Below are positions 1-64,000 of a stretch of DNA of 64,000 bases, piece by piece (the stretch's first letter is position 1; every line of letters starts with the position of its first letter). The stretch spans positions 1 through 64,000 of the forward strand of contig JAQGEQ010000295.1 in assembly GCA_034620365.1 (NCBI GenBank). Direction: 5' to 3'. The notes under the pieces were generated by a model. It was not told the DNA's origin, did not search any database, and worked only from the letters and a program-made list of their open reading frames with translations. Both the position numbers and the translations under genes were made by a program. The DNA is from Pegea sp. RAD2-039. Taxonomy: Eukaryota > Chordata > Thaliacea > Salpida > Salpidae.

Positions 1-1304
1 AAAATTCTTCAACATAATGATTACTATAATGATATGTAAATGCTCTATTCAATAAAAAAAGATGCATGATAAATTGCATTTGTATAACTAAATTTTATTA
101 AAATGATATGAGAATAATTATTTATATTACAGTTTTTTAGTGATTATCTTTATAAATGATTAAACATTAAAAACATGTGTTTTTTTCTTGTGCTACAAAA
201 AATATTAATAAATATGTCTGCAAGTGTAGTGACAAAAGTTGAAATAGATACAGTTGACTTTGTTTTGAATAAAATACAAGTATGTAAACCAAACTTAATC
301 ATGTACTAGCTTGATCATGTAAGTAGATGGCAAGCTATAAGCAATTAGCTATTGATGTCTAGTATATTGTAGTCTTGTCTTTTTAAGGACAAATCTTTCA
401 TAGAAAGAAAGTGAAAAGCAAACACAAAAGCTTAACCAGTTAAGCTGAATTTAACCAGGATTTCAATTTGACTTTAACTGGTTCTCAACTGTCTGTACAG
501 GTTTTTATCAAATTTAATATGTTTATTGATATAGATAACTACAACTCAACCAAAATTTATATTATGGATTTGTGTCATTCGCTATCTGACTTGGCAGCAA
601 GAATTTTATTTTTTAGTGAAACAAATGGTTTGTTATCATGATAGGGTAAATAATTTCAAATAGATTTGCTTCAGATAAATAGAAGCTCAGTATGAAACCC
701 TTTCGGTTGTGTATTTTCTAAAACTAAACACAAAATTTAACATATTCAGGTGGAATGATGAGTCAATAGTCAAATAACAAATTAAACTTGATATGAGATG
801 TGAAGATTAGACAAGAAAAAGTTTCTAGAAGAATCCTAGTTTCCATGTTTAGCTATTTCAACTTAATCACTGATCAGTGATACAAGTAAGATTTTGGAGA
901 CTTGATATACTTATTAAACTATCTGAGAAATCTGTAAACTTTTTAATTATTTATTTATTTGTTTCAGCAAAACAAGATCTTGCAATACATCTTTGTTTAA
1001 AACACTGGTAACTCATCAACTGCAGCCAAGTTCACACGAGAGGCTGTGCTAACACGAGTGATGCTAATTGTAAAATTTCTGATCAACCATCACAATTTCG
1101 TCAAATCTGATTTTATATTTTTGAAAGTAAAACTTAAACAAGTGATTTTTGAATAGACTCGACTTACGATTTACACTATTTAAGACCCAATATATCTGCG
1201 CGTTATGGTGGTAACCTCACTAGAATCTAGGAAAATTGTGACGCATTAGTGATGTATTAGAAGTTAAATTTAATAAGCTCGATAGAGCTGGCTCTTTTAA
1301 AAGA
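1..1304. other. Intergenic, no supported gene
   Basis: AT-rich sequence. A pyrimidine-tract acceptor-like site near 965 is followed by a stretch of more balanced composition to about 1075, but no frame there could be joined to other exons. I see no gene. Confidence 0.5.
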
Positions 1305-1705
1305 TGTTCAATAAGTTTGATAGAGGCTGTTACTGTTGAACACACGAAGGAGAAGAAGAAGAAGAAGAGTTTGATCAAGCTGAAGCAGAGGAAGAGGCGA
1401 GTTAAAGTAGAATATAAACTAACCAAAAAGTTGATTTTTCTGTCTCCTTCAAGCAAGATGAGTCAAACAAGAAAGCTTCAAAAAAGATCGAATGTCAAAG
1501 TTGTTGGCAGAACAAGATAAAATTAAATGCTTCACTTCAATGATTAGAGCGATATCGATCTTGAGGTCATAGTAAACACCAAGGAAACTTTGTGCAAGGT
1601 AGTCGAATAAATTTTAATGCTTAACTAGCCGAGAAAACTCTCATTTTCAGACATGCAGAACAATTCAAGATTTCCTTCACCATCTTCAACGATGAGATGA
1701 TGTAA
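1305..1705 (+). pseudogene. Decayed coding-like stretch, acidic then Cys-rich
   Basis: One plus-strand frame reads an acidic run (Glu-rich, over the GAA repeat at about 1349-1370), then two stop codons inside a 37-nt GT..AG interval (about 1394-1430), then in the same frame a lysine-rich piece with a C-x2-C pair near 1490-1505. A possible further exon after an AG at about 1651 gives a second C-x2-C pair in a segment ending in a stop near 1697. The two Cys pairs would fit a zinc-binding fold. The 37-nt interval is shorter than any other intron in this window (minimum about 49 nt) and a further in-frame TAG lies near 1543, so a decayed gene is more likely than a live one. Family not recognised. 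Confidence 0.25.
1349..1370. repeat. GAA/GAG microsatellite
   Basis: A short run of AAG/GAA triplets, which gives poly-Glu or poly-Lys/Arg in the forward frames. It lies inside the coding-like stretch above. Confidence 0.7.
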
Positions 1706-3394
1706 ATACTTGGACGTTATCATTACAAACCATCATTACAACAATAATTGAGCACTTTTTGGTTAAACGCTACTTTTTTACATTTCTGATTCTTTTCTCA
1801 AGTTTTTCTCAAACTTGGTCTTTTTTTTTGTACAACCTGTGACCAGAAAGTCTTACTTCGAAAGATCTTAACAGTAATACTTTAAACATACCAAATAAAT
1901 CTTCAATAAGATGTTCAACAAAAAATTTTATAAAATAAAATGCGCTGCATCATCGATTTTATTATCATATGCTGAAAATTACTTTTCATTTGAATGGAAG
2001 ACATTTTTTAGCTTTTTTTACAAATAAATTATTCGGGTTTTATGATTTAAAATTTGTTCCATCGTTACCTATTGATAACTTCTTACAAAAAAGCTTAAGT
2101 TTTTATATTTTTACTTGTATATTCGATTCAGCATATAATCTTTAATCTCTTACAGTAAAATAACAAAAATAGAAAATCAATATCTTATACTAACAAACAT
2201 TTTGGACATCAGTTACGAGCTGTATTATCAGAATGAAACTTATTAAAGCAAATTTCCCATAATTTGTGGATTGTTAATTGTATAAGCTTCTTTATCAGTA
2301 GTTTTATTGAGCTTTTTGTATTGTAAGAACCCATCTATACATAACTGCCATTGAAATTGAAATTCAACTTTTGATCTCAAAAGATATGAGAACCTCTGAT
2401 CTAGATCATTTAAGCTTGAGGTTAATAGTTTGTTAATCGTAATTCTAAGAAAGCATTACAGCTTTTCTTTTATTCTAGGTCGTAAGTTGGGAGTAATGAT
2501 TCACTGCTTAGTAATCTGTTTAGTTTTAAAAAATGATGTCAAAGCCGTTAATCATATGAACAAAATATCACTTTAAACATACCAATTGTATTCACAGTCG
2601 TTACTTCAATAGTAAATTATACATACGAATTTAATTATCGAGTTTTTGTACCCTACTTCCGAAGTTATTTTATTTATCATACGAAAGGAAAATAATTTTG
2701 AGCTTTATGACAATCGGAGTCGGTAATTCGGGTTTCATGGTTGACTTACCACGAGTCTTTTTTTGTAAACAATTGCTCACGATCAAAACCTTAACCATGA
2801 AGTTGTTGCTTGCATATTTGGCTTGGCATACAGATAATCATTTCTTTTTGGTAAGATAGTTAAAATTGTTTATAAAATCCAATTAACTAACAAACTTCGT
2901 GGAAATCTTTTTCAAACTGCATTTTTTCAATGAAACTTTACATTAAACCATAATTACCAGTTATTTTCAGTCAATCATATAGTGTTCTTTTTTGTACTTT
3001 TTAATGTTCGAAATCTGTGGTCTTAGACTACCATTACTAATAAGATATAATTTTGAAATTTGAGGTTTAGAAACATATACTCTAAAGTGTATAAGGTTAA
3101 GTGTATTACTTTATTAATTGTAAATTTAATGACGTAATTTCTTTAAGCTTACAGTATTTAATATGATAATGTTAACTAGTTTACACTTTATTCTGTTCAA
3201 ACTGTAAATTGTGGTATTTTTGAATAATATACAAGATTACTTTGTGGCATAAGTAAATTTAAAATTATTACATTTGTTGAGTTCGGTGCTTTTCAGTTTT
3301 ATTTAATTTATGATAAATCATGGTCCTTTAAAAAAGCTTTTACTTTTTTAAAATCACTTTTAAACTGAAAATGAACTTAATAGTAATTTCATTT
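1706..3394. other. Intergenic, no supported gene
   Basis: AT-rich sequence with no open frame above background and no recognised RNA or repeat. Confidence 0.5.
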
Positions 3395-4230
3395 TATAAG
3401 AGCATTCATGTAACATGAAATTTCCAAATATTTGTCAATTTAAAGTTTTGACTAATGAAGTATTTCAAGTCATTTCATTATTTGTTTATACAAACTCATA
3501 AAAACCAATTTTTTGACTTTTCAGTTTTTGACTAAAATATATTTATATCATAAAATATATTTTACATTTCTTCACAACATCCTGGGATAGATTTTATCAT
3601 CAATCAAGTTCATTCTCACTGAGAATTCATTTGATTTTTCTAAAAAAACTAAGCTACTAATCTACAAAAGCTGTGTTAACACTTGTCAAAGTTTCTTATA
3701 TCAAACATAAGCAGTTAAATTATCAATGATTGTACATTAACTAAACAATATATCGGTTGACCTGGCTGATTATAAGGAGATTAAAGTATAATTTTTCAAC
3801 AGCTACAAATGAATTTTTCTAAAAATTTGGTAGAAGTATTTTCATGGCGCTATGTAAATGGCATATTTTCTTTAACTCACAAATTCCAGATTAAAGATTC
3901 TAGATTTTATAAGACTACTTAACTTTAGTTTGGGTAAATCTGGAGCAAGATTGTTAAAGGTTTTCACCAAGACATCCACTTAAATATAAACTTCAAACAA
4001 ACGAAACAAATTTAACATTTGTAGAAGCCCATTAAAAAAGTATATTTTCTTTTCAAAGAGAGAACTTTATTACTAGATACATTATTACAAGCATTTAAGA
4101 AGAAAAATGCAATTAGAAGGAACTACATGATAATTTTGTATAATTTACAAAATATCAGGCACAAAACTTGTTAGAAAAGGAAACTAAAAATAGTTAACAG
4201 GAGTTTAGAAATTGTTCTGCTAAAAGCAAA
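3395..4230. repeat. Diverged duplicated block, copy 1 (partner about 16540-17130)
   Basis: By eye the block aligns collinearly with about 16540-17130. The shared landmarks are a 'caaatatttgtcaatttaaag'-type string, 'ttcttcacaacat' followed by a 'catcaatcaag' string (3567-3610 against 16709-16755), and a later 'aggca..aaa.ttgttagaaaa' string (about 4155 against 17083). Indels and substitutions are frequent, so the duplication is old. It lies just downstream of the zinc-finger gene, but I could not find a matching zinc-finger gene next to the partner. Confidence 0.55.
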
Positions 4231-4670
4231 ATACGTTCAAATATATGTTTTCAGAGCTGTAAGAATGTTGGAAGATGACTTAAAGATAACAAACTTATGG
4301 TACATAACAAGGTTGGGAAACCAATTTCAGCTCTGTATGATTCATTAGGTTGTATATAATCTTAACTTTTAATAGAAAAAAAGGATCAACAGTCATTATG
4401 AGTAAATGGTAAGGGTTGATTTCTTCTAATTGAAATCCATTGGACTTGATGATCACCTTTTCACGTTTTCTAGTAGCCATACCTACATAAATAAACATTT
4501 CCTTTTAACCATAATATTACTAACATAAAAGGTATTTCAAAAAATTCAGAAAGGCAAATCACTTATAACAGATTTTCAGAACAATTTTACTGATCAACGA
4601 TAAACTTGAATAAAAAGACTCATTTTGATAAAAACAGCCTTCAGCTATTAAGTTTGGTTTGAATCTTACA

Positions 4671-4681
4671 TTTATTTTATT
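4671..4681 (-). terminator. Poly(A) signal of the zinc-finger gene
   Basis: On the minus strand two overlapping AATAAA-type hexamers lie about 30-40 nt after the stop codon of the zinc-finger gene, the usual spacing for a cleavage signal. Confidence 0.55.
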
Positions 4682-4711
4682 ACCAAAGAATTATTTTCTT
4701 ACAATAAAAGA

Positions 4712-6503
4712 TCAATCTACCCACATCACATTTCCTTTAGCCTCTTCTGCTTTGATTTCGGCGTCACTACAATTCCCAACTTTATAACAGTGGCGACATC
4801 GAAAGACTTTGCATAAGTTGATCAAATATTTATGATAAGCAATATCAGCATCCTCATGGTATTGGGCATGCTCTGAAAACATACCCCAATTGGGAAAAGC
4901 TCGGTCACATCTGTAGAAGAAATATATAAAAGTTGTAAACAGTTTCATGAAGTAGCTTAATAAGTCTTAATATGAGAATCAAAACATTTATTACAAAAAA
5001 ATAATTTACCTTTTACAACCAAGTGCTCTTGAATTTACACAAAGATGATTAAACTTATTTTGGAAATAAGCTGCTCTCAAGCTAAGAAATCCTGTTTGAC
5101 ACTCATGGCAAAAATAGGGGAGTTGCTTATGGTGAAACATCAATGTATGCCACTTAACTTCAGCGTGACTGGAGAATTTCTTCAAAAATAGTTTATTTGA
5201 AAAAAAAATTCTTTTAGCTAGTTGATGAATTCACTTACATCTGTGCAGAATGAACAGACAAAAATTCGGTTTTCTTTCAGTTTACGGCAAAACATAGAAC
5301 AATCCCCAGCTGGATCGTAATTTGCAGGCTGGATGCTTTGTTGCGCACTAACTCTCATTGATGGTGAAAGGAAACCATGTTGATTTTGATTAGCAACCAT
5401 ATTATTAGAGCTTGGTTGGATGGGTGCATAATAACAATTCTCATTGTAATTTTGAGAAATTGGAACTTGCTTATTTGAGTTGTTTACATTACTTAGAGGA
5501 GCTAAATAATGGTAGCTACACCCTGGTGAACAATGGGAAGCATTTTGGGTGTATGAAGGCATTACAGAGTGATGCTCCTGATAGGCATTGGCGCAGTTTT
5601 GGGCTGGAACTATACTGGGCAAGTGAGTAAGGCCTTGAGAAGCCATAGCTCCTGAAGCAGTTTGCTGGTTTATTTGATCATAAGGCTGTAAGAACTGAGG
5701 AGCCTGTGGTTGTTCAAAGTTACTTTCAGTTGTAAAAGTGTTGTTTTGATCATAATGGATAAAAGTGTTGGTTTCTTGAACCACAGCTTGAGAAGAGTAT
5801 GAATTATGCATATAAGGGTTATATTCATCAACAATTGGCTGATTTTGGTCATACATCGATTGTTGTTGATTTACAAACTGCGGATTTTCAGCAACAGTTT
5901 CATTATCAGGTGTCTGATCGTCTAGTTCGCATTTCTCATCCAACAAATGGTTTAAAGTTATTATATCAGATACTGGTGGCAATACATTTTCATACACTTC
6001 GCTGTCATTAAACGAAAGTTGAAATTGGTCATTAACAGAAAACAAACCATCTTGTGTCAAATTTTCATCAAAAAACACTCTGTCTGGAATAACTATTCCA
6101 GGAAACTCTTCCGACAATTGATCCATTATCATGGCATCTAAGTGATAATTAGAATTGTTTTTATGTTAACACATAGAATAAGTCATAAAAAAAGGTTAAA
6201 GAAAGTTACTGAACTATTAAGACATCACTAAACAATTAAATGAGCCACTCTATAATAAAGACTAAACTTGAAGTTTATTTCAAGATTGTAAAAAATTTGA
6301 ATTTGAATTTCAAATATAACAATTTTTTGCGTAAAAAGGAGAAGAATAAAAAACTTGCAACTTTTGTATTTAAGTGTTAGCTTAGAAGAAAGATATTGTT
6401 TTCCCAAAAACAACTTTATAATATTTGACTTCAGTTAATTATAATTACCATTTGATGTTCCACTTTTTTCTTCGACTTCAGATAGTTCATCTACTTGATC
6501 CAT
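4712..6503 (-). CDS. C2H2 zinc-finger protein with a Gln/Asn-rich N-terminus (440 aa, 4 exons)
   Basis: Exons in transcription order: 6449-6503, 5239-6137, 5010-5179, 4712-4910. All introns are GT-AG and phases join exactly to 441 codons. The start at 6503 is the first ATG and gives MDQVDELSEVEE; exon 2 also opens with DAMIMDQL, a near-echo of that start. Residues about 60-300 are low-complexity and rich in Gln, Asn, Tyr and Pro, as in transcription-factor activation regions. The C-terminus carries the fingers. Finger 1 is C313-x2-C316-x12-H329-x4-H334 and is split by intron 2. Next comes an atypical C342-x2-C345 with a late H363-x-C365. Finger 3 is canonical, C373-x2-C376-x12-H389-x3-H393, split by intron 3. 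One more CxxC pair follows near residue 402. This is known behaviour of DNA-binding C2H2 proteins; a role as nuclear transcription factor is inferred. No closer family was recognised. Confidence 0.82.
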
Positions 6504-8925
6504 ATTACTCAAGCAAATTATTATTTAATTCCTAGAAAAAAAAATAAAATAGTTTTTATCTACCCAAATAATAGATATCTAATTAAACTAATATAAGTTT
6601 TTAAAGATGAATTTTAATTATTTACACCTTGTAAAAGTCAATTAAACTTATGTTTGTCATACATGAGATATATCTAAAAAGTAAAAATAATTTTTTTAAT
6701 GTTTATTGAACTTCAATTTAAATACGGATAAGCTTTTCTATATTTTCTAATATTATATATACTTAAAAGTATAATTAAAATTTTAAAACTATGAATCAAA
6801 TCAAATTTTTATATAATTATTAAAACTGAAACTTTTCCTACCTAATTAATTTTTATATGAAGTTTATATGTGAGATAATAAAAATTTTATAAGTTTTATA
6901 AACTATTAAATTATTAATAAAAATTAAATATTAATTAACTTAATTAATATTAATATAATTTAAATAATAATTATAAGTACCTACTCTTAGTAGTTAACTA
7001 TTTTTATGTCATCTTTTAACAGTGTTTTAGAAAATTTATGTTTTCTTTAAAATGACGCTCTTAACGATATAAATAACTCTAGAATAATTGTTTATGCTAA
7101 TGCACGTTTTTTTTAAATAGTACTATGGTAATCTTATGATTAATTGATTAAATTTCTTACAAACATTTTTTAATTTTTTTAAACAATAGTAATTATGATA
7201 TATAATATATATACATATATAATATAAGATAATAAAAAAAAATTCATATCTTATAAGTAATTCATTGTACAACAATAATTATTGTATAATTAATTGCAAA
7301 AAAAAATTTTCAACCAAATAAATTATAGAAAAAATAGATAGGTTTTCTACTGTGGTTATAGTTAACTAGTTTTAAGTAACCTTGAACTCATGTTAATCAC
7401 TTTGCTTTTAAATGGCCTTTTAGAAAATGCGCTATTTTCTCACGTGACGCCGGTATATTACTCTTGAAGGTAAATTTTTCTAATTAAAACAGTTTTTAAA
7501 AAACTAGATAGAATTTGCAATACTTCTCGTAATTAACATGTCAAAAAGATGTTTTATAATTGGCCAAAACTTGTTGCTTAAATTTCATCAATAAATAACA
7601 AATAGTATATAAATCTTTTTTTAGCTTTTTAACAGAAGATCATTTTCAAAACAGTTCAAAAATATTTCTTATCTATTATATCAAATATAAATCCTAATCT
7701 AAAATCTGTTTCTACAATTTGTAGCAGCTAAGTTTTTTGCTCAATTTATGTTTGAAACAACAAATAGAGACAATTTTTAGAGATTTATTATAGTTTGAGT
7801 TGTATTAAGTTATTTAGCTAATTACTGAGAAAATTTTTAACATAGAGTATGCAAACAAGTAAAACTTATCTTACGGACAGATCTTGTTCATAAACACTAT
7901 TAGTAACGAGCTTGTCGAAGTATAAAAAACTTAAATTGTCGTATAAGTACCTTAAAACTACCGTATAACTACCTTAAAAAACAAAGTAAGTTTTTTATTA
8001 GAATATCAAAACCACTAATTGATAATTGTCCATACTTAAAAATTAATTAGTAATAGCATATTTGTTGTAACGAAACTTGGTTTATAGAAGTATAAAAAAA
8101 CAGCAACTTTTATTAAGTTAATAGTTAAATAAAGTTTTTATTATAGTTCATAACAAACATTAAGAAAATCCCAATTAATAATTTTTAACCTATTAAGATA
8201 ACTAAAAAATTTGCTCATATATATTTGAGTATCATAACTAACTCTATTTTGAATTGATTACAAATACAAAGAAATATACTGCTTGCTGGTACTACTGCTA
8301 TAATAATTATCTAAAAACAGGAAAAAATCAAAATCTTCAAAAAAAGTAATAAATGAGCAAACCAAAATTTCAAGAACTTGTACAACAATCAGTTTAGAAA
8401 TGCTAATTATTTGCTGTTTGAAAAGACAAATAAAATAGTTCAACTTTTCAGTTTTCTGTTTTTATTCTATTTAAAGAATGTAAAAACGCAAAATATAAAA
8501 TTATTAAAACACAGTGTAGCATAACAATTTGATCATTTTCTTAGTCATATTCGTCAAAAACAAATAGGAAAAAGACTAGAAAATTATCATTCGTTCAAGT
8601 AGAAAAATAAAAGTAAGGGTTTCTTGTTCAAATTAATTCCAAAAAATCCCAACTTAACTAAGTAAGTATAACAAAGCTTGGGGCTTTTTTAACATATCAA
8701 TACGATGCCGATAATAATCGTTTAGGCCAAAAAATCATTACATTAAACATAAACAACATCAACCATTCTATATCTTTCTGAAAAGAATGCATAACTAGAT
8801 CTTAGTATGAGTTTTCAGATTAAAACTAAATATTTGTAGTTATGACAAGATCTCAAACATTTAATTTAAAAAGGTCGTTGAAACACTGTTTATTTTTTTG
8901 TGCAAATTTGTAATCATGAAAAAAG
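6504..8925. other. Very AT-rich intergenic region
   Basis: Promoter side of the zinc-finger gene, then very AT-rich sequence with an AT microsatellite around 7199-7228. Around 8600-8700 are short strings that recur near 11785-11870, suggesting the E2F tandem units once extended further left. No coding region supported. Confidence 0.5.
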
Positions 8926-9580
8926 TAGAAGCGGAGAAAACAAACCATTATAAGTAGAAATTTAATCAGTTGTTTTACAAATTTCTTAAATCTGCTGTTT
9001 TTGAGATAAAAACTGAAATACCAAAATATTGAAAAACATATTATAAATCATTATTTAATATTTTTATTAATGTACAACTAGTTTTGTATAGGTAATAAGC
9101 TGTTCCAAAATGACAAGTTTTCAAATTAAATTAAATATTCACTTGAAAATTAAAATTAAGGTATAGGACCAGGTCAAAATTTAGAATAAATCTTTACTTA
9201 AACTATTAACGTAAAACTTAAAAAGCTGTCTGTACTTTGACATTTTGTTTTAAAATCTTGAAAAATTTAAATTTAAAAAGTGACAAAATCTCTTGTTGCA
9301 ATTCCAAACCTACTTAAAACGTTTTAAAAACACTCAGTTTTTTAATAAAATATTTATTTTCAAGTTTTAGTATTACACAGTTTTAAATTAATTTCAAAAA
9401 TTATTAAATATTATTATCATTATAACGATTAAATTCTTTCCGTAAATGTTTACAACAAAAAGTTGGTTAAGTTTAAATCATTGTCTATATAGCTTACAGA
9501 AGAATAAGGATTCAATTTAGGATCATTTGGTGGTTGGAAAATTTAATCATGAAATGAAGTTGTTCCATGTTTTTCCATTG
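8926..9580 (-). repeat. Truncated left unit of the E2F tandem array
   Basis: From about 9050 the sequence tracks 9990-10470 and 12270-12780 (same order of short landmarks, moderate divergence). At about 9575 it switches abruptly, within the E2F tail, to the spacer sequence that in the other junction is found at about 11865. This is what an unequal crossover or deletion removing the gene body would leave. Confidence 0.6.
9440..9575 (-). pseudogene. E2F-like gene relic, 3' end only
   Basis: About 130 nt match the last codons of the intact paralogue (12670-12800), including the stretch for the conserved NPYSS..YLDND region and the sequence around the stop. Upstream coding sequence, including the DNA-binding domain, is absent. 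The match stops abruptly where the spacer begins. It cannot make an E2F protein. Confidence 0.6.
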
Positions 9581-9844
9581 ACATAATAATACTAGCCTTA
9601 AACATTAGTATTAGTAATTTCAATTGTAATAATTCAGTCCATAAGTATTCGTTATATTAAACTCAAACCATATAAATCTTAGTATAATTGTTTAATATTA
9701 TGCAAAATTAAACTCTTAATTTTATATTTTATCAGTTCTAGTATGATTAAGACTATTGATTTTCAGTTGTGTAAATTCCCAAACATTTAAAGCAAAAAAC
9801 CCGGTAAGGCATTGTCAAATCCGCGGTTTTTCAATTATAAAAAA

Positions 9845-9910
9845 AGTGGCGCAGGTAAGATTCGAACCATGATGCCCAAACATTTAGTCAATTCCTTAAA
9901 AAATTCAAAC
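9845..9910 (-). ncRNA. tRNA-like relic (3' half) with Pol III terminator-like T-run
   Basis: The minus strand reads GGTTCGAATCTTACC followed by TGCGCCAC, resembling a box B/T-loop and an acceptor 3' strand, and then runs of T. Upstream sequence resembles an anticodon arm with a long variable region, as in Ser/Leu tRNAs, but the T-stem does not pair and no intact D-arm is visible. It is a tRNA pseudogene or the head of a decayed SINE, duplicated with the E2F unit. Confidence 0.3.
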
Positions 9911-10519
9911 TGTCTGCTCTTGAAATATAAATTAAAATAAATTAAATTTTTATCATAATTTATCATTTTCATAAATGTACAATTACTTCCGTATAAGAAA
10001 TAAACTGTCTGAAAATTACAAGTTTCTTAGGGAAACAAGATTTGGATTTTAGTTTGAATAATTACTTGATAATGGAAGGTCAATAACTAAAATTAACTAA
10101 AACATGTTTTTTACTTAAACTATGCACAAGCTAAACTTTATATCTTAAAAGCTGATTACACTTAAACTTTTTGTTTTAAAAACTTAAAAAATGTAATTTT
10201 AATTTAGTAAAGAGACAAAATTTAGTGTTATAGTTCCAAACAATTTTATAATATTGCAAAAAAAAATACTCAGTTTTTTTAAAAGAAATGTTTTATTTTT
10301 AAGTCATTGTGTCATAAATTTCTTAAACTACTAAAATGTTTATCACTATAAAGATTAAATCCTTTTCAAGACGTTTTTAGAAATTTACATAAGAAAGTTT
10401 GTTAAATTGAATTACTATATAGTTTACAAGAAGAATAAGGATTCAATTGAGGTTCATTCGGTGGTTGGAAAGCTTGATCATGAATTGAAGTTGTTCCCTG
10501 TTGAAAGACTTCTGTATTG

Positions 10520-11116
10520 TTATTGTTTGAACTTTGAACATGTTGGCAGCATCTCCTCATCTTGAGAGATTGAGCTTAAATCTCCAGTAGGTTCTTCTTC
10601 TGACATCAAATGAGCTTGATAAGATCGTTCCTCTGAAGGTCCTTGTGCAAGGTTTAGTTTGTTTTCTGTTGTAGGTTCGATTTCAAACAAAGTTTCAGAA
10701 TTGTTAAAATTATTATGGCTTTGTTCTAAATCAACGAATGGTTCGTTTTCTCCTTCTGTTGCCTTCATTTGATTTTGAGTAGCATTTAAAGATTGATCAA
10801 CATGAAACGCCTTTTCTTTTAAAATACAAGTCCATATTTTATGGGAAGTTATCTTTGTAGCTAGTTCATCAATAGTGCATTGTGGTCCTATCCATTTAAT
10901 TCGACCGCAACTTAGCTTCTCAATCAATCCAGCTCCTTCAAGAACACAAGTAATGTCGTATAATCTTTGATGTCTCTCGAGCTCCAACTTTTCCGCGGCT
11001 GTTCTTATATCTAAAATACCATTTTCAGAGTTTCTAAGCAAACTCACAAACTTTGAAGTCAGTAACTTCAATGGTTTTTCAGTGTTTGTCTGGTTTACTA
11101 ATGGAAATGCCATCAT
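10520..11116 (-). CDS. E2F-like protein, frameshifted and altered paralogue (198 aa)
   Basis: Single exon; the start ATG aligns with the intact copy. Residues about 12-80 match the E2F winged-helix DNA-binding domain, ending YDITCVLEGAGLIEKLSCG. The helix that reads R49-R50-R51-L-Y-D-I in the neighbour reads H49-Q50-R51-L-Y-D-I here, so the first arginine of the family's RRxYD DNA-contact motif is lost. Near the C-terminus, after EEMLP, the alignment needs a small deletion (about 2 nt net) relative to the neighbour. The frame shifts and stops after about six more residues, while the old frame continues open behind it with the remains of the lost tail. Truncated paralogue or early pseudogene; the product could still bind a DP partner, but that is speculation. 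Confidence 0.72.
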   Translation of the reverse strand: MMAFPLVNQTNTEKPLKLLTSKFVSLLRNSENGILDIRTAAEKLELERHQRLYDITCVLEGAGLIEKLSCGRIKWIGPQCTIDELATKITSHKIWTCILKEKAFHVDQSLNATQNQMKATEGENEPFVDLEQSHNNFNNSETLFEIEPTTENKLNLAQGPSEERSYQAHLMSEEEPTGDLSSISQDEEMLPTCSKFKQ

Positions 11117-12135
11117 TAAATTTTAAAGTCAAAACTAAGCACCTATATATTGTAAGGACCTTAATTACAAAAGAAAGGGTAATAATAAAATAATATAAGT
11201 TATGCTTCAAGTTATGTTTTTTTATTATTTATGTAGAAACAATTTTAAACTGAAAATTTCTTCTTTTATTATTTAAATACCAAAGTGTCTTTTTTAGATA
11301 ACTAAACATTTCCATCACAAATCGTTTAGTTTTACACAACACAAGTACCTGAACTACAAAAAAAATGTCAGTTTAGAGACAAAACAGGTTGAGAAACCTT
11401 TGTAATAACAGAAAATTGGTCTCTATTTGAGAAACATTTGTCAAAAAACTGTCTTTAACAAAACCAAAGTTTGAAGAAATCTGCATACTGAAGCTTAATT
11501 GTGTTGTGTAATGTTGTTCATACTAAGTAGCTCATCAGCAATTGCATAACCAACTTACAACATCGATGCTGTTATAATGAAAAATATAATTTTAATGAAT
11601 AATCAAATAAGTAAAAACTGGTTTTTACAACATTATTATTAATTATAATATGAAAGGCAAAAAAAAACACTAAAAACAAAACTCTTTAAAAATAGTATAG
11701 ACTGAACAAATGATCAAATCATTATACTAATCATTATCTTCAATAAAAAAATAGGTGAAATAGACTTGAACAATTATTATTCTTTTGAGTAAGGTATGGT
11801 TTCTGGTTCAAATTAGTTCCAAATGATCCTTAAGTTAACTTATTGAGTCAAAGAAAACTTGCGGTTCCATTGACATATTAATATGAGCTTTAAACATTAG
11901 TATTAGTAATTTCAATTGTAATCATTCAGCCCAAAAATATTTTTTACTATAAACTCAAACCATAAAAACCTTTCTATATTTTTTTAATTTCATGCAAAAT
12001 TAAAATCTTAATTTGATATTTCATCAGTTCTAGTATGATTAAGACTATTGATTTTCAGTTGTGGAAATTCCCAAACATTTAAAGCAAAAAACCCGGTAAG
12101 GCATTGTCAAATCCGCAAATTTTCAATTATAAAAA

Positions 12136-12200
12136 AAGTGGCGCTGGTAAGATTTGAACCATGATACCCAAACATTTAGTCAATTCCTTAAAAAATTTCA
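12136..12200 (-). ncRNA. tRNA-like relic, duplicate of the one at 9845
   Basis: Same motif set as the copy 2291 nt to the left, with a few substitutions (the box-B-like string reads GGTTCAAATC on the minus strand). It moved as part of the E2F unit. Confidence 0.3.
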
Positions 12201-12669
12201 AACTCTCTTATCTTGAAATATAAATTAAAATTTTTATCATAACTTATTATTTTCATAAACGTACAATTACTTCTGTATAAGAAATAAACTGTCTGAAAAT
12301 TACAAGTTTCTTAGGCAAACAAGATTTGGATTTTAGTTTAAAAAATTACTTAATATTGGAAGGTCAAAAACTAAAACATATTTTTATTTAAACTATGAAC
12401 AAGCTAAACTTAATAACTTAAAAGCTATTTACACTTTTACTTCTTGTTATAAAAACTTAAAAAATGTAATTTTAATTTAGAAAAGACACAAAATTTAGTG
12501 TTACAGTTCTAAACATTCTTATAATATTTAATAAAAAAACTCAATTCTTTGAAAGAAAAGTTTAATTTTCAAGTCATTGTGTTATAAACAATTTTACATT
12601 AATTTCACAAATTACTAAACATGATTAACATTATACACATTAAATCCATGTCAAGATCTTATAAGAAAC

Positions 12670-13407
12670 TTACATAAGAAAGTTAGTTAAATTTGAATCA
12701 TTGTCTAAATAGCTTGCAGAAGAATAAGGATTAATTTGAGATGCATTTGTTGGCTGGAAGGTTTGATCGTGAAATAAAGTTGTTTCATCTTGAAAAACCT
12801 CTGCGTTGTTATTATTTAAAATTTCAACATTTGGTGGCAGCATCTCCTCATTTTGAGTGAATGAGCTTAAATCTCCAGTAGGTAAATCTTCTGACATCAG
12901 AAAAGCTTGATAAGATCTTTCCTCAGAAGGCCCTTGTGTAAAGTTTAGGTTGTTTGCAGTTGTAGCTTCGATTTCAAATAAAGTTTCTAAATTGTTGAAA
13001 TTATTATGGCTCTGTTCGAATTCAACGATTGTTTCGTTTTCTCCTTCTGTTGCCTTCATTTGATTTTGAGTAGCTTTTAAAGATTGATCAAGATGAAACA
13101 CTTTTTCTTTCAAAATATGAACCTCCGTGTTAAGGGATATCATCTTTGTATCTACTTCATCAATGTCGCATTCCGGTCCTATCCATTTTATTCGACTGCA
13201 ACCTAGTTTCTTAACCAACCCAGCTCCTTCAAGAACACCAGTTATATCGTACAATCTTCGACGCTTATCGAGCTCCAACTTTTCCATGGCTGTTTTTATG
13301 TCTAAAACACCATTTTCAGAGTTTCTAATCAAATTTACAAATTGTGAAGTCAGTAAATTTAGTGGTCTTTCGGTTCTTGTCTTGTAAACAGCCTTATCTA
13401 CCATCAT
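12670..13407 (-). CDS. E2F-family transcription factor, intact copy (245 aa)
   Basis: Single-exon frame. The first true ATG is at 13407 (the codon before it is TTG). Residues about 12-78 form an E2F winged-helix domain with the RRRLYDITGVLEG signature (R49-I55) and the usual KxxxxRIKWIG end; in this family it binds TTTSSCGC sites with a DP partner. Residues about 80-125 are heptad-like, fitting the dimerisation coil. A TQGPSEE string resembles the end of the marked-box fold, but the middle of that fold is missing, so the domain is shortened. The C-terminus YLDNDSNLTNFLM is placed like the Rb-binding LDxxxGxxDLF motif but is diverged. The TAA stop overlaps a strong splice-donor string (GTAAGT), so a further 3' exon cannot be excluded. 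Lack of introns beside intron-rich genes suggests retroposition before tandem duplication. Confidence 0.82.
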   Translation of the reverse strand: MMVDKAVYKTRTERPLNLLTSQFVNLIRNSENGVLDIKTAMEKLELDKRRRLYDITGVLEGAGLVKKLGCSRIKWIGPECDIDEVDTKMISLNTEVHILKEKVFHLDQSLKATQNQMKATEGENETIVEFEQSHNNFNNLETLFEIEATTANNLNFTQGPSEERSYQAFLMSEDLPTGDLSSFTQNEEMLPPNVEILNNNNAEVFQDETTLFHDQTFQPTNASQINPYSSASYLDNDSNLTNFLM

Positions 13408-13500
13408 CAATTTATTAAAGTCAAAACTAAGTACCTTTAAATTGCAAAGTCCTCAATTATAAAAAAAATGTAATATTTAAGTAATATAAATTATGCATCA

Positions 13501-16500
13501 ACTTAATGTATTTCATTATTTACTGTAGAAATATTTTTATACAAATACTATATATAGATTTTTTGTTTTAGATAACAAAGTACCTGGTTAGTTAACTAAA
13601 CTTTTCTATAACATATCGTTTACTTATTCATAACACGAAGACTTGAAATAAAAAGTAAACCTCAGCTAAAAAACAAACAGTTGAAAAAAAAAACTTTGTT
13701 TAGAACTTTGGTCTAAAACTAGGTTTAACAAATTAAAAGTCAAAAAAAATATATATAATTTTCATTGTATTTTGTAATCATTTTTATATCAGATAACACT
13801 TCTGCTATTGCTTAAAGTTACATAATTGATACTATTTTAATTATAAGAGTAATTCAAGCAAATAATTAACTGAATTAAAGTATTCTTTCTTAATATTATG
13901 GTTTTTATGTTAGGGCACAATTATAACATTTTTAAATTTTATTGATAAAACAAATTAGCGAAAATTGACGAATTCAAATTAAAAATCAAATTGACAGAAA
14001 GTCCTTTGCGTAAATAGTAATAATAAACAAATATTATTTTTCACTTAGTTTCTAAAAAAATTAAATCTGTTTAATTTTTCTGAACTTCAGATCGTTGTCT
14101 TTGCGTGTAAACACTTAAAATTTTAAAATATATAGTTTTTTAACTATTGTAAAAACTACGGAGATAGAGTTTCTATCAGAAACTAATAAATACCTTTGAA
14201 GGATTTTTAGATATTTGAAAAAGAAACTGGTAAGATTTGTATACACATATTTGGCTCTATTTTCATTTAAATGATTTAAATTTTGTAGAAAGTCTTTTGA
14301 GAAAGGTCTTAGCAGAACAAACTTATCTAAAATATTCAATTTCCTTATAAGAGTTTGTTTAGAGATTAAAGATGAGATTAAAAAATCTTTATAGCCTTGG
14401 GCGTTTGAAAATTAATGAATTGTTACATCATAATTTAACAGGTATAAGTTCGGAAATAAGCATTTAAAAAATATCAAGGGTGATAAAATTTGTATCAAAA
14501 ATTTAAAAGAACAATTCAAGAATACAAATAGACAAGATCGTAAAATTGAAAAGACAACATCTTACAAAAATATTCAAATTTGTATAAACTAATCCTATTA
14601 AGACCACGATTTTCGTTTTTCTGTAGATTGCAAACTAGTAAATTACCTCTCTAAAGATATACTTGAAAATATGTGAGAATAAGTTAAACATTACAAGTTT
14701 GACTTTGTTGAAAATGCATCAACGTTTAGTATTGTTGACCAAAAGAGCTTTTTAATATTAATTAAGTTTTACTCTTAATACTATTAAATTAGCTTACATT
14801 GAAGTTACACTGAGATGAAAACATTGAAAATTGTTAAAAACTTTAATAACTTTTGCTTATTAGACATCAATGAGCAGTCGATTTCGGTAGTATAACTCTT
14901 AAAGTAAAATGAAAATGATCAGTTACTATTATATAAATTGTTTAAAAATAATAAAAATTGTTAAATTAAAGTAGCAAAAAGTCTGTTAAAATAGTTTTTA
15001 CATTTATATTCAAAAAAATAAAAAATCTTTACAGCCTTGCCATTTTACTGTGATAATCATTAATCTGCCCATTAACACTGACATTGACCAATATGTCGAT
15101 ACATACCACTTCTTTTACCTAACAATAAACTTTCTTAAAAACAATACAAGTAAAAAGAATTCTAAAAGCTTAACATTTTGAATCTCACACTTTTAAAACA
15201 AGCAAACATTGTAAGCTAACAAATTTGAAATATAATGATATATAATTATCAAACTATTAGTTACAAAAACAAAACTTCAACTGAAAAATCACAGACAAGT
15301 GCAAAACAAGCGGCGTGGTCGTTCGAGTGTGTAATTTGATTACTTTGGAAGCTTTAAAGCAGTAGACAGTTTTATGTTTATGTTTAATTGTCAGCAGAGA
15401 GCTGCTGAGCTCATAAAAAGGGTTTAAAGCAAAAATATTTCATCAACTTTTCCTTTGATTAAACTTTATAATTTCCTCCTATTGGTCAAACAATACCCTC
15501 ATATAGCTGTAATATTATAAACATGATTGATTTATAATGCTTTATTATAACATTTTTAAATAAAGTTTGCTAACACGGAAATATATTTATTATAGTTTTA
15601 TTTTAAACTTTGTCTACTCAACTAACAGCATAAAAACAATTTTAACTACAACTAGTTCCTATTAAACCTTAAAATCTTTTATAAGAGTTTATTTTATTTT
15701 AAATTTTGTTTAGTGTAAACATAATCATTTTTAGTAAAAAAATATTAACTTTAAAACTATTAATATCAATATATTAATATTATTTATTTATTATATATAT
15801 ATAATTTAATAATTATACTTATTAATGATAAACAGAATCATATCTGGAATTCTTTTGCAAATAACATACTAAATAATGTTATATTAAACTGGTCATATTA
15901 ATGTTTTCTTACATAATTAAAGTAGACTCTTTTTTACGTAATCATACGCAACCTAACAATTAATGAAATAAAATAAACATATATCATGCTTCACTAACTT
16001 TCGGAATTCTTTTTAAATAGATTTTATCCAATAGATAACATTTTCCTCAAAGTTAAACAAAATTATCTTATGAATAAATATTTATTTAAAAGTTTCTATA
16101 TCTCACATAGCTTTTACAAATGTAGAAGTTGAATAACTAAATAAAAAAGCATATCTGCTCTATCATGCTTGACTGAGTTCTTAAGGAGTCATTGCAAACT
16201 TTATGTAAAGTTACAATATAATTTACAGTCTTAAACTTAGATGACAATAACTTTATACTAAATTCTAGTATACGTTTAAAAAATTAACATTCAAAATTGC
16301 AAAAACTATTTTCATTATACTGATTATTCTTAATTTTCATCGAACCTTTCATCACATTTTCAGCAGTTATGAAAGATATCATCAAACAACTCTGATAGGA
16401 AAACCTTCGGTTATCGACAATTATCAAAATTAAAATAAAGCTTTCTAGTTTTAAACATTTTAGAACCTTTGTTCTCTGGCATTCCAGTTTGTTTTTTGAA

Positions 16501-16539
16501 GCCTTTCAGTTCATATTCCAAATACATGCAGTAACATAC
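13501..16539. other. Intergenic, no supported gene
   Basis: AT-rich; no convincing frame, RNA gene or mobile element. An AT microsatellite lies near 15770-15810. Confidence 0.5.
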
Positions 16540-17130
16540 AGACTGACTTTCAAAATTATGTGAATTTCAAAATATTTATCAATTTAAAGTGTTTGCTAAT
16601 CAAGATTTTTAAATAATGAATTATATTTATTTTTTGTGTTAAAAATTGTAACTAATTTTTTGTTTTTATTTCTTCTGAAATAATTTCTATGAAAATCTAT
16701 TTTCTAGGGTTTCTTCACAACATTCTGGAATCAGTTTTCATCATTAATCAAGCTTAAGAAGTTTAATATGCTGCGCTGTAACTAATCAAGGTTTCCCAAA
16801 TACAATTTAAAAATTTATCAATAAATGCATTATGTAGATTACCCTTTGTCGTAAAAAAGTTACAAATTAATCATTCTGTAAAAGTAGAAGTCTTTAAATA
16901 GCTCTTTTTAATTGGCATATTTGGTTTATATGGAAACGATTAAAGTAATATAGTCGCTGCGAAACCTGCTAAAATGTATTATATCCTCTACAAATATAAT
17001 TTTTTATCATTAATTAACCAGCATATAGGTGATAAAAGAAACAAAATAATGCTACATTACAATTTACTGTAATTTCTTATCAGGCAGCAAATTTGTTAGA
17101 AAATAAAATGATTAAAAATATGTTTTAAGA
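16540..17130. repeat. Diverged duplicated block, copy 2 (partner 3395-4230)
   Basis: Collinear with 3395-4230 by the landmarks listed there. Same orientation, 13 kb apart, heavily diverged. Confidence 0.55.
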
Positions 17131-18556
17131 TAAATATGTGGAGTCTTTAAAATTACAGAATGGAAATAAAAATTAAAAATAAATTTCAGAACTTAAGTGA
17201 ACACAGCATAACAGTTATAGAATATCATTTTCAGTTATCTCACAGTTAATAAAATATGGATAATTTGAAGTATCTTACAAATTAGATATACGAAAAGAAT
17301 TTCTATTTACAGAGAAAATCAGATTAATAATTGTAGATAAATATTAATATACGTAAAAAAACTATCATAAACAAAAATAATTTTTTTTGATTGGATTCAG
17401 TGTTAGATAACAAATCTCTAATAACAATGGGTAAATTAACTATAAGTTAACTATAGTTATAATTAACTATGGGTAGATAGCAAGGCTGATAAATTTTAAA
17501 AAATTTTTAATAGTCTCCATGAATTAGCGAAACCTACACGAAGAGTTATTTCTTTTAGACACTAATTTTACAAGTCATTAAGAAACTTAAATAAAAAAAA
17601 TCAATTACCACTTTTCGCAAAAATAGCCTACAATCAAAAATAATAACATAATTTTACATTTATTTTACCTCAAAAGAACAATGATTTACAACAAAATATT
17701 ATTACCTACATTATTCTTCTTGATTCTAGTTTTTTGTTTGAAACTCAGTTTTATCACCAATTTCCATTGTAACTATTTCTACATCATTTTTTATACTACT
17801 GCATTAGTTCTTGACAGTATAAACATCATAAGTAATATCATTTTTTGAAATTTATTCAAAATTTTCACTTTTTTCTCCAGTAAAAATTCAGAAAAATTAA
17901 TATAATTCATAAAAATAACGTAATTCAATCATAACTTCATTTCTTAATGGCAAATAGTATTTTAATTCTTCTGCTTCAGCTTTAAATGAATATAGCTTTT
18001 AGAATTAATAAAAATGTTTGTCAAATGATTTATAATTGATATTCTAAAATTGTTTTTTGAAGTTTGTAGTTTTTTTTTTGTCTAATTTAAGCTTTATCAT
18101 TTACTAATGATTATGTTTACAGACCTGGTAAATGTTTTAATGCCAAAAATAATAACTTTTCAACAGAATACAAATCAAAAAGAGAAAAATTTCATTTAGT
18201 TTACAAGCTGATTAATCTTGGCAAATTTCTATATTGTCAGAAAATATTTTCAAGTTGAAACATTTCCAAGCTTGGCTCATTAGTTTTTATAAGTCAATAC
18301 AGACTCCTTAGGTATAAATGGTTCTGTGGAAGAAGCTTTTTGTAGTACTAATTACTAGTTATTTGTTAGCTATTGACTGGAAGACATTTTGTTTGTGATG
18401 CATCAGTGTAAGATTTTAAAATAATTTTATTCATACAGTAATATTATCTTTTCTGCAGCCTTATTTAGTTAAAATTAGTACATGTTAAAATTTAAAACCG
18501 ACTTTTTAAAAATGTCAGTCCTGCAGTACTGCAGTTATATTATTTGATTAATAATT
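17131..18556. other. Intergenic; one weak coding-like scrap
   Basis: On the minus strand around 17726-17800 a 24-codon frame with ordinary amino-acid composition (ends ..GDKTEFQTKN then a stop) is preceded by an AG. It may be an exon remnant of a lost gene. Nothing else supported. Confidence 0.3.
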
Positions 18557-19080
18557 TTAGTATGAAGCTGGTGAAGACCATATTCTTGTTTTGTGGTAAA
18601 CTTTATCATGCTGACTTATTTTGTTTACATCTGTTATATAAGGCATGAACAAAAAACAGCCATTTTTGAACGCAGAGGAATGTATACGAATGGACAAAAC
18701 CATCTTTGAGCCTGTGGGTTCAAAGCATACATCGCAGTCTAAGATACGGTATGCTTTGTTATATTGTGACAAAATCTGATTAGCTGAAAATATCTTCCCT
18801 GACTATTGGTAAGTGGAGCCAATATATCGCTGCGTTAAGAGAAGCAACATATGAGAGTTATTCATGTGGAAAATTTACAATCTTTTGATTTCACTTTGCT
18901 ATCAGACATTACTGAACCGTGTAACCAAACAGCAGATAGAAAGATTTCATTCAAACCTTTTTTCAAGTCTATATAAGGTTTGAAATGACTAAATTGAGAA
19001 TAAATTGGCGAACTTGACATAAAAAATAGTATTAACGTCTTGAGTCTTAATATTTGCAAGTAAGTTCTATTTTCTTTCAA
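18557..19080 (-). CDS. Possible secreted CUB-like protein (two exons, start unresolved)
   Basis: Exons 18895-19080 and 18557-18802 join in frame across a 92-nt GT-AG interval (143 codons open). The 5' end of the first exon has no ATG; the first internal one is at 19020, or a further upstream exon exists. A hydrophobic stretch (about LRLKTLILFFMSSS) could be a signal peptide. Exon 2 reads DCDVCFEPTGSKMVLSIRI, then a run to a second Cys and FLFMPYI. The spacing of Cys, P-x-G, alternating hydrophobics and the later Cys resembles the second half of a CUB domain. The resemblance is weak and I did not recognise a family with confidence; a chance pair of open frames is the alternative. Confidence 0.3.
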
Positions 19081-20969
19081 ATGTATTACATCATCACAAC
19101 AATTTACTATTTTTCATGAAAATTAATATTAAAAATACTGAAACGTTAAATCAAGTATAGCTGAGTATAAAATAAAAAATATTTTATAACTCATCAATAA
19201 GTATAAATCTTAGACCTTGTTTACTTTTTAGCACTTACTGAATTGTTTAAATAATTATATATTAATGATTATGAAATACATTTTAATGGATATTAAATTG
19301 AAATTATTGTTATTCAAATCAAAAACATAGTTGTTGTAACTGAAAAGAGTAAAAACAGTTTCTAAGTTTGGAATGTAGAACAAAATCAATTGATTGCATT
19401 CTTATAGGTATTTTGAGTTGTTTTTTTTAAACGGAAAGTTTAATTTCAAAACTAAGAATATTACAACATAGCAACTATCGAGTCTTGTACTGAAACCACT
19501 TTCTATTCATGTGCTACGTTACAGCCCGAGGCAACGTAGTTGCAACTGTTAAATCGTTTTGTCTAACACCATGATAATAATTCAATTTTTAGAAAAAACT
19601 AAAACTTGAGGTTAAACTCCACTAAGATACAATGAAATTTACTATATGAAAACAAATCACAATCCAAATGGAAATTTCAGTTGAAATATTTCAATTTATT
19701 TGAAACCCAATCCAATGCACATGTTCATCCCCTAAAAAGTTTATTTTGTATTAAACATTTATATTATTAATAATAAACTAGAAAATAAAATATTTCCAAT
19801 ACTGTGATAAACAAAATCAATTAATTAACACTTCAAAGTTACAATAAATGTATCATTTATATTATCATTATTTGACAATTAATAAAACTTAAATATGGTC
19901 TCAATTCTTGGCTGAAAATTCTAAGATTAAACTCTTAAACCATAAAGGTGAATTAGCCCACCAACCATATAAGTGTAGTTTTGAAGTTGTTCATGCATCA
20001 TTGCTGTATTATTTTATGAAATTTTAAACTATGATAATTTTAGTTTAAACTTTTTTATTGGTGACATTAATTACACAATAAAAGTATTTTGTAATCAATG
20101 TATTTAAAAAAGAGAACTTTATATTTGTATGATTTTTAACATTATTAGGTTATGACATCTTACAGATATTACTTGGAGAATTTAGGCGCGAAAACTTAGT
20201 TTGAACAGAGTAGTAGACAAGTTTTGAGTTTTCTATTTTATAACTTTCTCGATAAGTCTCACTATTGCCTGCTACATTTGAATATAAAGTTTGACTATGT
20301 GAATAAGATAGGTAACTTCAAACTAGATAGTTTGATATTAAACAACAATTCTTTTACTGAATTTATATTTTCGTGTTTATTTTTATAGCATACTTTGATA
20401 ACTTCAGTTAAAATTTCAGAAAAAAACATAGCAACTTTTGAACTTCTTCAAAATGTTTTATTAATACGCTGCACTATGTCCCAAGGGATAGCTCGTAGAA
20501 TGATTCATTTGATACGAATTCAATTGGTTAGAAAATATTAAAGTAGTAATGAATATCTTCAAACAAATCAAAAACATAAATATTCTGAAGTACAACATAC
20601 AAACAAATGAAGGTTCGTCCATTTCGACGAAACAGTCCACCTCCTAAATGAATCATATAAAATTTATTTTAATAAAACTAATTCAATCAATAAAAAACTT
20701 AAAATAATTAATTTAATTAATTTACGAAATCTGTTATAATTTACAAATTACGCTAATAAGGCTTATCAAATCAAGAGCACAGTATGAATAAACGGTATAG
20801 ACTATTATACTTAGAACATAAAAACTTTACGCACATTACACGTAATAATTGCAAACTCTCCGAACATTCTTTAAGGATTTATTTTTGAAGTGGTTGAACA
20901 CAAAGGTTTGATACTGCTGTCTGAACGACTGTAAAAGTAGAATGACTGAACAAGAGAGAAAAACCTCTT
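19081..20969. other. Intergenic; two small inverted repeats
   Basis: No gene supported. Two perfect short inverted repeats stand out in this AT-rich stretch: CTACGTT/AACGTAG at 19514-19539 (12-nt GC-richer loop), and TTCGTC/GACGAA at 20614-20631 just left of the large tandem array. Confidence 0.4.
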
Positions 20970-23900
20970 ATCATGCTTGACTAAATTCATAGTGAATAAA
21001 TAGGAGTTTTTACGTAGAGTAACATTATGGATTTTAACGCTGATAAATTCTGGTTGAACTGTAACATACATTAAAAGAATTTGTATTCAAACTTCAGTAA
21101 GAACCTGAATTTGATTAAACAAAATTTAAAAAAATTTTCAATTTAATCGCAAGTTAATTTGTTTGTACTTCTACGGCAATTATCATTTTATAATTTATTT
21201 TTCCCGCAGCAATTATTGATTTTGATGTGTTGAAGGTTATATAGGTTTCATAACGAATTTGAATATTCATTATTGTTCAATATTGTAAACTCTTACCAAC
21301 GAAACACTGAAAAGGCAAATTTACAACATTTTTTTAAATTTTGACATAAAAATCAGATTAATAGAAATTAAATGTTAATTTATATTTTTTCACAAAGTAT
21401 AATGTCAAAACTAAAGTAGGAATCTAGTTTTTATTTCAAAGAAAATTTCTTATATACTATTGTTAGCTTTTTATAATAGACAACATAATGTATGGCTTCC
21501 AACGAAAACCAATATCGAATCGATTTAGGAAAACGTTATGCAAAAAGGAAATTAGAAATGATTAGATATTCTTATTCAACATTCGTTAAAAGTATAGTAT
21601 GTACTACAACATTAATTAAATTAGGATATTTATAATTGTGTTACATTAACCCTTGATTATTTTAGGGCCTGCTTTAAATTTGATGAGTATAAGCAAACGT
21701 TATATATAAAGCCTACTTACACCAAATAATTGGCTAGAGAGGAATGAATAACCTTAACCTACCGTGTACGGCATTAAATATTTTTCCAACCATGATACAA
21801 ATAAAAGAAATAGTATTAGAAAGAATTAGAACAGTGATAAAAACTCAAAAACGACTCAAACGTTGCATAATATTAGTTTAACAATTAAAAGATATTTTGC
21901 TAACCGACAAAATATTATTGAACTTAAATAAAGTTAGATAATAATTATATAATTATTATCATTATTCAAATAAAACATTATTAATTTGATCGCTAATTTT
22001 GATTGAATTTGCCATATAAGTAATTATTTCTGTTTATTCCTTAACAAAAACATTCATAGAATTAGAAAGTTATAATTAAATCAAAATGAATTAGTTAAAA
22101 CGCCACTTTCGTGTTGTTTTGGTTTAATTTATAAACCAATAAAACTAAGCTAAGATAATTATTTTGTTTAACTAAGTTTGATTATTGTTTTATTGCTTTG
22201 TTTATTTAAATTAATATTTTTCAAGAGTTGTAACAAATACTAACTATATAAATGTTTTAAATAAAGGTAACTTTACTAATTTAAGCTAAAATATATATAA
22301 TTTAAAACTAGGAGTTATTTACTTAAGTTAAATTTTAACAAACTAATTTCTTAGCTAAAGAAGACATGAATTAGGAATCAAAATTATTTTTATTATATAA
22401 CTAACAATAATTAGATAGGTACTAACAATTGTTTGTTATGTGTTATCTCTATCACTTTAGTATATATAATTAAAAAATAAAACTGAAATTAATAAATTTA
22501 ATTGTAAAATATTCTTATCAAAAAATATTAATTTTACAAAATACTCTTTCTAAGTGACAAAAGTTTATATATATAATTAACAAATAAACTCTATAAAATA
22601 TATTTGAGAATTATATTGTTGTGTTTATGTTATTTTAAGTAAATAGATATATCTTTGATTGAAAATATGAGTTTTATTTAAACTTGAAAAATATATTTAA
22701 TAATATTTTATTTTCTGTAGTTATAACTTTTATTTAAAATATTACTTTTTTCTATTATACTTTAACTAACTTTTCCTAACATTCTTTAAAAGAAGAGGCT
22801 AAATTAGCTATATAATTAAAATGTTTTCCTTTTTGTGAGTATATATAACAATTTTGTAGCAATAAACTTTGTTTGTTAAAATAAATTTTAAAAAATAATA
22901 TAATAAAATCTCTTTAGAATAGATAATAGAATTTCTATGACTAGTTTCGTTATGCTAAGGTCTTTTTAAATGTTATAAGACCACCTTGTAAAAACATCTG
23001 AAATTTTACACACTTAAAAACTATTTCATTAAATTATACTTTTTATTTTAACTTTTTGATTGTGTTTAAATATCTCTTATAATAGTTTTCTTACTTTTTA
23101 TATTTTAAAATATATACATTTACATAAAAAGTACAAAAATATAATTTTGATTAAACTTTTTAACTATTTAAAAGCTGTACAAATTTTCAAACCATTGAAG
23201 GAAAACTCTTTTGATAATAACAAAACAATAATCATAAGTGATTTTCAGGAAGTTCTTTTAGACTGATTAATTCAGGGTTGTTTAATAGGGATTATTTAAG
23301 ATAATTGTTCTTCTTTTTGTTACAGCTTAGACCCAATGGAAGACAGAAGTTTTGAATCTTAAACTCAACAAACTGAAGCAAAAACTTCATTTGTTCCTAT
23401 TTTGGTTAAAATTGTTGAGTACAAAATTTCCTGCCTGGAAGAACAATTGTCCATTAAATAAGAACAGAAATTATAAATATTAATTTGTTACCTATGCAGC
23501 AGGATTTCACTTTAAACTGGTAAATGGATATTTTTTTGGTAATTTTAGTTTTAAGTATAAAAATTGTGATTGAACTAAGGTTATTCTATTAAAAAATGTT
23601 GTGGTAAATGCTGATTGTTTAACTAAAAATGGAGTTTTGTAATCATAAGTTTGTATATCAATAAAATTATACATAAATTATATTTATACTCCAAAAAAGA
23701 TATAAAATGATCATAACCAGTTATAACTTCATAGGCAAATTATAATTTTTATTCTTAGCAAATATATGAATTCAATAACAAAAAATTTTTGTAGTTTGTT
23801 GAAACAAGACACCTCTGTTATTGAATCGTTCTATCTACTTCAAAACAGAAGAAGGAACTTAAACTTCAGCTGAAGTATATAGAGGAAGCAACCTAAATTC

Positions 23901-25350
23901 TAACTGATGTAGAATGATCTAGAATGCTTTTGGGATTTGATTTATATAAAATTTGATGATTAAGGTAATATTGATCTAACATGATAACAAATCTAAACAT
24001 GTAAAAGATAATCTTTTAAATGTTGGAAATCATGATGAAGAAGCTGATCTTAGCTGATTAAGAGTAGAGAATACAGATCCTGTAAGCTGTCTTTAAAGAT
24101 TTCAGGTTGCATTTCTTACAATTGCACATATTTCTTTTATATTTAAAAGTTTTTGTTTTGTATGAAGTAAATTAAAATTGTTTATAAAAGAAATGACTTG
24201 TTTGTTATAGCGGTATTGTCATTTACTAAAAATAGTTTTTTATCTTTCATCCTTATTAGATAACTTCATTAACCTGAAAAACAGCAATTAAAAAATTTGT
24301 TAAGGGCACTGCGGTGATGTCAGAATATAGTGCAAATACTCAAACATTAGAAAGAAATATATACAAAAAAAAATTGAAAAAATCGAGAAAAGTGGTTTAG
24401 GGAATGCAAATTTAAACAAGGTCTTGTTATGATGACTACAAGAACCATTTAAAATTATAAACCTGATGTTAACAGCAAGAGAATTCCAGTCTCTACATCA
24501 ACAAGATAAGTATTGGGAATGAAAGACTGGTGTATTGCACATATGCTCACCTGGCCTTGCAGTAGCTGCTAAAATGACACTGAGTAGTGACCAGGTGCTT
24601 ACAAGGTTGAAACGCCAGCTTTATATTTAGAGTCATTTACCTTACAAATTTTTGTAAACCGAATTTAAGAGCTTAAATAACCTGAGCTCATATCACCGTT
24701 TCATTTTCGAAAAGATGTGTTATTATAGGCTCCAACTCGGGACATTTCCTGAGTTATGTTGGTGTGATAGCAGCTACATAAAAGATGGTGTGAGAAAATA
24801 AAAATGATAGGTTATCTTAATAACAACGACAACAATTATATTTGAAAGATTTTAATTTTACGACCGATTGTCATAAAATTAAAAAGAGTTATTAGATTTT
24901 TAATTGACCAGAACAAAGATTTCATTTGTAAACTCTCTATAATTGCTTGAACACATCAAGACAATATAACTTAAACCTCCACTTAATATTAAGTTTAAGT
25001 TAAAACCACGACACAAATAGTGCTTAAACTAAAAAACCTTAAAGTGTTGTAAGCTAAGAAATAGTGAAAGTATGAAAATGAAAAGATATTTATTAGTTTT
25101 ATTAAAATAATTATCAGCTAATATTTCTAAGATATAAAATATAATATTAATTTTCTATATTTTGTTTTAGTTATAAAATTGAACAAATAATGATGTAGTT
25201 TTTATCATTTCAGAATTGTTCGTCTAATTTCTCCATTAGACATTATATTTCAGGAATTTTCAACCAGAAGTATACCTCTTAAACATTTAAAACAAATGTC
25301 TGCAATGTGGTTTAATAAAGATTCATTATTCTGGTTTAAATAACCATACC
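20970..25350. repeat. Large tandem array, copy 1 (diverged, partly deleted)
   Basis: First of four direct copies. Anchors: 'aacattat' at 21021, 'cgccactttcgtgttgtttt' at 22101, 'gttacctatgcagcagga' at 23487, 'agggcactgcggtgatgtc' at 24303. It is the most diverged copy: between the last two anchors it is about 590 nt shorter than the others (816 against 1404-1413 nt), and it has about 390 extra nt at 21330-21712. It keeps a roughly 130-nt segment (about 25040-25175) that copies 2 and 3 lack but copy 4 has. Confidence 0.85.
21492..21635 (+). CDS. Small ORF in copy-1-specific insert (47 aa), unrecognised
   Basis: ATG to TAA, starting MASNENQYRIDLGKRYAKRK, basic in the middle. It lies wholly inside the roughly 390-nt segment that copies 2-4 lack. 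Start and composition look less random than other short frames here. It may be a first exon, a scrap of an inserted element, or chance; no splice donor was identified with confidence. Confidence 0.25.
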   Translation: MASNENQYRIDLGKRYAKRKLEMIRYSYSTFVKSIVCTTTLIKLGYL

Positions 25351-28300
25351 AAGTTAATAGTGAATGAATAAGAGTTTTTAAGTAGGCTAACATTATGGAT
25401 TTTAATACTTATAACTTCTGGTTGAATTGTAATAAATTTTAAAACAATTTACATTCAAACTTCAGTAAAAACATGATTTTGATTAAATCAAATTTTGAAA
25501 AGTCTCAATTTATTTGCAAGTTAGGTTTTTTGCGCTTCTACTGATATTTTCATATAATTATTTTTTCCTGTAGAAATTATAGATTTGGATATGATAACGG
25601 TTATATTGATTTGGAACGAATTTGAATAATCATAATTGTTAAAAATTCTACACTCTTACCAACAAAACAATAACCAAGCAAACCTGCCCATTTTTTTACT
25701 TACACCGAATAATTGTTTAGGGACGAAAAACTAACATTAACCTACCGTGTAGGGCATCAGTTATCTTTCCAATCATAATACAAATAAAAGAAATGAGATT
25801 CAAATTTAAATCTACAAAGTTTATTACTTAGCAACTTTGAATCAAAAATATCCACTCAAACTAGCTATAAGTTGTCATTGTAATCTTTTCAGTCAAATTA
25901 TATAAATTAATTCTTTAAAGTCAAATAGTACAATTAATACAGTGATTAAAACTCAAAACAACATAAACTTTGTATAATATTAGTTTAACAATAAGAAGAT
26001 TTTGGGTTAACCGAAACAAAACGTTACTGAGCTTAAATGAAATTAAATTAATATTTTTAAACAACAAAAATCAATTCTCACTCATTTCAAATCATTTTGA
26101 TGTACAAGTTAAAATTATTTTTTGTTCCTGGAAAAAACAAACTTAGAATTAAAAAGTTATAATAAAACCTAAATAAATTACGTAAAACGCCATTTTCGTG
26201 TTGTTTTGGTTTTTCAAAAACCACCTAAACTAAGTTAAGATAATTATTTTAAATATATAAACCTGACTACAGTATTATTGCTTCTTCATCTAAATTAATA
26301 TTTTTCAAGGATTGTAATAAATATTTTCTACAAAAATGTGTTCATTAACAGTAACCTTCCTAATTTAAGTGAAAACATGTATAATTTAAAACTAGGAGTT
26401 GTTTACTTAAGTTAAATATTTACAAACCCAACAAATTTCTTAGCTGAAGTAGTCATTAATTATTTTTAGCAACCAAAACTATTTTTATTATACAACTAAC
26501 ATTAAATAGATAGGTACTAACAATTGTTTGCTATGTGTTATCTCTATTACTTTATTATGCATAATTAATAATTAGCTATAACTAGAAAATATAAGTGAAA
26601 TTAATAAATTAATTTATTTTATCTAAATAATTCGATCCTGCTTGGTGGCGAAGCTTGGTACTACACCTAGGTACAAGGTACATCTAGCTAGGAAGTACCA
26701 GGTTCGACCCCAGGTGGAGACATAAAAAACTCCTGAGAAAAACCATAAAAAACTCTTGAGAATGTGTGTTAGTGAGATGTTCTCTCTTTAGGCCCTTTCC
26801 TTCGCATTTATATATATATAAAACATAAAAAAATTTTTAGAAAATACTCTTTCAAAGTGACAACAGTTTAATACTTAATTAATACCTAAAAATAGATTAT
26901 ATATATTTTAGAATCATAATGTGGTGTTTAAGTTTTTTTTAAAGACTAGAAATATATTTGATTGAAAATATGAGTTTTATTTAAACATGAAAAATATATT
27001 TAATAGTTTTTTTTTATTTGTAGTTATAATTTTTATTTAAAATAATACTTTTTTCTATAATACTTTGAATAACTTTTCATAACATTCTTTTGAAAAGGAG
27101 GATCAATAAGTTATATAATTAAAATGGTATAATTTTTGTGAGTATATATAACAATTTTGTAGCAATAAATTTTGTTTGTTAAAATAAATTTAACAAAAAC
27201 AAATTAGTAAAATTTCCATAGAAGGATTTACAAGGAATTTATATGACTACTCGTGTTATGCTGAGATCTTTTTATATGTTATATAATCACTTTGTAAAAA
27301 CATCTAAAGTTTACATACTTTTAAAGTATTCCATAATTATGTTTTTTATTTTAGATTTTTGATTGTCTTTGTTTAAATATCTTTTATGATAGCTTTCTTT
27401 ATTTTTATATTTTAACATATATACATTTACATGAAAAGTACAAAATTATAAATTCAATTAACCTTTTTAATTATTTAAAAGCTATACATATTTTCAAAAT
27501 ATTAGAGGAAAACTTCTTTTTGATAATGACAGAACAATAATCATGAGTGATTTTCATGAAGTTTTTTAGATTGATTATTTAGGTTTGTTTATTTAGGATT
27601 ACTTATGACACTGTTCTTATTTTTGTTACAGCTTAGATTCAAAGCAAGAAAGAAATTTTGAAGATTAAACTCATAAAACTTAACCAAAAACATGATTTGT
27701 TCCCATTATTGTTAAGTTGTGGACTACAAAATTTCACTGCCTTGAAGAACATATTTGCTGTAAATAAGAACAGAAATCATAAATTTTAATTTGTTACCTA
27801 TGCAGCAGGATTCCACATCAAACTGGTAAATGGATAGTTTTTTGTAATTTTATTTTTAAGTATAAAAATTGTGATTGTACTAAGGCTATTCTACTAAAAA
27901 ATGTTGTGGTAAATGCTGATTGTTTAACTAAAGTTTGAGTTTTGTAATCATAAGTTTGTATATCAATAAAATTATACATAAATTATATTTATAGCCCAAT
28001 ACACATATAAAATGCTCATAACCAGTTTTAATTTCATAGGCCAATTATTATTTTTATTCTTAGCAAATATATGACTTCAATAACAAAACAATTTTGTAGT
28101 TTGTTAAAACAAGACACCTCTGTTATTGAATCGTTCTATCTACTTCAAAACAGAAGAAGGAACTAAAACTTCAGCTGAAGTATAATGTTCTAGAAGGTTT
28201 ATGGGATTTGATTTATATAAAATTTGATGATTAAGGTAATATTGATCTGACATAAACTCATATTTGATTATAAAACTACTGTAAGTTTAGGCGTTGTAAA

Positions 28301-30145
28301 AGCCTGAAACATCTTGGCATAATTATAATATAGAAAGTGATGTTGTACAGTTTGGAGTTAACATAAGGTCTTCGGTCTATAGTTGTTTTTAATATTGTTT
28401 CTGTAAGTCTTTTAATTCTTACTGATTGTTTATAAGAGATTTGCATTTCTTTTTAAATTTGATTGAAGCTTTACATACTATGTCTAATGTGTAGTTAGTA
28501 TTTATAATAATTGTAAATTTCATTAGCAGTGGTTCCAAGCTAGAAACTTCTAATATATTTCAAATTGAATGGCAAACAATTGAAGAAAGATGAAGAGAAG
28601 ATATCATTTTTTATATACTGTAGTTGTAACATCTTTGTTATCATTGTGTCTGATGTAATCAAAAAGTAAGGGGCTCAAAATTGGGACAACAGGTAGGAGT
28701 GGATTTTGATGATCTTTTTAAATCAAGAAGTTTAACATTTTTTACAGATAATTCGTAAAAGATAATCGTTTAAAGTTAGAAATCATGATGAAGAAATTGA
28801 TCCTAGCTGATGAAGAATCGAAAATTCAGATTCTGTGGGCTGTGTTTAAGTTTAATATAATTTGAACTTTTTATTTTCCTCTATAATATGTTGTGTTTTC
28901 CACAGCTTTATTTTAAATGAATTACATAAAATACTGATGGTTTCATAGAATAGATAACAATTCAATTCATATTTCTTTTAATATTTTAATGATTTAATTT
29001 TGTATTTCTTACAATTACACATATTTCTTTTATATTTAAAAGCTTTTGTATTATTTAAAGTACATTAAAATTGTTTATAAAAGAAATGACTTGCTTGATA
29101 TAGCGGTATTCTCATTTACTAAAAAGAGTTTTTTATCTTTCGTCCTTATTTAATAACTTCATTATCATCAAAAACCAGCAATTATAAAAATTGTTAAGGG
29201 CACTGCGATGAGGTCAGAATATAGTGCAAAAATACAAACAATGTAAAGAAATATATACAAGTGAATGATAAAAACGAGAGCAGTGGTTTAAGGAATCAAA
29301 ATTTGAAATGTAGTCTCGTTATGATGACTAAAAGAACATTTTTATGATATCTGGAGATCAAGTTAAAAGCAGCAAGATTTGAGTCTCTATATCAACAAGA
29401 TAAGTAATAGCAAAGGATGAATAATGAATTGCACATATGCTCACTTCGTCTTGCAGTAGCTGCTAGAAAGACACTGAGTATAATGACCAGCTGATTAAAA
29501 AGTATAAACGCGGGCTTTAAATTTCGAGTCATTTATCTTACAAATTGTCATTAACCAAATTAAAGAGCTTATATAACCGGAGTTTGTATTACCGTTTCAT
29601 TTTTGCAAAGATGTGTTCTTATAGGCTCGAACCCGAGATATTTCGTGAGTTATGTTGCTGTGATAGCAGATACACAATGGATGGAGATAAGATCAGTATA
29701 AGAAAATAAAATTGAAATGTTACTTTGTTATAAAAACAAAGATATAAATTGCATTTGCAAGATTTGAATTTTACACCAATTGTCATAAGATTAGAATGAG
29801 TTTTTAGCTTTTTTCTTATCGACTAGAACAAAGATTTCATTTGTAAACTCTCGTTAATTTCTTGAATATATCAAGACAACATAACTTAAACCTCTACTTA
29901 ATATTAAGTTTAAGTTAAAACCACGACACAAGTAGTGCATAAACTAAAAAAACTTTTTTGTCTTAGTAATAAAATTGAACAAATTATGGTTTAGGTTAAA
30001 TCATTTCAGAATTACTGTCTGATTTATTCTTGCGACATTAAATTTTAGGAGTTGTAAACTAGAATTTTACCTTTTAAACATTTAAAAGAAATGTGTGTAA
30101 TGTGGTTTAATAAAGATTAATTATTCTGGTTTAAATAACCATACA
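25351..30145. repeat. Large tandem array, copy 2 (with SINE insertion)
   Basis: Anchors as for copy 1 at 25389, 26188, 27793 and 29197. The distance to copy 3 is 4792 nt across the SINE but 4593-4602 nt elsewhere. Lacks the roughly 130-nt segment near its right end (junction about 29955). No long open frame. Exon-like scraps (an acceptor-like 'tttgttacag' before a frame with scattered TAA/TGA) recur in every copy but are interrupted in all of them. Confidence 0.88.
26633..26825 (+). mobile_element. tRNA-derived SINE
   Basis: About 183 nt are present here and absent at the same place in copy 3 (about 31420), which is the empty site. Box A is TGGCGAAGCTTGG at 26646-26658, an exact fit to the Pol III A-box consensus. 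Box B is GGTTCGACCCC at 26701-26711, one base off consensus. Downstream is a near-tandem pair of about 22 nt (acataaaaaactcctgag, then ccataaaaaactcttgag), then a TA-repeat tail at about 26810-26821. Target-site duplication is ambiguous because the flanks are A/T runs. The head does not fold into a clean tRNA, as expected for a SINE. Confidence 0.85.
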
Positions 30146-33100
30146 AAGTTCATAGTGAATAAAAAGGAGTTTTTAAGTAGGCTAACATTATAGAATTTAT
30201 TTCTAATAATTTTTGGTTCAATTGTCATAAACGTTAAAACAATTTACATTCAAACTTCAGTAAAAACATGATTTTGATTAAATCAAATTTTGAAAATTGT
30301 CAATTTGTTTGCAAGCTGAGTTATTTGTGTTTCTACTGCTATTTTCATATAATTATTTTTCTCATGTGGCGATTATTGATTTTGATATTATAGAGGTTAT
30401 ATTGATTTGGAACGAATTTGAATAATTATAATTGTTAAAATTTCTACACTCTTTCCTATAAAACTATGACCAGGCAAACCTACCCATTTTTTTACTTACT
30501 CCGAATATTTGTTAAGAGACGAAAAATTAACCTTAACTTACCGTGTAGGGCATCAGTTATTTTTCCAAGCACAATACAAATAAAAGAAATGATATTCAAG
30601 TTGAAATCTACAAAGTTTATTACTTAGCAACTTTGAATCAAAATTATCCACTCAAACTAGCTATAAGGTGACATTGTAATTTTTTCAGTCAAATTATATA
30701 AATTAATATTTTGAAATCAAATAATACAATTAATACAGTGATTAAAACTCAAAAACGACTTAAACGTTGAATAATATTAGTTTAACAATAAGAAGATTTC
30801 GGGTTAACCGAAACAAAACGTTACTGAGCTTAAATGAAATTAATATTTTTAAACAACAAAAATCAATTCTCACTCATTTTGAATCACTTTGCCTTTCAAG
30901 TTATAATTACTTTTTGTTCCTAGAAAAAACAAGCTTAGAATTAGAATGTTATAATAAAACCTAAATAAATTACGTAAAACGCCATTTTCGTGTTGTTTTG
31001 GTTTTCAAAAACCACCTAAACTAAGTTAAGATAATTATTTTAAATATATAAATCTGACTACAGTATTATTGCTTTTTTATCTAAATTAATATTTTTCAAG
31101 GATTGTAATAAATATTTTCTACTAAAATGTGTTCATTAACAGTAACCTTCCTAATTTAAGTGAAAACATATCTAATTTAAAACTAGGAGTTGTTTACATA
31201 AGTTAAATATTTACAAACCCAACAAATTTCTTAGCTGAAGTAGTCATGAATTATTTTTAGCAAGCAAAACTATTTTTATTATACAACTAACATTAAATAG
31301 ATAGGTACTAACAATTGTTTGTTATGTGTTATCTCTATTACTTTATTATGCATAATTAATATTTAGTTATAACTAGAAAATAAAAGTAGAATTAATAAAT
31401 TTATTTATTTGAATTAAATAATTTTAGAAAATACTCTTTCAAAGTGAAAACAGTTTAATACTTAATTAATACTTACAAATAGATTTTATTATATATATTT
31501 TGGAATCATAATGTGGTGTTTAAATTTTTTTTAACTAAATAGAAATATATTTGATAGAAAATATGAGTTTTATTTTAATAAGAAAAATATATTTAATAAT
31601 ATTTTATTTTTTTTAGTTATAATTTTTATTTGAAATAATACTTTTTTCTATTATACTTTGAATAACTTTTCATAACATTCTTTTGAAAAGGAGGATCAAT
31701 AATTTATATAATTAAAATGGTCTAATTTTTGTGAGTATGGATAACAATTTTGTAGCAATAAATTTTGTTTATTAAAATAAATTTGACAAAACCAAATTAT
31801 TAAAATTTCCTTAAAAGGATTTAAAAGGAGTTTATGTGACTACTCTTGTTATGCTGGTATCTTTTTATATGTTATATAATCACTTTGTAAAAACATTTAA
31901 AGTTTACATACTTTTAAAGTATTTCATTAATATGTTTTTTATTTTAGATTGTTGATTGTCTTTGTTTAAATATCTTTTATAATAGCTTTCTTACTTTTTA
32001 TATTTTAACATATATACATTTACATAAAAAGTACAAAATTATAATTTTATTTATACTATTTAATTATTTAAGAGCTGTGCAAATTTTCAAAATATTACAG
32101 GAAAACTTCTTTTTGATAATGACAGAACAATAATCATGAGTGATTTTCATGAAGTTTTTTAGATTGATTATTTAGGTTTGTTTAATTAGGATTACTTATG
32201 ACACTGTTCTTATTTTTGTTACAGCTTAGATTCAAAGTAAGACAGAAGTTTTGAAGATTAAACTCATAAAACTTAACCAAAAACATTATTTGTTCCCATT
32301 ATTGTAAAGTTGTGGACTACAAAATTTCACTGCTTTGAAGAAAATATTTGCTGTAAATAAGAACAGAAATCATAAATATTAATTTGTTACCTATGCAGCA
32401 GGATTCCACATCAAACTGGTAAATGGATAGTTTTTTGTAATTTTATTTTTAAGTATAAAAATTGTGATTGTACTAAGGTTATTCTATTAAAAAAAGTTGT
32501 GGTAAATGCTGATTGTTTAACTAAAGTTTGAGTTTTGTAATCATAAGTTTGTGTATCAATAAAATTATACATAATTTATATTTATAGCCTAATACACATA
32601 TAAAATGGTCATAATCAGTTTTAATTTCACAGGCCAATTATCTTTTATGTTTTTAACAATTATAGTACTTCAATAACAAATATATTTCTGCAGTTTGTTA
32701 AAACAAGACACCTTAGTAATAAAATCTTTCTATCTACTTCAAAACAGAAGAAGGAACTTAAACTTCAGCTGAAGTAGAATGTTCTAGAAGGTTTATGGGA
32801 TTTGATTTATATAAAATTTGACGATTAAGGTAATATTGATCTAACATAAACACATATTTGATTGTAAAACTACTGTAAGTTTAGGCAATGTAAAAGCCTG
32901 AAACATCTTGGCATAATTATAATATAGTAAGTGATGTTATACTGTTTGGAGTTAACATAAGGTCTTCCGTCTATATTTGTTTTTTGTTTTTAATTTTGTT
33001 ATTGTAAGTCTTTTAATTATTACTGATTGTTTATAAGAGATTTGCATTTCTTTTTAAATTTGATTGAAGCTTTACATTCTATGTCTAATGTGTAGTTAGT

Positions 33101-34750
33101 ATTTATAATAATTGTAAATTTCATTAGCAGTGCTTCCAAGCTAGAAACTTCTAATATATTTCAAATTGAATAGCAAACAATTGAAGAAAGATGAAGAGAA
33201 GATATCATTTTTTATATACTGTAGTTGTAACATCTTTGTTATCATTGTGTCTGATGTAATCAAAAAGTAAAGGGCTCAAAATTGGGACGACAGGTAGGAG
33301 TGGATCTTGATGATCATTTTAAATCAAGAAGTTTAGCATTTTTTACAGATAATTCACACAAAATAATTATTTTAAGGTTAGAAATCATGATGAAGAAATT
33401 GATCCTAGCTGATGAAGAATAGAAAATTCAGATTCTGTGGGCTGTCTTTAAGTTTGATATAATTTGAACTTTTTATTATCCTCTATAATATATTGGGTTT
33501 TCCACAGCTTTATCGTAGATAAATTACATAAGATACTGAAGGTTTCATAGAATAGATAACAATTCAATTAATATTTCTTTTAAGTTTTTAATGATTTAAT
33601 TTTGTATTTCTTACAATTGCACATATTTCTTTTATATTTAAAAGCTTTTGTTTAATTTTAAGTACATTAAAATTGTTTATAAAAGAAATGACTTGTTTGA
33701 TATAGCGGTATTCTCATTTAGTAAAAAGAGTTTTTTATCTTTCATCCTTATTTAATAACTTCATTATCATCAAAAACCAGCAATTATAAAAATTGTTAAG
33801 GGCACTGCGATGAGGTCAGAATATAGTGCAAAAATACAAACAATGTAAAGAAATATATACAAGTGAATGATAAAAACGAGAGCAGTGGTTTAAGGAATCA
33901 AAATTTGAAGTGTAGTCTCGTTATGATGACTAAAAGAACAATTTTATGATATCTTGAGATCAAGTTAAAAGCAGCAAGATCTTAGTCTCTATTTCAACAA
34001 GATAAGTAATAGCAAAGGATGAATAATGTATTGCACATTTGCTCACTTCGTCTTGCAGTAGCTGCTAGAAAGACACTGAGTATAGTGACCACCTGCATAA
34101 AAAGTTTCAACGCTGGCTTTAAATTTCGAGTAATTTATATTACAAATTGTCATTAACCAAAATAAAGAGCTTTTATAACGGGGATTCGTATTACCGTTTC
34201 ATTTTTGCAAAGATGCGTTCTTATAGGCTCGAACCCAGAACATTTCGTGAGTTATGTTGCTGTGATAGCAGATACACAATAGATGGTGATAAGATCAGTA
34301 TAAGAAAATAAAATTGAAATGTTACTTTGTTATAAAAACAAAGATATAAATTGCATTTGCAAGATTTATACTTTACGACCAATTGTCATAAAATTAAACA
34401 GAGTTATTGGTTTTTTTTATCGACCAGAACAAAGATTTCATTTGTAAACTCTCGTTAATTGCTTGAATATATCAAGACAACATAACTTAAACCTTTACTT
34501 AATATTAAGTTTAAGTTAAAACCACGAAACAAGTAGTGCATAAACTAAAAAAACTTTTTTGTTTTAGTAATAAAATTGAACAAATAATGGTTTAGGTTAA
34601 ATCATTTCAGAATTACTGTCTGATTTCTCCTTGCGACATTAAATTTCAGGAGTTGTAAGCTAGAATTTTACCTCTTAAACATTGAAAAGAAATGTGTGTA
34701 ATGTGGTTTTAATAAAGATTAATTATTCTGGTTTAAATAACCATACCAAG
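30146..34750. repeat. Large tandem array, copy 3
   Basis: Anchors at 30184, 30980, 32386 and 33799; spacing to copy 4 is 4602-4614 nt at every anchor. Copies 3 and 4 are the most regular neighbours. Shares with copy 2 the loss of the roughly 130-nt right-end segment (junction about 34555). Confidence 0.9.
34195..34285 (-). ncRNA. tRNA/SINE-like relic inside the 4.6 kb unit
   Basis: On the minus strand a conserved stretch reads ..ACATAACTCACGAAATG.. then GGGTTCGAGCCTATAAG, containing a good box B. The same block is in all copies (about 24725-24790, 29620-29680, 38835-38900), with the box B damaged in copy 1. A box A is not clear. Probably an old tRNA-derived SINE fixed in the unit before it was amplified. 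Confidence 0.3.
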
Positions 34751-37700
34751 TTAATAGTGAATGAAATAGAGTTTTTAAGTAGGCTAACATTATAGATTTT
34801 AATACTGATAATTTCTGGTTAAATTGTCATAAACGTTAAAACAATTTACATTCAAACTTCAGTAAAAACATGATTTTGATTAAATCAAATTTTGAAGAGT
34901 TTAAATTTGTTTGCAAGTTGAGTTATTTGTGTTTCTACTGTTATTTTCATAAAATTATTTTTCTCATGCAGCGATAATTTATTTTGATATTATAAAGGTT
35001 ATATTGATTTGGAACGATTTCGAATAATCATAATTGTTAAAATTTCTACACTCTTACCAATAAAACAATGACCAGGAAAACGTATCCATTTTTTTACTTA
35101 CACCGAATATTTGTATAGAGACAAAAAATTAACCTTAACTTACCGTGTAGGGCATCAGTTAATTTTCCAACCATAATACAAATAAAAGAAATGACATTCA
35201 AATTTAAATCTACAAAGCTAAGTAGTTAGCAAATTTGAATAAAAAATATCCACTCAAAATAGCTATAAGATGTCATTGTAATTTTTTCAGTCAAATCATA
35301 TAAATAAATTTTTTGTAGTCAAATAATACAATTAATACAGTGATTAAAACTCAAAAACGACTTAAACTTTGCATAATATTAGTTTAACAATACGAAGATT
35401 TCGGGTTAACCGAAACAAAACGTTACTAAGCTTAAATGAAATTAAATTAATATTTTTAAACAACAAAAATCAACTCTCACTCATTTTAAATCACTTTGCC
35501 ATACAAGTTATAATTACTTTTTGTTCCTAGAAAAAAAACAAACTTAGAATTAGAAAGTTATAATAAAACCTAAATAAATTACGTAAAACGCCATTTTCGT
35601 GTTGTTTTGGTTTTTTAAAAACCACCTAAACTAAGTTAAGATAATTATTTTAAATATATAAATCTGACTACAGTATTATTGCTTCTTTATCTAAATTAAT
35701 ATTTTTCAAGGGTTGTGATAAATATTATTTACAAAAATGTGTTCATTAACAGTAACCTTCACTATCTAAGTGAAAACATGTATAATTTAAAACTAGGAGT
35801 TGTTTACATAAGTTAAATATTTACAAACCCAACAAATTTCTTAGCTGAAGTAGTCATTAATTATTTTTAGCAAGCAAGACTATTTTTATTATAAAACTAA
35901 CATTAAATAGATAGGTACTAACAATTGTTTGTTATGTGTTATCTCTATTACTTAATTAGGCATAATTAATAATTAGTTATAACTAGAAAATAAAAGTGAA
36001 ATTAATAAATTTATTTATTTGATTTAAATAATTTTAGAAAATAATCTTTCAAAGTAACAACAGTTTAATATTTAATTAATACTTACAAATAGATTTTATT
36101 ATATATAATTTAGAATTATATTGTGCTTTTTATGTTATTTTAGGTAAATAGAAATATATTTCATTGAAAATATGAGTTTTATTTAAATAAGAAAAATATG
36201 TTTAATAACATTTTATTATTTGTAGTTATAATTTTTATTTGAAATATTACTTTTAGCTATTAAAGTTTGAATAACTTTTCATAACATTCTTTTGAAAAGG
36301 AGGATCAATAAGTTATATAATTAAAATGGTCTAATTTTTTAGAGTATATATAACAATTTTGTAGCAATAAATTTTGTTTGTTAAAAATAATTTGACAAAA
36401 ACAAAATAATAAAATTTCTTTAGAAGGATTTACAAGGAGTTTATATGACTATTTTTCTTATGCTGAAAACTTTTTATATGTTATATTATCACTTTGTAAA
36501 AACATCTAAAGTTTACATACTTTTAAAGTATTTCATTAATATGTTTTTTATTTTAGATTGTTGATTGTCTTTGTTTAAATATCTTTTATAATAGCTTTCT
36601 TACTTTTTATATTTTAACATATATACATTTACATAAAAAGTACAAAATTATAATTTTGATTTACCTTTTTAATTATTTAAAAGCTATACAAATTTTCAAA
36701 ATATTAGAGGAAAACTTCCTTTTGATAATGACAAAACAATAATCATGAGTGATTTTCATGAAGTTTTTTAGATTGATTAATTTAGGTTTGTTTAATTAGG
36801 ATTACTTATGACACTGTTCTTATTTTTGTTACAGCTTAGATTCAAAGTAAGACAGAAGTTTTGAAGCTTAAACTCTTAAAAAAACATAACCAAAAACATG
36901 ATTTGTTCCCATTATTGTAAAGCTGTGGACTCTAAAATTTCCATGCCATTGAAGATCATATTTGCTGTAAATAAGAACAGAAATCATAAATATTAATTTG
37001 TTACCTATGCAGCAGGATTCCACATTAAACTGGTAAATGGATAGTTTTTTGTAATTTTATTTTTAAGTATAAAAATTGTGATTGAACTAAGGCTATTCTA
37101 TTAAAAAATGTTGTGGTAAATGCTGATTGTTTAACTAAAATTTGAGTAGTGTAAATGTAAGTTTGTATATCAATAAAATTATACATAAATTATATTTATA
37201 GCCCAATAAACATATAAAATTTTCATAACCAGTTTTAATTTCATAGGCTAAATATCTTTTATGTTTTTAGCAATTATATGACTTCAATAACAAAAACATA
37301 TTTGCAGTTTGTTAAAACCAGACACCTTTGTAACAGAATCTTTCTATCTACTTCAAAACAGAAGAAGGAACATCAACTTTAGCTGAAGTAGAAAGTTCTA
37401 GAAGTTTATGGGGTTTGATTTAGATAAAATTTGATGTTTAAGGTAATATTGATCTGACATAAACACATATTTGATTGTAAAACTACTGTAAGTTTAGGCA
37501 TTGTAAAAGCCTGAAACATCTTGGCATAATTATAATATAGAAAGTGATGTTGTACAGTTTGGAGTTAACATAAGGTCTTCCGTCTATATTTGTTTTTTGT
37601 TTTTAATTTTGTTTCTGTAAGTCTTTTATTTCTTACTGATTGTTTATAAGAGATTTGCATTTCTTTTTAAATTTGATTGAACTTTAGATACTATGTCTAA

Positions 37701-39395
37701 TGTGTAGTTAGTATTTTTAATAATTGTAAATTTCATTAGCAGTGGTTCCAAGCTAGAAACTTCTAATATATTTCAAATTGAATAGCAAACAATTGAAGAA
37801 AGATGAAGAGAAGATATCATTTTTTATATACTGTAGTTGTAACATCTTTGTTATCATTGTGTCTGATGTAATCAAAAAGTAAGGGGCTCAAAATTGGGAC
37901 AACAGGTAGGAGTGGATTTTGATGATCATTTTAAATCAAGAAGTTTAACATTTCTTACAGATAATTCGTAAAATATAATCGTTTAAAGTTAGAAATCATG
38001 ATGAAGAAATTGTTCCTAGCTGATGAAGAATAGAAAATTCAAATCCTGTGGGCTGTGTTTAAGTTTAATATAATTTGAACTTTTTATTTTCCTCTATAAT
38101 ATGTTGTGTTTTCCACAGCTTTATTTTAAATGAATTACATAAAATACTGATGGTTTCATAGAATAGATAACAATTCAATTAATATTTCTTTTAAGTTTTT
38201 AATGATTTAATTTTGTATTTCTTACAATTACACATATTTCTTTTATATTTAAAAGCTTTTGTATTATTTAAAGTACATTAAAATTGTTTATAAAAGAAAT
38301 GACTTGCTTGATATAGCGGTATTCTCATTTACTAAAAAGAGTTTTTTATCTTTCATCCTTATTTAATAACTTCATTATCATCAAAAACCAGCAATTATAA
38401 AAATTGTTAAGGGCACTGCGATGAGGTCAGAATATAGTGCAAAAATACAAACAATGTAAAGAAATATATACAAGTGAATGATAAAAACGAGAGCAGTGGT
38501 TTAAGGAATCAAAATTTGAAATATAGTCTCGTTATGATGACTAACAGAACATTTTTATGATATCTGGAGATCAAGTTAAAAGCAGCAAGATTTGAGTCTC
38601 CATATCAACAAGATAAGTTTTAGGAAAAGATGAATAATGTATTGCACATATGCTCACTTCGTCTTGCAGTAGCTGCTAGAAAGACACTGAGTATAATGAC
38701 CAGCTGAATAAAAAGTTTAAACGCGGGCTGTAAATTTCGAGTCATTTATCTTACAAATTGTCATTAACCAAATTAAAGAGCTTTTATAACGGGGATTCGT
38801 ATTACCGTTTCATTTTTGCAAAGATGTTTTCCTATAGGCTCGAACCCAGAACATTTCGTGACTTATGTTGGTTTGATAGCAGCTACACAAAAGATGGAGA
38901 TAAGATCAGTGTAAGAAAATAAAATTGAAATGTTACTTTGTTATAATAACTAAGATGAAAATTGCATTTGCAAGATTTAAACTTTACGACCAATTGTCAT
39001 AAAATTAGACAGAGTTATATGTTTGTTTTTTCAACTAGACACAAGGTTTCATTTGTAAACTCTCTATAATTGCTTGAGCTCATCAAGACAATATAACTTA
39101 AAACTTTACTTAATATTAATTTTAAGTTAAAACTACGACACCAATAGTGCTTAAACTAACAAAACATTAAGATTTGTGAGCTAAGTAATAGTGAAATTAT
39201 GAAATTGAAAATATGTTTTTTAGTTTTATCAAAATGATTTTCATTAAAGTTTTCAGTATTTTAAAATGTAGTATTAATCTTCTATTTTTTGTTTTGTTCT
39301 GGTGAAATAATTAAACGAATAATAATTTAGTTTTATCATTTCGGATTAATCATTTGTTATCTCTGTTCAACATTAAATTTCAGGATGTTTAAACA
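34751..39395. repeat. Large tandem array, copy 4
   Basis: Anchors at 34786, 35589, 37000 and 38410. It retains the roughly 130-nt segment (about 39165-39295) shared only with copy 1. Homology with the end of copy 1 ceases at about 39390-39400, which marks the right edge of the array. Confidence 0.88.
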
Positions 39396-39971
39396 TAACG
39401 ATTACTTTCTAAATTTTCTAATCAACTTTCTGTAAAATATTTTAAATGTTTGAATGAACTTTCAATTCCTAATAAGCTAACTTGTTTTCATTTTTTGACA
39501 ATTCAAAATTTTAATTTGCTGATGCAACATATTTACAACAGTAGGTATAAGTTTGCTGTGGTTTCAGCTACTAAATCTTTCAATAATTGCTTTTAGTTGA
39601 TATTTCTCAAGCTTCCTACACTTATTTTTATGATTGTAATACCTATCTTTATGTAGGCTAAAACATCCGTTTAGTAAGTTATTTATTTATACCTTACGAG
39701 AAAAATGAAAACAAACAAATTTAATAAAAGGAAAAAGGGTATTTAGAAAAAGTGTTCCAGAACTAAAACAGCCAGAGTTCCTTCTCCATTTCTTTACCCT
39801 TTAGATAAATTCTTAATAAATAAATTGAAAAGTAAATAGTTTTATGAGTTCGTTATTATTCTGTTGCATAATATTAATAAAATTAACATGTTTAGAAACA
39901 TTTTAATTTTAATGAAAATTTTACGCAGACCAGTTTTTATACAGAAAACCACAAAGTTAATTTAACTCACT
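39396..39971. other. Spacer between array and lyase gene
   Basis: No gene. It contains the 3' flank of the minus-strand lyase gene, with an ATTAAA-type signal but no clear AATAAA. Confidence 0.45.
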
Positions 39972-42100
39972 TTATGTTTCAGACTCAATAGTTACATTTC
40001 GATAGTGAATCCTCATTTCAGTTGTGCGCCCAGACGGGTTATAAACACCTTTTTAATTTTTTTTAATGAGTAGTTTTAATGGTTTAATTTAACATACCGA
40101 ATTTAAAATAAGGTATTCTTCCATCATCATTTCTTCCACACGGCCCTGTCCAATCAATAACTTTTTCATCATTTATGAATAAACTAATCGTAGCATTTTT
40201 GTACAAGCTTCCTTCATCTGTAGTGAGAAACAATTTTACAATGACATTTTCAATTTTTTTTACTTATTTAGTTTTTCTATTGAGACTGCTTTTATAAGTT
40301 AAAACAAATATCTTACATCTTGAAGTTGTTTGGTTGAACGTATTTTTATATTCACTCCATTTAATTTTCCAAGAAAATCTGTTGAAATTTGTTTCCAAGA
40401 AACTAGCATTTCTTTGGAAAAGCAAGTGAGCCTAGAAAAAACATCTTAATATAACAATAAATTCTTATAATATTTTTGCTAAACTTGGTTAATTTTTCAA
40501 ACAATGTTTAGAATTTCAATTTAAAGTTCTGTTAAAAGTCATTGAAAGTCATTTCTGATCTAAATGTAATTATCATTATAATAATATTCTAAAAAAATTA
40601 ATAATAGATAACAATAAAATATTTCAAGAAAAGTAATACTTAATCAATAGTCCTAAAATTGTTTAGTAGGGAATAACTTTACAAGTATTCATCATGAAAC
40701 CAGGCAGTAGTAAGAAACTGTTTTTTATACTGTGTTTTTAAATCTAAAATACCCTTTTACCTTGTAAAAGCTTGCTTACCTGTTGGTGAGGATAATCTTT
40801 ACACTGCTTTTCACCACTTACAAAGCAGCCTCCTCTTGGTATAAAAATTCGGTCATCGGATCGTGCTACTACTTTTATAAAACCATGATCTAATTTAAGA
40901 GCTAAGGGAGGATAGCCTCCTTTTTGATAAGATAGTTTACTGCTGATATTGAAGTATCGATGAGCATTTCTCTGTATCTTTCCTACAAATACGAAACCGT
41001 GATTTAGAATAAAGTAATGGTGTAAACAGCAAAACAAATTAAACCTTGTTTGCATTGAAAATCTGTGCAAACTGAAAAAAGATCTTTTGTTGTAACTCTA
41101 GCAACAATTCCATCTTTAGATTTCAAAATTCTGGGATCTGGTGATCCATGCCACTGAGCTATAACATATCTTGCTGTAGAATTGACTCCTTTGCTAATTT
41201 TCATGTCAAAAGAATAAGTATAAACGTTTTCTATAGGTTGGTTTGCTCCAGCACAACAACCTTTTAATAATGATTCCATGATAGTACCTAAAATTATATT
41301 TTTCTTATAAAACTCAACTATGTAAAATCTATTTTACCGAGACTTTTTTTCGTAGTTTTGTTGTATATAGAAGACTCTGAAATATTTTTTAGAGTCTTAA
41401 AATTCTGAGGTCTAGTGTAACAACTGGAGAGTTCTAATCTTGATTTCTTCCCTTTAACTTCAGGTCGATAGTTAAAACTAAAAAAGAACATTTAATAGAA
41501 TTACAAGTATTACGACAAATTAGCATTATAGCTGAAAATTAATATAAACTAAATACAACAGAAACTAGTATGAAAGTACCTTTAAAGTTTAAGATGAAAG
41601 ATATTAGTCAAACTAAATAATCAAGGTTTCCATTAGTTACAAATTATAGGACCGATTGAAATCTTTTTTTTACGCTATTTACTAAACCTATCATCAAACT
41701 AACGTTATTTCGTTCCAGTCTTCAGCATTGTCCAATTCGTAATAGGTCATTGATTTGTTGATATTTGCTTCCATTTCTAACCATTTTCCAACAAATGTTT
41801 CATCTACGTGTTATAATAATAAAGTTGTTTTTGTTTGTTTAATAATAAATATTCTATCATTGTTTTGTTTAAATTGAGTACATATCACAACTAATGGCCT
41901 AATTTATTTTTGCTTACTTCTTTGTGTAAGAAATCCTGTTGGAATTTCACCTATACCATCAAAAATCCTTTTTGTATGTGGCAAAGTAGTATTGGTCAGC
42001 AGGAAGTCTAAAATATAAATATTTTATGTAAACTTTAGTATTAAAGAAAATTACACTTACAATTGATGCGCATTATTGCCATTAAAGTAATAAATTCCAT
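39972..42100 (-). CDS. Heparin lyase I-like (PL13 family) polysaccharide lyase, 375 aa, 9 exons
   Basis: Exons in order: 42061-42100, 41918-42007, 41704-41803, 41338-41477, 41045-41287, 40780-40982, 40317-40431, 40098-40217, 39972-40048. Every junction keeps frame and the exons sum to 376 codons. In-frame TGA upstream of the ATG. Family landmarks appear in order: SRLEL (R90), YSFDMKIS, AQWHG (H170), FSWKIKWSEY, DWTGPCGRNDDGRIPYFKFG, then GVY (Y353). In bacterial heparin lyase I an Arg, a His in QxHG and a Tyr near the C-terminus act in beta-elimination; all three positions look kept. Length is close to the bacterial enzymes (about 380 aa). The N-terminus is mildly hydrophobic; ten N-x-S/T sequons and eight Cys suit a secreted protein. 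Substrate (heparin/heparan sulfate or another uronate polymer) is inferred. Two donors are non-GTA/GTG (GTTTAA, GTTAGT). Bacterial or fungal contamination is excluded by the introns. Confidence 0.87.
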
Positions 42101-42444
42101 TTGTTTTGGCTTATAGTTTTTTCAGAAACTCGATAAAAATTAAAAGCTATCATACAAATACATAAAAAAAGAATTGTTAGATAATTTAGTTTTAAACAAC
42201 TTATTTTAAAAATACTATTCTTTATATTCAATTATAGAAAGATTTAAAAAATATTAGTCTCAAATTAACTGCGAAAACATCATACATTTCTATCAATTTT
42301 TCTGAATGATCAAATGATGAAAGTTTATACTCATATGTTTATTAATATCTTTCGCCAATAACTTATAAAATATTCACTGATTTCAAAGTTTGAGCATCTC
42401 TTTTAAACTGAGGTGTTGATCACAGCAGTTTTTATTCTATTTGG
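42101..42444. other. Promoter side of the lyase gene
   Basis: AT-rich, no coding frame; no defined promoter motif could be assigned. Confidence 0.4.
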
Positions 42445-42555
42445 TTAGACTTTAAGTCTATTCTTTTGTACTAACTCAATGAGGGGTTGACGATCTACAG
42501 TAATTTCAAAACGTGGTATTGAGTGTCTCTCTAAAGTCAGATATGTATACTTTTT
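42445..42555 (-). CDS. Possible terminal exon of an unrecognised gene
   Basis: After a good acceptor (pyrimidines then CAG at 42556-42558) an open frame of 36 codons ends with TAA. It includes YLTLERHSIPRFEITVDRQP and has a composition unlike the AT-rich background. I could not find the preceding exons between here and 46 kb. It could be a relic of a gene or transposon. Confidence 0.25.
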   Translation of the reverse strand, partial: KKYTYLTLERHSIPRFEITVDRQPLIELVQKNRLKV

Positions 42556-42639
42556 CTGACAACATATTTTAACACAAAAGATTAAGCTTTGATAAAAGTT
42601 GTAATAAAGCTTAAATATTTGCATTAGTTCACTAAACAA

Positions 42640-45600
42640 TTTAAGTAATAAGTAAAATTCGTAGCCTTTTAATTATGTAAGCATATTTTAAGGTGCCAAA
42701 AGCTTTTAAATATGTAAAAAAAAATCTTGTGTTGCCAAATACCTTCGAATAAATTTATAAAAAGTTCTACTTTTTTTTATAATAAAATGAAATAATCTTA
42801 AACTATAGCCCAAAATTTTTCTGTCATTGAATCACCAGCAATTTTCTACAATCAGATTCATAAAGTTAATTAGAACAAGTGTTTGTAGTATAGACAAAGT
42901 ACTAAGACTCTAATATCTATTGAAGCTAAATCTTCTTGAAAAAAAAAACAATTCAATAATCTTCAAACTGCCTGTATAGCTTCAATCTTAGCACACTCTC
43001 CTTATATAAGCTGCTTCACATACTATAACAAAAAGAAAAATGAAGCTATCTAATAATTCCCCATAATTATATATCTTGTATTATCTTAAAAAATCTTATT
43101 TTTGTTGTTTTTTACAGCAACCGTTTACTTATTGAAAAAATCTGACAACAATAACAGAATTGTTTTTTTTCAGTTTGAAAAATATATTACAAGAAATAAC
43201 GGTCCTCAAAACTTATAGTCAATTGATCATGATGAGGCAATGTAATAAGAAGCTTGATATAATCGCACACATTTCAGCTTTATTTATCTTGTTCGAGTGT
43301 ATTTCACAAATGTTATATAAAAATAAGGAAATGTTTCTAATAAGAAGTATAATGTTTAGTCAGGTTCGGTAAAAGAGGCTTTTTCCTTTAAAAATGTTAA
43401 ATGGATAACCTTAGAAATAATGGAATTATTAAATGTGTTTATAAACATTTCATAAAAAACATTAAACATTTTTGGAAATATTGAAAACATTGAAGAATAT
43501 TATTAAATTAATTCTTTTGAAAAAGGTTTTACTCAAGTAGCGTTTGTCCAACTAAATGTAAATTTATTGTTAGTACTTATAGGTTGAACTCACAGGAAAA
43601 TTCCTTCTCTTTCGTTAATTATGATCTCACTTTTAAGATGATTCAAATTTAATATTTTTATTTGCTGTCACTAAGAACAACATTTTTATTTAAATAAAGT
43701 AAAAGACAAGTCTTAAAGTATGAGGCGATTTTTGAGTTTCGTAAATCAGCAGTTATCTGTGAAGTATTCATCAAATATAAATATGTAATAAAAGAGGAAG
43801 TTTTACTTTTAAGATAATTTAAAGAATATAAAAAATAAAATCCTTTTTAAATGTATTGTACACCACTAAAGATCGAACGTGAAGACAAGAGCTTAGAGCG
43901 TTGTTCTCAAAAAATGATGCTAACACAAATTAATGGGAATATGAGATTATCGTGGTATTGATAATTTCGGTTATATATTATATCAGTATATGCGAAACTA
44001 TCATAATATTCTGACATCATATAAAATATTTTAATTTATTTTGAAAAATATTAGGTTAAAGAAAACAATTTTATTGTTTATTTTGCTTTATAAAAACAAA
44101 AAATATTTTAAAAAGTTGAGAAGCGTAGTAACTAGATGTTTTGAAACAACATATAGTCAAAATAATTTGATTTTTCTTTGTGAAAATAGTTTTTTTACTT
44201 TGAAATTACATAGCTTATCTATGTTAGATATCGTACAAATTATAACTGAAATATGGTTTATATAAAAGCGAGAATTAGTTTAACTATAAAACTTTTTCAC
44301 ACCTATTAAGAATCAAACTAAATATTATAGAATTTGAGCCGCTTCTAGCGAAATATTTCATTGAAACTCATCTCAAAGAAGAACTTATGTTATTTCACAG
44401 AATTCATTCTTTTTATTTTTAAATAATCTTAAAACACATGATTATACATTTCAAAATTCAAAATAACTGCTATCAAAAATTTGAAGCTTTGATATTTAAA
44501 GGGCAAATTCAAAATAGTGTACCTCAGAAACATTTAAATATAGATTTTAAAAAGTTAAAACAAAACAAATAAATTGTTTAATTTTGATAATTAACAGCGG
44601 AAAAAAAACACTATTAAAATTAATACTTAATTTCATCATTTATTTAACAACTACTTATAATTTAATTGCTAAAATACGGTAGTAAAAATGTACTTTCAGT
44701 TAACAAGAAAGGATAAAATCTAACAATTAAAGATTTAGTAAATCTTTTTATATATGCAGTTTATACATACAAAGATTTTAGCTTAGCAGTACAGATATTA
44801 GATATTTAATTATCTAACGTTAGATGATGTGAAAAACTTTCTTGCCTTAATCATTTTAATTATTATTACATAAGCTATTAATAACCTTTATACAATGGAA
44901 AACTGTCATTATAAGAGAAATTATCATATTTTCTCTTAGATTTGGTATTATCTGATAAAAAATGTATTATAGGAAAGGGTCTATGGTAGATTTGTATGTA
45001 TCATTAGACATAACGTGTTAAAATTTTTTTAACTGAACTAAAACTCACCAGAATAATTCAAAGTTGTTTATCTTTAATTGCTATTTTGTTGTTATGCAAA
45101 TTTTAACGGTACAACTTTTAGACGTCATACGAATAATTGCTATGTCATAATCATTTATCATCACTGTATTTTCGTATATTTAAAGATGTTAATAATTTTA
45201 AAACTCTAAGATAAAAAAAATAGAAAATAAAGATTTGTGCTAATTGCCATCATGATGTAAAATTATTTTTATTACTTTTGAACAGTTATTTCCTACTTTG
45301 GTATTCAGCAAACAAAGTGATTTAAACCATTATCTCATATAAGATATCGTTTAAAATCCAAAAATCCCCTTTTTCGAATGTTTTCAAAAATAATTGTTAT
45401 CAAGATAATTCTACTATGTTTTTACAATAACATTTATCAAAATAAGAAGAGATTTTGGTGTATTTATAAGGTTAGCCTTAAAGTTTTTCATTATATTTTT
45501 TTAAATATTCACTTTGTTTACAAATTCTAAACTGTCTAAGAAATTTTACAAATCAGCATCATAGGCTCATTCTATTGAATTTTTTATCTTCCAATGTGAT

Positions 45601-46020
45601 GTTTAAGTAGACTTTATGATTTATTATTTTATTTTTTTGTTACTTTCCAGTTTCATAAAAAAACTGTTTTGAGTTGCTAAAAAACGCATATATGTTTTTT
45701 CATAGTACTAGATTAACATCAACTTTATATAATTATAGTTAAATTTTAATTTATTATAATTATATTAATAGTTTTTAGTACTTTTCTTTAGTAATAACTG
45801 ATCCATGATAGACAACTTTTTCTGAATTTAAATAGTTTGAACTAAAATTAAACTGCTTTATTTAGCATCAATTTAATAAATATAGTTTGAACAAATGAAT
45901 ATCATAAACTTTGCCTTATTTTTTCGCTATATTAAACATAAATGCTATGAATATAGTTATTATTCATGTCTACAAGCTTCTTGATAATGAATTATCAATG
46001 GGTATAAATATTAACATTTT
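42640..46020. other. Gene-poor region
   Basis: Only short AT-driven frames (for example 43160-43372 and 44041-44265), none with recognisable motifs. One tRNA-like scrap near 43860 (listed separately). Confidence 0.45.
43855..43935 (-). ncRNA. tRNA-like relic
   Basis: The minus strand carries ACGTTCGATCTTTAG, similar to a T-arm with box B, preceded at tRNA-like distance by GCTCTAAGCTCTTGTC, similar to an anticodon arm. The arms do not pair well. Degenerate tRNA-derived SINE is the likely reading. Confidence 0.25.
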
Positions 46021-46029
46021 TATCAAAAT

Positions 46030-47300
46030 CTATAGGTCAATATGGAAAGTTGTATAAAGTCAATAAAGGCGTTGGTAGACTATATGCGAAATTATTTGTT
46101 GTAATGAATAACTTCGGATCTAAGAGGTTAGCTTGGAGCCTTAGAAACTGATCCTCACTGTACTTATTGTTTTTCTAGCAGCAATACTAGCTGGACGAGG
46201 GTGAACCAGTCCTTTTCTTCAGCTATATATCTTGTTCTCGTGGAGAACTGAGTCCTGATGCAAAGGTATTAACTAGGTTTCTATGATTTCTGCCCTTGTT
46301 TACATTATGGTGCTTCTTGGTTGAAGCAGGCAATAATTTTATTGAGGTAATAATTTATCTTGTAACCAATCAGTATGAAATTTAGAAGTAAATCTAATAA
46401 GAAAACTAATTTAACTCAGCCTACCTGAGCTGTAATACTGACTCAATCTGGTTCTGATTTTTATAAAAGGTTATAAGCTTAGTCTGTTTATCATTAAAAG
46501 TTTTCAATTTTAAATTTATTTAATTTATTTCTTTCTGATCTTTTTAAAAAGAAATCATGATAATCTTTTTTAATTACACTTGAAGTTTAATTATAGAAAT
46601 AATGAGTTTTTATTTTTAAATTGTTTTAATTACATGAAATTATTTTCAGCATATTTTTACTAAAGATGATTACTAAGCTTACTTTGCTCAATTGGATTTT
46701 TAACTTACTAGAAATGAGATAAGTTGAAATCAAGCAGAGTTATAACGTTTAATGTGAGATGTAATCATTAAAAAGTGAGCAGTTTAATATGGAGTACTTA
46801 AATAAGGTTTACTGATCATTGGTTGATACGATAATACATTTGTTGATAACAATTTTTCTTAACAATTTTAGAGATTTCATGATCCTTTTGAAGTTCACAT
46901 CTGGGAATTGATTACAATTTTTGCTTCTCTTGAATGAATTAGTTCTTTGTTTAAGCAAAACACGAGCTTATAAATGATATAGCTCCAACTTTGTTCCAAA
47001 TAATGGCCTTTGATCGATTACACATTAGCTCAGAAAAGAGATATTGTGATCTTATACGTTTACAAGTGATGGTAAAATCAACGTTTTGTATCGATTGCTG
47101 TCTTGTTTGCAGAAGAATAAACCTCTGATCCAACTTCAAAGTTAACCAACGGAGCATCCAAAGAAAACAAATTCGGCTCAAGAAATTGACTCAAGAATTT
47201 GCTCATTTTGTAGTAACTATAGCGGATTATGTGCAAGATGTAACAACTGCGTCATATTGCAGCGGAAGGGATGTTTGTGGTGGAAACAAGCTCAATAATT
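46030..47300 (+). pseudogene. Decayed coding region with a PSI-like Cys cluster
   Basis: Several pieces on the plus strand are coding-like but separated by stops and frame changes: a start-like MESCIKSIKALVDY at about 46042; a very hydrophobic segment (about LILTVLIVFLAAILAG) near 46150; FHDPFEVHIWELITIFA near 46880; and a 115-codon frame (46955-47299) with one TGA. In another frame at 47200-47298 lies CSFCSNYSGLCARCNNC, then a further Cys before a TAA. The C-x2-C-x6-C-x2-C-x2-C-x7-C spacing resembles PSI domains of plexins and semaphorins. Together this suggests a dead or badly fragmented gene for a membrane or secreted protein; the family is not established. Confidence 0.3.
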
Positions 47301-48217
47301 AGAACAAAATTGATAGTTTATGCGCCTGAAGTCCTGAAATGCACAATGAAGTTAACGTTTGTACTGGAAGATAGTCGGTATAATGAAGAGTCTTTCAGGT
47401 TGTTACTGTTAAATGATATTAAAAGTATCCAATTACTAAGCTGACGTATAAGAAGCGGTTGAGAAAAAAAAACGAAACCCAGAAGGGGATCAAAAGTTTA
47501 TTTAATCACTAAAGTGAGATGTATGAAAGTAGGATTAAAGATGATCGAAATTAAAGAGATCTGAAGGTCGTTACTAGATTCACATGAACCTACCGACTCT
47601 GTTTTATGTGCTATGTTCTTCTACCCTTGTAACTGCTCAAATATAATGCTAGGGCATAACCAGTTTCATAATTTACGTTTTACCTATGCCTCTACAGTAT
47701 TTCTAATCTTTCTATATTAATCTTAATTTGTGATATCCTGAGATCTTTAAATTGTTGCTTGTAAGTCTTGGTTCTTTTTCGCTACAAGAGATGATGAAAT
47801 TGCAGCTTAAAATGGTTTTGTCTCTAGTTTTACTTAAAAATCTAATTATAACTTTTCAGCTTTAAACTAATAATAGACAACTAATTCATGAAAAAAGAAA
47901 GTAGTTAATTTGTTTGTAAATTAAGTGGCACGACGAGATTGGAACCTGTAGAAACTTTTTTAACTCTCTAAAACCGTCATCAAACTAAACACTCTTAAAA
48001 TATATATAAAAATACCAATTTATTAATTAAATGAATTGTATTAAAAACAAAGATATTTCAACAGTCCAAACCTTGTAAGCAAATCTGCTTTTAAGTAAAA
48101 ATTAATGAGTTTCAAAAGATAATCTGATTAAAATATATGATTAAAAACTGATACAGACTTTTATAAAATAAAGTTTTTCGGAATTTATATTAGTGATCTT
48201 ATAGCTTAAAGATTTTT
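47301..48217. other. Intergenic with one tRNA-like relic
   Basis: No gene supported beyond the tRNA-like element at about 47924. It forms the 3' flank of the micro-exon gene. Confidence 0.4.
47924..47990 (-). ncRNA. tRNA-like relic (Leu/Ser type 3' half)
   Basis: The minus strand reads GTTTCTACAGGTTCCAATC then TCGTCGTGCCACTT. This matches the layout variable arm, T-loop, acceptor 3' strand ending in GCCA. The 5' half is not preserved enough to fold. A tRNA pseudogene or SINE head. Confidence 0.35.
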
Positions 48218-50684
48218 TTAGAACTCCTTTAACGTCTTGAAGAAGAGTTCACATTCATCACTAAGCGATGCCAGATCACGTGTATTTTTGCTGACGTTGG
48301 CTGCAAGCTTGTCTAGCCGAAGCATTAATGCTTTATCAAAAATACTCTGTAAAGTTTGAATGTTCTGTTAGTAATTATTAAAGTGAACAAAGTTGCCAAT
48401 AGGTGATAAGAAGATAAAAAAAGTCTCTTTCATTTATACCACGGCATAATTTATTCAACAAAACAACATATTTCTAAATATGCGAATGAAAGCTAAAGTA
48501 AATAAAGATAAATACAGTAATAGTTTAGATAATCACTAAAAAAAAACTAATATTTTATTTCTAAGATCCAAATTTTACCTCAGTTTGACAAGCAGCTTCT
48601 TTAGCTCTTATTGGTTGATTGCGCGAGACAACTGAAAAAAAAAACGTTAACAATAATTTAAACCGACACAAAAACTAAAAATTATTTTTTAAACAAACTT
48701 TTTTTGAATCGAGACGGTTGTTCTTCATCATCAGAGCTGATAAGGTGAACACTACCACTAGTTTCAGCAGTTGATTTTGGCACTAAAGTAAATATAATTT
48801 CTTGTGATAAACAAATTTAGTATCAAAGAGTTGTAATGACTTTAAATTTTTTTTATTAAAGTAGAAAAATCTCCCTGACCGCCTGAGCCCCAAATCTTGG
48901 CGACGACTTTTATGCTTCATCATTTAAACTGAAACAGTTTATGAAAAATAACTTACCAACTGCAGTTCCATTCTGCTTCCGTCTTCGCTTGGATTGAGTT
49001 TTCAAGACTAAAAATTTTAAATATTTAAAGTATGTATTTTCATTAGGACAACCTAAATATAGTTAAAAGTATAAAGAAAAAAATTAGCTCACAAAAAATG
49101 CAAGATAAAATGTGTTGAAATAATTTACCGTTAAAAACCTTGTCAAGATCATCGTTTTCACTCAGCTTATCTGCAAATAACAATAGAATTAAAAAGCATA
49201 CTAGATATTTAATAAATAGCTTAATAGTTTTACAAATAACTAAGAATTTTACAGCACAATAAATAGTAAACCATCTTGAATCTGATCAAAACTAACTCTG
49301 AGTGCCTTGTTGGCTAGATGAGCTTCCCTGAGGGAGACCTTCTGGAAAAATTCAAAAAAAGTTAGTCAAAATTTTATTTAAAAGCTAACAATGAAAGCCA
49401 ACACTGTTGTCTCTAATTAAAGTATCTAAAGTAAAATAATAAATATACTAGTAAATTGTTGGATATAAATTTTAGAAGTTTTCAATATAGTTCTTAGTTA
49501 TTCTAGCTAAAAATATCTAATTTCTACTTATTTTATTTATAAACCTAATTAAGAAAAACTAGGAAAACTACAGACAAAGAAATAAAGTAAAGTTTGTATG
49601 AAATAGAAACTGGAATAACATACTATGTACTTAACACAAAATAAAAATCCAGATTGTTTGACAAACACCATGTCAACTAAATATAAAATCCTTATGATTA
49701 TCTAGTTTGCTTACAGAGAGATGACAAAATAATTTGATTGTTATAAAGCTGAATTTTAAAAATAACTAATTAACATTACAAGATAGGTACAAGTTAAATT
49801 TGGTTTTTAAATTTAAATAAACTTCATAAATTAAAAATAAGTTTTGGATAATTTATTCACTTAACATATTTGTACAACAAAATAGAAAACTTTAACAAAT
49901 GAACTAAAATGCAACAAATATTGAATATCCTGTTTGATAGTATCATTTCTAAACATATATTCATATTGGTAAGTACAATAGGGCACTTACTAAGTAGAAA
50001 ACGTTTATAAATATAAAAACTCCAGAAACTTTACTTACTAGACGTTGATGGCAAGCAACTTACATCACTTGGAGTTGAGGCTAAAATCAAAAGGAAACCA
50101 TTAAAAAAATGATAATTTTATATTCAAGATATTAATTGTAGTAATATTTTTTACTTGAACATCCTGGCTTCCTGGGTACAGTTGTCAAATCCAAGTTTAC
50201 TAGAAAAAATGTATTTTTAGCAGTTAGTATATTATAGTAAATTTGTTTTTAATAAACTAAACAATGTTTAGATAAAACTCTTACATATGTTTTGAAGCTA
50301 TACTTATCTCTCAGAAAAAATTTTAATTAGTTTTTGAGTTTTTCATTTAAATATCTTAAACTACTCAGCAAAAAAATAGACATTTAATTAGAGATAATTT
50401 ATACATTTTCTTAGTTTCTTAATCATTAAAGAAAAAATATTTAAATATAAATATTTAAAATGTAGAAATACAAAATGATTTTTATTTATTTCAATAAGTG
50501 TAAAAGAGGGTGCTAGAAAAAAGAATATATTCTCTGTATATAAATATATAAATATATAAATATATATGTTAATATTAAATAGATGCATAATTTCATTTTG
50601 GAAATGATGTACTGAAAATAGTATAAAACTGAAATTAAACTTACCTTTTCGATAATGACTTATATATTGCTTAGAAGATGACAT
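48218..50684 (-). CDS. Micro-exon gene for a small putative nuclear protein with SUMO-interacting motif (176 aa, 9 exons)
   Basis: Exons in order: 50645-50684, 50155-50199, 50039-50080, 49297-49341, 49129-49170, 48957-49007, 48699-48782, 48579-48631, 48218-48346 (40, 45, 42, 45, 42, 51, 84, 53, 129 nt). All joins keep frame; 177 codons. Exons 2-7 are multiples of three flanked by phase-1 introns. The protein opens MSSSKQYISHYRK, has a Ser/Pro/Gln-rich stretch (27-56), an acidic SENDDLD, a basic SKRRRK (78-82) like a nuclear signal, then V100-H-L-I-S-S-D-D-E-E, a textbook SUMO-interacting motif (hydrophobic core plus acidic tail). The C-terminal 45 residues look helical, ending ECELFFKTLKEF. 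The family is not recognised; nuclear, SUMO-linked function is inferred only from motifs. Two donors are weak (GTTAGT, GTTTGT). Confidence 0.75.
50535..50572. repeat. ATATATAA microsatellite
   Basis: Three or more head-to-tail copies of an 8-mer (tataaata) in the first intron of the micro-exon gene. Confidence 0.7.
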
Positions 50685-50879
50685 AGTTGAGCAAATAAAC
50701 TTAACTCTTTATTTAAAATAGTAAGATAGATTTAAAATTTAAGCAGTTATTAAAGATTAATTAATTTTTAAGGTAATGATAATTATTATAATAATAATTT
50801 AAATAATAAAATATAAAAAAATATTATGCTGAATTTTATCAGAAAATTGATTACGAAATATTGTGAAATACAATTCCAT

Positions 50880-51360
50880 ACTAAGTAGGATACCAATTTC
50901 ACATACTGTCTGTTCTTGAGGTAAACTCATTAGGCGTGGCACCTCTTCAATAGTGGCCTTGAAAATTTTACGCTGCTATTAATGGCTTTTAGTCTCAGTG
51001 CAGTCTAATTTCGGGAGAATTTTATGGATTAAATTTGTATAATTAAAATTGAGAAATAATTAAGACTGAGAACAATCAGAGAGTAAAACAAATATTGCTT
51101 CAATTTCTGATCCAAGGCAGAATCAATTTTTTTCTGTTATTAAAAAAACCCTTCTCAAAAAAGAATAGTAATAAAATAGCTCGAACAGACTCAACATAGT
51201 GCCTAGACAAATTTAAGGACTAAGGTACCACTGAGCATACATGATCTCGCCAATTTAATTATAAAAGAGAAAGTTTTTGTTTTAGAATGATTTGGATTAA
51301 AATTCTCATAAAGTTTTTTTTTTCATTTGAAAAAGCAGCAACAAAAAGATGTTTAATAAT
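50880..51360 (-). other. Upstream flank with decayed coding-like scrap
   Basis: On the minus strand around 50870-51010 one frame reads KIFKATIEEVPRLMSLPQEQ and continues open to about 50810, preceded by two stop codons. Composition is richer in G and C than the surroundings. Probably an exon or transposon relic; not recognised. Confidence 0.25.
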
Positions 51361-51366
51361 AGGGCT

Positions 51367-51438
51367 GGAAAATTGACAAGTGGTTAAGTCAATCGAGCTA
51401 ATCTAAAATTATTAGGATTTCAACCTCACCCCTCGTAA
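51367..51438 (+). tRNA. tRNA-Ser(GCT)-like pseudogene or SINE head
   Basis: TGACAAGTGGTTAAGTCAAT closely follows the Ser-tRNA D-arm and box A layout (TGGCCGAGTGGTTAAGGCGA). GAGCTAATC then sits where the anticodon arm with GCT should be, and AGGATTTCAACCTCACCC where the T-arm should be. The acceptor stem and T-stem are eroded (the TTCGA core is TTTCAA), so it is unlikely to be a working tRNA. Confidence 0.5.
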
Positions 51439-51559
51439 ACAATACTGCATTTAACATGATACTACTTCATAAACCCTTAAGCACAGAAAAAAGCTTGTCT
51501 AACTATGGTTGAATATAACCACTGCCTTACGATTGCTTCAAGCGAACTAAAGCATATGA

Positions 51560-51765
51560 GATTAAACTAAGAGAAAAAATTGACTTCGTTGTGACTGTCG
51601 AAGATCACCTAGCCGCTCCATCAAAAGGTAAAATTGTGCAGACAAAAATGAGTTCTGGTTGTCAAATTCACACCATTTACTGCTTGAACATACAAAGCTG
51701 ACTAAAAGAACATTAAGGGCACTATTGCGCAATAAAGAGCTGTGAAAAGAGAATTTCTCCATTCA
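51560..51765. other. Unassigned coding-like patch
   Basis: Both strands are partly open. The plus strand reads KIDFVVTVEDHLAAPSKGKI and continues to a stop near 51690; the minus strand is open for 66 codons (51562-51762) without an ATG at its 5' limit. I cannot tell which, if either, is real. It may be the remnant of a transposon. Confidence 0.2.
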
Positions 51766-51910
51766 ATTATATTGATAACATATAGACAACGATAATAATA
51801 ACTTTAAAAAAAATGCTATTTTGACCATCAATCGATTTGTTTCTAAAAATTAAAGAAGGCTCGTCTGTTATCACCTAGATAAGTCATGTTCATAGGTTTA
51901 CGGAACTAGA

Positions 51911-51932
51911 GTGACTGATGAGTCACGTCACG
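51911..51932. promoter_or_regulatory. GTGACT..AGTCAC palindrome with AP-1 and CRE-like sites
   Basis: GTGACT-GATG-AGTCAC is a perfect 6-bp inverted repeat. It contains TGAGTCA (AP-1/TRE) and is followed by CACGTCA (CRE half-site type). It is GC-rich for this region and lies about 150 nt before a candidate plus-strand 5' exon and 1.2 kb upstream of the minus-strand micro-exon gene, so it could serve a divergent promoter. Inference only. Confidence 0.3.
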
Positions 51933-51959
51933 ACCAGTTATTATAAACCAAAAATACTG

Positions 51960-52062
51960 AATGATAGAAAATATTTCACGGCAGAAGAGGTTTAATTAGG
52001 GTACGGTACGTTGGCTGTGCGTGATTTTTGTCGGTGAAAGTTGACAAGATTAACAGAGAGAG
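51960..52062 (+). other. Candidate non-coding first exon of the CYLD-like gene
   Basis: A stretch with more G ends in AACAGAGAGAG followed by a consensus donor GTAAGAAAA (52063 on). The CYLD-like ATG at 54161 is preceded by a clear acceptor (cttatcttag, ending 54147) 13 nt upstream, so the 5' UTR is spliced and needs an upstream exon. The pairing of these two sites is inference. Confidence 0.35.
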
Positions 52063-54147
52063 GTAAGAAAACGTTTTAATTTCAATTCAGGTTCAAACAT
52101 TTAAGTGCCTTAAAAATTGTGCCTAAAATTCTTACAAGCGCTGCTTCTTTTGAAAATCAGTTCTTTCATTTATTTAATAAACTTTTCAGACTTTTTAAAT
52201 ATACAAAAATACATATTGTTAAATAAGTTATTTGTCGAGCAAAATGTAATAGTGACTTGAATATAAGATTATAGTAAAATAATAAGCTTTAAAAATGATT
52301 TTTAAATAAAAGTTGACTAAAAGCATGCGAAGTGATTAAAGTTATTGAATTCGAAATGCAAAACGTTTTTTCGTTGGTAATCAACGATGTCTTTATGAAT
52401 TAGGATGCATTAAGGCTGTCAATATATTTCTAATATAAAATTTGAAAATCAACTGCTAACACTTTTATATTAGTATTGATTATCGCTATTAGTAAAAATA
52501 TATAAAATAATTTTTGGAAATTAAAGTTACAAGTAGCTTTTGTTAAAATGGTTTAAGGCCATCAAATATTATTGTAAAACATATATTTATATCTATATTT
52601 TTTTTACCTCACAGTGCGAGAAAACTACCCCAACAAAAATAATGGATTTGAACTTTTACTTTGTTAACCATCTTTAAGTTTCTACATAATAAGGATAGTA
52701 AAGATAGAATAATAGTATAATGCTATTAATTTTTTATAATATGGATATGTATTTTATGCCTATAAGTGAAATAGAACAGTATCATTATAGTAAATTAAAT
52801 AGGTTTAAATTTAGTTGAATAGAGGTTAGAAAAGTAGACAAAAATAAAATTGTTAGAACAAGACTAAAATAATCTCATTATGTTGTTGAATTTTCATTGA
52901 AGTACTCAAATGTAAACGTATGTTTTATTTAGCTTAAAATGATGTAAAAATATTTACAAAATTAAGCTATAAAAAGTTTATAATGTTTACAAAAATAGTT
53001 TTCATCATTAAAAAAAGTTAGCAAATCAAAAATTATAACAATATTTATTACATTATTATTTATTAGACATTACTTCTAATACAAGCATATAAATAACTTT
53101 TCTCGCCATTTTCAACGCTATTAAAAAATAGTTCTTACCTAGGTCAAGTCTAACCTACGGCATGAACGTTTCAAAAATGATATACCTTCTGATAACTTTG
53201 TCGATGCCTTATTGATTACTTTTGGCTGTTTTTATACAGTTACCATCATTTTTTTATACTTTTTTATATTTTTTCATTTATTTTGTACATGTTATAAACG
53301 TTTTTTTGTTTTATTAAATATTAAAAAGTTAATATAAGTAAATAATTATTTTTGATAAGACTTCATAAACTAATTAGAATTAATGATTTATAAGGTAAAT
53401 AGTTAAAAATTTTTCAAATTATTTAGCTCTTCTAAATGCTTTAATGATTGGCCTTTATTGTACATTTAGAGCTTTCAAAAGGTAATATCAAATTTTTGAG
53501 ATTAATATAAAAAGTGATATAGAAATTAATTTAAATTAAATATTGGTCATTAGTGTTGCCATTTGGTAGTTAATATAACTTTGATTTTTAATACCGTGTT
53601 TTTTCAAAAAAAAAATACGGTCTTTTAATGAAGCTGATTTGTTAAAAATCTGTAATTAATATATTTATTTTAAACATATTTTTTTTCCATAAGGCCAATG
53701 ATAAATTTATACTTGTTTCTGTAATTTTAATGTCTGTGTGTCAGTAACATCAAAAAATTACTCATATAAATTAAAATCTTGTGTTTTTTATATTTTATAT
53801 TATAAATAAATTATAAAAATAGGTTTATCATTAAAAATATGTAATGAAAAAATTAAAGCTGTTTATTTTAATGTAGAATCAGAGAAATTTTTACCAATAT
53901 TATTTTCCAAAGCAAAATCCAGTGTGGAAAAATTAATTTGAGTTTAAAGTTGCTATCTTTAGAGCAAACTAAATTAAATATTTTTTTAGCGTTCATTGTT
54001 ATAATTAAAAAGTTTTTTTTACAATTTTATTAATGATTAATATACCTCAATATAAAATATTTAAGAAGGTTGTTATGCTGAAATTAATCTTGTTCATCTT
54101 AGCTTTATTTTTATAATAGATAACTATTCTCTATTTTCTTATCTTAG
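52063..54147. other. Presumed 5' UTR intron, AT-rich
   Basis: No coding frame or RNA gene. Bounded by the donor and acceptor described for the CYLD-like gene. Confidence 0.35.
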
Positions 54148-54160
54148 GTATAAAAACATC

Positions 54161-57100
54161 ATGAATAAATTAATTCGTAAGAAACTTATGACAATGGCAA
54201 GTCAAGTCAGCTTTGAGAGTCTTTTAAGCTTCCACATAGTTTTGGAATCTTCACTCTGTATTATGACGTGCGTTGTCAAGAAGATACCAAAAGGTCAGTT
54301 TTGTCATAAGCTACTTATTCATATCTTATATGCCTTAAAATTAATATAATTATTTACATTACTACAGGAGCCATAATAGAAGAAGTAATCGGGAATCAAG
54401 ATCAGTTGGTTTACATCATTATCAATGATGAAACCAAACCAGACTTGGTTTCCTATGTCCCTTTAAAACTTGAAAAGATTGAAGAGGTATTTCTATTTTT
54501 TGGTTGGAAATGAATTTTAAATAGAGGCTTATACATTTTTATGATTTATATACTATTTTAGTTCGGTTTAATAATTCTTTTCATATACAAATAATATTCC
54601 GTTTTCTCATTTGTTTACATAAATCTTTGTAATCTAACTATTGTGCATATGATAGCCAAATGATAATCATAATAATTTTCTTCAAGATTATATAATTAAA
54701 ACATAAGTTGTACATAGTTGAATATTGCAAAATAATATACAACAAATATTTTGATAGTATATAAAACATTGTATTTAAAATGCTTTAACAATGCTAAGTA
54801 GTCAAAGTTATATTTCATTTCTTAAGGATATTGCAAAGCTTTTGGTTGCTATTCCAGAAGAGCAACTTAGATTACAAATGTTCAAAGAACAAGATCATTT
54901 AGAAGAAGCAAAAAAATGCCAAATTGGAGATGTAGTTCAGATAAGACGATCAGATAATATTTATGAAGGTAACTTTCAAATTTATTAACAGACTAAGGTC
55001 ACTAGACTTATGAATCTTTAGGAGTTGTACGATACAAAGGGGAAATTAGTAAAAAATTTGGTACTTACTTTGGAATAGAACTATTTTGTTCAGTTGTTGG
55101 AAGTTCAGACGGTGTAGATTGCAATTGCAGGTAATTGAACTTTAGTTTGATGTAAAATACAAATATGTTATTGTAATTTGCAGACTGTTCACTTGTGAAA
55201 TGGGATCTGGAATATTTGCCAGTATGGACAATATAATATTTGATAGAAATATAAGTAAGACATGTTATGATGCCATATTTACAATATGCCAATTCTCTTA
55301 ATATATCAGTTTGCTGGATAAAATATTTATGTTTTTATCATTTGTGACATCAATTTCTAAAATATTATAAAAATATTCCATTTGCAGATCTTGATCCATA
55401 CGGCAAGATTTCAAAGGAAGGAGGGATTCGGAATTATATCTGTGCTGGATATGAAATTGCTATAAAGTTTAAAGGCAAAGAAAAAGAAGAACAGGGAACA
55501 GTTATGTTTGTTGGTAAGTAAACAGAAGCTTAGGGGTTTTACAAAGTAGTTGAAGAAAAATTGCCGTAAGAACGTTTTTTTTTTAATTCAGGTCGTTTAC
55601 CGGGAAATCCACCATCAACTGCGCTTTATGTCGGCATCAACTTAAAACATGCTGCTGGCTGTGGAACAGGTGTTTACCGCGGAGTTCAGTTGTTTGATGC
55701 CCCATTAAATCATGCAAAGATAGTTCGCTTATCTACTCCGATGATTAGTAATTATCAACAAATGTTAACCAAAAGTGAAGTTTCTCCAAACCAGCCATCA
55801 GCCAGTTCTTCCTCAAACAGCACAAGAAATTTCGAAATTCTCACAAATCCACACAACAGATATGCCAATTCTAATCAAACTATCCACTATTCACTGGTAA
55901 ATTAATGTTTAACATTTAGAATAGATTTATGTAAGATAATTATATTATTTAACAAATAATTTTCTTTGAATTTCGTTTCAAACTAGTTTAATGAAAATTG
56001 GTTGTTTTACTTATAGGATAGTTTGCCCTTAGGCTTTCTGAAGCTTAGCATGGATATACCACCTCTAAAAGGTAATACAATTTAACAGAAAGTTTCATAT
56101 TTACCAATAGCAATACCGAGCAAAATTTGCACCATCAAAATTCCTCCTATAAGAGTTGATAATATTGAAGAATAGATTTATTTTTAAAGTAAACTGTATA
56201 ACTGATTTAAATAAGATAAGAATAGATTTTATGGAAAATAGTTTAATATTAAATATTATACAATTTAAATAAACAACTGACTCAAAAAAAATGAAATGCT
56301 TTTTTTGCTTTCTAACACTTTTATTTTAATAGAAACACAATCAGTTAGAGACTCCGTGACAGGATCATTAATTGAAGTTGGAACTTTTATTCAAATAGAT
56401 CCCTATAACATATTTTCAAGGGGACTTAAATTAAACAATTTTTTCCTTGGTATAGTTAGGTGGTTAGGAATAGGACCAGCAAACGAGGTTTGTAGTTATA
56501 ATCTAATTTCTGTACTTTCCGTATTTCTGTAAAAATTTTCATATAAATCTTTAATTTTCACGAATTTTTTTTTAATTTTAAGTACTTGCAGTTTTAATAA
56601 ATCAATTTTACTACTAATACATCAAAAACCTAATGAAACATGTATATTATTCCTTAATCTAACTCTTGTCTCAAGAAATATCTCTTTTATAAAAGTAAAC
56701 AACCATAGAAGTAAACAGTTGCTGATTGTAAACATAACAATATCCTAAAATATATTTGCTAAATGTGTTCCATAAAATTCGTTACATCCTTGCAAACACC
56801 TAAATGATAGTATAATTTATTTATCAGTTGACATAATTTGTCAAACAAAAAGTTTGTTGCTCTTAATATTTAGTTGTAAACTGGAAAACCAAGTTGTTTC
56901 TCTCGTAGATTGTTGAACACAATCAAATAGCTAAGTTATATTCATTAGAATATTTTAAACACTCGACATTTTCGTAGAGTTTTGCTGGAGTGGAAATAAA
57001 TAAGCAAATTCCTGGAATAGGTGACGGCATACATGAAGATGTGAGATATTTCAAAGGAATTTGTAATCGCAGTCTCTTACTTCCTACTTCTACTTGTTAT

Positions 57101-57426
57101 CCTGACAAGAAATTGATGATGTGCGATGAGAAAGAAAGTTCCACACCAGTTTCATGCGATGAAATTATTGACAATCAAGCTAATACTATGCTAAAAATCT
57201 TAAACACTCATATGACTCTAGTAAGTAACACATCTATTTTTAAATTTTGATATAGTTCTTGAAACTATTTAAGTTTAAACTTTTATTTTAAAGGTTTCTT
57301 GTCAAAACTGAAAAAGGCTTGTTGAACTTGATAATGACAATTCTTTTACAGGAGGAAGAAAACAAACAAAGAATGGAATCTAAAAAAGCAATTAATCGTA
57401 AGAAGAAAAGAAACTCTAAAAAATAA
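54161..57426 (+). CDS. CYLD-like triple CAP-Gly protein lacking the USP domain, copy 1 (510 aa, 11 exons)
   Basis: Exons: 54161-54293, 54368-54486, 54827-54968, 55022-55130, 55184-55254, 55388-55513, 55592-55896, 56017-56071, 56333-56487, 56978-57220, 57352-57426. All phases join to 511 codons. Matches the N-terminal half of the deubiquitinase CYLD in order: VVKKIPKG near residue 40, the helical KLLVAIPEEQLRLQMFK segment, CAP-Gly 1 (GVVRYKG 132-138, FGIEL to 152, D161-G162), CAP-Gly 2 (QGTVMFVGRLPG to about 284, YVGINL), a Ser/Asn-rich linker, CAP-Gly 3 (GIVRWLG 393-399, AGVEI, GDG 420-422, RYF 428-430). In CYLD these modules bind microtubules and NEMO. The catalytic USP domain is missing: the frame ends in a Lys/Arg-rich tail and TAA. 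The first donor is GTCAGT. Probable scaffold or decoy form; no closer name is justified. Confidence 0.88.
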
Positions 57427-57498
57427 AGAAAAATGAGTTCTCCAGATTCTGAAGAATCATTGGAGTACAATTTTGTAAATATTATTTCAGATAAAAAT
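57427..57498 (+). other. In-frame coding-like extension after the CYLD-like stop
   Basis: Directly after the TAA the same frame stays open for about 24 codons and reads RKMSSPDSEESLEYNF, with a donor-like GTAAAT after the last F. Either the ancestral protein was longer and the TAA is a nonsense change, or this is chance. Confidence 0.3.
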
Positions 57499-57499
57499 T

Positions 57500-58139
57500 T
57501 GTGAGATAATTAGTATATGAATATCTTTTAAACAAAAGTTTTAGCTACTTCTTCTTTAATCAAAGGCAAATTTAGTTTACGACTCAGTAAACATTTTTTG
57601 TACCTTCTGCCGCTTTAGCATTTAGACATACCACATTTTACTTGAAATTTTAATGAAAATAGAACTGTTTATATTTTTTGTTGTTGTGTATCTACAAAAA
57701 CGGTATATTGTTTTATTTGTAACAATTTTACTTTCTGAACAGTGAAACAACACATTAAACATCGTTTTATACATCTGAATTTCAATCTTGTATTCTTCAA
57801 TACTGTAGTTAAAGCTACATTAAGCACATTGTATTTACAAAATTTTAGTCGTTATTTTAATCTCAAAATGATATAAATTTTAGCCATCTTACAAATTGTA
57901 TTGCTTTTTTGAATGGAACTATAACTCTTGTAAGTTTAGCAATTGCACATATCTTTAAATTGTGTTATTTATCACTTATTTCGCAGCTTCAACTAAGAAT
58001 CAAAGCATTTTTGGTTGTTAATAATGCAACATAAATTAAAACAAAAAGAACTTGAGCCTTCACTTGTGATTTTTTTTATCTGTATACAAATGATATGCGT
58101 CACGCAGTGAGAACAGCTAATTGCATTAGAAAGGCCACT
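57500..58139. other. 3' flank, no gene
   Basis: AT-rich sequence with no supported frame. Confidence 0.4.
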
Positions 58140-58745
58140 TTTGTATAGGACAGACAGAAAGTTTAATGTAAAAGTTGACTATGATTAATTTTTGGATAAA
58201 GCTTTGAATTTAGCTTACTGCTTGCAGTTTACAGAGAATACAGCTCCAAAGAAAACTTAACAAGTTCAATTAATTCAAATTTTGAATTTAGATTGAGCTA
58301 GCAGAAGTTTTGAGATTATATTGAGTGTGTAGAACCTAAAGTGAGCTTATAATTTTGTTTGAGATAAAGTAAATGATGTAAGGTAAGTTAAAAAGTTAAT
58401 CAGTATATTTCTGAGGCTACCAAACTTAATCTCTTGATGCAGCCCTTTGTGGGGAAGTTTAGAAAACGGGAAATACCCAAAAAAGTAACTTAGTATAAGA
58501 TAGTTGTTGGCAAGAGTCACATTTCATTCTGTTTATGAAAATTAATTATTCTTATTAAACCAGATTTTCACTTTCAATCACATATTATTCACATGCAAAA
58601 TTAAACTTCCAATAAAACTCTCAACTAAAAATATGTTACAATAAAATCAAGAAATAAAAAACTCAAATGGAACATATAATTTCGTCATCAGATATTTATT
58701 ACTATAACCTTAATAACCTTTTTTCATATAAAATGTATTGAATAT
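58140..58745. repeat. Duplicated upstream block, copy A
   Basis: About 600 nt match 60820-61470, which lies immediately upstream of the second CYLD-like copy (shared strings include 'cagaaagttta', 'gagctagcagaa', 'cctaaagtgagct', 'gggaaataccca', 'gtcatcagatatttatta'). Here the match stops just where the gene should begin, so this is the upstream flank of a lost or never-completed third copy. A coding-like frame (about 58425-58540, KLNLLMQPFVGKF then KREIPKKVT) is conserved in the other copy apart from a stop here. Confidence 0.7.
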
Positions 58746-59119
58746 CTAGGACGGTAACATCAACTAAATAACCTTTTTATTACCCTCAATTGTAATCATT
58801 TAAGATAATGTAATGTTTATTTAGTTTTTCTAGAAACCTAAGTCTACTGAAGTTTATCACGAAGTGTTTAATTTGCAAATATTTATTAAAATTAGCACCA
58901 AAGAGGGTGCGTGCAAACTAAACACACCCTCTCGACAAAACCTGCCTCTTGCTAACACAAATTCTCAAAATATTACCTATTTTATAAAGATAAGTTAGAA
59001 ATAAGGAAGGGAAAATATGAAACATATGGCATGTTAGTAGTTCCCATACAAAATAGCAGTGAATATTTACAAAGAATTTTAATAATGTAAAAACCAGAAA
59101 AACATCATACTTTGGAAAT

Positions 59120-59870
59120 AATTGGCAATATTAAAACGTCTCAACTTTTGCTTGAACATCAAGAATGATTCTGACATTCTAATGCTTGAGGGCAGCTGGC
59201 CTTGACTACTATTTGTACAGTATGAGAAATAATTTGCTCTGATCACCGTAACAGGTTATAGGGCTCATTAAGATTTAATGTGTCTTGTTGGAGTTGATAT
59301 AACTTGAAAAGGACAAATGGAAAAGGTATCATCAGATTCAAAGTTAGCTATATTGTGGATAATTCTATAAATTTAAGACTCAGTTTTATTAGAATCCTGT
59401 TAACATAGGGGCTAAATTTGACAACTCAAGCTGGATACTGACAAATGTCTTCACTTTTCAATGAGTAAGACTTCCAGCTCTAACTCAACATTAGCTTACT
59501 TTTATTTAGACAGCAATAACATTTTCAAAATCAGGTCATGAAAGACCTGAAATTTTCTTCTATTAATAGATATTACGGACTCACTAAACATGTCATCTCG
59601 TCAGAATCGATTCTTCGAATTCACACCAAATTCACAATTGTTTCAAGACAAGAAACGTCTACTACAACTCTGCAACACATACATCCGTCCTTAATTAGAG
59701 CTCAACTCTACCGTAAGTACTTCAACCCCTAAAAGAGATATTAAAAAGATTGAATACGTCCAGAGATCTTTCACCACCAACTACTTCCTCAGAATTGGCA
59801 TAAGTTTTTCCTCATATGAAGACTTTCTCTAAAAGTTAATTATTTAATCCTTGCAATGTTAAAAATTTTT
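59120..59870 (+). mobile_element. Non-LTR retrotransposon (LINE) reverse-transcriptase relic
   Basis: The 3' part of a LINE RT frame, broken by frameshifts. In order: MKDLKFSSI (family DLGV..LKFS position), ILRIHTKFTIVSRQ, IHPSLIRAQLYRKYFNP (the Y..LV.PxLEY..xVW.P position), then in another frame KRDIKKIEYVQRSFTTNYF and SYEDFL (the KKDI..IE.VQRRFT...SYEERL signature near the RT C-terminus). The clear part is 59538-59870; sequence back to about 59120 may belong to it. No intact catalytic region or ends found, so it is a dead fragment. Confidence 0.65.
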
Positions 59871-60819
59871 TTCTGATCTTGCATAACTATTTAACATATT
59901 CAATGGTTTTGCCATCTGAAGATTGCGATCTCCAATATACCCTCAAAATTTCTTCAATAAACGTTAAACCGCTTAATAACTTTAAAAACACTTAGTAAAA
60001 AAGCAGCTTTTTATATAGGTTTACATCAAAATTTATTGCAAATCTATACATTTATGTTAAATGGTTACCATAGAAGGTAATTTGTAACACTACGACTTTC
60101 ATAACTTTCTTCTTCTATTTTGTCACAATAAAAAGTTGATATAAAAATTAAGTCTTACCTTGGTATCTACTGTGATTGTGTTCTTTCTGTATTAACTTTA
60201 AATTATGATATACCTAAGAACTAAGTTACCTCTTTGCTATTCAAATACGTAAATAAATAAAAACTGAAACATATATTTTTATATATAAATAAGTATACCA
60301 GGTGTTTTTTCGATAAGAAATTACTAGCTGATTATAGACTAATTAATATTTTCTAATTAAAATCATACATATTAAACTATAGATAGTTAGACATTAATAT
60401 AATTGTTAGCTTGCAGGGCTGGCATCAAACTATTCTAAATGATGTTAGTAGTTATGTAGTACAAAATGTGCTTAATTGAAAGGCCGCAAAAAGTTAAAAG
60501 TGGTCGGTCAATTGAGTACAAATCAAGTAAAGCAAAAGACAAAAATGATATTATAAATAACAAGATTACTTTTTCTCTGCTTAAATATTTACGATACAAT
60601 AAAAACCCCTAAACATCGTTTTCTTCTGTTATTAAAATATTCATTATTGTGTAAAATGGTTATTACTTATTAATCACAAACATAGAAACAAAGTTAATTT
60701 TAAAACTGTGTCAATAATTTTTAAAAAAATAAGTTATGTATAAATTGTGGTTATAAATTGTAAAGTTATGTTAATTATAATGTTTAGAAAGTATTCGAAA
60801 AGTATTTGTAAAAAACTGA
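59871..60819. other. Intergenic, no supported gene
   Basis: AT-rich; no frame or RNA recognised. Confidence 0.45.
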
Positions 60820-61470
60820 CAGAAAGTTTATCGTAAAAGCTGACTTTGATTTTTTCATTTGGATAAAACTTCGAATTTAGCTGCTTGAGGTTGACAGAGA
60901 AAACAACTCTAAAGAAAGCTAGACAAATTCAATTAAATCAAGTTTTAAATTTAGAATGAGCTAGCAGAAAGTTTTGAAATTATATTGAATGTGAAGAACC
61001 TAAAGTGAGCTCATAGTTTTGCCTGAGATATAAAATGTTATAAAATGTTATAAAACATTATAAAATTAATACGTTATTTATTCCGTATCTGAGGATGCCA
61101 AACTTAATCTCTTTTTGCAGACCTTTGTGGTGAAGTTTAGTAAAAGGGAAATACCCATAAAAGTAACTTATTATAAGATAGTTGTTGGCCGGAGTCACAT
61201 TTCATTAGGTGTATAAAAGTGAATGTTTTTTTTAATTGTTAGGATTTTTTTGTTTTAATCTTCTTTATTAAAACTACCATTAATTAATCATCTTATTAAA
61301 ACTTATTTTCAATTTTTATTTACATCTTACAAATTTAAACTCTCAGTAAAAACTTTTGATTAAAAATAAGTTATAATAAAATCAAGAAATAAAAAACTCA
61401 AATAGAACAAATAATTTTGTCATCAGATATTTATTAATATAACTTTAAACATTTTTTTCATAAAAAATTA
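60820..61470. repeat. Duplicated upstream block, copy B (promoter side of CYLD-like copy 2)
   Basis: Partner of 58140-58745. In this copy a frame at about 61083-61210 is open and reads EDAKLNLFLQTFVVKFSKRE, IPIKVTYYKIVVGRSHISL. The region just upstream of CYLD-like copy 1 (before about 54130) does not resemble it. Confidence 0.7.
61029..61067. repeat. Short tandem repeat (ATAAAATGTT-type)
   Basis: Three to four near-copies of a 10-11-mer, absent from the partner block at 58360. A recent slippage expansion. Confidence 0.65.
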
Positions 61471-61508
61471 TATTATAATATTTTCTTATCTTAGGTATAA
61501 AATAAATC

Positions 61509-63837
61509 ATGAATAAATTAATTCGTAAGAAACTTATGACAATGGCAAGTAAAGTCAGCTTTGAAAGTCTTCTAAACTTTCACATCGTTTTGGAATCATC
61601 GTTGTGTGTTGTGACGTGCGTTGTCAAAAAGATACCAAAAGGTCAGTTTTGTCATAAGCTACTTATTCATAACTTATATGCCTTAAAATTAATATAATTA
61701 TTTACATAACTAAAGGAGCCATAATAGAAGAAGTAATCGGGAATCAAGATCAGTTGGTGTACATAATTATCAATGATGAAACCAAACCGGACTTGGTTTC
61801 CTATGTCCCTTTAAAACTTGAAAAGATTGAAGAGGTATTTCTATTTTTTGGTTGAAAATGAATTTTATATAGAGGCTTATAAATTTTTTAAATTTACATA
61901 CTATTTTAGTTCGGTTTAATAATTCTTTTCATATACAAATTATATTCCGTTTTCTCATGTGTTTACATAAATCTTTGTAATCTAACTATTGTGCATATGA
62001 TAGCCAAATGATAATCATAATAATTTTCTTCAAGATTATATAATTAAAACATAAGTTGTACATGGTTGAATATTGCAAAATAATATACAACAAATTTTTT
62101 GATAGTATATAAAACATTGTATTTAAAATGCTTTAACAATGCTAAGTAATCAAAGTTATATTTCATTTTTTTAAGGATATTGCAAAGCTTTTGGTTGCTA
62201 TTCCAGAAGAGCAACTTAGATTACAAATGTTCAAAGAACAAGATCATTTAGAAGAAGCAAAAAAATGCCAACTTGGAGATGTAGTGCAGGTCACAAGATA
62301 TGATAATATTTATGAAGGTAACTTTCAAATTTATTAACAGACTAAGCTCACTAGACTTATGAATCTTTAGGAGTTGTACGATACAAAGGGGAAATTAGTA
62401 AAAAATTTGGTACTTACTTTGGAATAGAACTATTTTGTTCAGTTGTTGGAAGTTCAGACGGTGTAGATTGCAACTGCAGGTAATTGAACTTTAGTTTGAT
62501 GTAAAATACAAATATGCTATTGTAATTTGCAGACTTTTCACTTGTGAAATGGGATCTGGAATATTTGCCAGTATGGACAATATAATATTTGATAGAAATA
62601 TAAGTAAGACATGTTATGATGCCATATTTACAATATGCCAATTCTCTTAATATATCAGTTTGCTGGATAAAATATTTATGTTTTTATCATTTGTGACATC
62701 AATTTCTAAAATATTATAAAAATATTCCATTTGCAGATCTTGATCCATACGGCAAGATTTCAAAGGAAGGAGGGATTCGGAATTATATCTGTGCTGGATA
62801 TGAAATTGCTATAAAGTTTAAAGGCAAAGAAAAAGAAGAACAGGGAACAGTTATGTTTGTTGGTAAGTAAACAGAAGCTTAGGGGTTTTACAAAGTAGTT
62901 GAAGAAAAATTGCCGTAAGAACGTTTTTTTTTTTAATTCAGGTCGTTTACCGGGAAATCCACCATCAACTGCGCTTTATGTCGGCATCAACTTAAAACAT
63001 GCTGCTGGCTGTGGAACAGGTGTTTACCGCGGAGTTCAGTTGTTTGATGCCCCATTAAATCATGCAAAGATAGTTCGCTTATCTACTCCGATGATTAGTA
63101 ATTATCAACAAATGTTAACCAAAAGTGAAGTTTCTCCAAACCAGCCATCAGCCAGTTCTTCCTCAAACAGCATAAGAAATTTCGAAATTCTCACAAATCC
63201 ACACAACCGATATGCCAATTCTAATCAAACTATCCACTATTCACTGGTAAATTAATGTTTAACATTTAGAATAGATTTATGTAAGATAATTATATTATTT
63301 AACAAATAATTTTCTTTGAATTTCGTTTCAAACTAGTTTAATGAAAATTGGTTGTTTTACTTATAGGATAGTTTGCCCTTAGGCTTTCTGAAGCTTAGCA
63401 TGGATATACCACCTCTAAAAGGTAATACAATTGAACAGAAAGTTTCATATTATCCAATAGTAATACCGAGCAAAATTTGCACCATCAAAATTCCTCCTAT
63501 AAGAGTTGATAATATTGAAGAATAGATTTATTTAAAAAGTAAACTGTATAACTGATTTAAATAAGATAAGAATAGATTTTATGGAAAATAGTTTAATATT
63601 AAATATTATACAATTTAAATAAACAACTGACTCAAAAAAAATGAAATGCTTTTTTTGCTTTCTAACACTTTTATTTTGATAGAAACACAATCAGTTATAG
63701 ACTCCGTGACAGGATCATTAATTGAAGTTGGAACTTTTATTCAAATAGATCCCTATAATGTTTTTTATAAGGGACTTAAATTGAACAATTTTTTCCTTGG
63801 TATAGTTAGGTGGTTAGGAATAGGACCAGCAAAGGAG
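61509..63837 (+). CDS. CYLD-like triple CAP-Gly protein, copy 2 (3' end beyond window)
   Basis: Exons: 61509-61641, 61716-61834, 62176-62317, 62371-62479, 62533-62603, 62737-62862, 62942-63246, 63367-63421, 63683-63837. This corresponds to exons 1-9 of copy 1, offset by 7348-7350 nt. Exons 10-11 would lie past 64000. Introns are as similar as exons, so the duplication is recent. All splice sites are kept; the second acceptor changed from ctacag to ctaaag, still AG. Amino-acid changes are few: Q15K, S23N, IM34-35VV, IRRS to VTRY in the strand before CAP-Gly 1, S-to-I in the linker, NIFSR to NVFYK before CAP-Gly 3, N404K. CAP-Gly 1 (VVRYKG..FGIEL) and CAP-Gly 2 are unchanged at key positions. 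No disabling mutation is visible. Confidence 0.85.
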
Positions 63838-64000
63838 GTTTGTGGTTATAATCTAATTTCTGTACTTTCCGTATTACTGTAAGAAGTTTCACATAAATCT
63901 GCAATTTTCATGAGTTTTTTGAAAATTTTAAGTACTTGCAGCTTTAATAAATCAATTTAATTACTAATACATCAGAAACCTATTAAAGAATGTATTTAAA
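63838..64000 (+). other. Intron 9 of CYLD-like copy 2, to window end
   Basis: Starts with the same GTTTGT-type donor as copy 1 and follows the copy 1 intron to the end of the window. Confidence 0.7.

Follow-up and report, generated by a model that had tools for sequence, protein, structure and literature searches.

The enzymes known to degrade heparan sulphate in animals are hydrolases, heparanase among them; PL13 enzymes, which act by elimination, are known from Bacteroidota. In heparinase I, a His and a Tyr are the proposed acid-base residues. The heparin lyase I proteins of Bacteroides and Pedobacter (CAZy family PL13; PDB 9grw, 3ikw, 3ilr, 3imn and 3ina) are the only clear solved relatives of the gene product described here. 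Two published accounts of the bacterial enzymes underlie our comparison: PMC10097318 lists, for heparinase I of B. xylanisolvens, ten residues that contact heparin in a docked model, and PMC6688311 gives the calcium residues of a Pedobacter enzyme as D/S169, E228, W254, N351 and D352. Another described system is human dermatan sulphate epimerase 1, which PMC8006597 compares with lyases of families PL8, PL12 and PL21. It is likewise an animal, glycosaminoglycan-modifying enzyme structurally akin to bacterial lyases, with His and paired-Tyr chemistry; its fold differs, and we saw no sequence link between it and PL13.

In this report, we describe a gene from the salp Pegea sp. RAD2-039 that lies in a 64,000-nucleotide stretch of contig JAQGEQ010000295.1 (the whole of this analysed stretch is termed the window). 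The gene, hereafter copy 1, is a real one, with an open nine-exon model. Judging from its sequence, we consider it fairly probable that the product is a secreted PL13-type lyase of shifted specificity.

A nine-exon gene and its surroundings

Copy 1 occupies the minus strand from 42100 down to 39972 (Table 1) and encodes 375 residues. All eight introns are of the GT-AG type, the last having a weak acceptor, and their phases are, in order, 1,1,2,1,1,0,1,1. The original prediction of a nine-exon gene bearing heparin lyase I motifs was borne out, as SRLEL, QWHG, GRNDD..YFKFG and GVY are all found in the translated exons. An alternative start of exon 8 at 40262, which yields a 390-residue model, was dropped after comparison with the paralogues described below. 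The start was placed instead at 40217, where each paralogue has an exon of 120 bases and where a better acceptor stands (TTCTCACTACAG). With this correction, the protein has 375 residues in place of 390, and it scores 44.3 bits against Pfam in place of 42.

Table 1. Exons of copy 1 in window coordinates, with the corresponding exons of the paralogues on contigs C58 and C46.
Feature	Coordinates	Strand	Remarks
Exon 1	42061..42100	-	Start codon and hydrophobic N-terminus (MEFITLMAIMRIN); C58 copy also has a 40-base exon, phase 1
Exon 2	41918..42007	-	90 bases; GT-AG; C58 copy also 90
Exon 3	41704..41803	-	100 bases; GT-AG; C58 copy 106, C46 copy 100
Exon 4	41338..41477	-	KSRLELSSC; Arg90 = Arg88 of B. 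xylanisolvens heparinase I; C58 copy 140 bases
Exon 5	41045..41287	-	IAQWHGSPD; presumed catalytic His170 (bacterial His156); calcium-site Asp174; C58 copy 243 bases
Exon 6	40780..40982	-	QKGGYPPL; Gln-Lys vs Glu-Gln in most bacterial rows; C46 copy 203 bases, C58 copy 194
Exon 7	40317..40431	-	115 bases; C58 copy 115, C46 copy 121
Exon 8	40098..40217	-	CGRNDDGRIPYFKFG; Asn/Asp of the calcium site, with Tyr and Lys presumed to be catalytic; length 120 bases in every copy
Exon 9	39972..40048	-	GVYNPSG...ESET, then the stop codon; contains the second conserved Tyr

The window holds several other features. Units of ~4.6 kb, which share 76-93% identity when compared piecewise, form an array over 20980-39394 that stops ~0.6 kb past the 3' end of the lyase gene. 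In the unit at 29956-34556, no stop-to-stop frame exceeds 66 codons. A 2.5-kb stretch is present twice (54105-56645 and 61452-63995, 96% identity), and one frame in its second occurrence matches CAP-Gly weakly, below the cut-off. Two neighbouring frames at 10523-11122 and 12673-13452 (-) have E2F/DP winged-helix domains scoring 64.9 and 64.3 bits; they stem from a local duplication that spans ~1.8 kb (82% identity).

Two paralogues and their introns

The genome searched is an assembly of at least 105.7 Mb in at least 387 contigs, and it carries at least two paralogues of copy 1, both outside the window. Copy 2 (C58:710759-708631) has nine exons and 375 residues and is 49% identical to copy 1; all eight introns of the two genes stand at the identical alignment column and phase. 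The modelled part of copy 3 lies at ~1074700-1076584 of contig C46. Seven of its introns can be compared with those of copy 1: the phase is the same in all seven and the column in four, while the remaining three are shifted by 1, 3 and 10 columns, the 10-column shift falling in a gappy stretch. Further, three exon lengths of copy 3 exactly equal those of copy 1 (100, 203 and 120 bases). Because positions and phases are common to the copies, the introns most likely predate the duplications that produced these genes.

The frames upstream of copy 3 show a hydrophobic start together with cysteine patterns like those of EGF; the best EGF-type model gives E 8.2e-5 for them, and none scores above its cut-off. 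The lyase exons and the EGF-like exons appear to form one larger protein, a joining that we infer from this arrangement. About 9 kb downstream of copy 3 (~1086339-1087418), there are frames that resemble by eye a LINE-type reverse transcriptase.

Copies 1 and 2 have the same residue in 182 of 370 aligned codons, and in 69 of those 182 the codon differs. The estimates of dN and dS are 0.43 and 1.09 by NG86 and 0.40 and 0.78 by LWL85, with dS near saturation. These values point to purifying selection on the two small copies.

A six-frame search of the genome with PF14099 returned nothing at 1e-3 despite the presence of the three genes, because introns split the coding sequence. For this reason, we treat other empty six-frame family searches as weak evidence of absence. 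Among these are searches for COX1, for nematode cuticle collagen and for arthropod cuticle families, all of which gave no match, the two cuticle searches having no positive control. The spliced-leader motif of bdelloids is likewise absent.

Relationship to heparin lyase I

The original prediction had proposed a profile search of the spliced protein. That search placed copy 1 in Pfam PF14099 (Polysacc_lyase) with 44.3 bits and E 2.6e-11, above the curated cut-off of 29.9 bits. The paralogues score 47.3 bits (C58) and 59 bits (C46, with an exon start not yet corrected) against the same cut-off. An NCBIfam search with copy 1 gave no family. When the 390-residue model was compared with the PDB, the hits were five distinct sequences of heparin lyase I, with E values from 1.8e-11 to 1.5e-7, along with one weak unrelated chain at E 0.38; the homology to the lyases spans ~290 residues. 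A profile built from the three copies found those five sequences at 1.4e-19 to 2.6e-15 and nothing else in the PDB up to E 1. Thus, the PL13-type kinship of copy 1 is well supported by sequence comparison. PF14099 is a broader family than heparin lyase I, so membership in it does not fix the substrate.

To place the docked contacts of B. xylanisolvens heparinase I, we set the register by N25 on a sequence from that species (L019); the other nine letters then agree. The equivalents of Arg88, His156, Tyr356, Lys358 and Tyr362 are identical in all three copies and in all 19 bacterial rows of the alignment (selection described below), and the presumed catalytic Arg, His and Tyr are in place as originally predicted. 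These five residues are also the ones that copy 1 keeps among the ten contacts. It changes N25, Q27, K116, R161 and Q228, the alignment being unsure at the first three of these positions; copies 2 and 3 each keep six of the ten. Of the 19 bacterial rows, six have another residue for N25, two for Q27 and one each for K116 and Q228; R161 is invariant. Copies 1 and 2 have an Arg one place after the R161 position.

The calcium site is likewise retained in part, with three of its five ligands kept in copies 1 and 2 and four in copy 3. Copies 1 and 2 have the Asp, the Asn and the second Asp, with Gln for Glu and Ile for Trp; copy 3 has the Glu as well. In the bacterial rows, the Asn and Asp are invariant, and the first position takes Asp, Ser or Glu; one row has Asp for the Glu, and three have another residue for the Trp.

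Copy 1 therefore shares with bacterial heparin lyase I the core Arg, His, Tyr, Lys and Tyr and the calcium-site Asp, Asn and Asp; it differs in being split by introns, at the five contacts listed above and at the calcium-site Glu and Trp. On this comparison, the core of the chemistry is kept, and the hold on heparin, with its sulphates and calcium bridges, appears to have changed. Of the earlier reading of the gene as a heparin lyase, the kinship with PL13 and PF14099 stands; that it cuts heparin is not supported, with five of ten contacts and two of five calcium ligands changed in copy 1.

Copy 1 has 11 N-glycosylation sequons and copy 2 has five; the former number accords with the earlier suggestion, likewise made from sequence, that the protein is N-glycosylated. 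Each of these two copies has eight Cys. Six Cys are invariant across the three copies: two align with Cys in one bacterial row, and four face none. In both copies 1 and 2, the most hydrophobic 11-residue stretch lies at the N-terminus, where it follows a Glu; there is no basic n-region, and the N-terminus of copy 1 contains Arg11, two features that speak against secretion. In the reading that we favor, the copy 1 protein would enter the secretory path and be N-glycosylated and disulphide-bonded.

Origin of the family

A bacterial-led alignment searched against a collection of 84,980 species gave 239 pattern-matching stretches, from which 66 distinct loci were confirmed. By their record titles, 65 are from Bacteroidota and one is from Pseudoalteromonas. 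We read 33 of the 66, three of which (L079, L078 and L075) offered short or broken frames only, and used 19, picked by eye for spread, in the trees and residue counts. In an unrooted tree of these 19 Bacteroidota sequences and the three copies (261 core columns, no outgroup, bootstrap not quite settled), the copies form one side of a branch with 100/100 support, and that branch is several changes per column long. The core identity of the copies to their respective nearest bacterial rows is 25.2, 27.5 and 28.9%; the bacterial rows are 37.9-89.7% identical among themselves. One long branch was retained, that of L077 (Pedobacter jeongneungensis). This sequence is a very diverged heparin lyase I relative, 42% to the search query, with NGDPQ in place of the GGYPP stretch and QIHG in place of QWHG.

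We found no closer bacterial donor in the bacterial, plasmid and viral collections or in the phylum of L077. An animal-led alignment run against bacteria gave 171 candidate stretches and no confirmed relative. The 395 genomes from the phylum of L077 yielded one match, the genome of L077 itself, which was the sole positive control. Viral contigs gave 11 and 20 candidate stretches and no relatives, and the plasmids gave one record, at 25.9%, which is a heparin lyase I from Bacteroides finegoldii.

The eight introns and the company of heparan sulphate enzymes in the same genome (see below) agree with the original description of a eukaryote-type gene. It had also been claimed that a transfer, if one occurred, was old. 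The age fares well, because introns that most likely predate the duplications mean that any transfer should be old; the transfer itself is our inference, and no donor lineage was found. We envisage that an ancestral gene could have been acquired from bacteria long ago, gained introns and then been duplicated, and that one duplicate would later have joined an EGF-like protein. If there was a transfer, it was either old or from an unsampled source.

An alternative for the origin is vertical inheritance: the gene would be an ancient one of animals or eukaryotes that many lineages have lost, and this lineage would not have acquired it from bacteria. Such a history is compatible with a lyase function. 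The distance of the animal clade from the 19 Bacteroidota sequences, the introns that are older than the duplications and the lack of a donor in the searched bacterial collections all speak for it. Against it is the near-confinement of the family to Bacteroidota (65 of 66 loci), a weak argument because the collections searched hold no eukaryotes. We regard vertical inheritance as a serious but minority prospect.

Probable heparan sulphate enzymes in the same genome

The C5-epimerase domain is matched once in the genome (187.5 bits). Contig C1 has four matches, exon by exon, to the heparan sulphate N-deacetylase/sulphotransferase family, which is not known outside animals. Given these two sets of matches, this animal probably makes heparan sulphate. 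Because the genome encodes enzymes for making it, the substrate of the lyase could be the animal's own. A six-frame search of the genome found no Hepar_II_III lyase domain, by the type of search that missed the intron-split PF14099 genes.

Discussion

We propose that copy 1, as a PL13-type protein, would cleave a uronic-acid-containing chain by beta-elimination, its His and Tyr serving in acid-base catalysis in the manner suggested for heparinase I. The changed contacts suggest a preference for a chain that is less sulphated than, or different from, that of bacterial heparin lyase I. Candidate substrates are heparan sulphate made by the animal itself or a polysaccharide taken in as food.

A competing explanation of function is that copy 1 is a catalytically dead or weak descendant of PL13, serving as a lectin-like matrix protein that binds glycosaminoglycans. 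The changes at half of the named contacts and at two calcium ligands in copy 1 would fit such a role, as would the apparent joining of copy 3 to EGF-like exons, an architecture that is usual for matrix proteins. We nevertheless think this unlikely: the Arg, His, Tyr, Lys and Tyr are unchanged in all three copies at 25-29% core identity to the nearest bacterial row, as expected if catalysis has been selected.

Another possibility is an epimerase-like enzyme, in which the lyase core has been reused to invert uronic acids within the chain and no cutting occurs. PMC8006597 proposes, for another fold, that minute active-site changes can convert a lyase to an epimerase, and copy 1 has kept its His and two Tyr. 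We met no PL13-type epimerase in the searches made, and the genome already has a C5-epimerase gene; these facts make the epimerase reading quite improbable. As for bacterial contamination or a chance pattern misread as a gene, we give it negligible weight: contamination is refuted by the introns common to the paralogues (which lie on contigs of 976,595 and 1,435,756 bases), and neither notion accords with eight GT-AG introns, with a G+C content of 28.6% in the gene's 2-kb bin (window range 20.9-32.9%) or with the Pfam and PDB matches.

We return to the reading that we favor, a secreted lyase of shifted specificity, and to a broader and more tentative extension of it. The three genes may represent an endogenous family of PL13-type glycosaminoglycan lyases, one of them within a modular EGF-like protein, that trims the heparan sulphate of the animal's own matrix by elimination. 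We hold this to be possible, with distinctly less assurance than the lyase assignment of copy 1 itself.

Among the literature matches listed, from a search whose scope lay largely outside subscription journals, none described a heparin lyase I from an animal; automatic annotations of such animal proteins may exist. If the enzyme was acquired, it would represent an old acquisition whose age can be bounded through the introns common to the copies. If it is active, it would be a eukaryote-made relative of an enzyme that is applied industrially to heparin. Further, an active enzyme would give animals a second, chemically distinct route for editing extracellular heparan sulphate.
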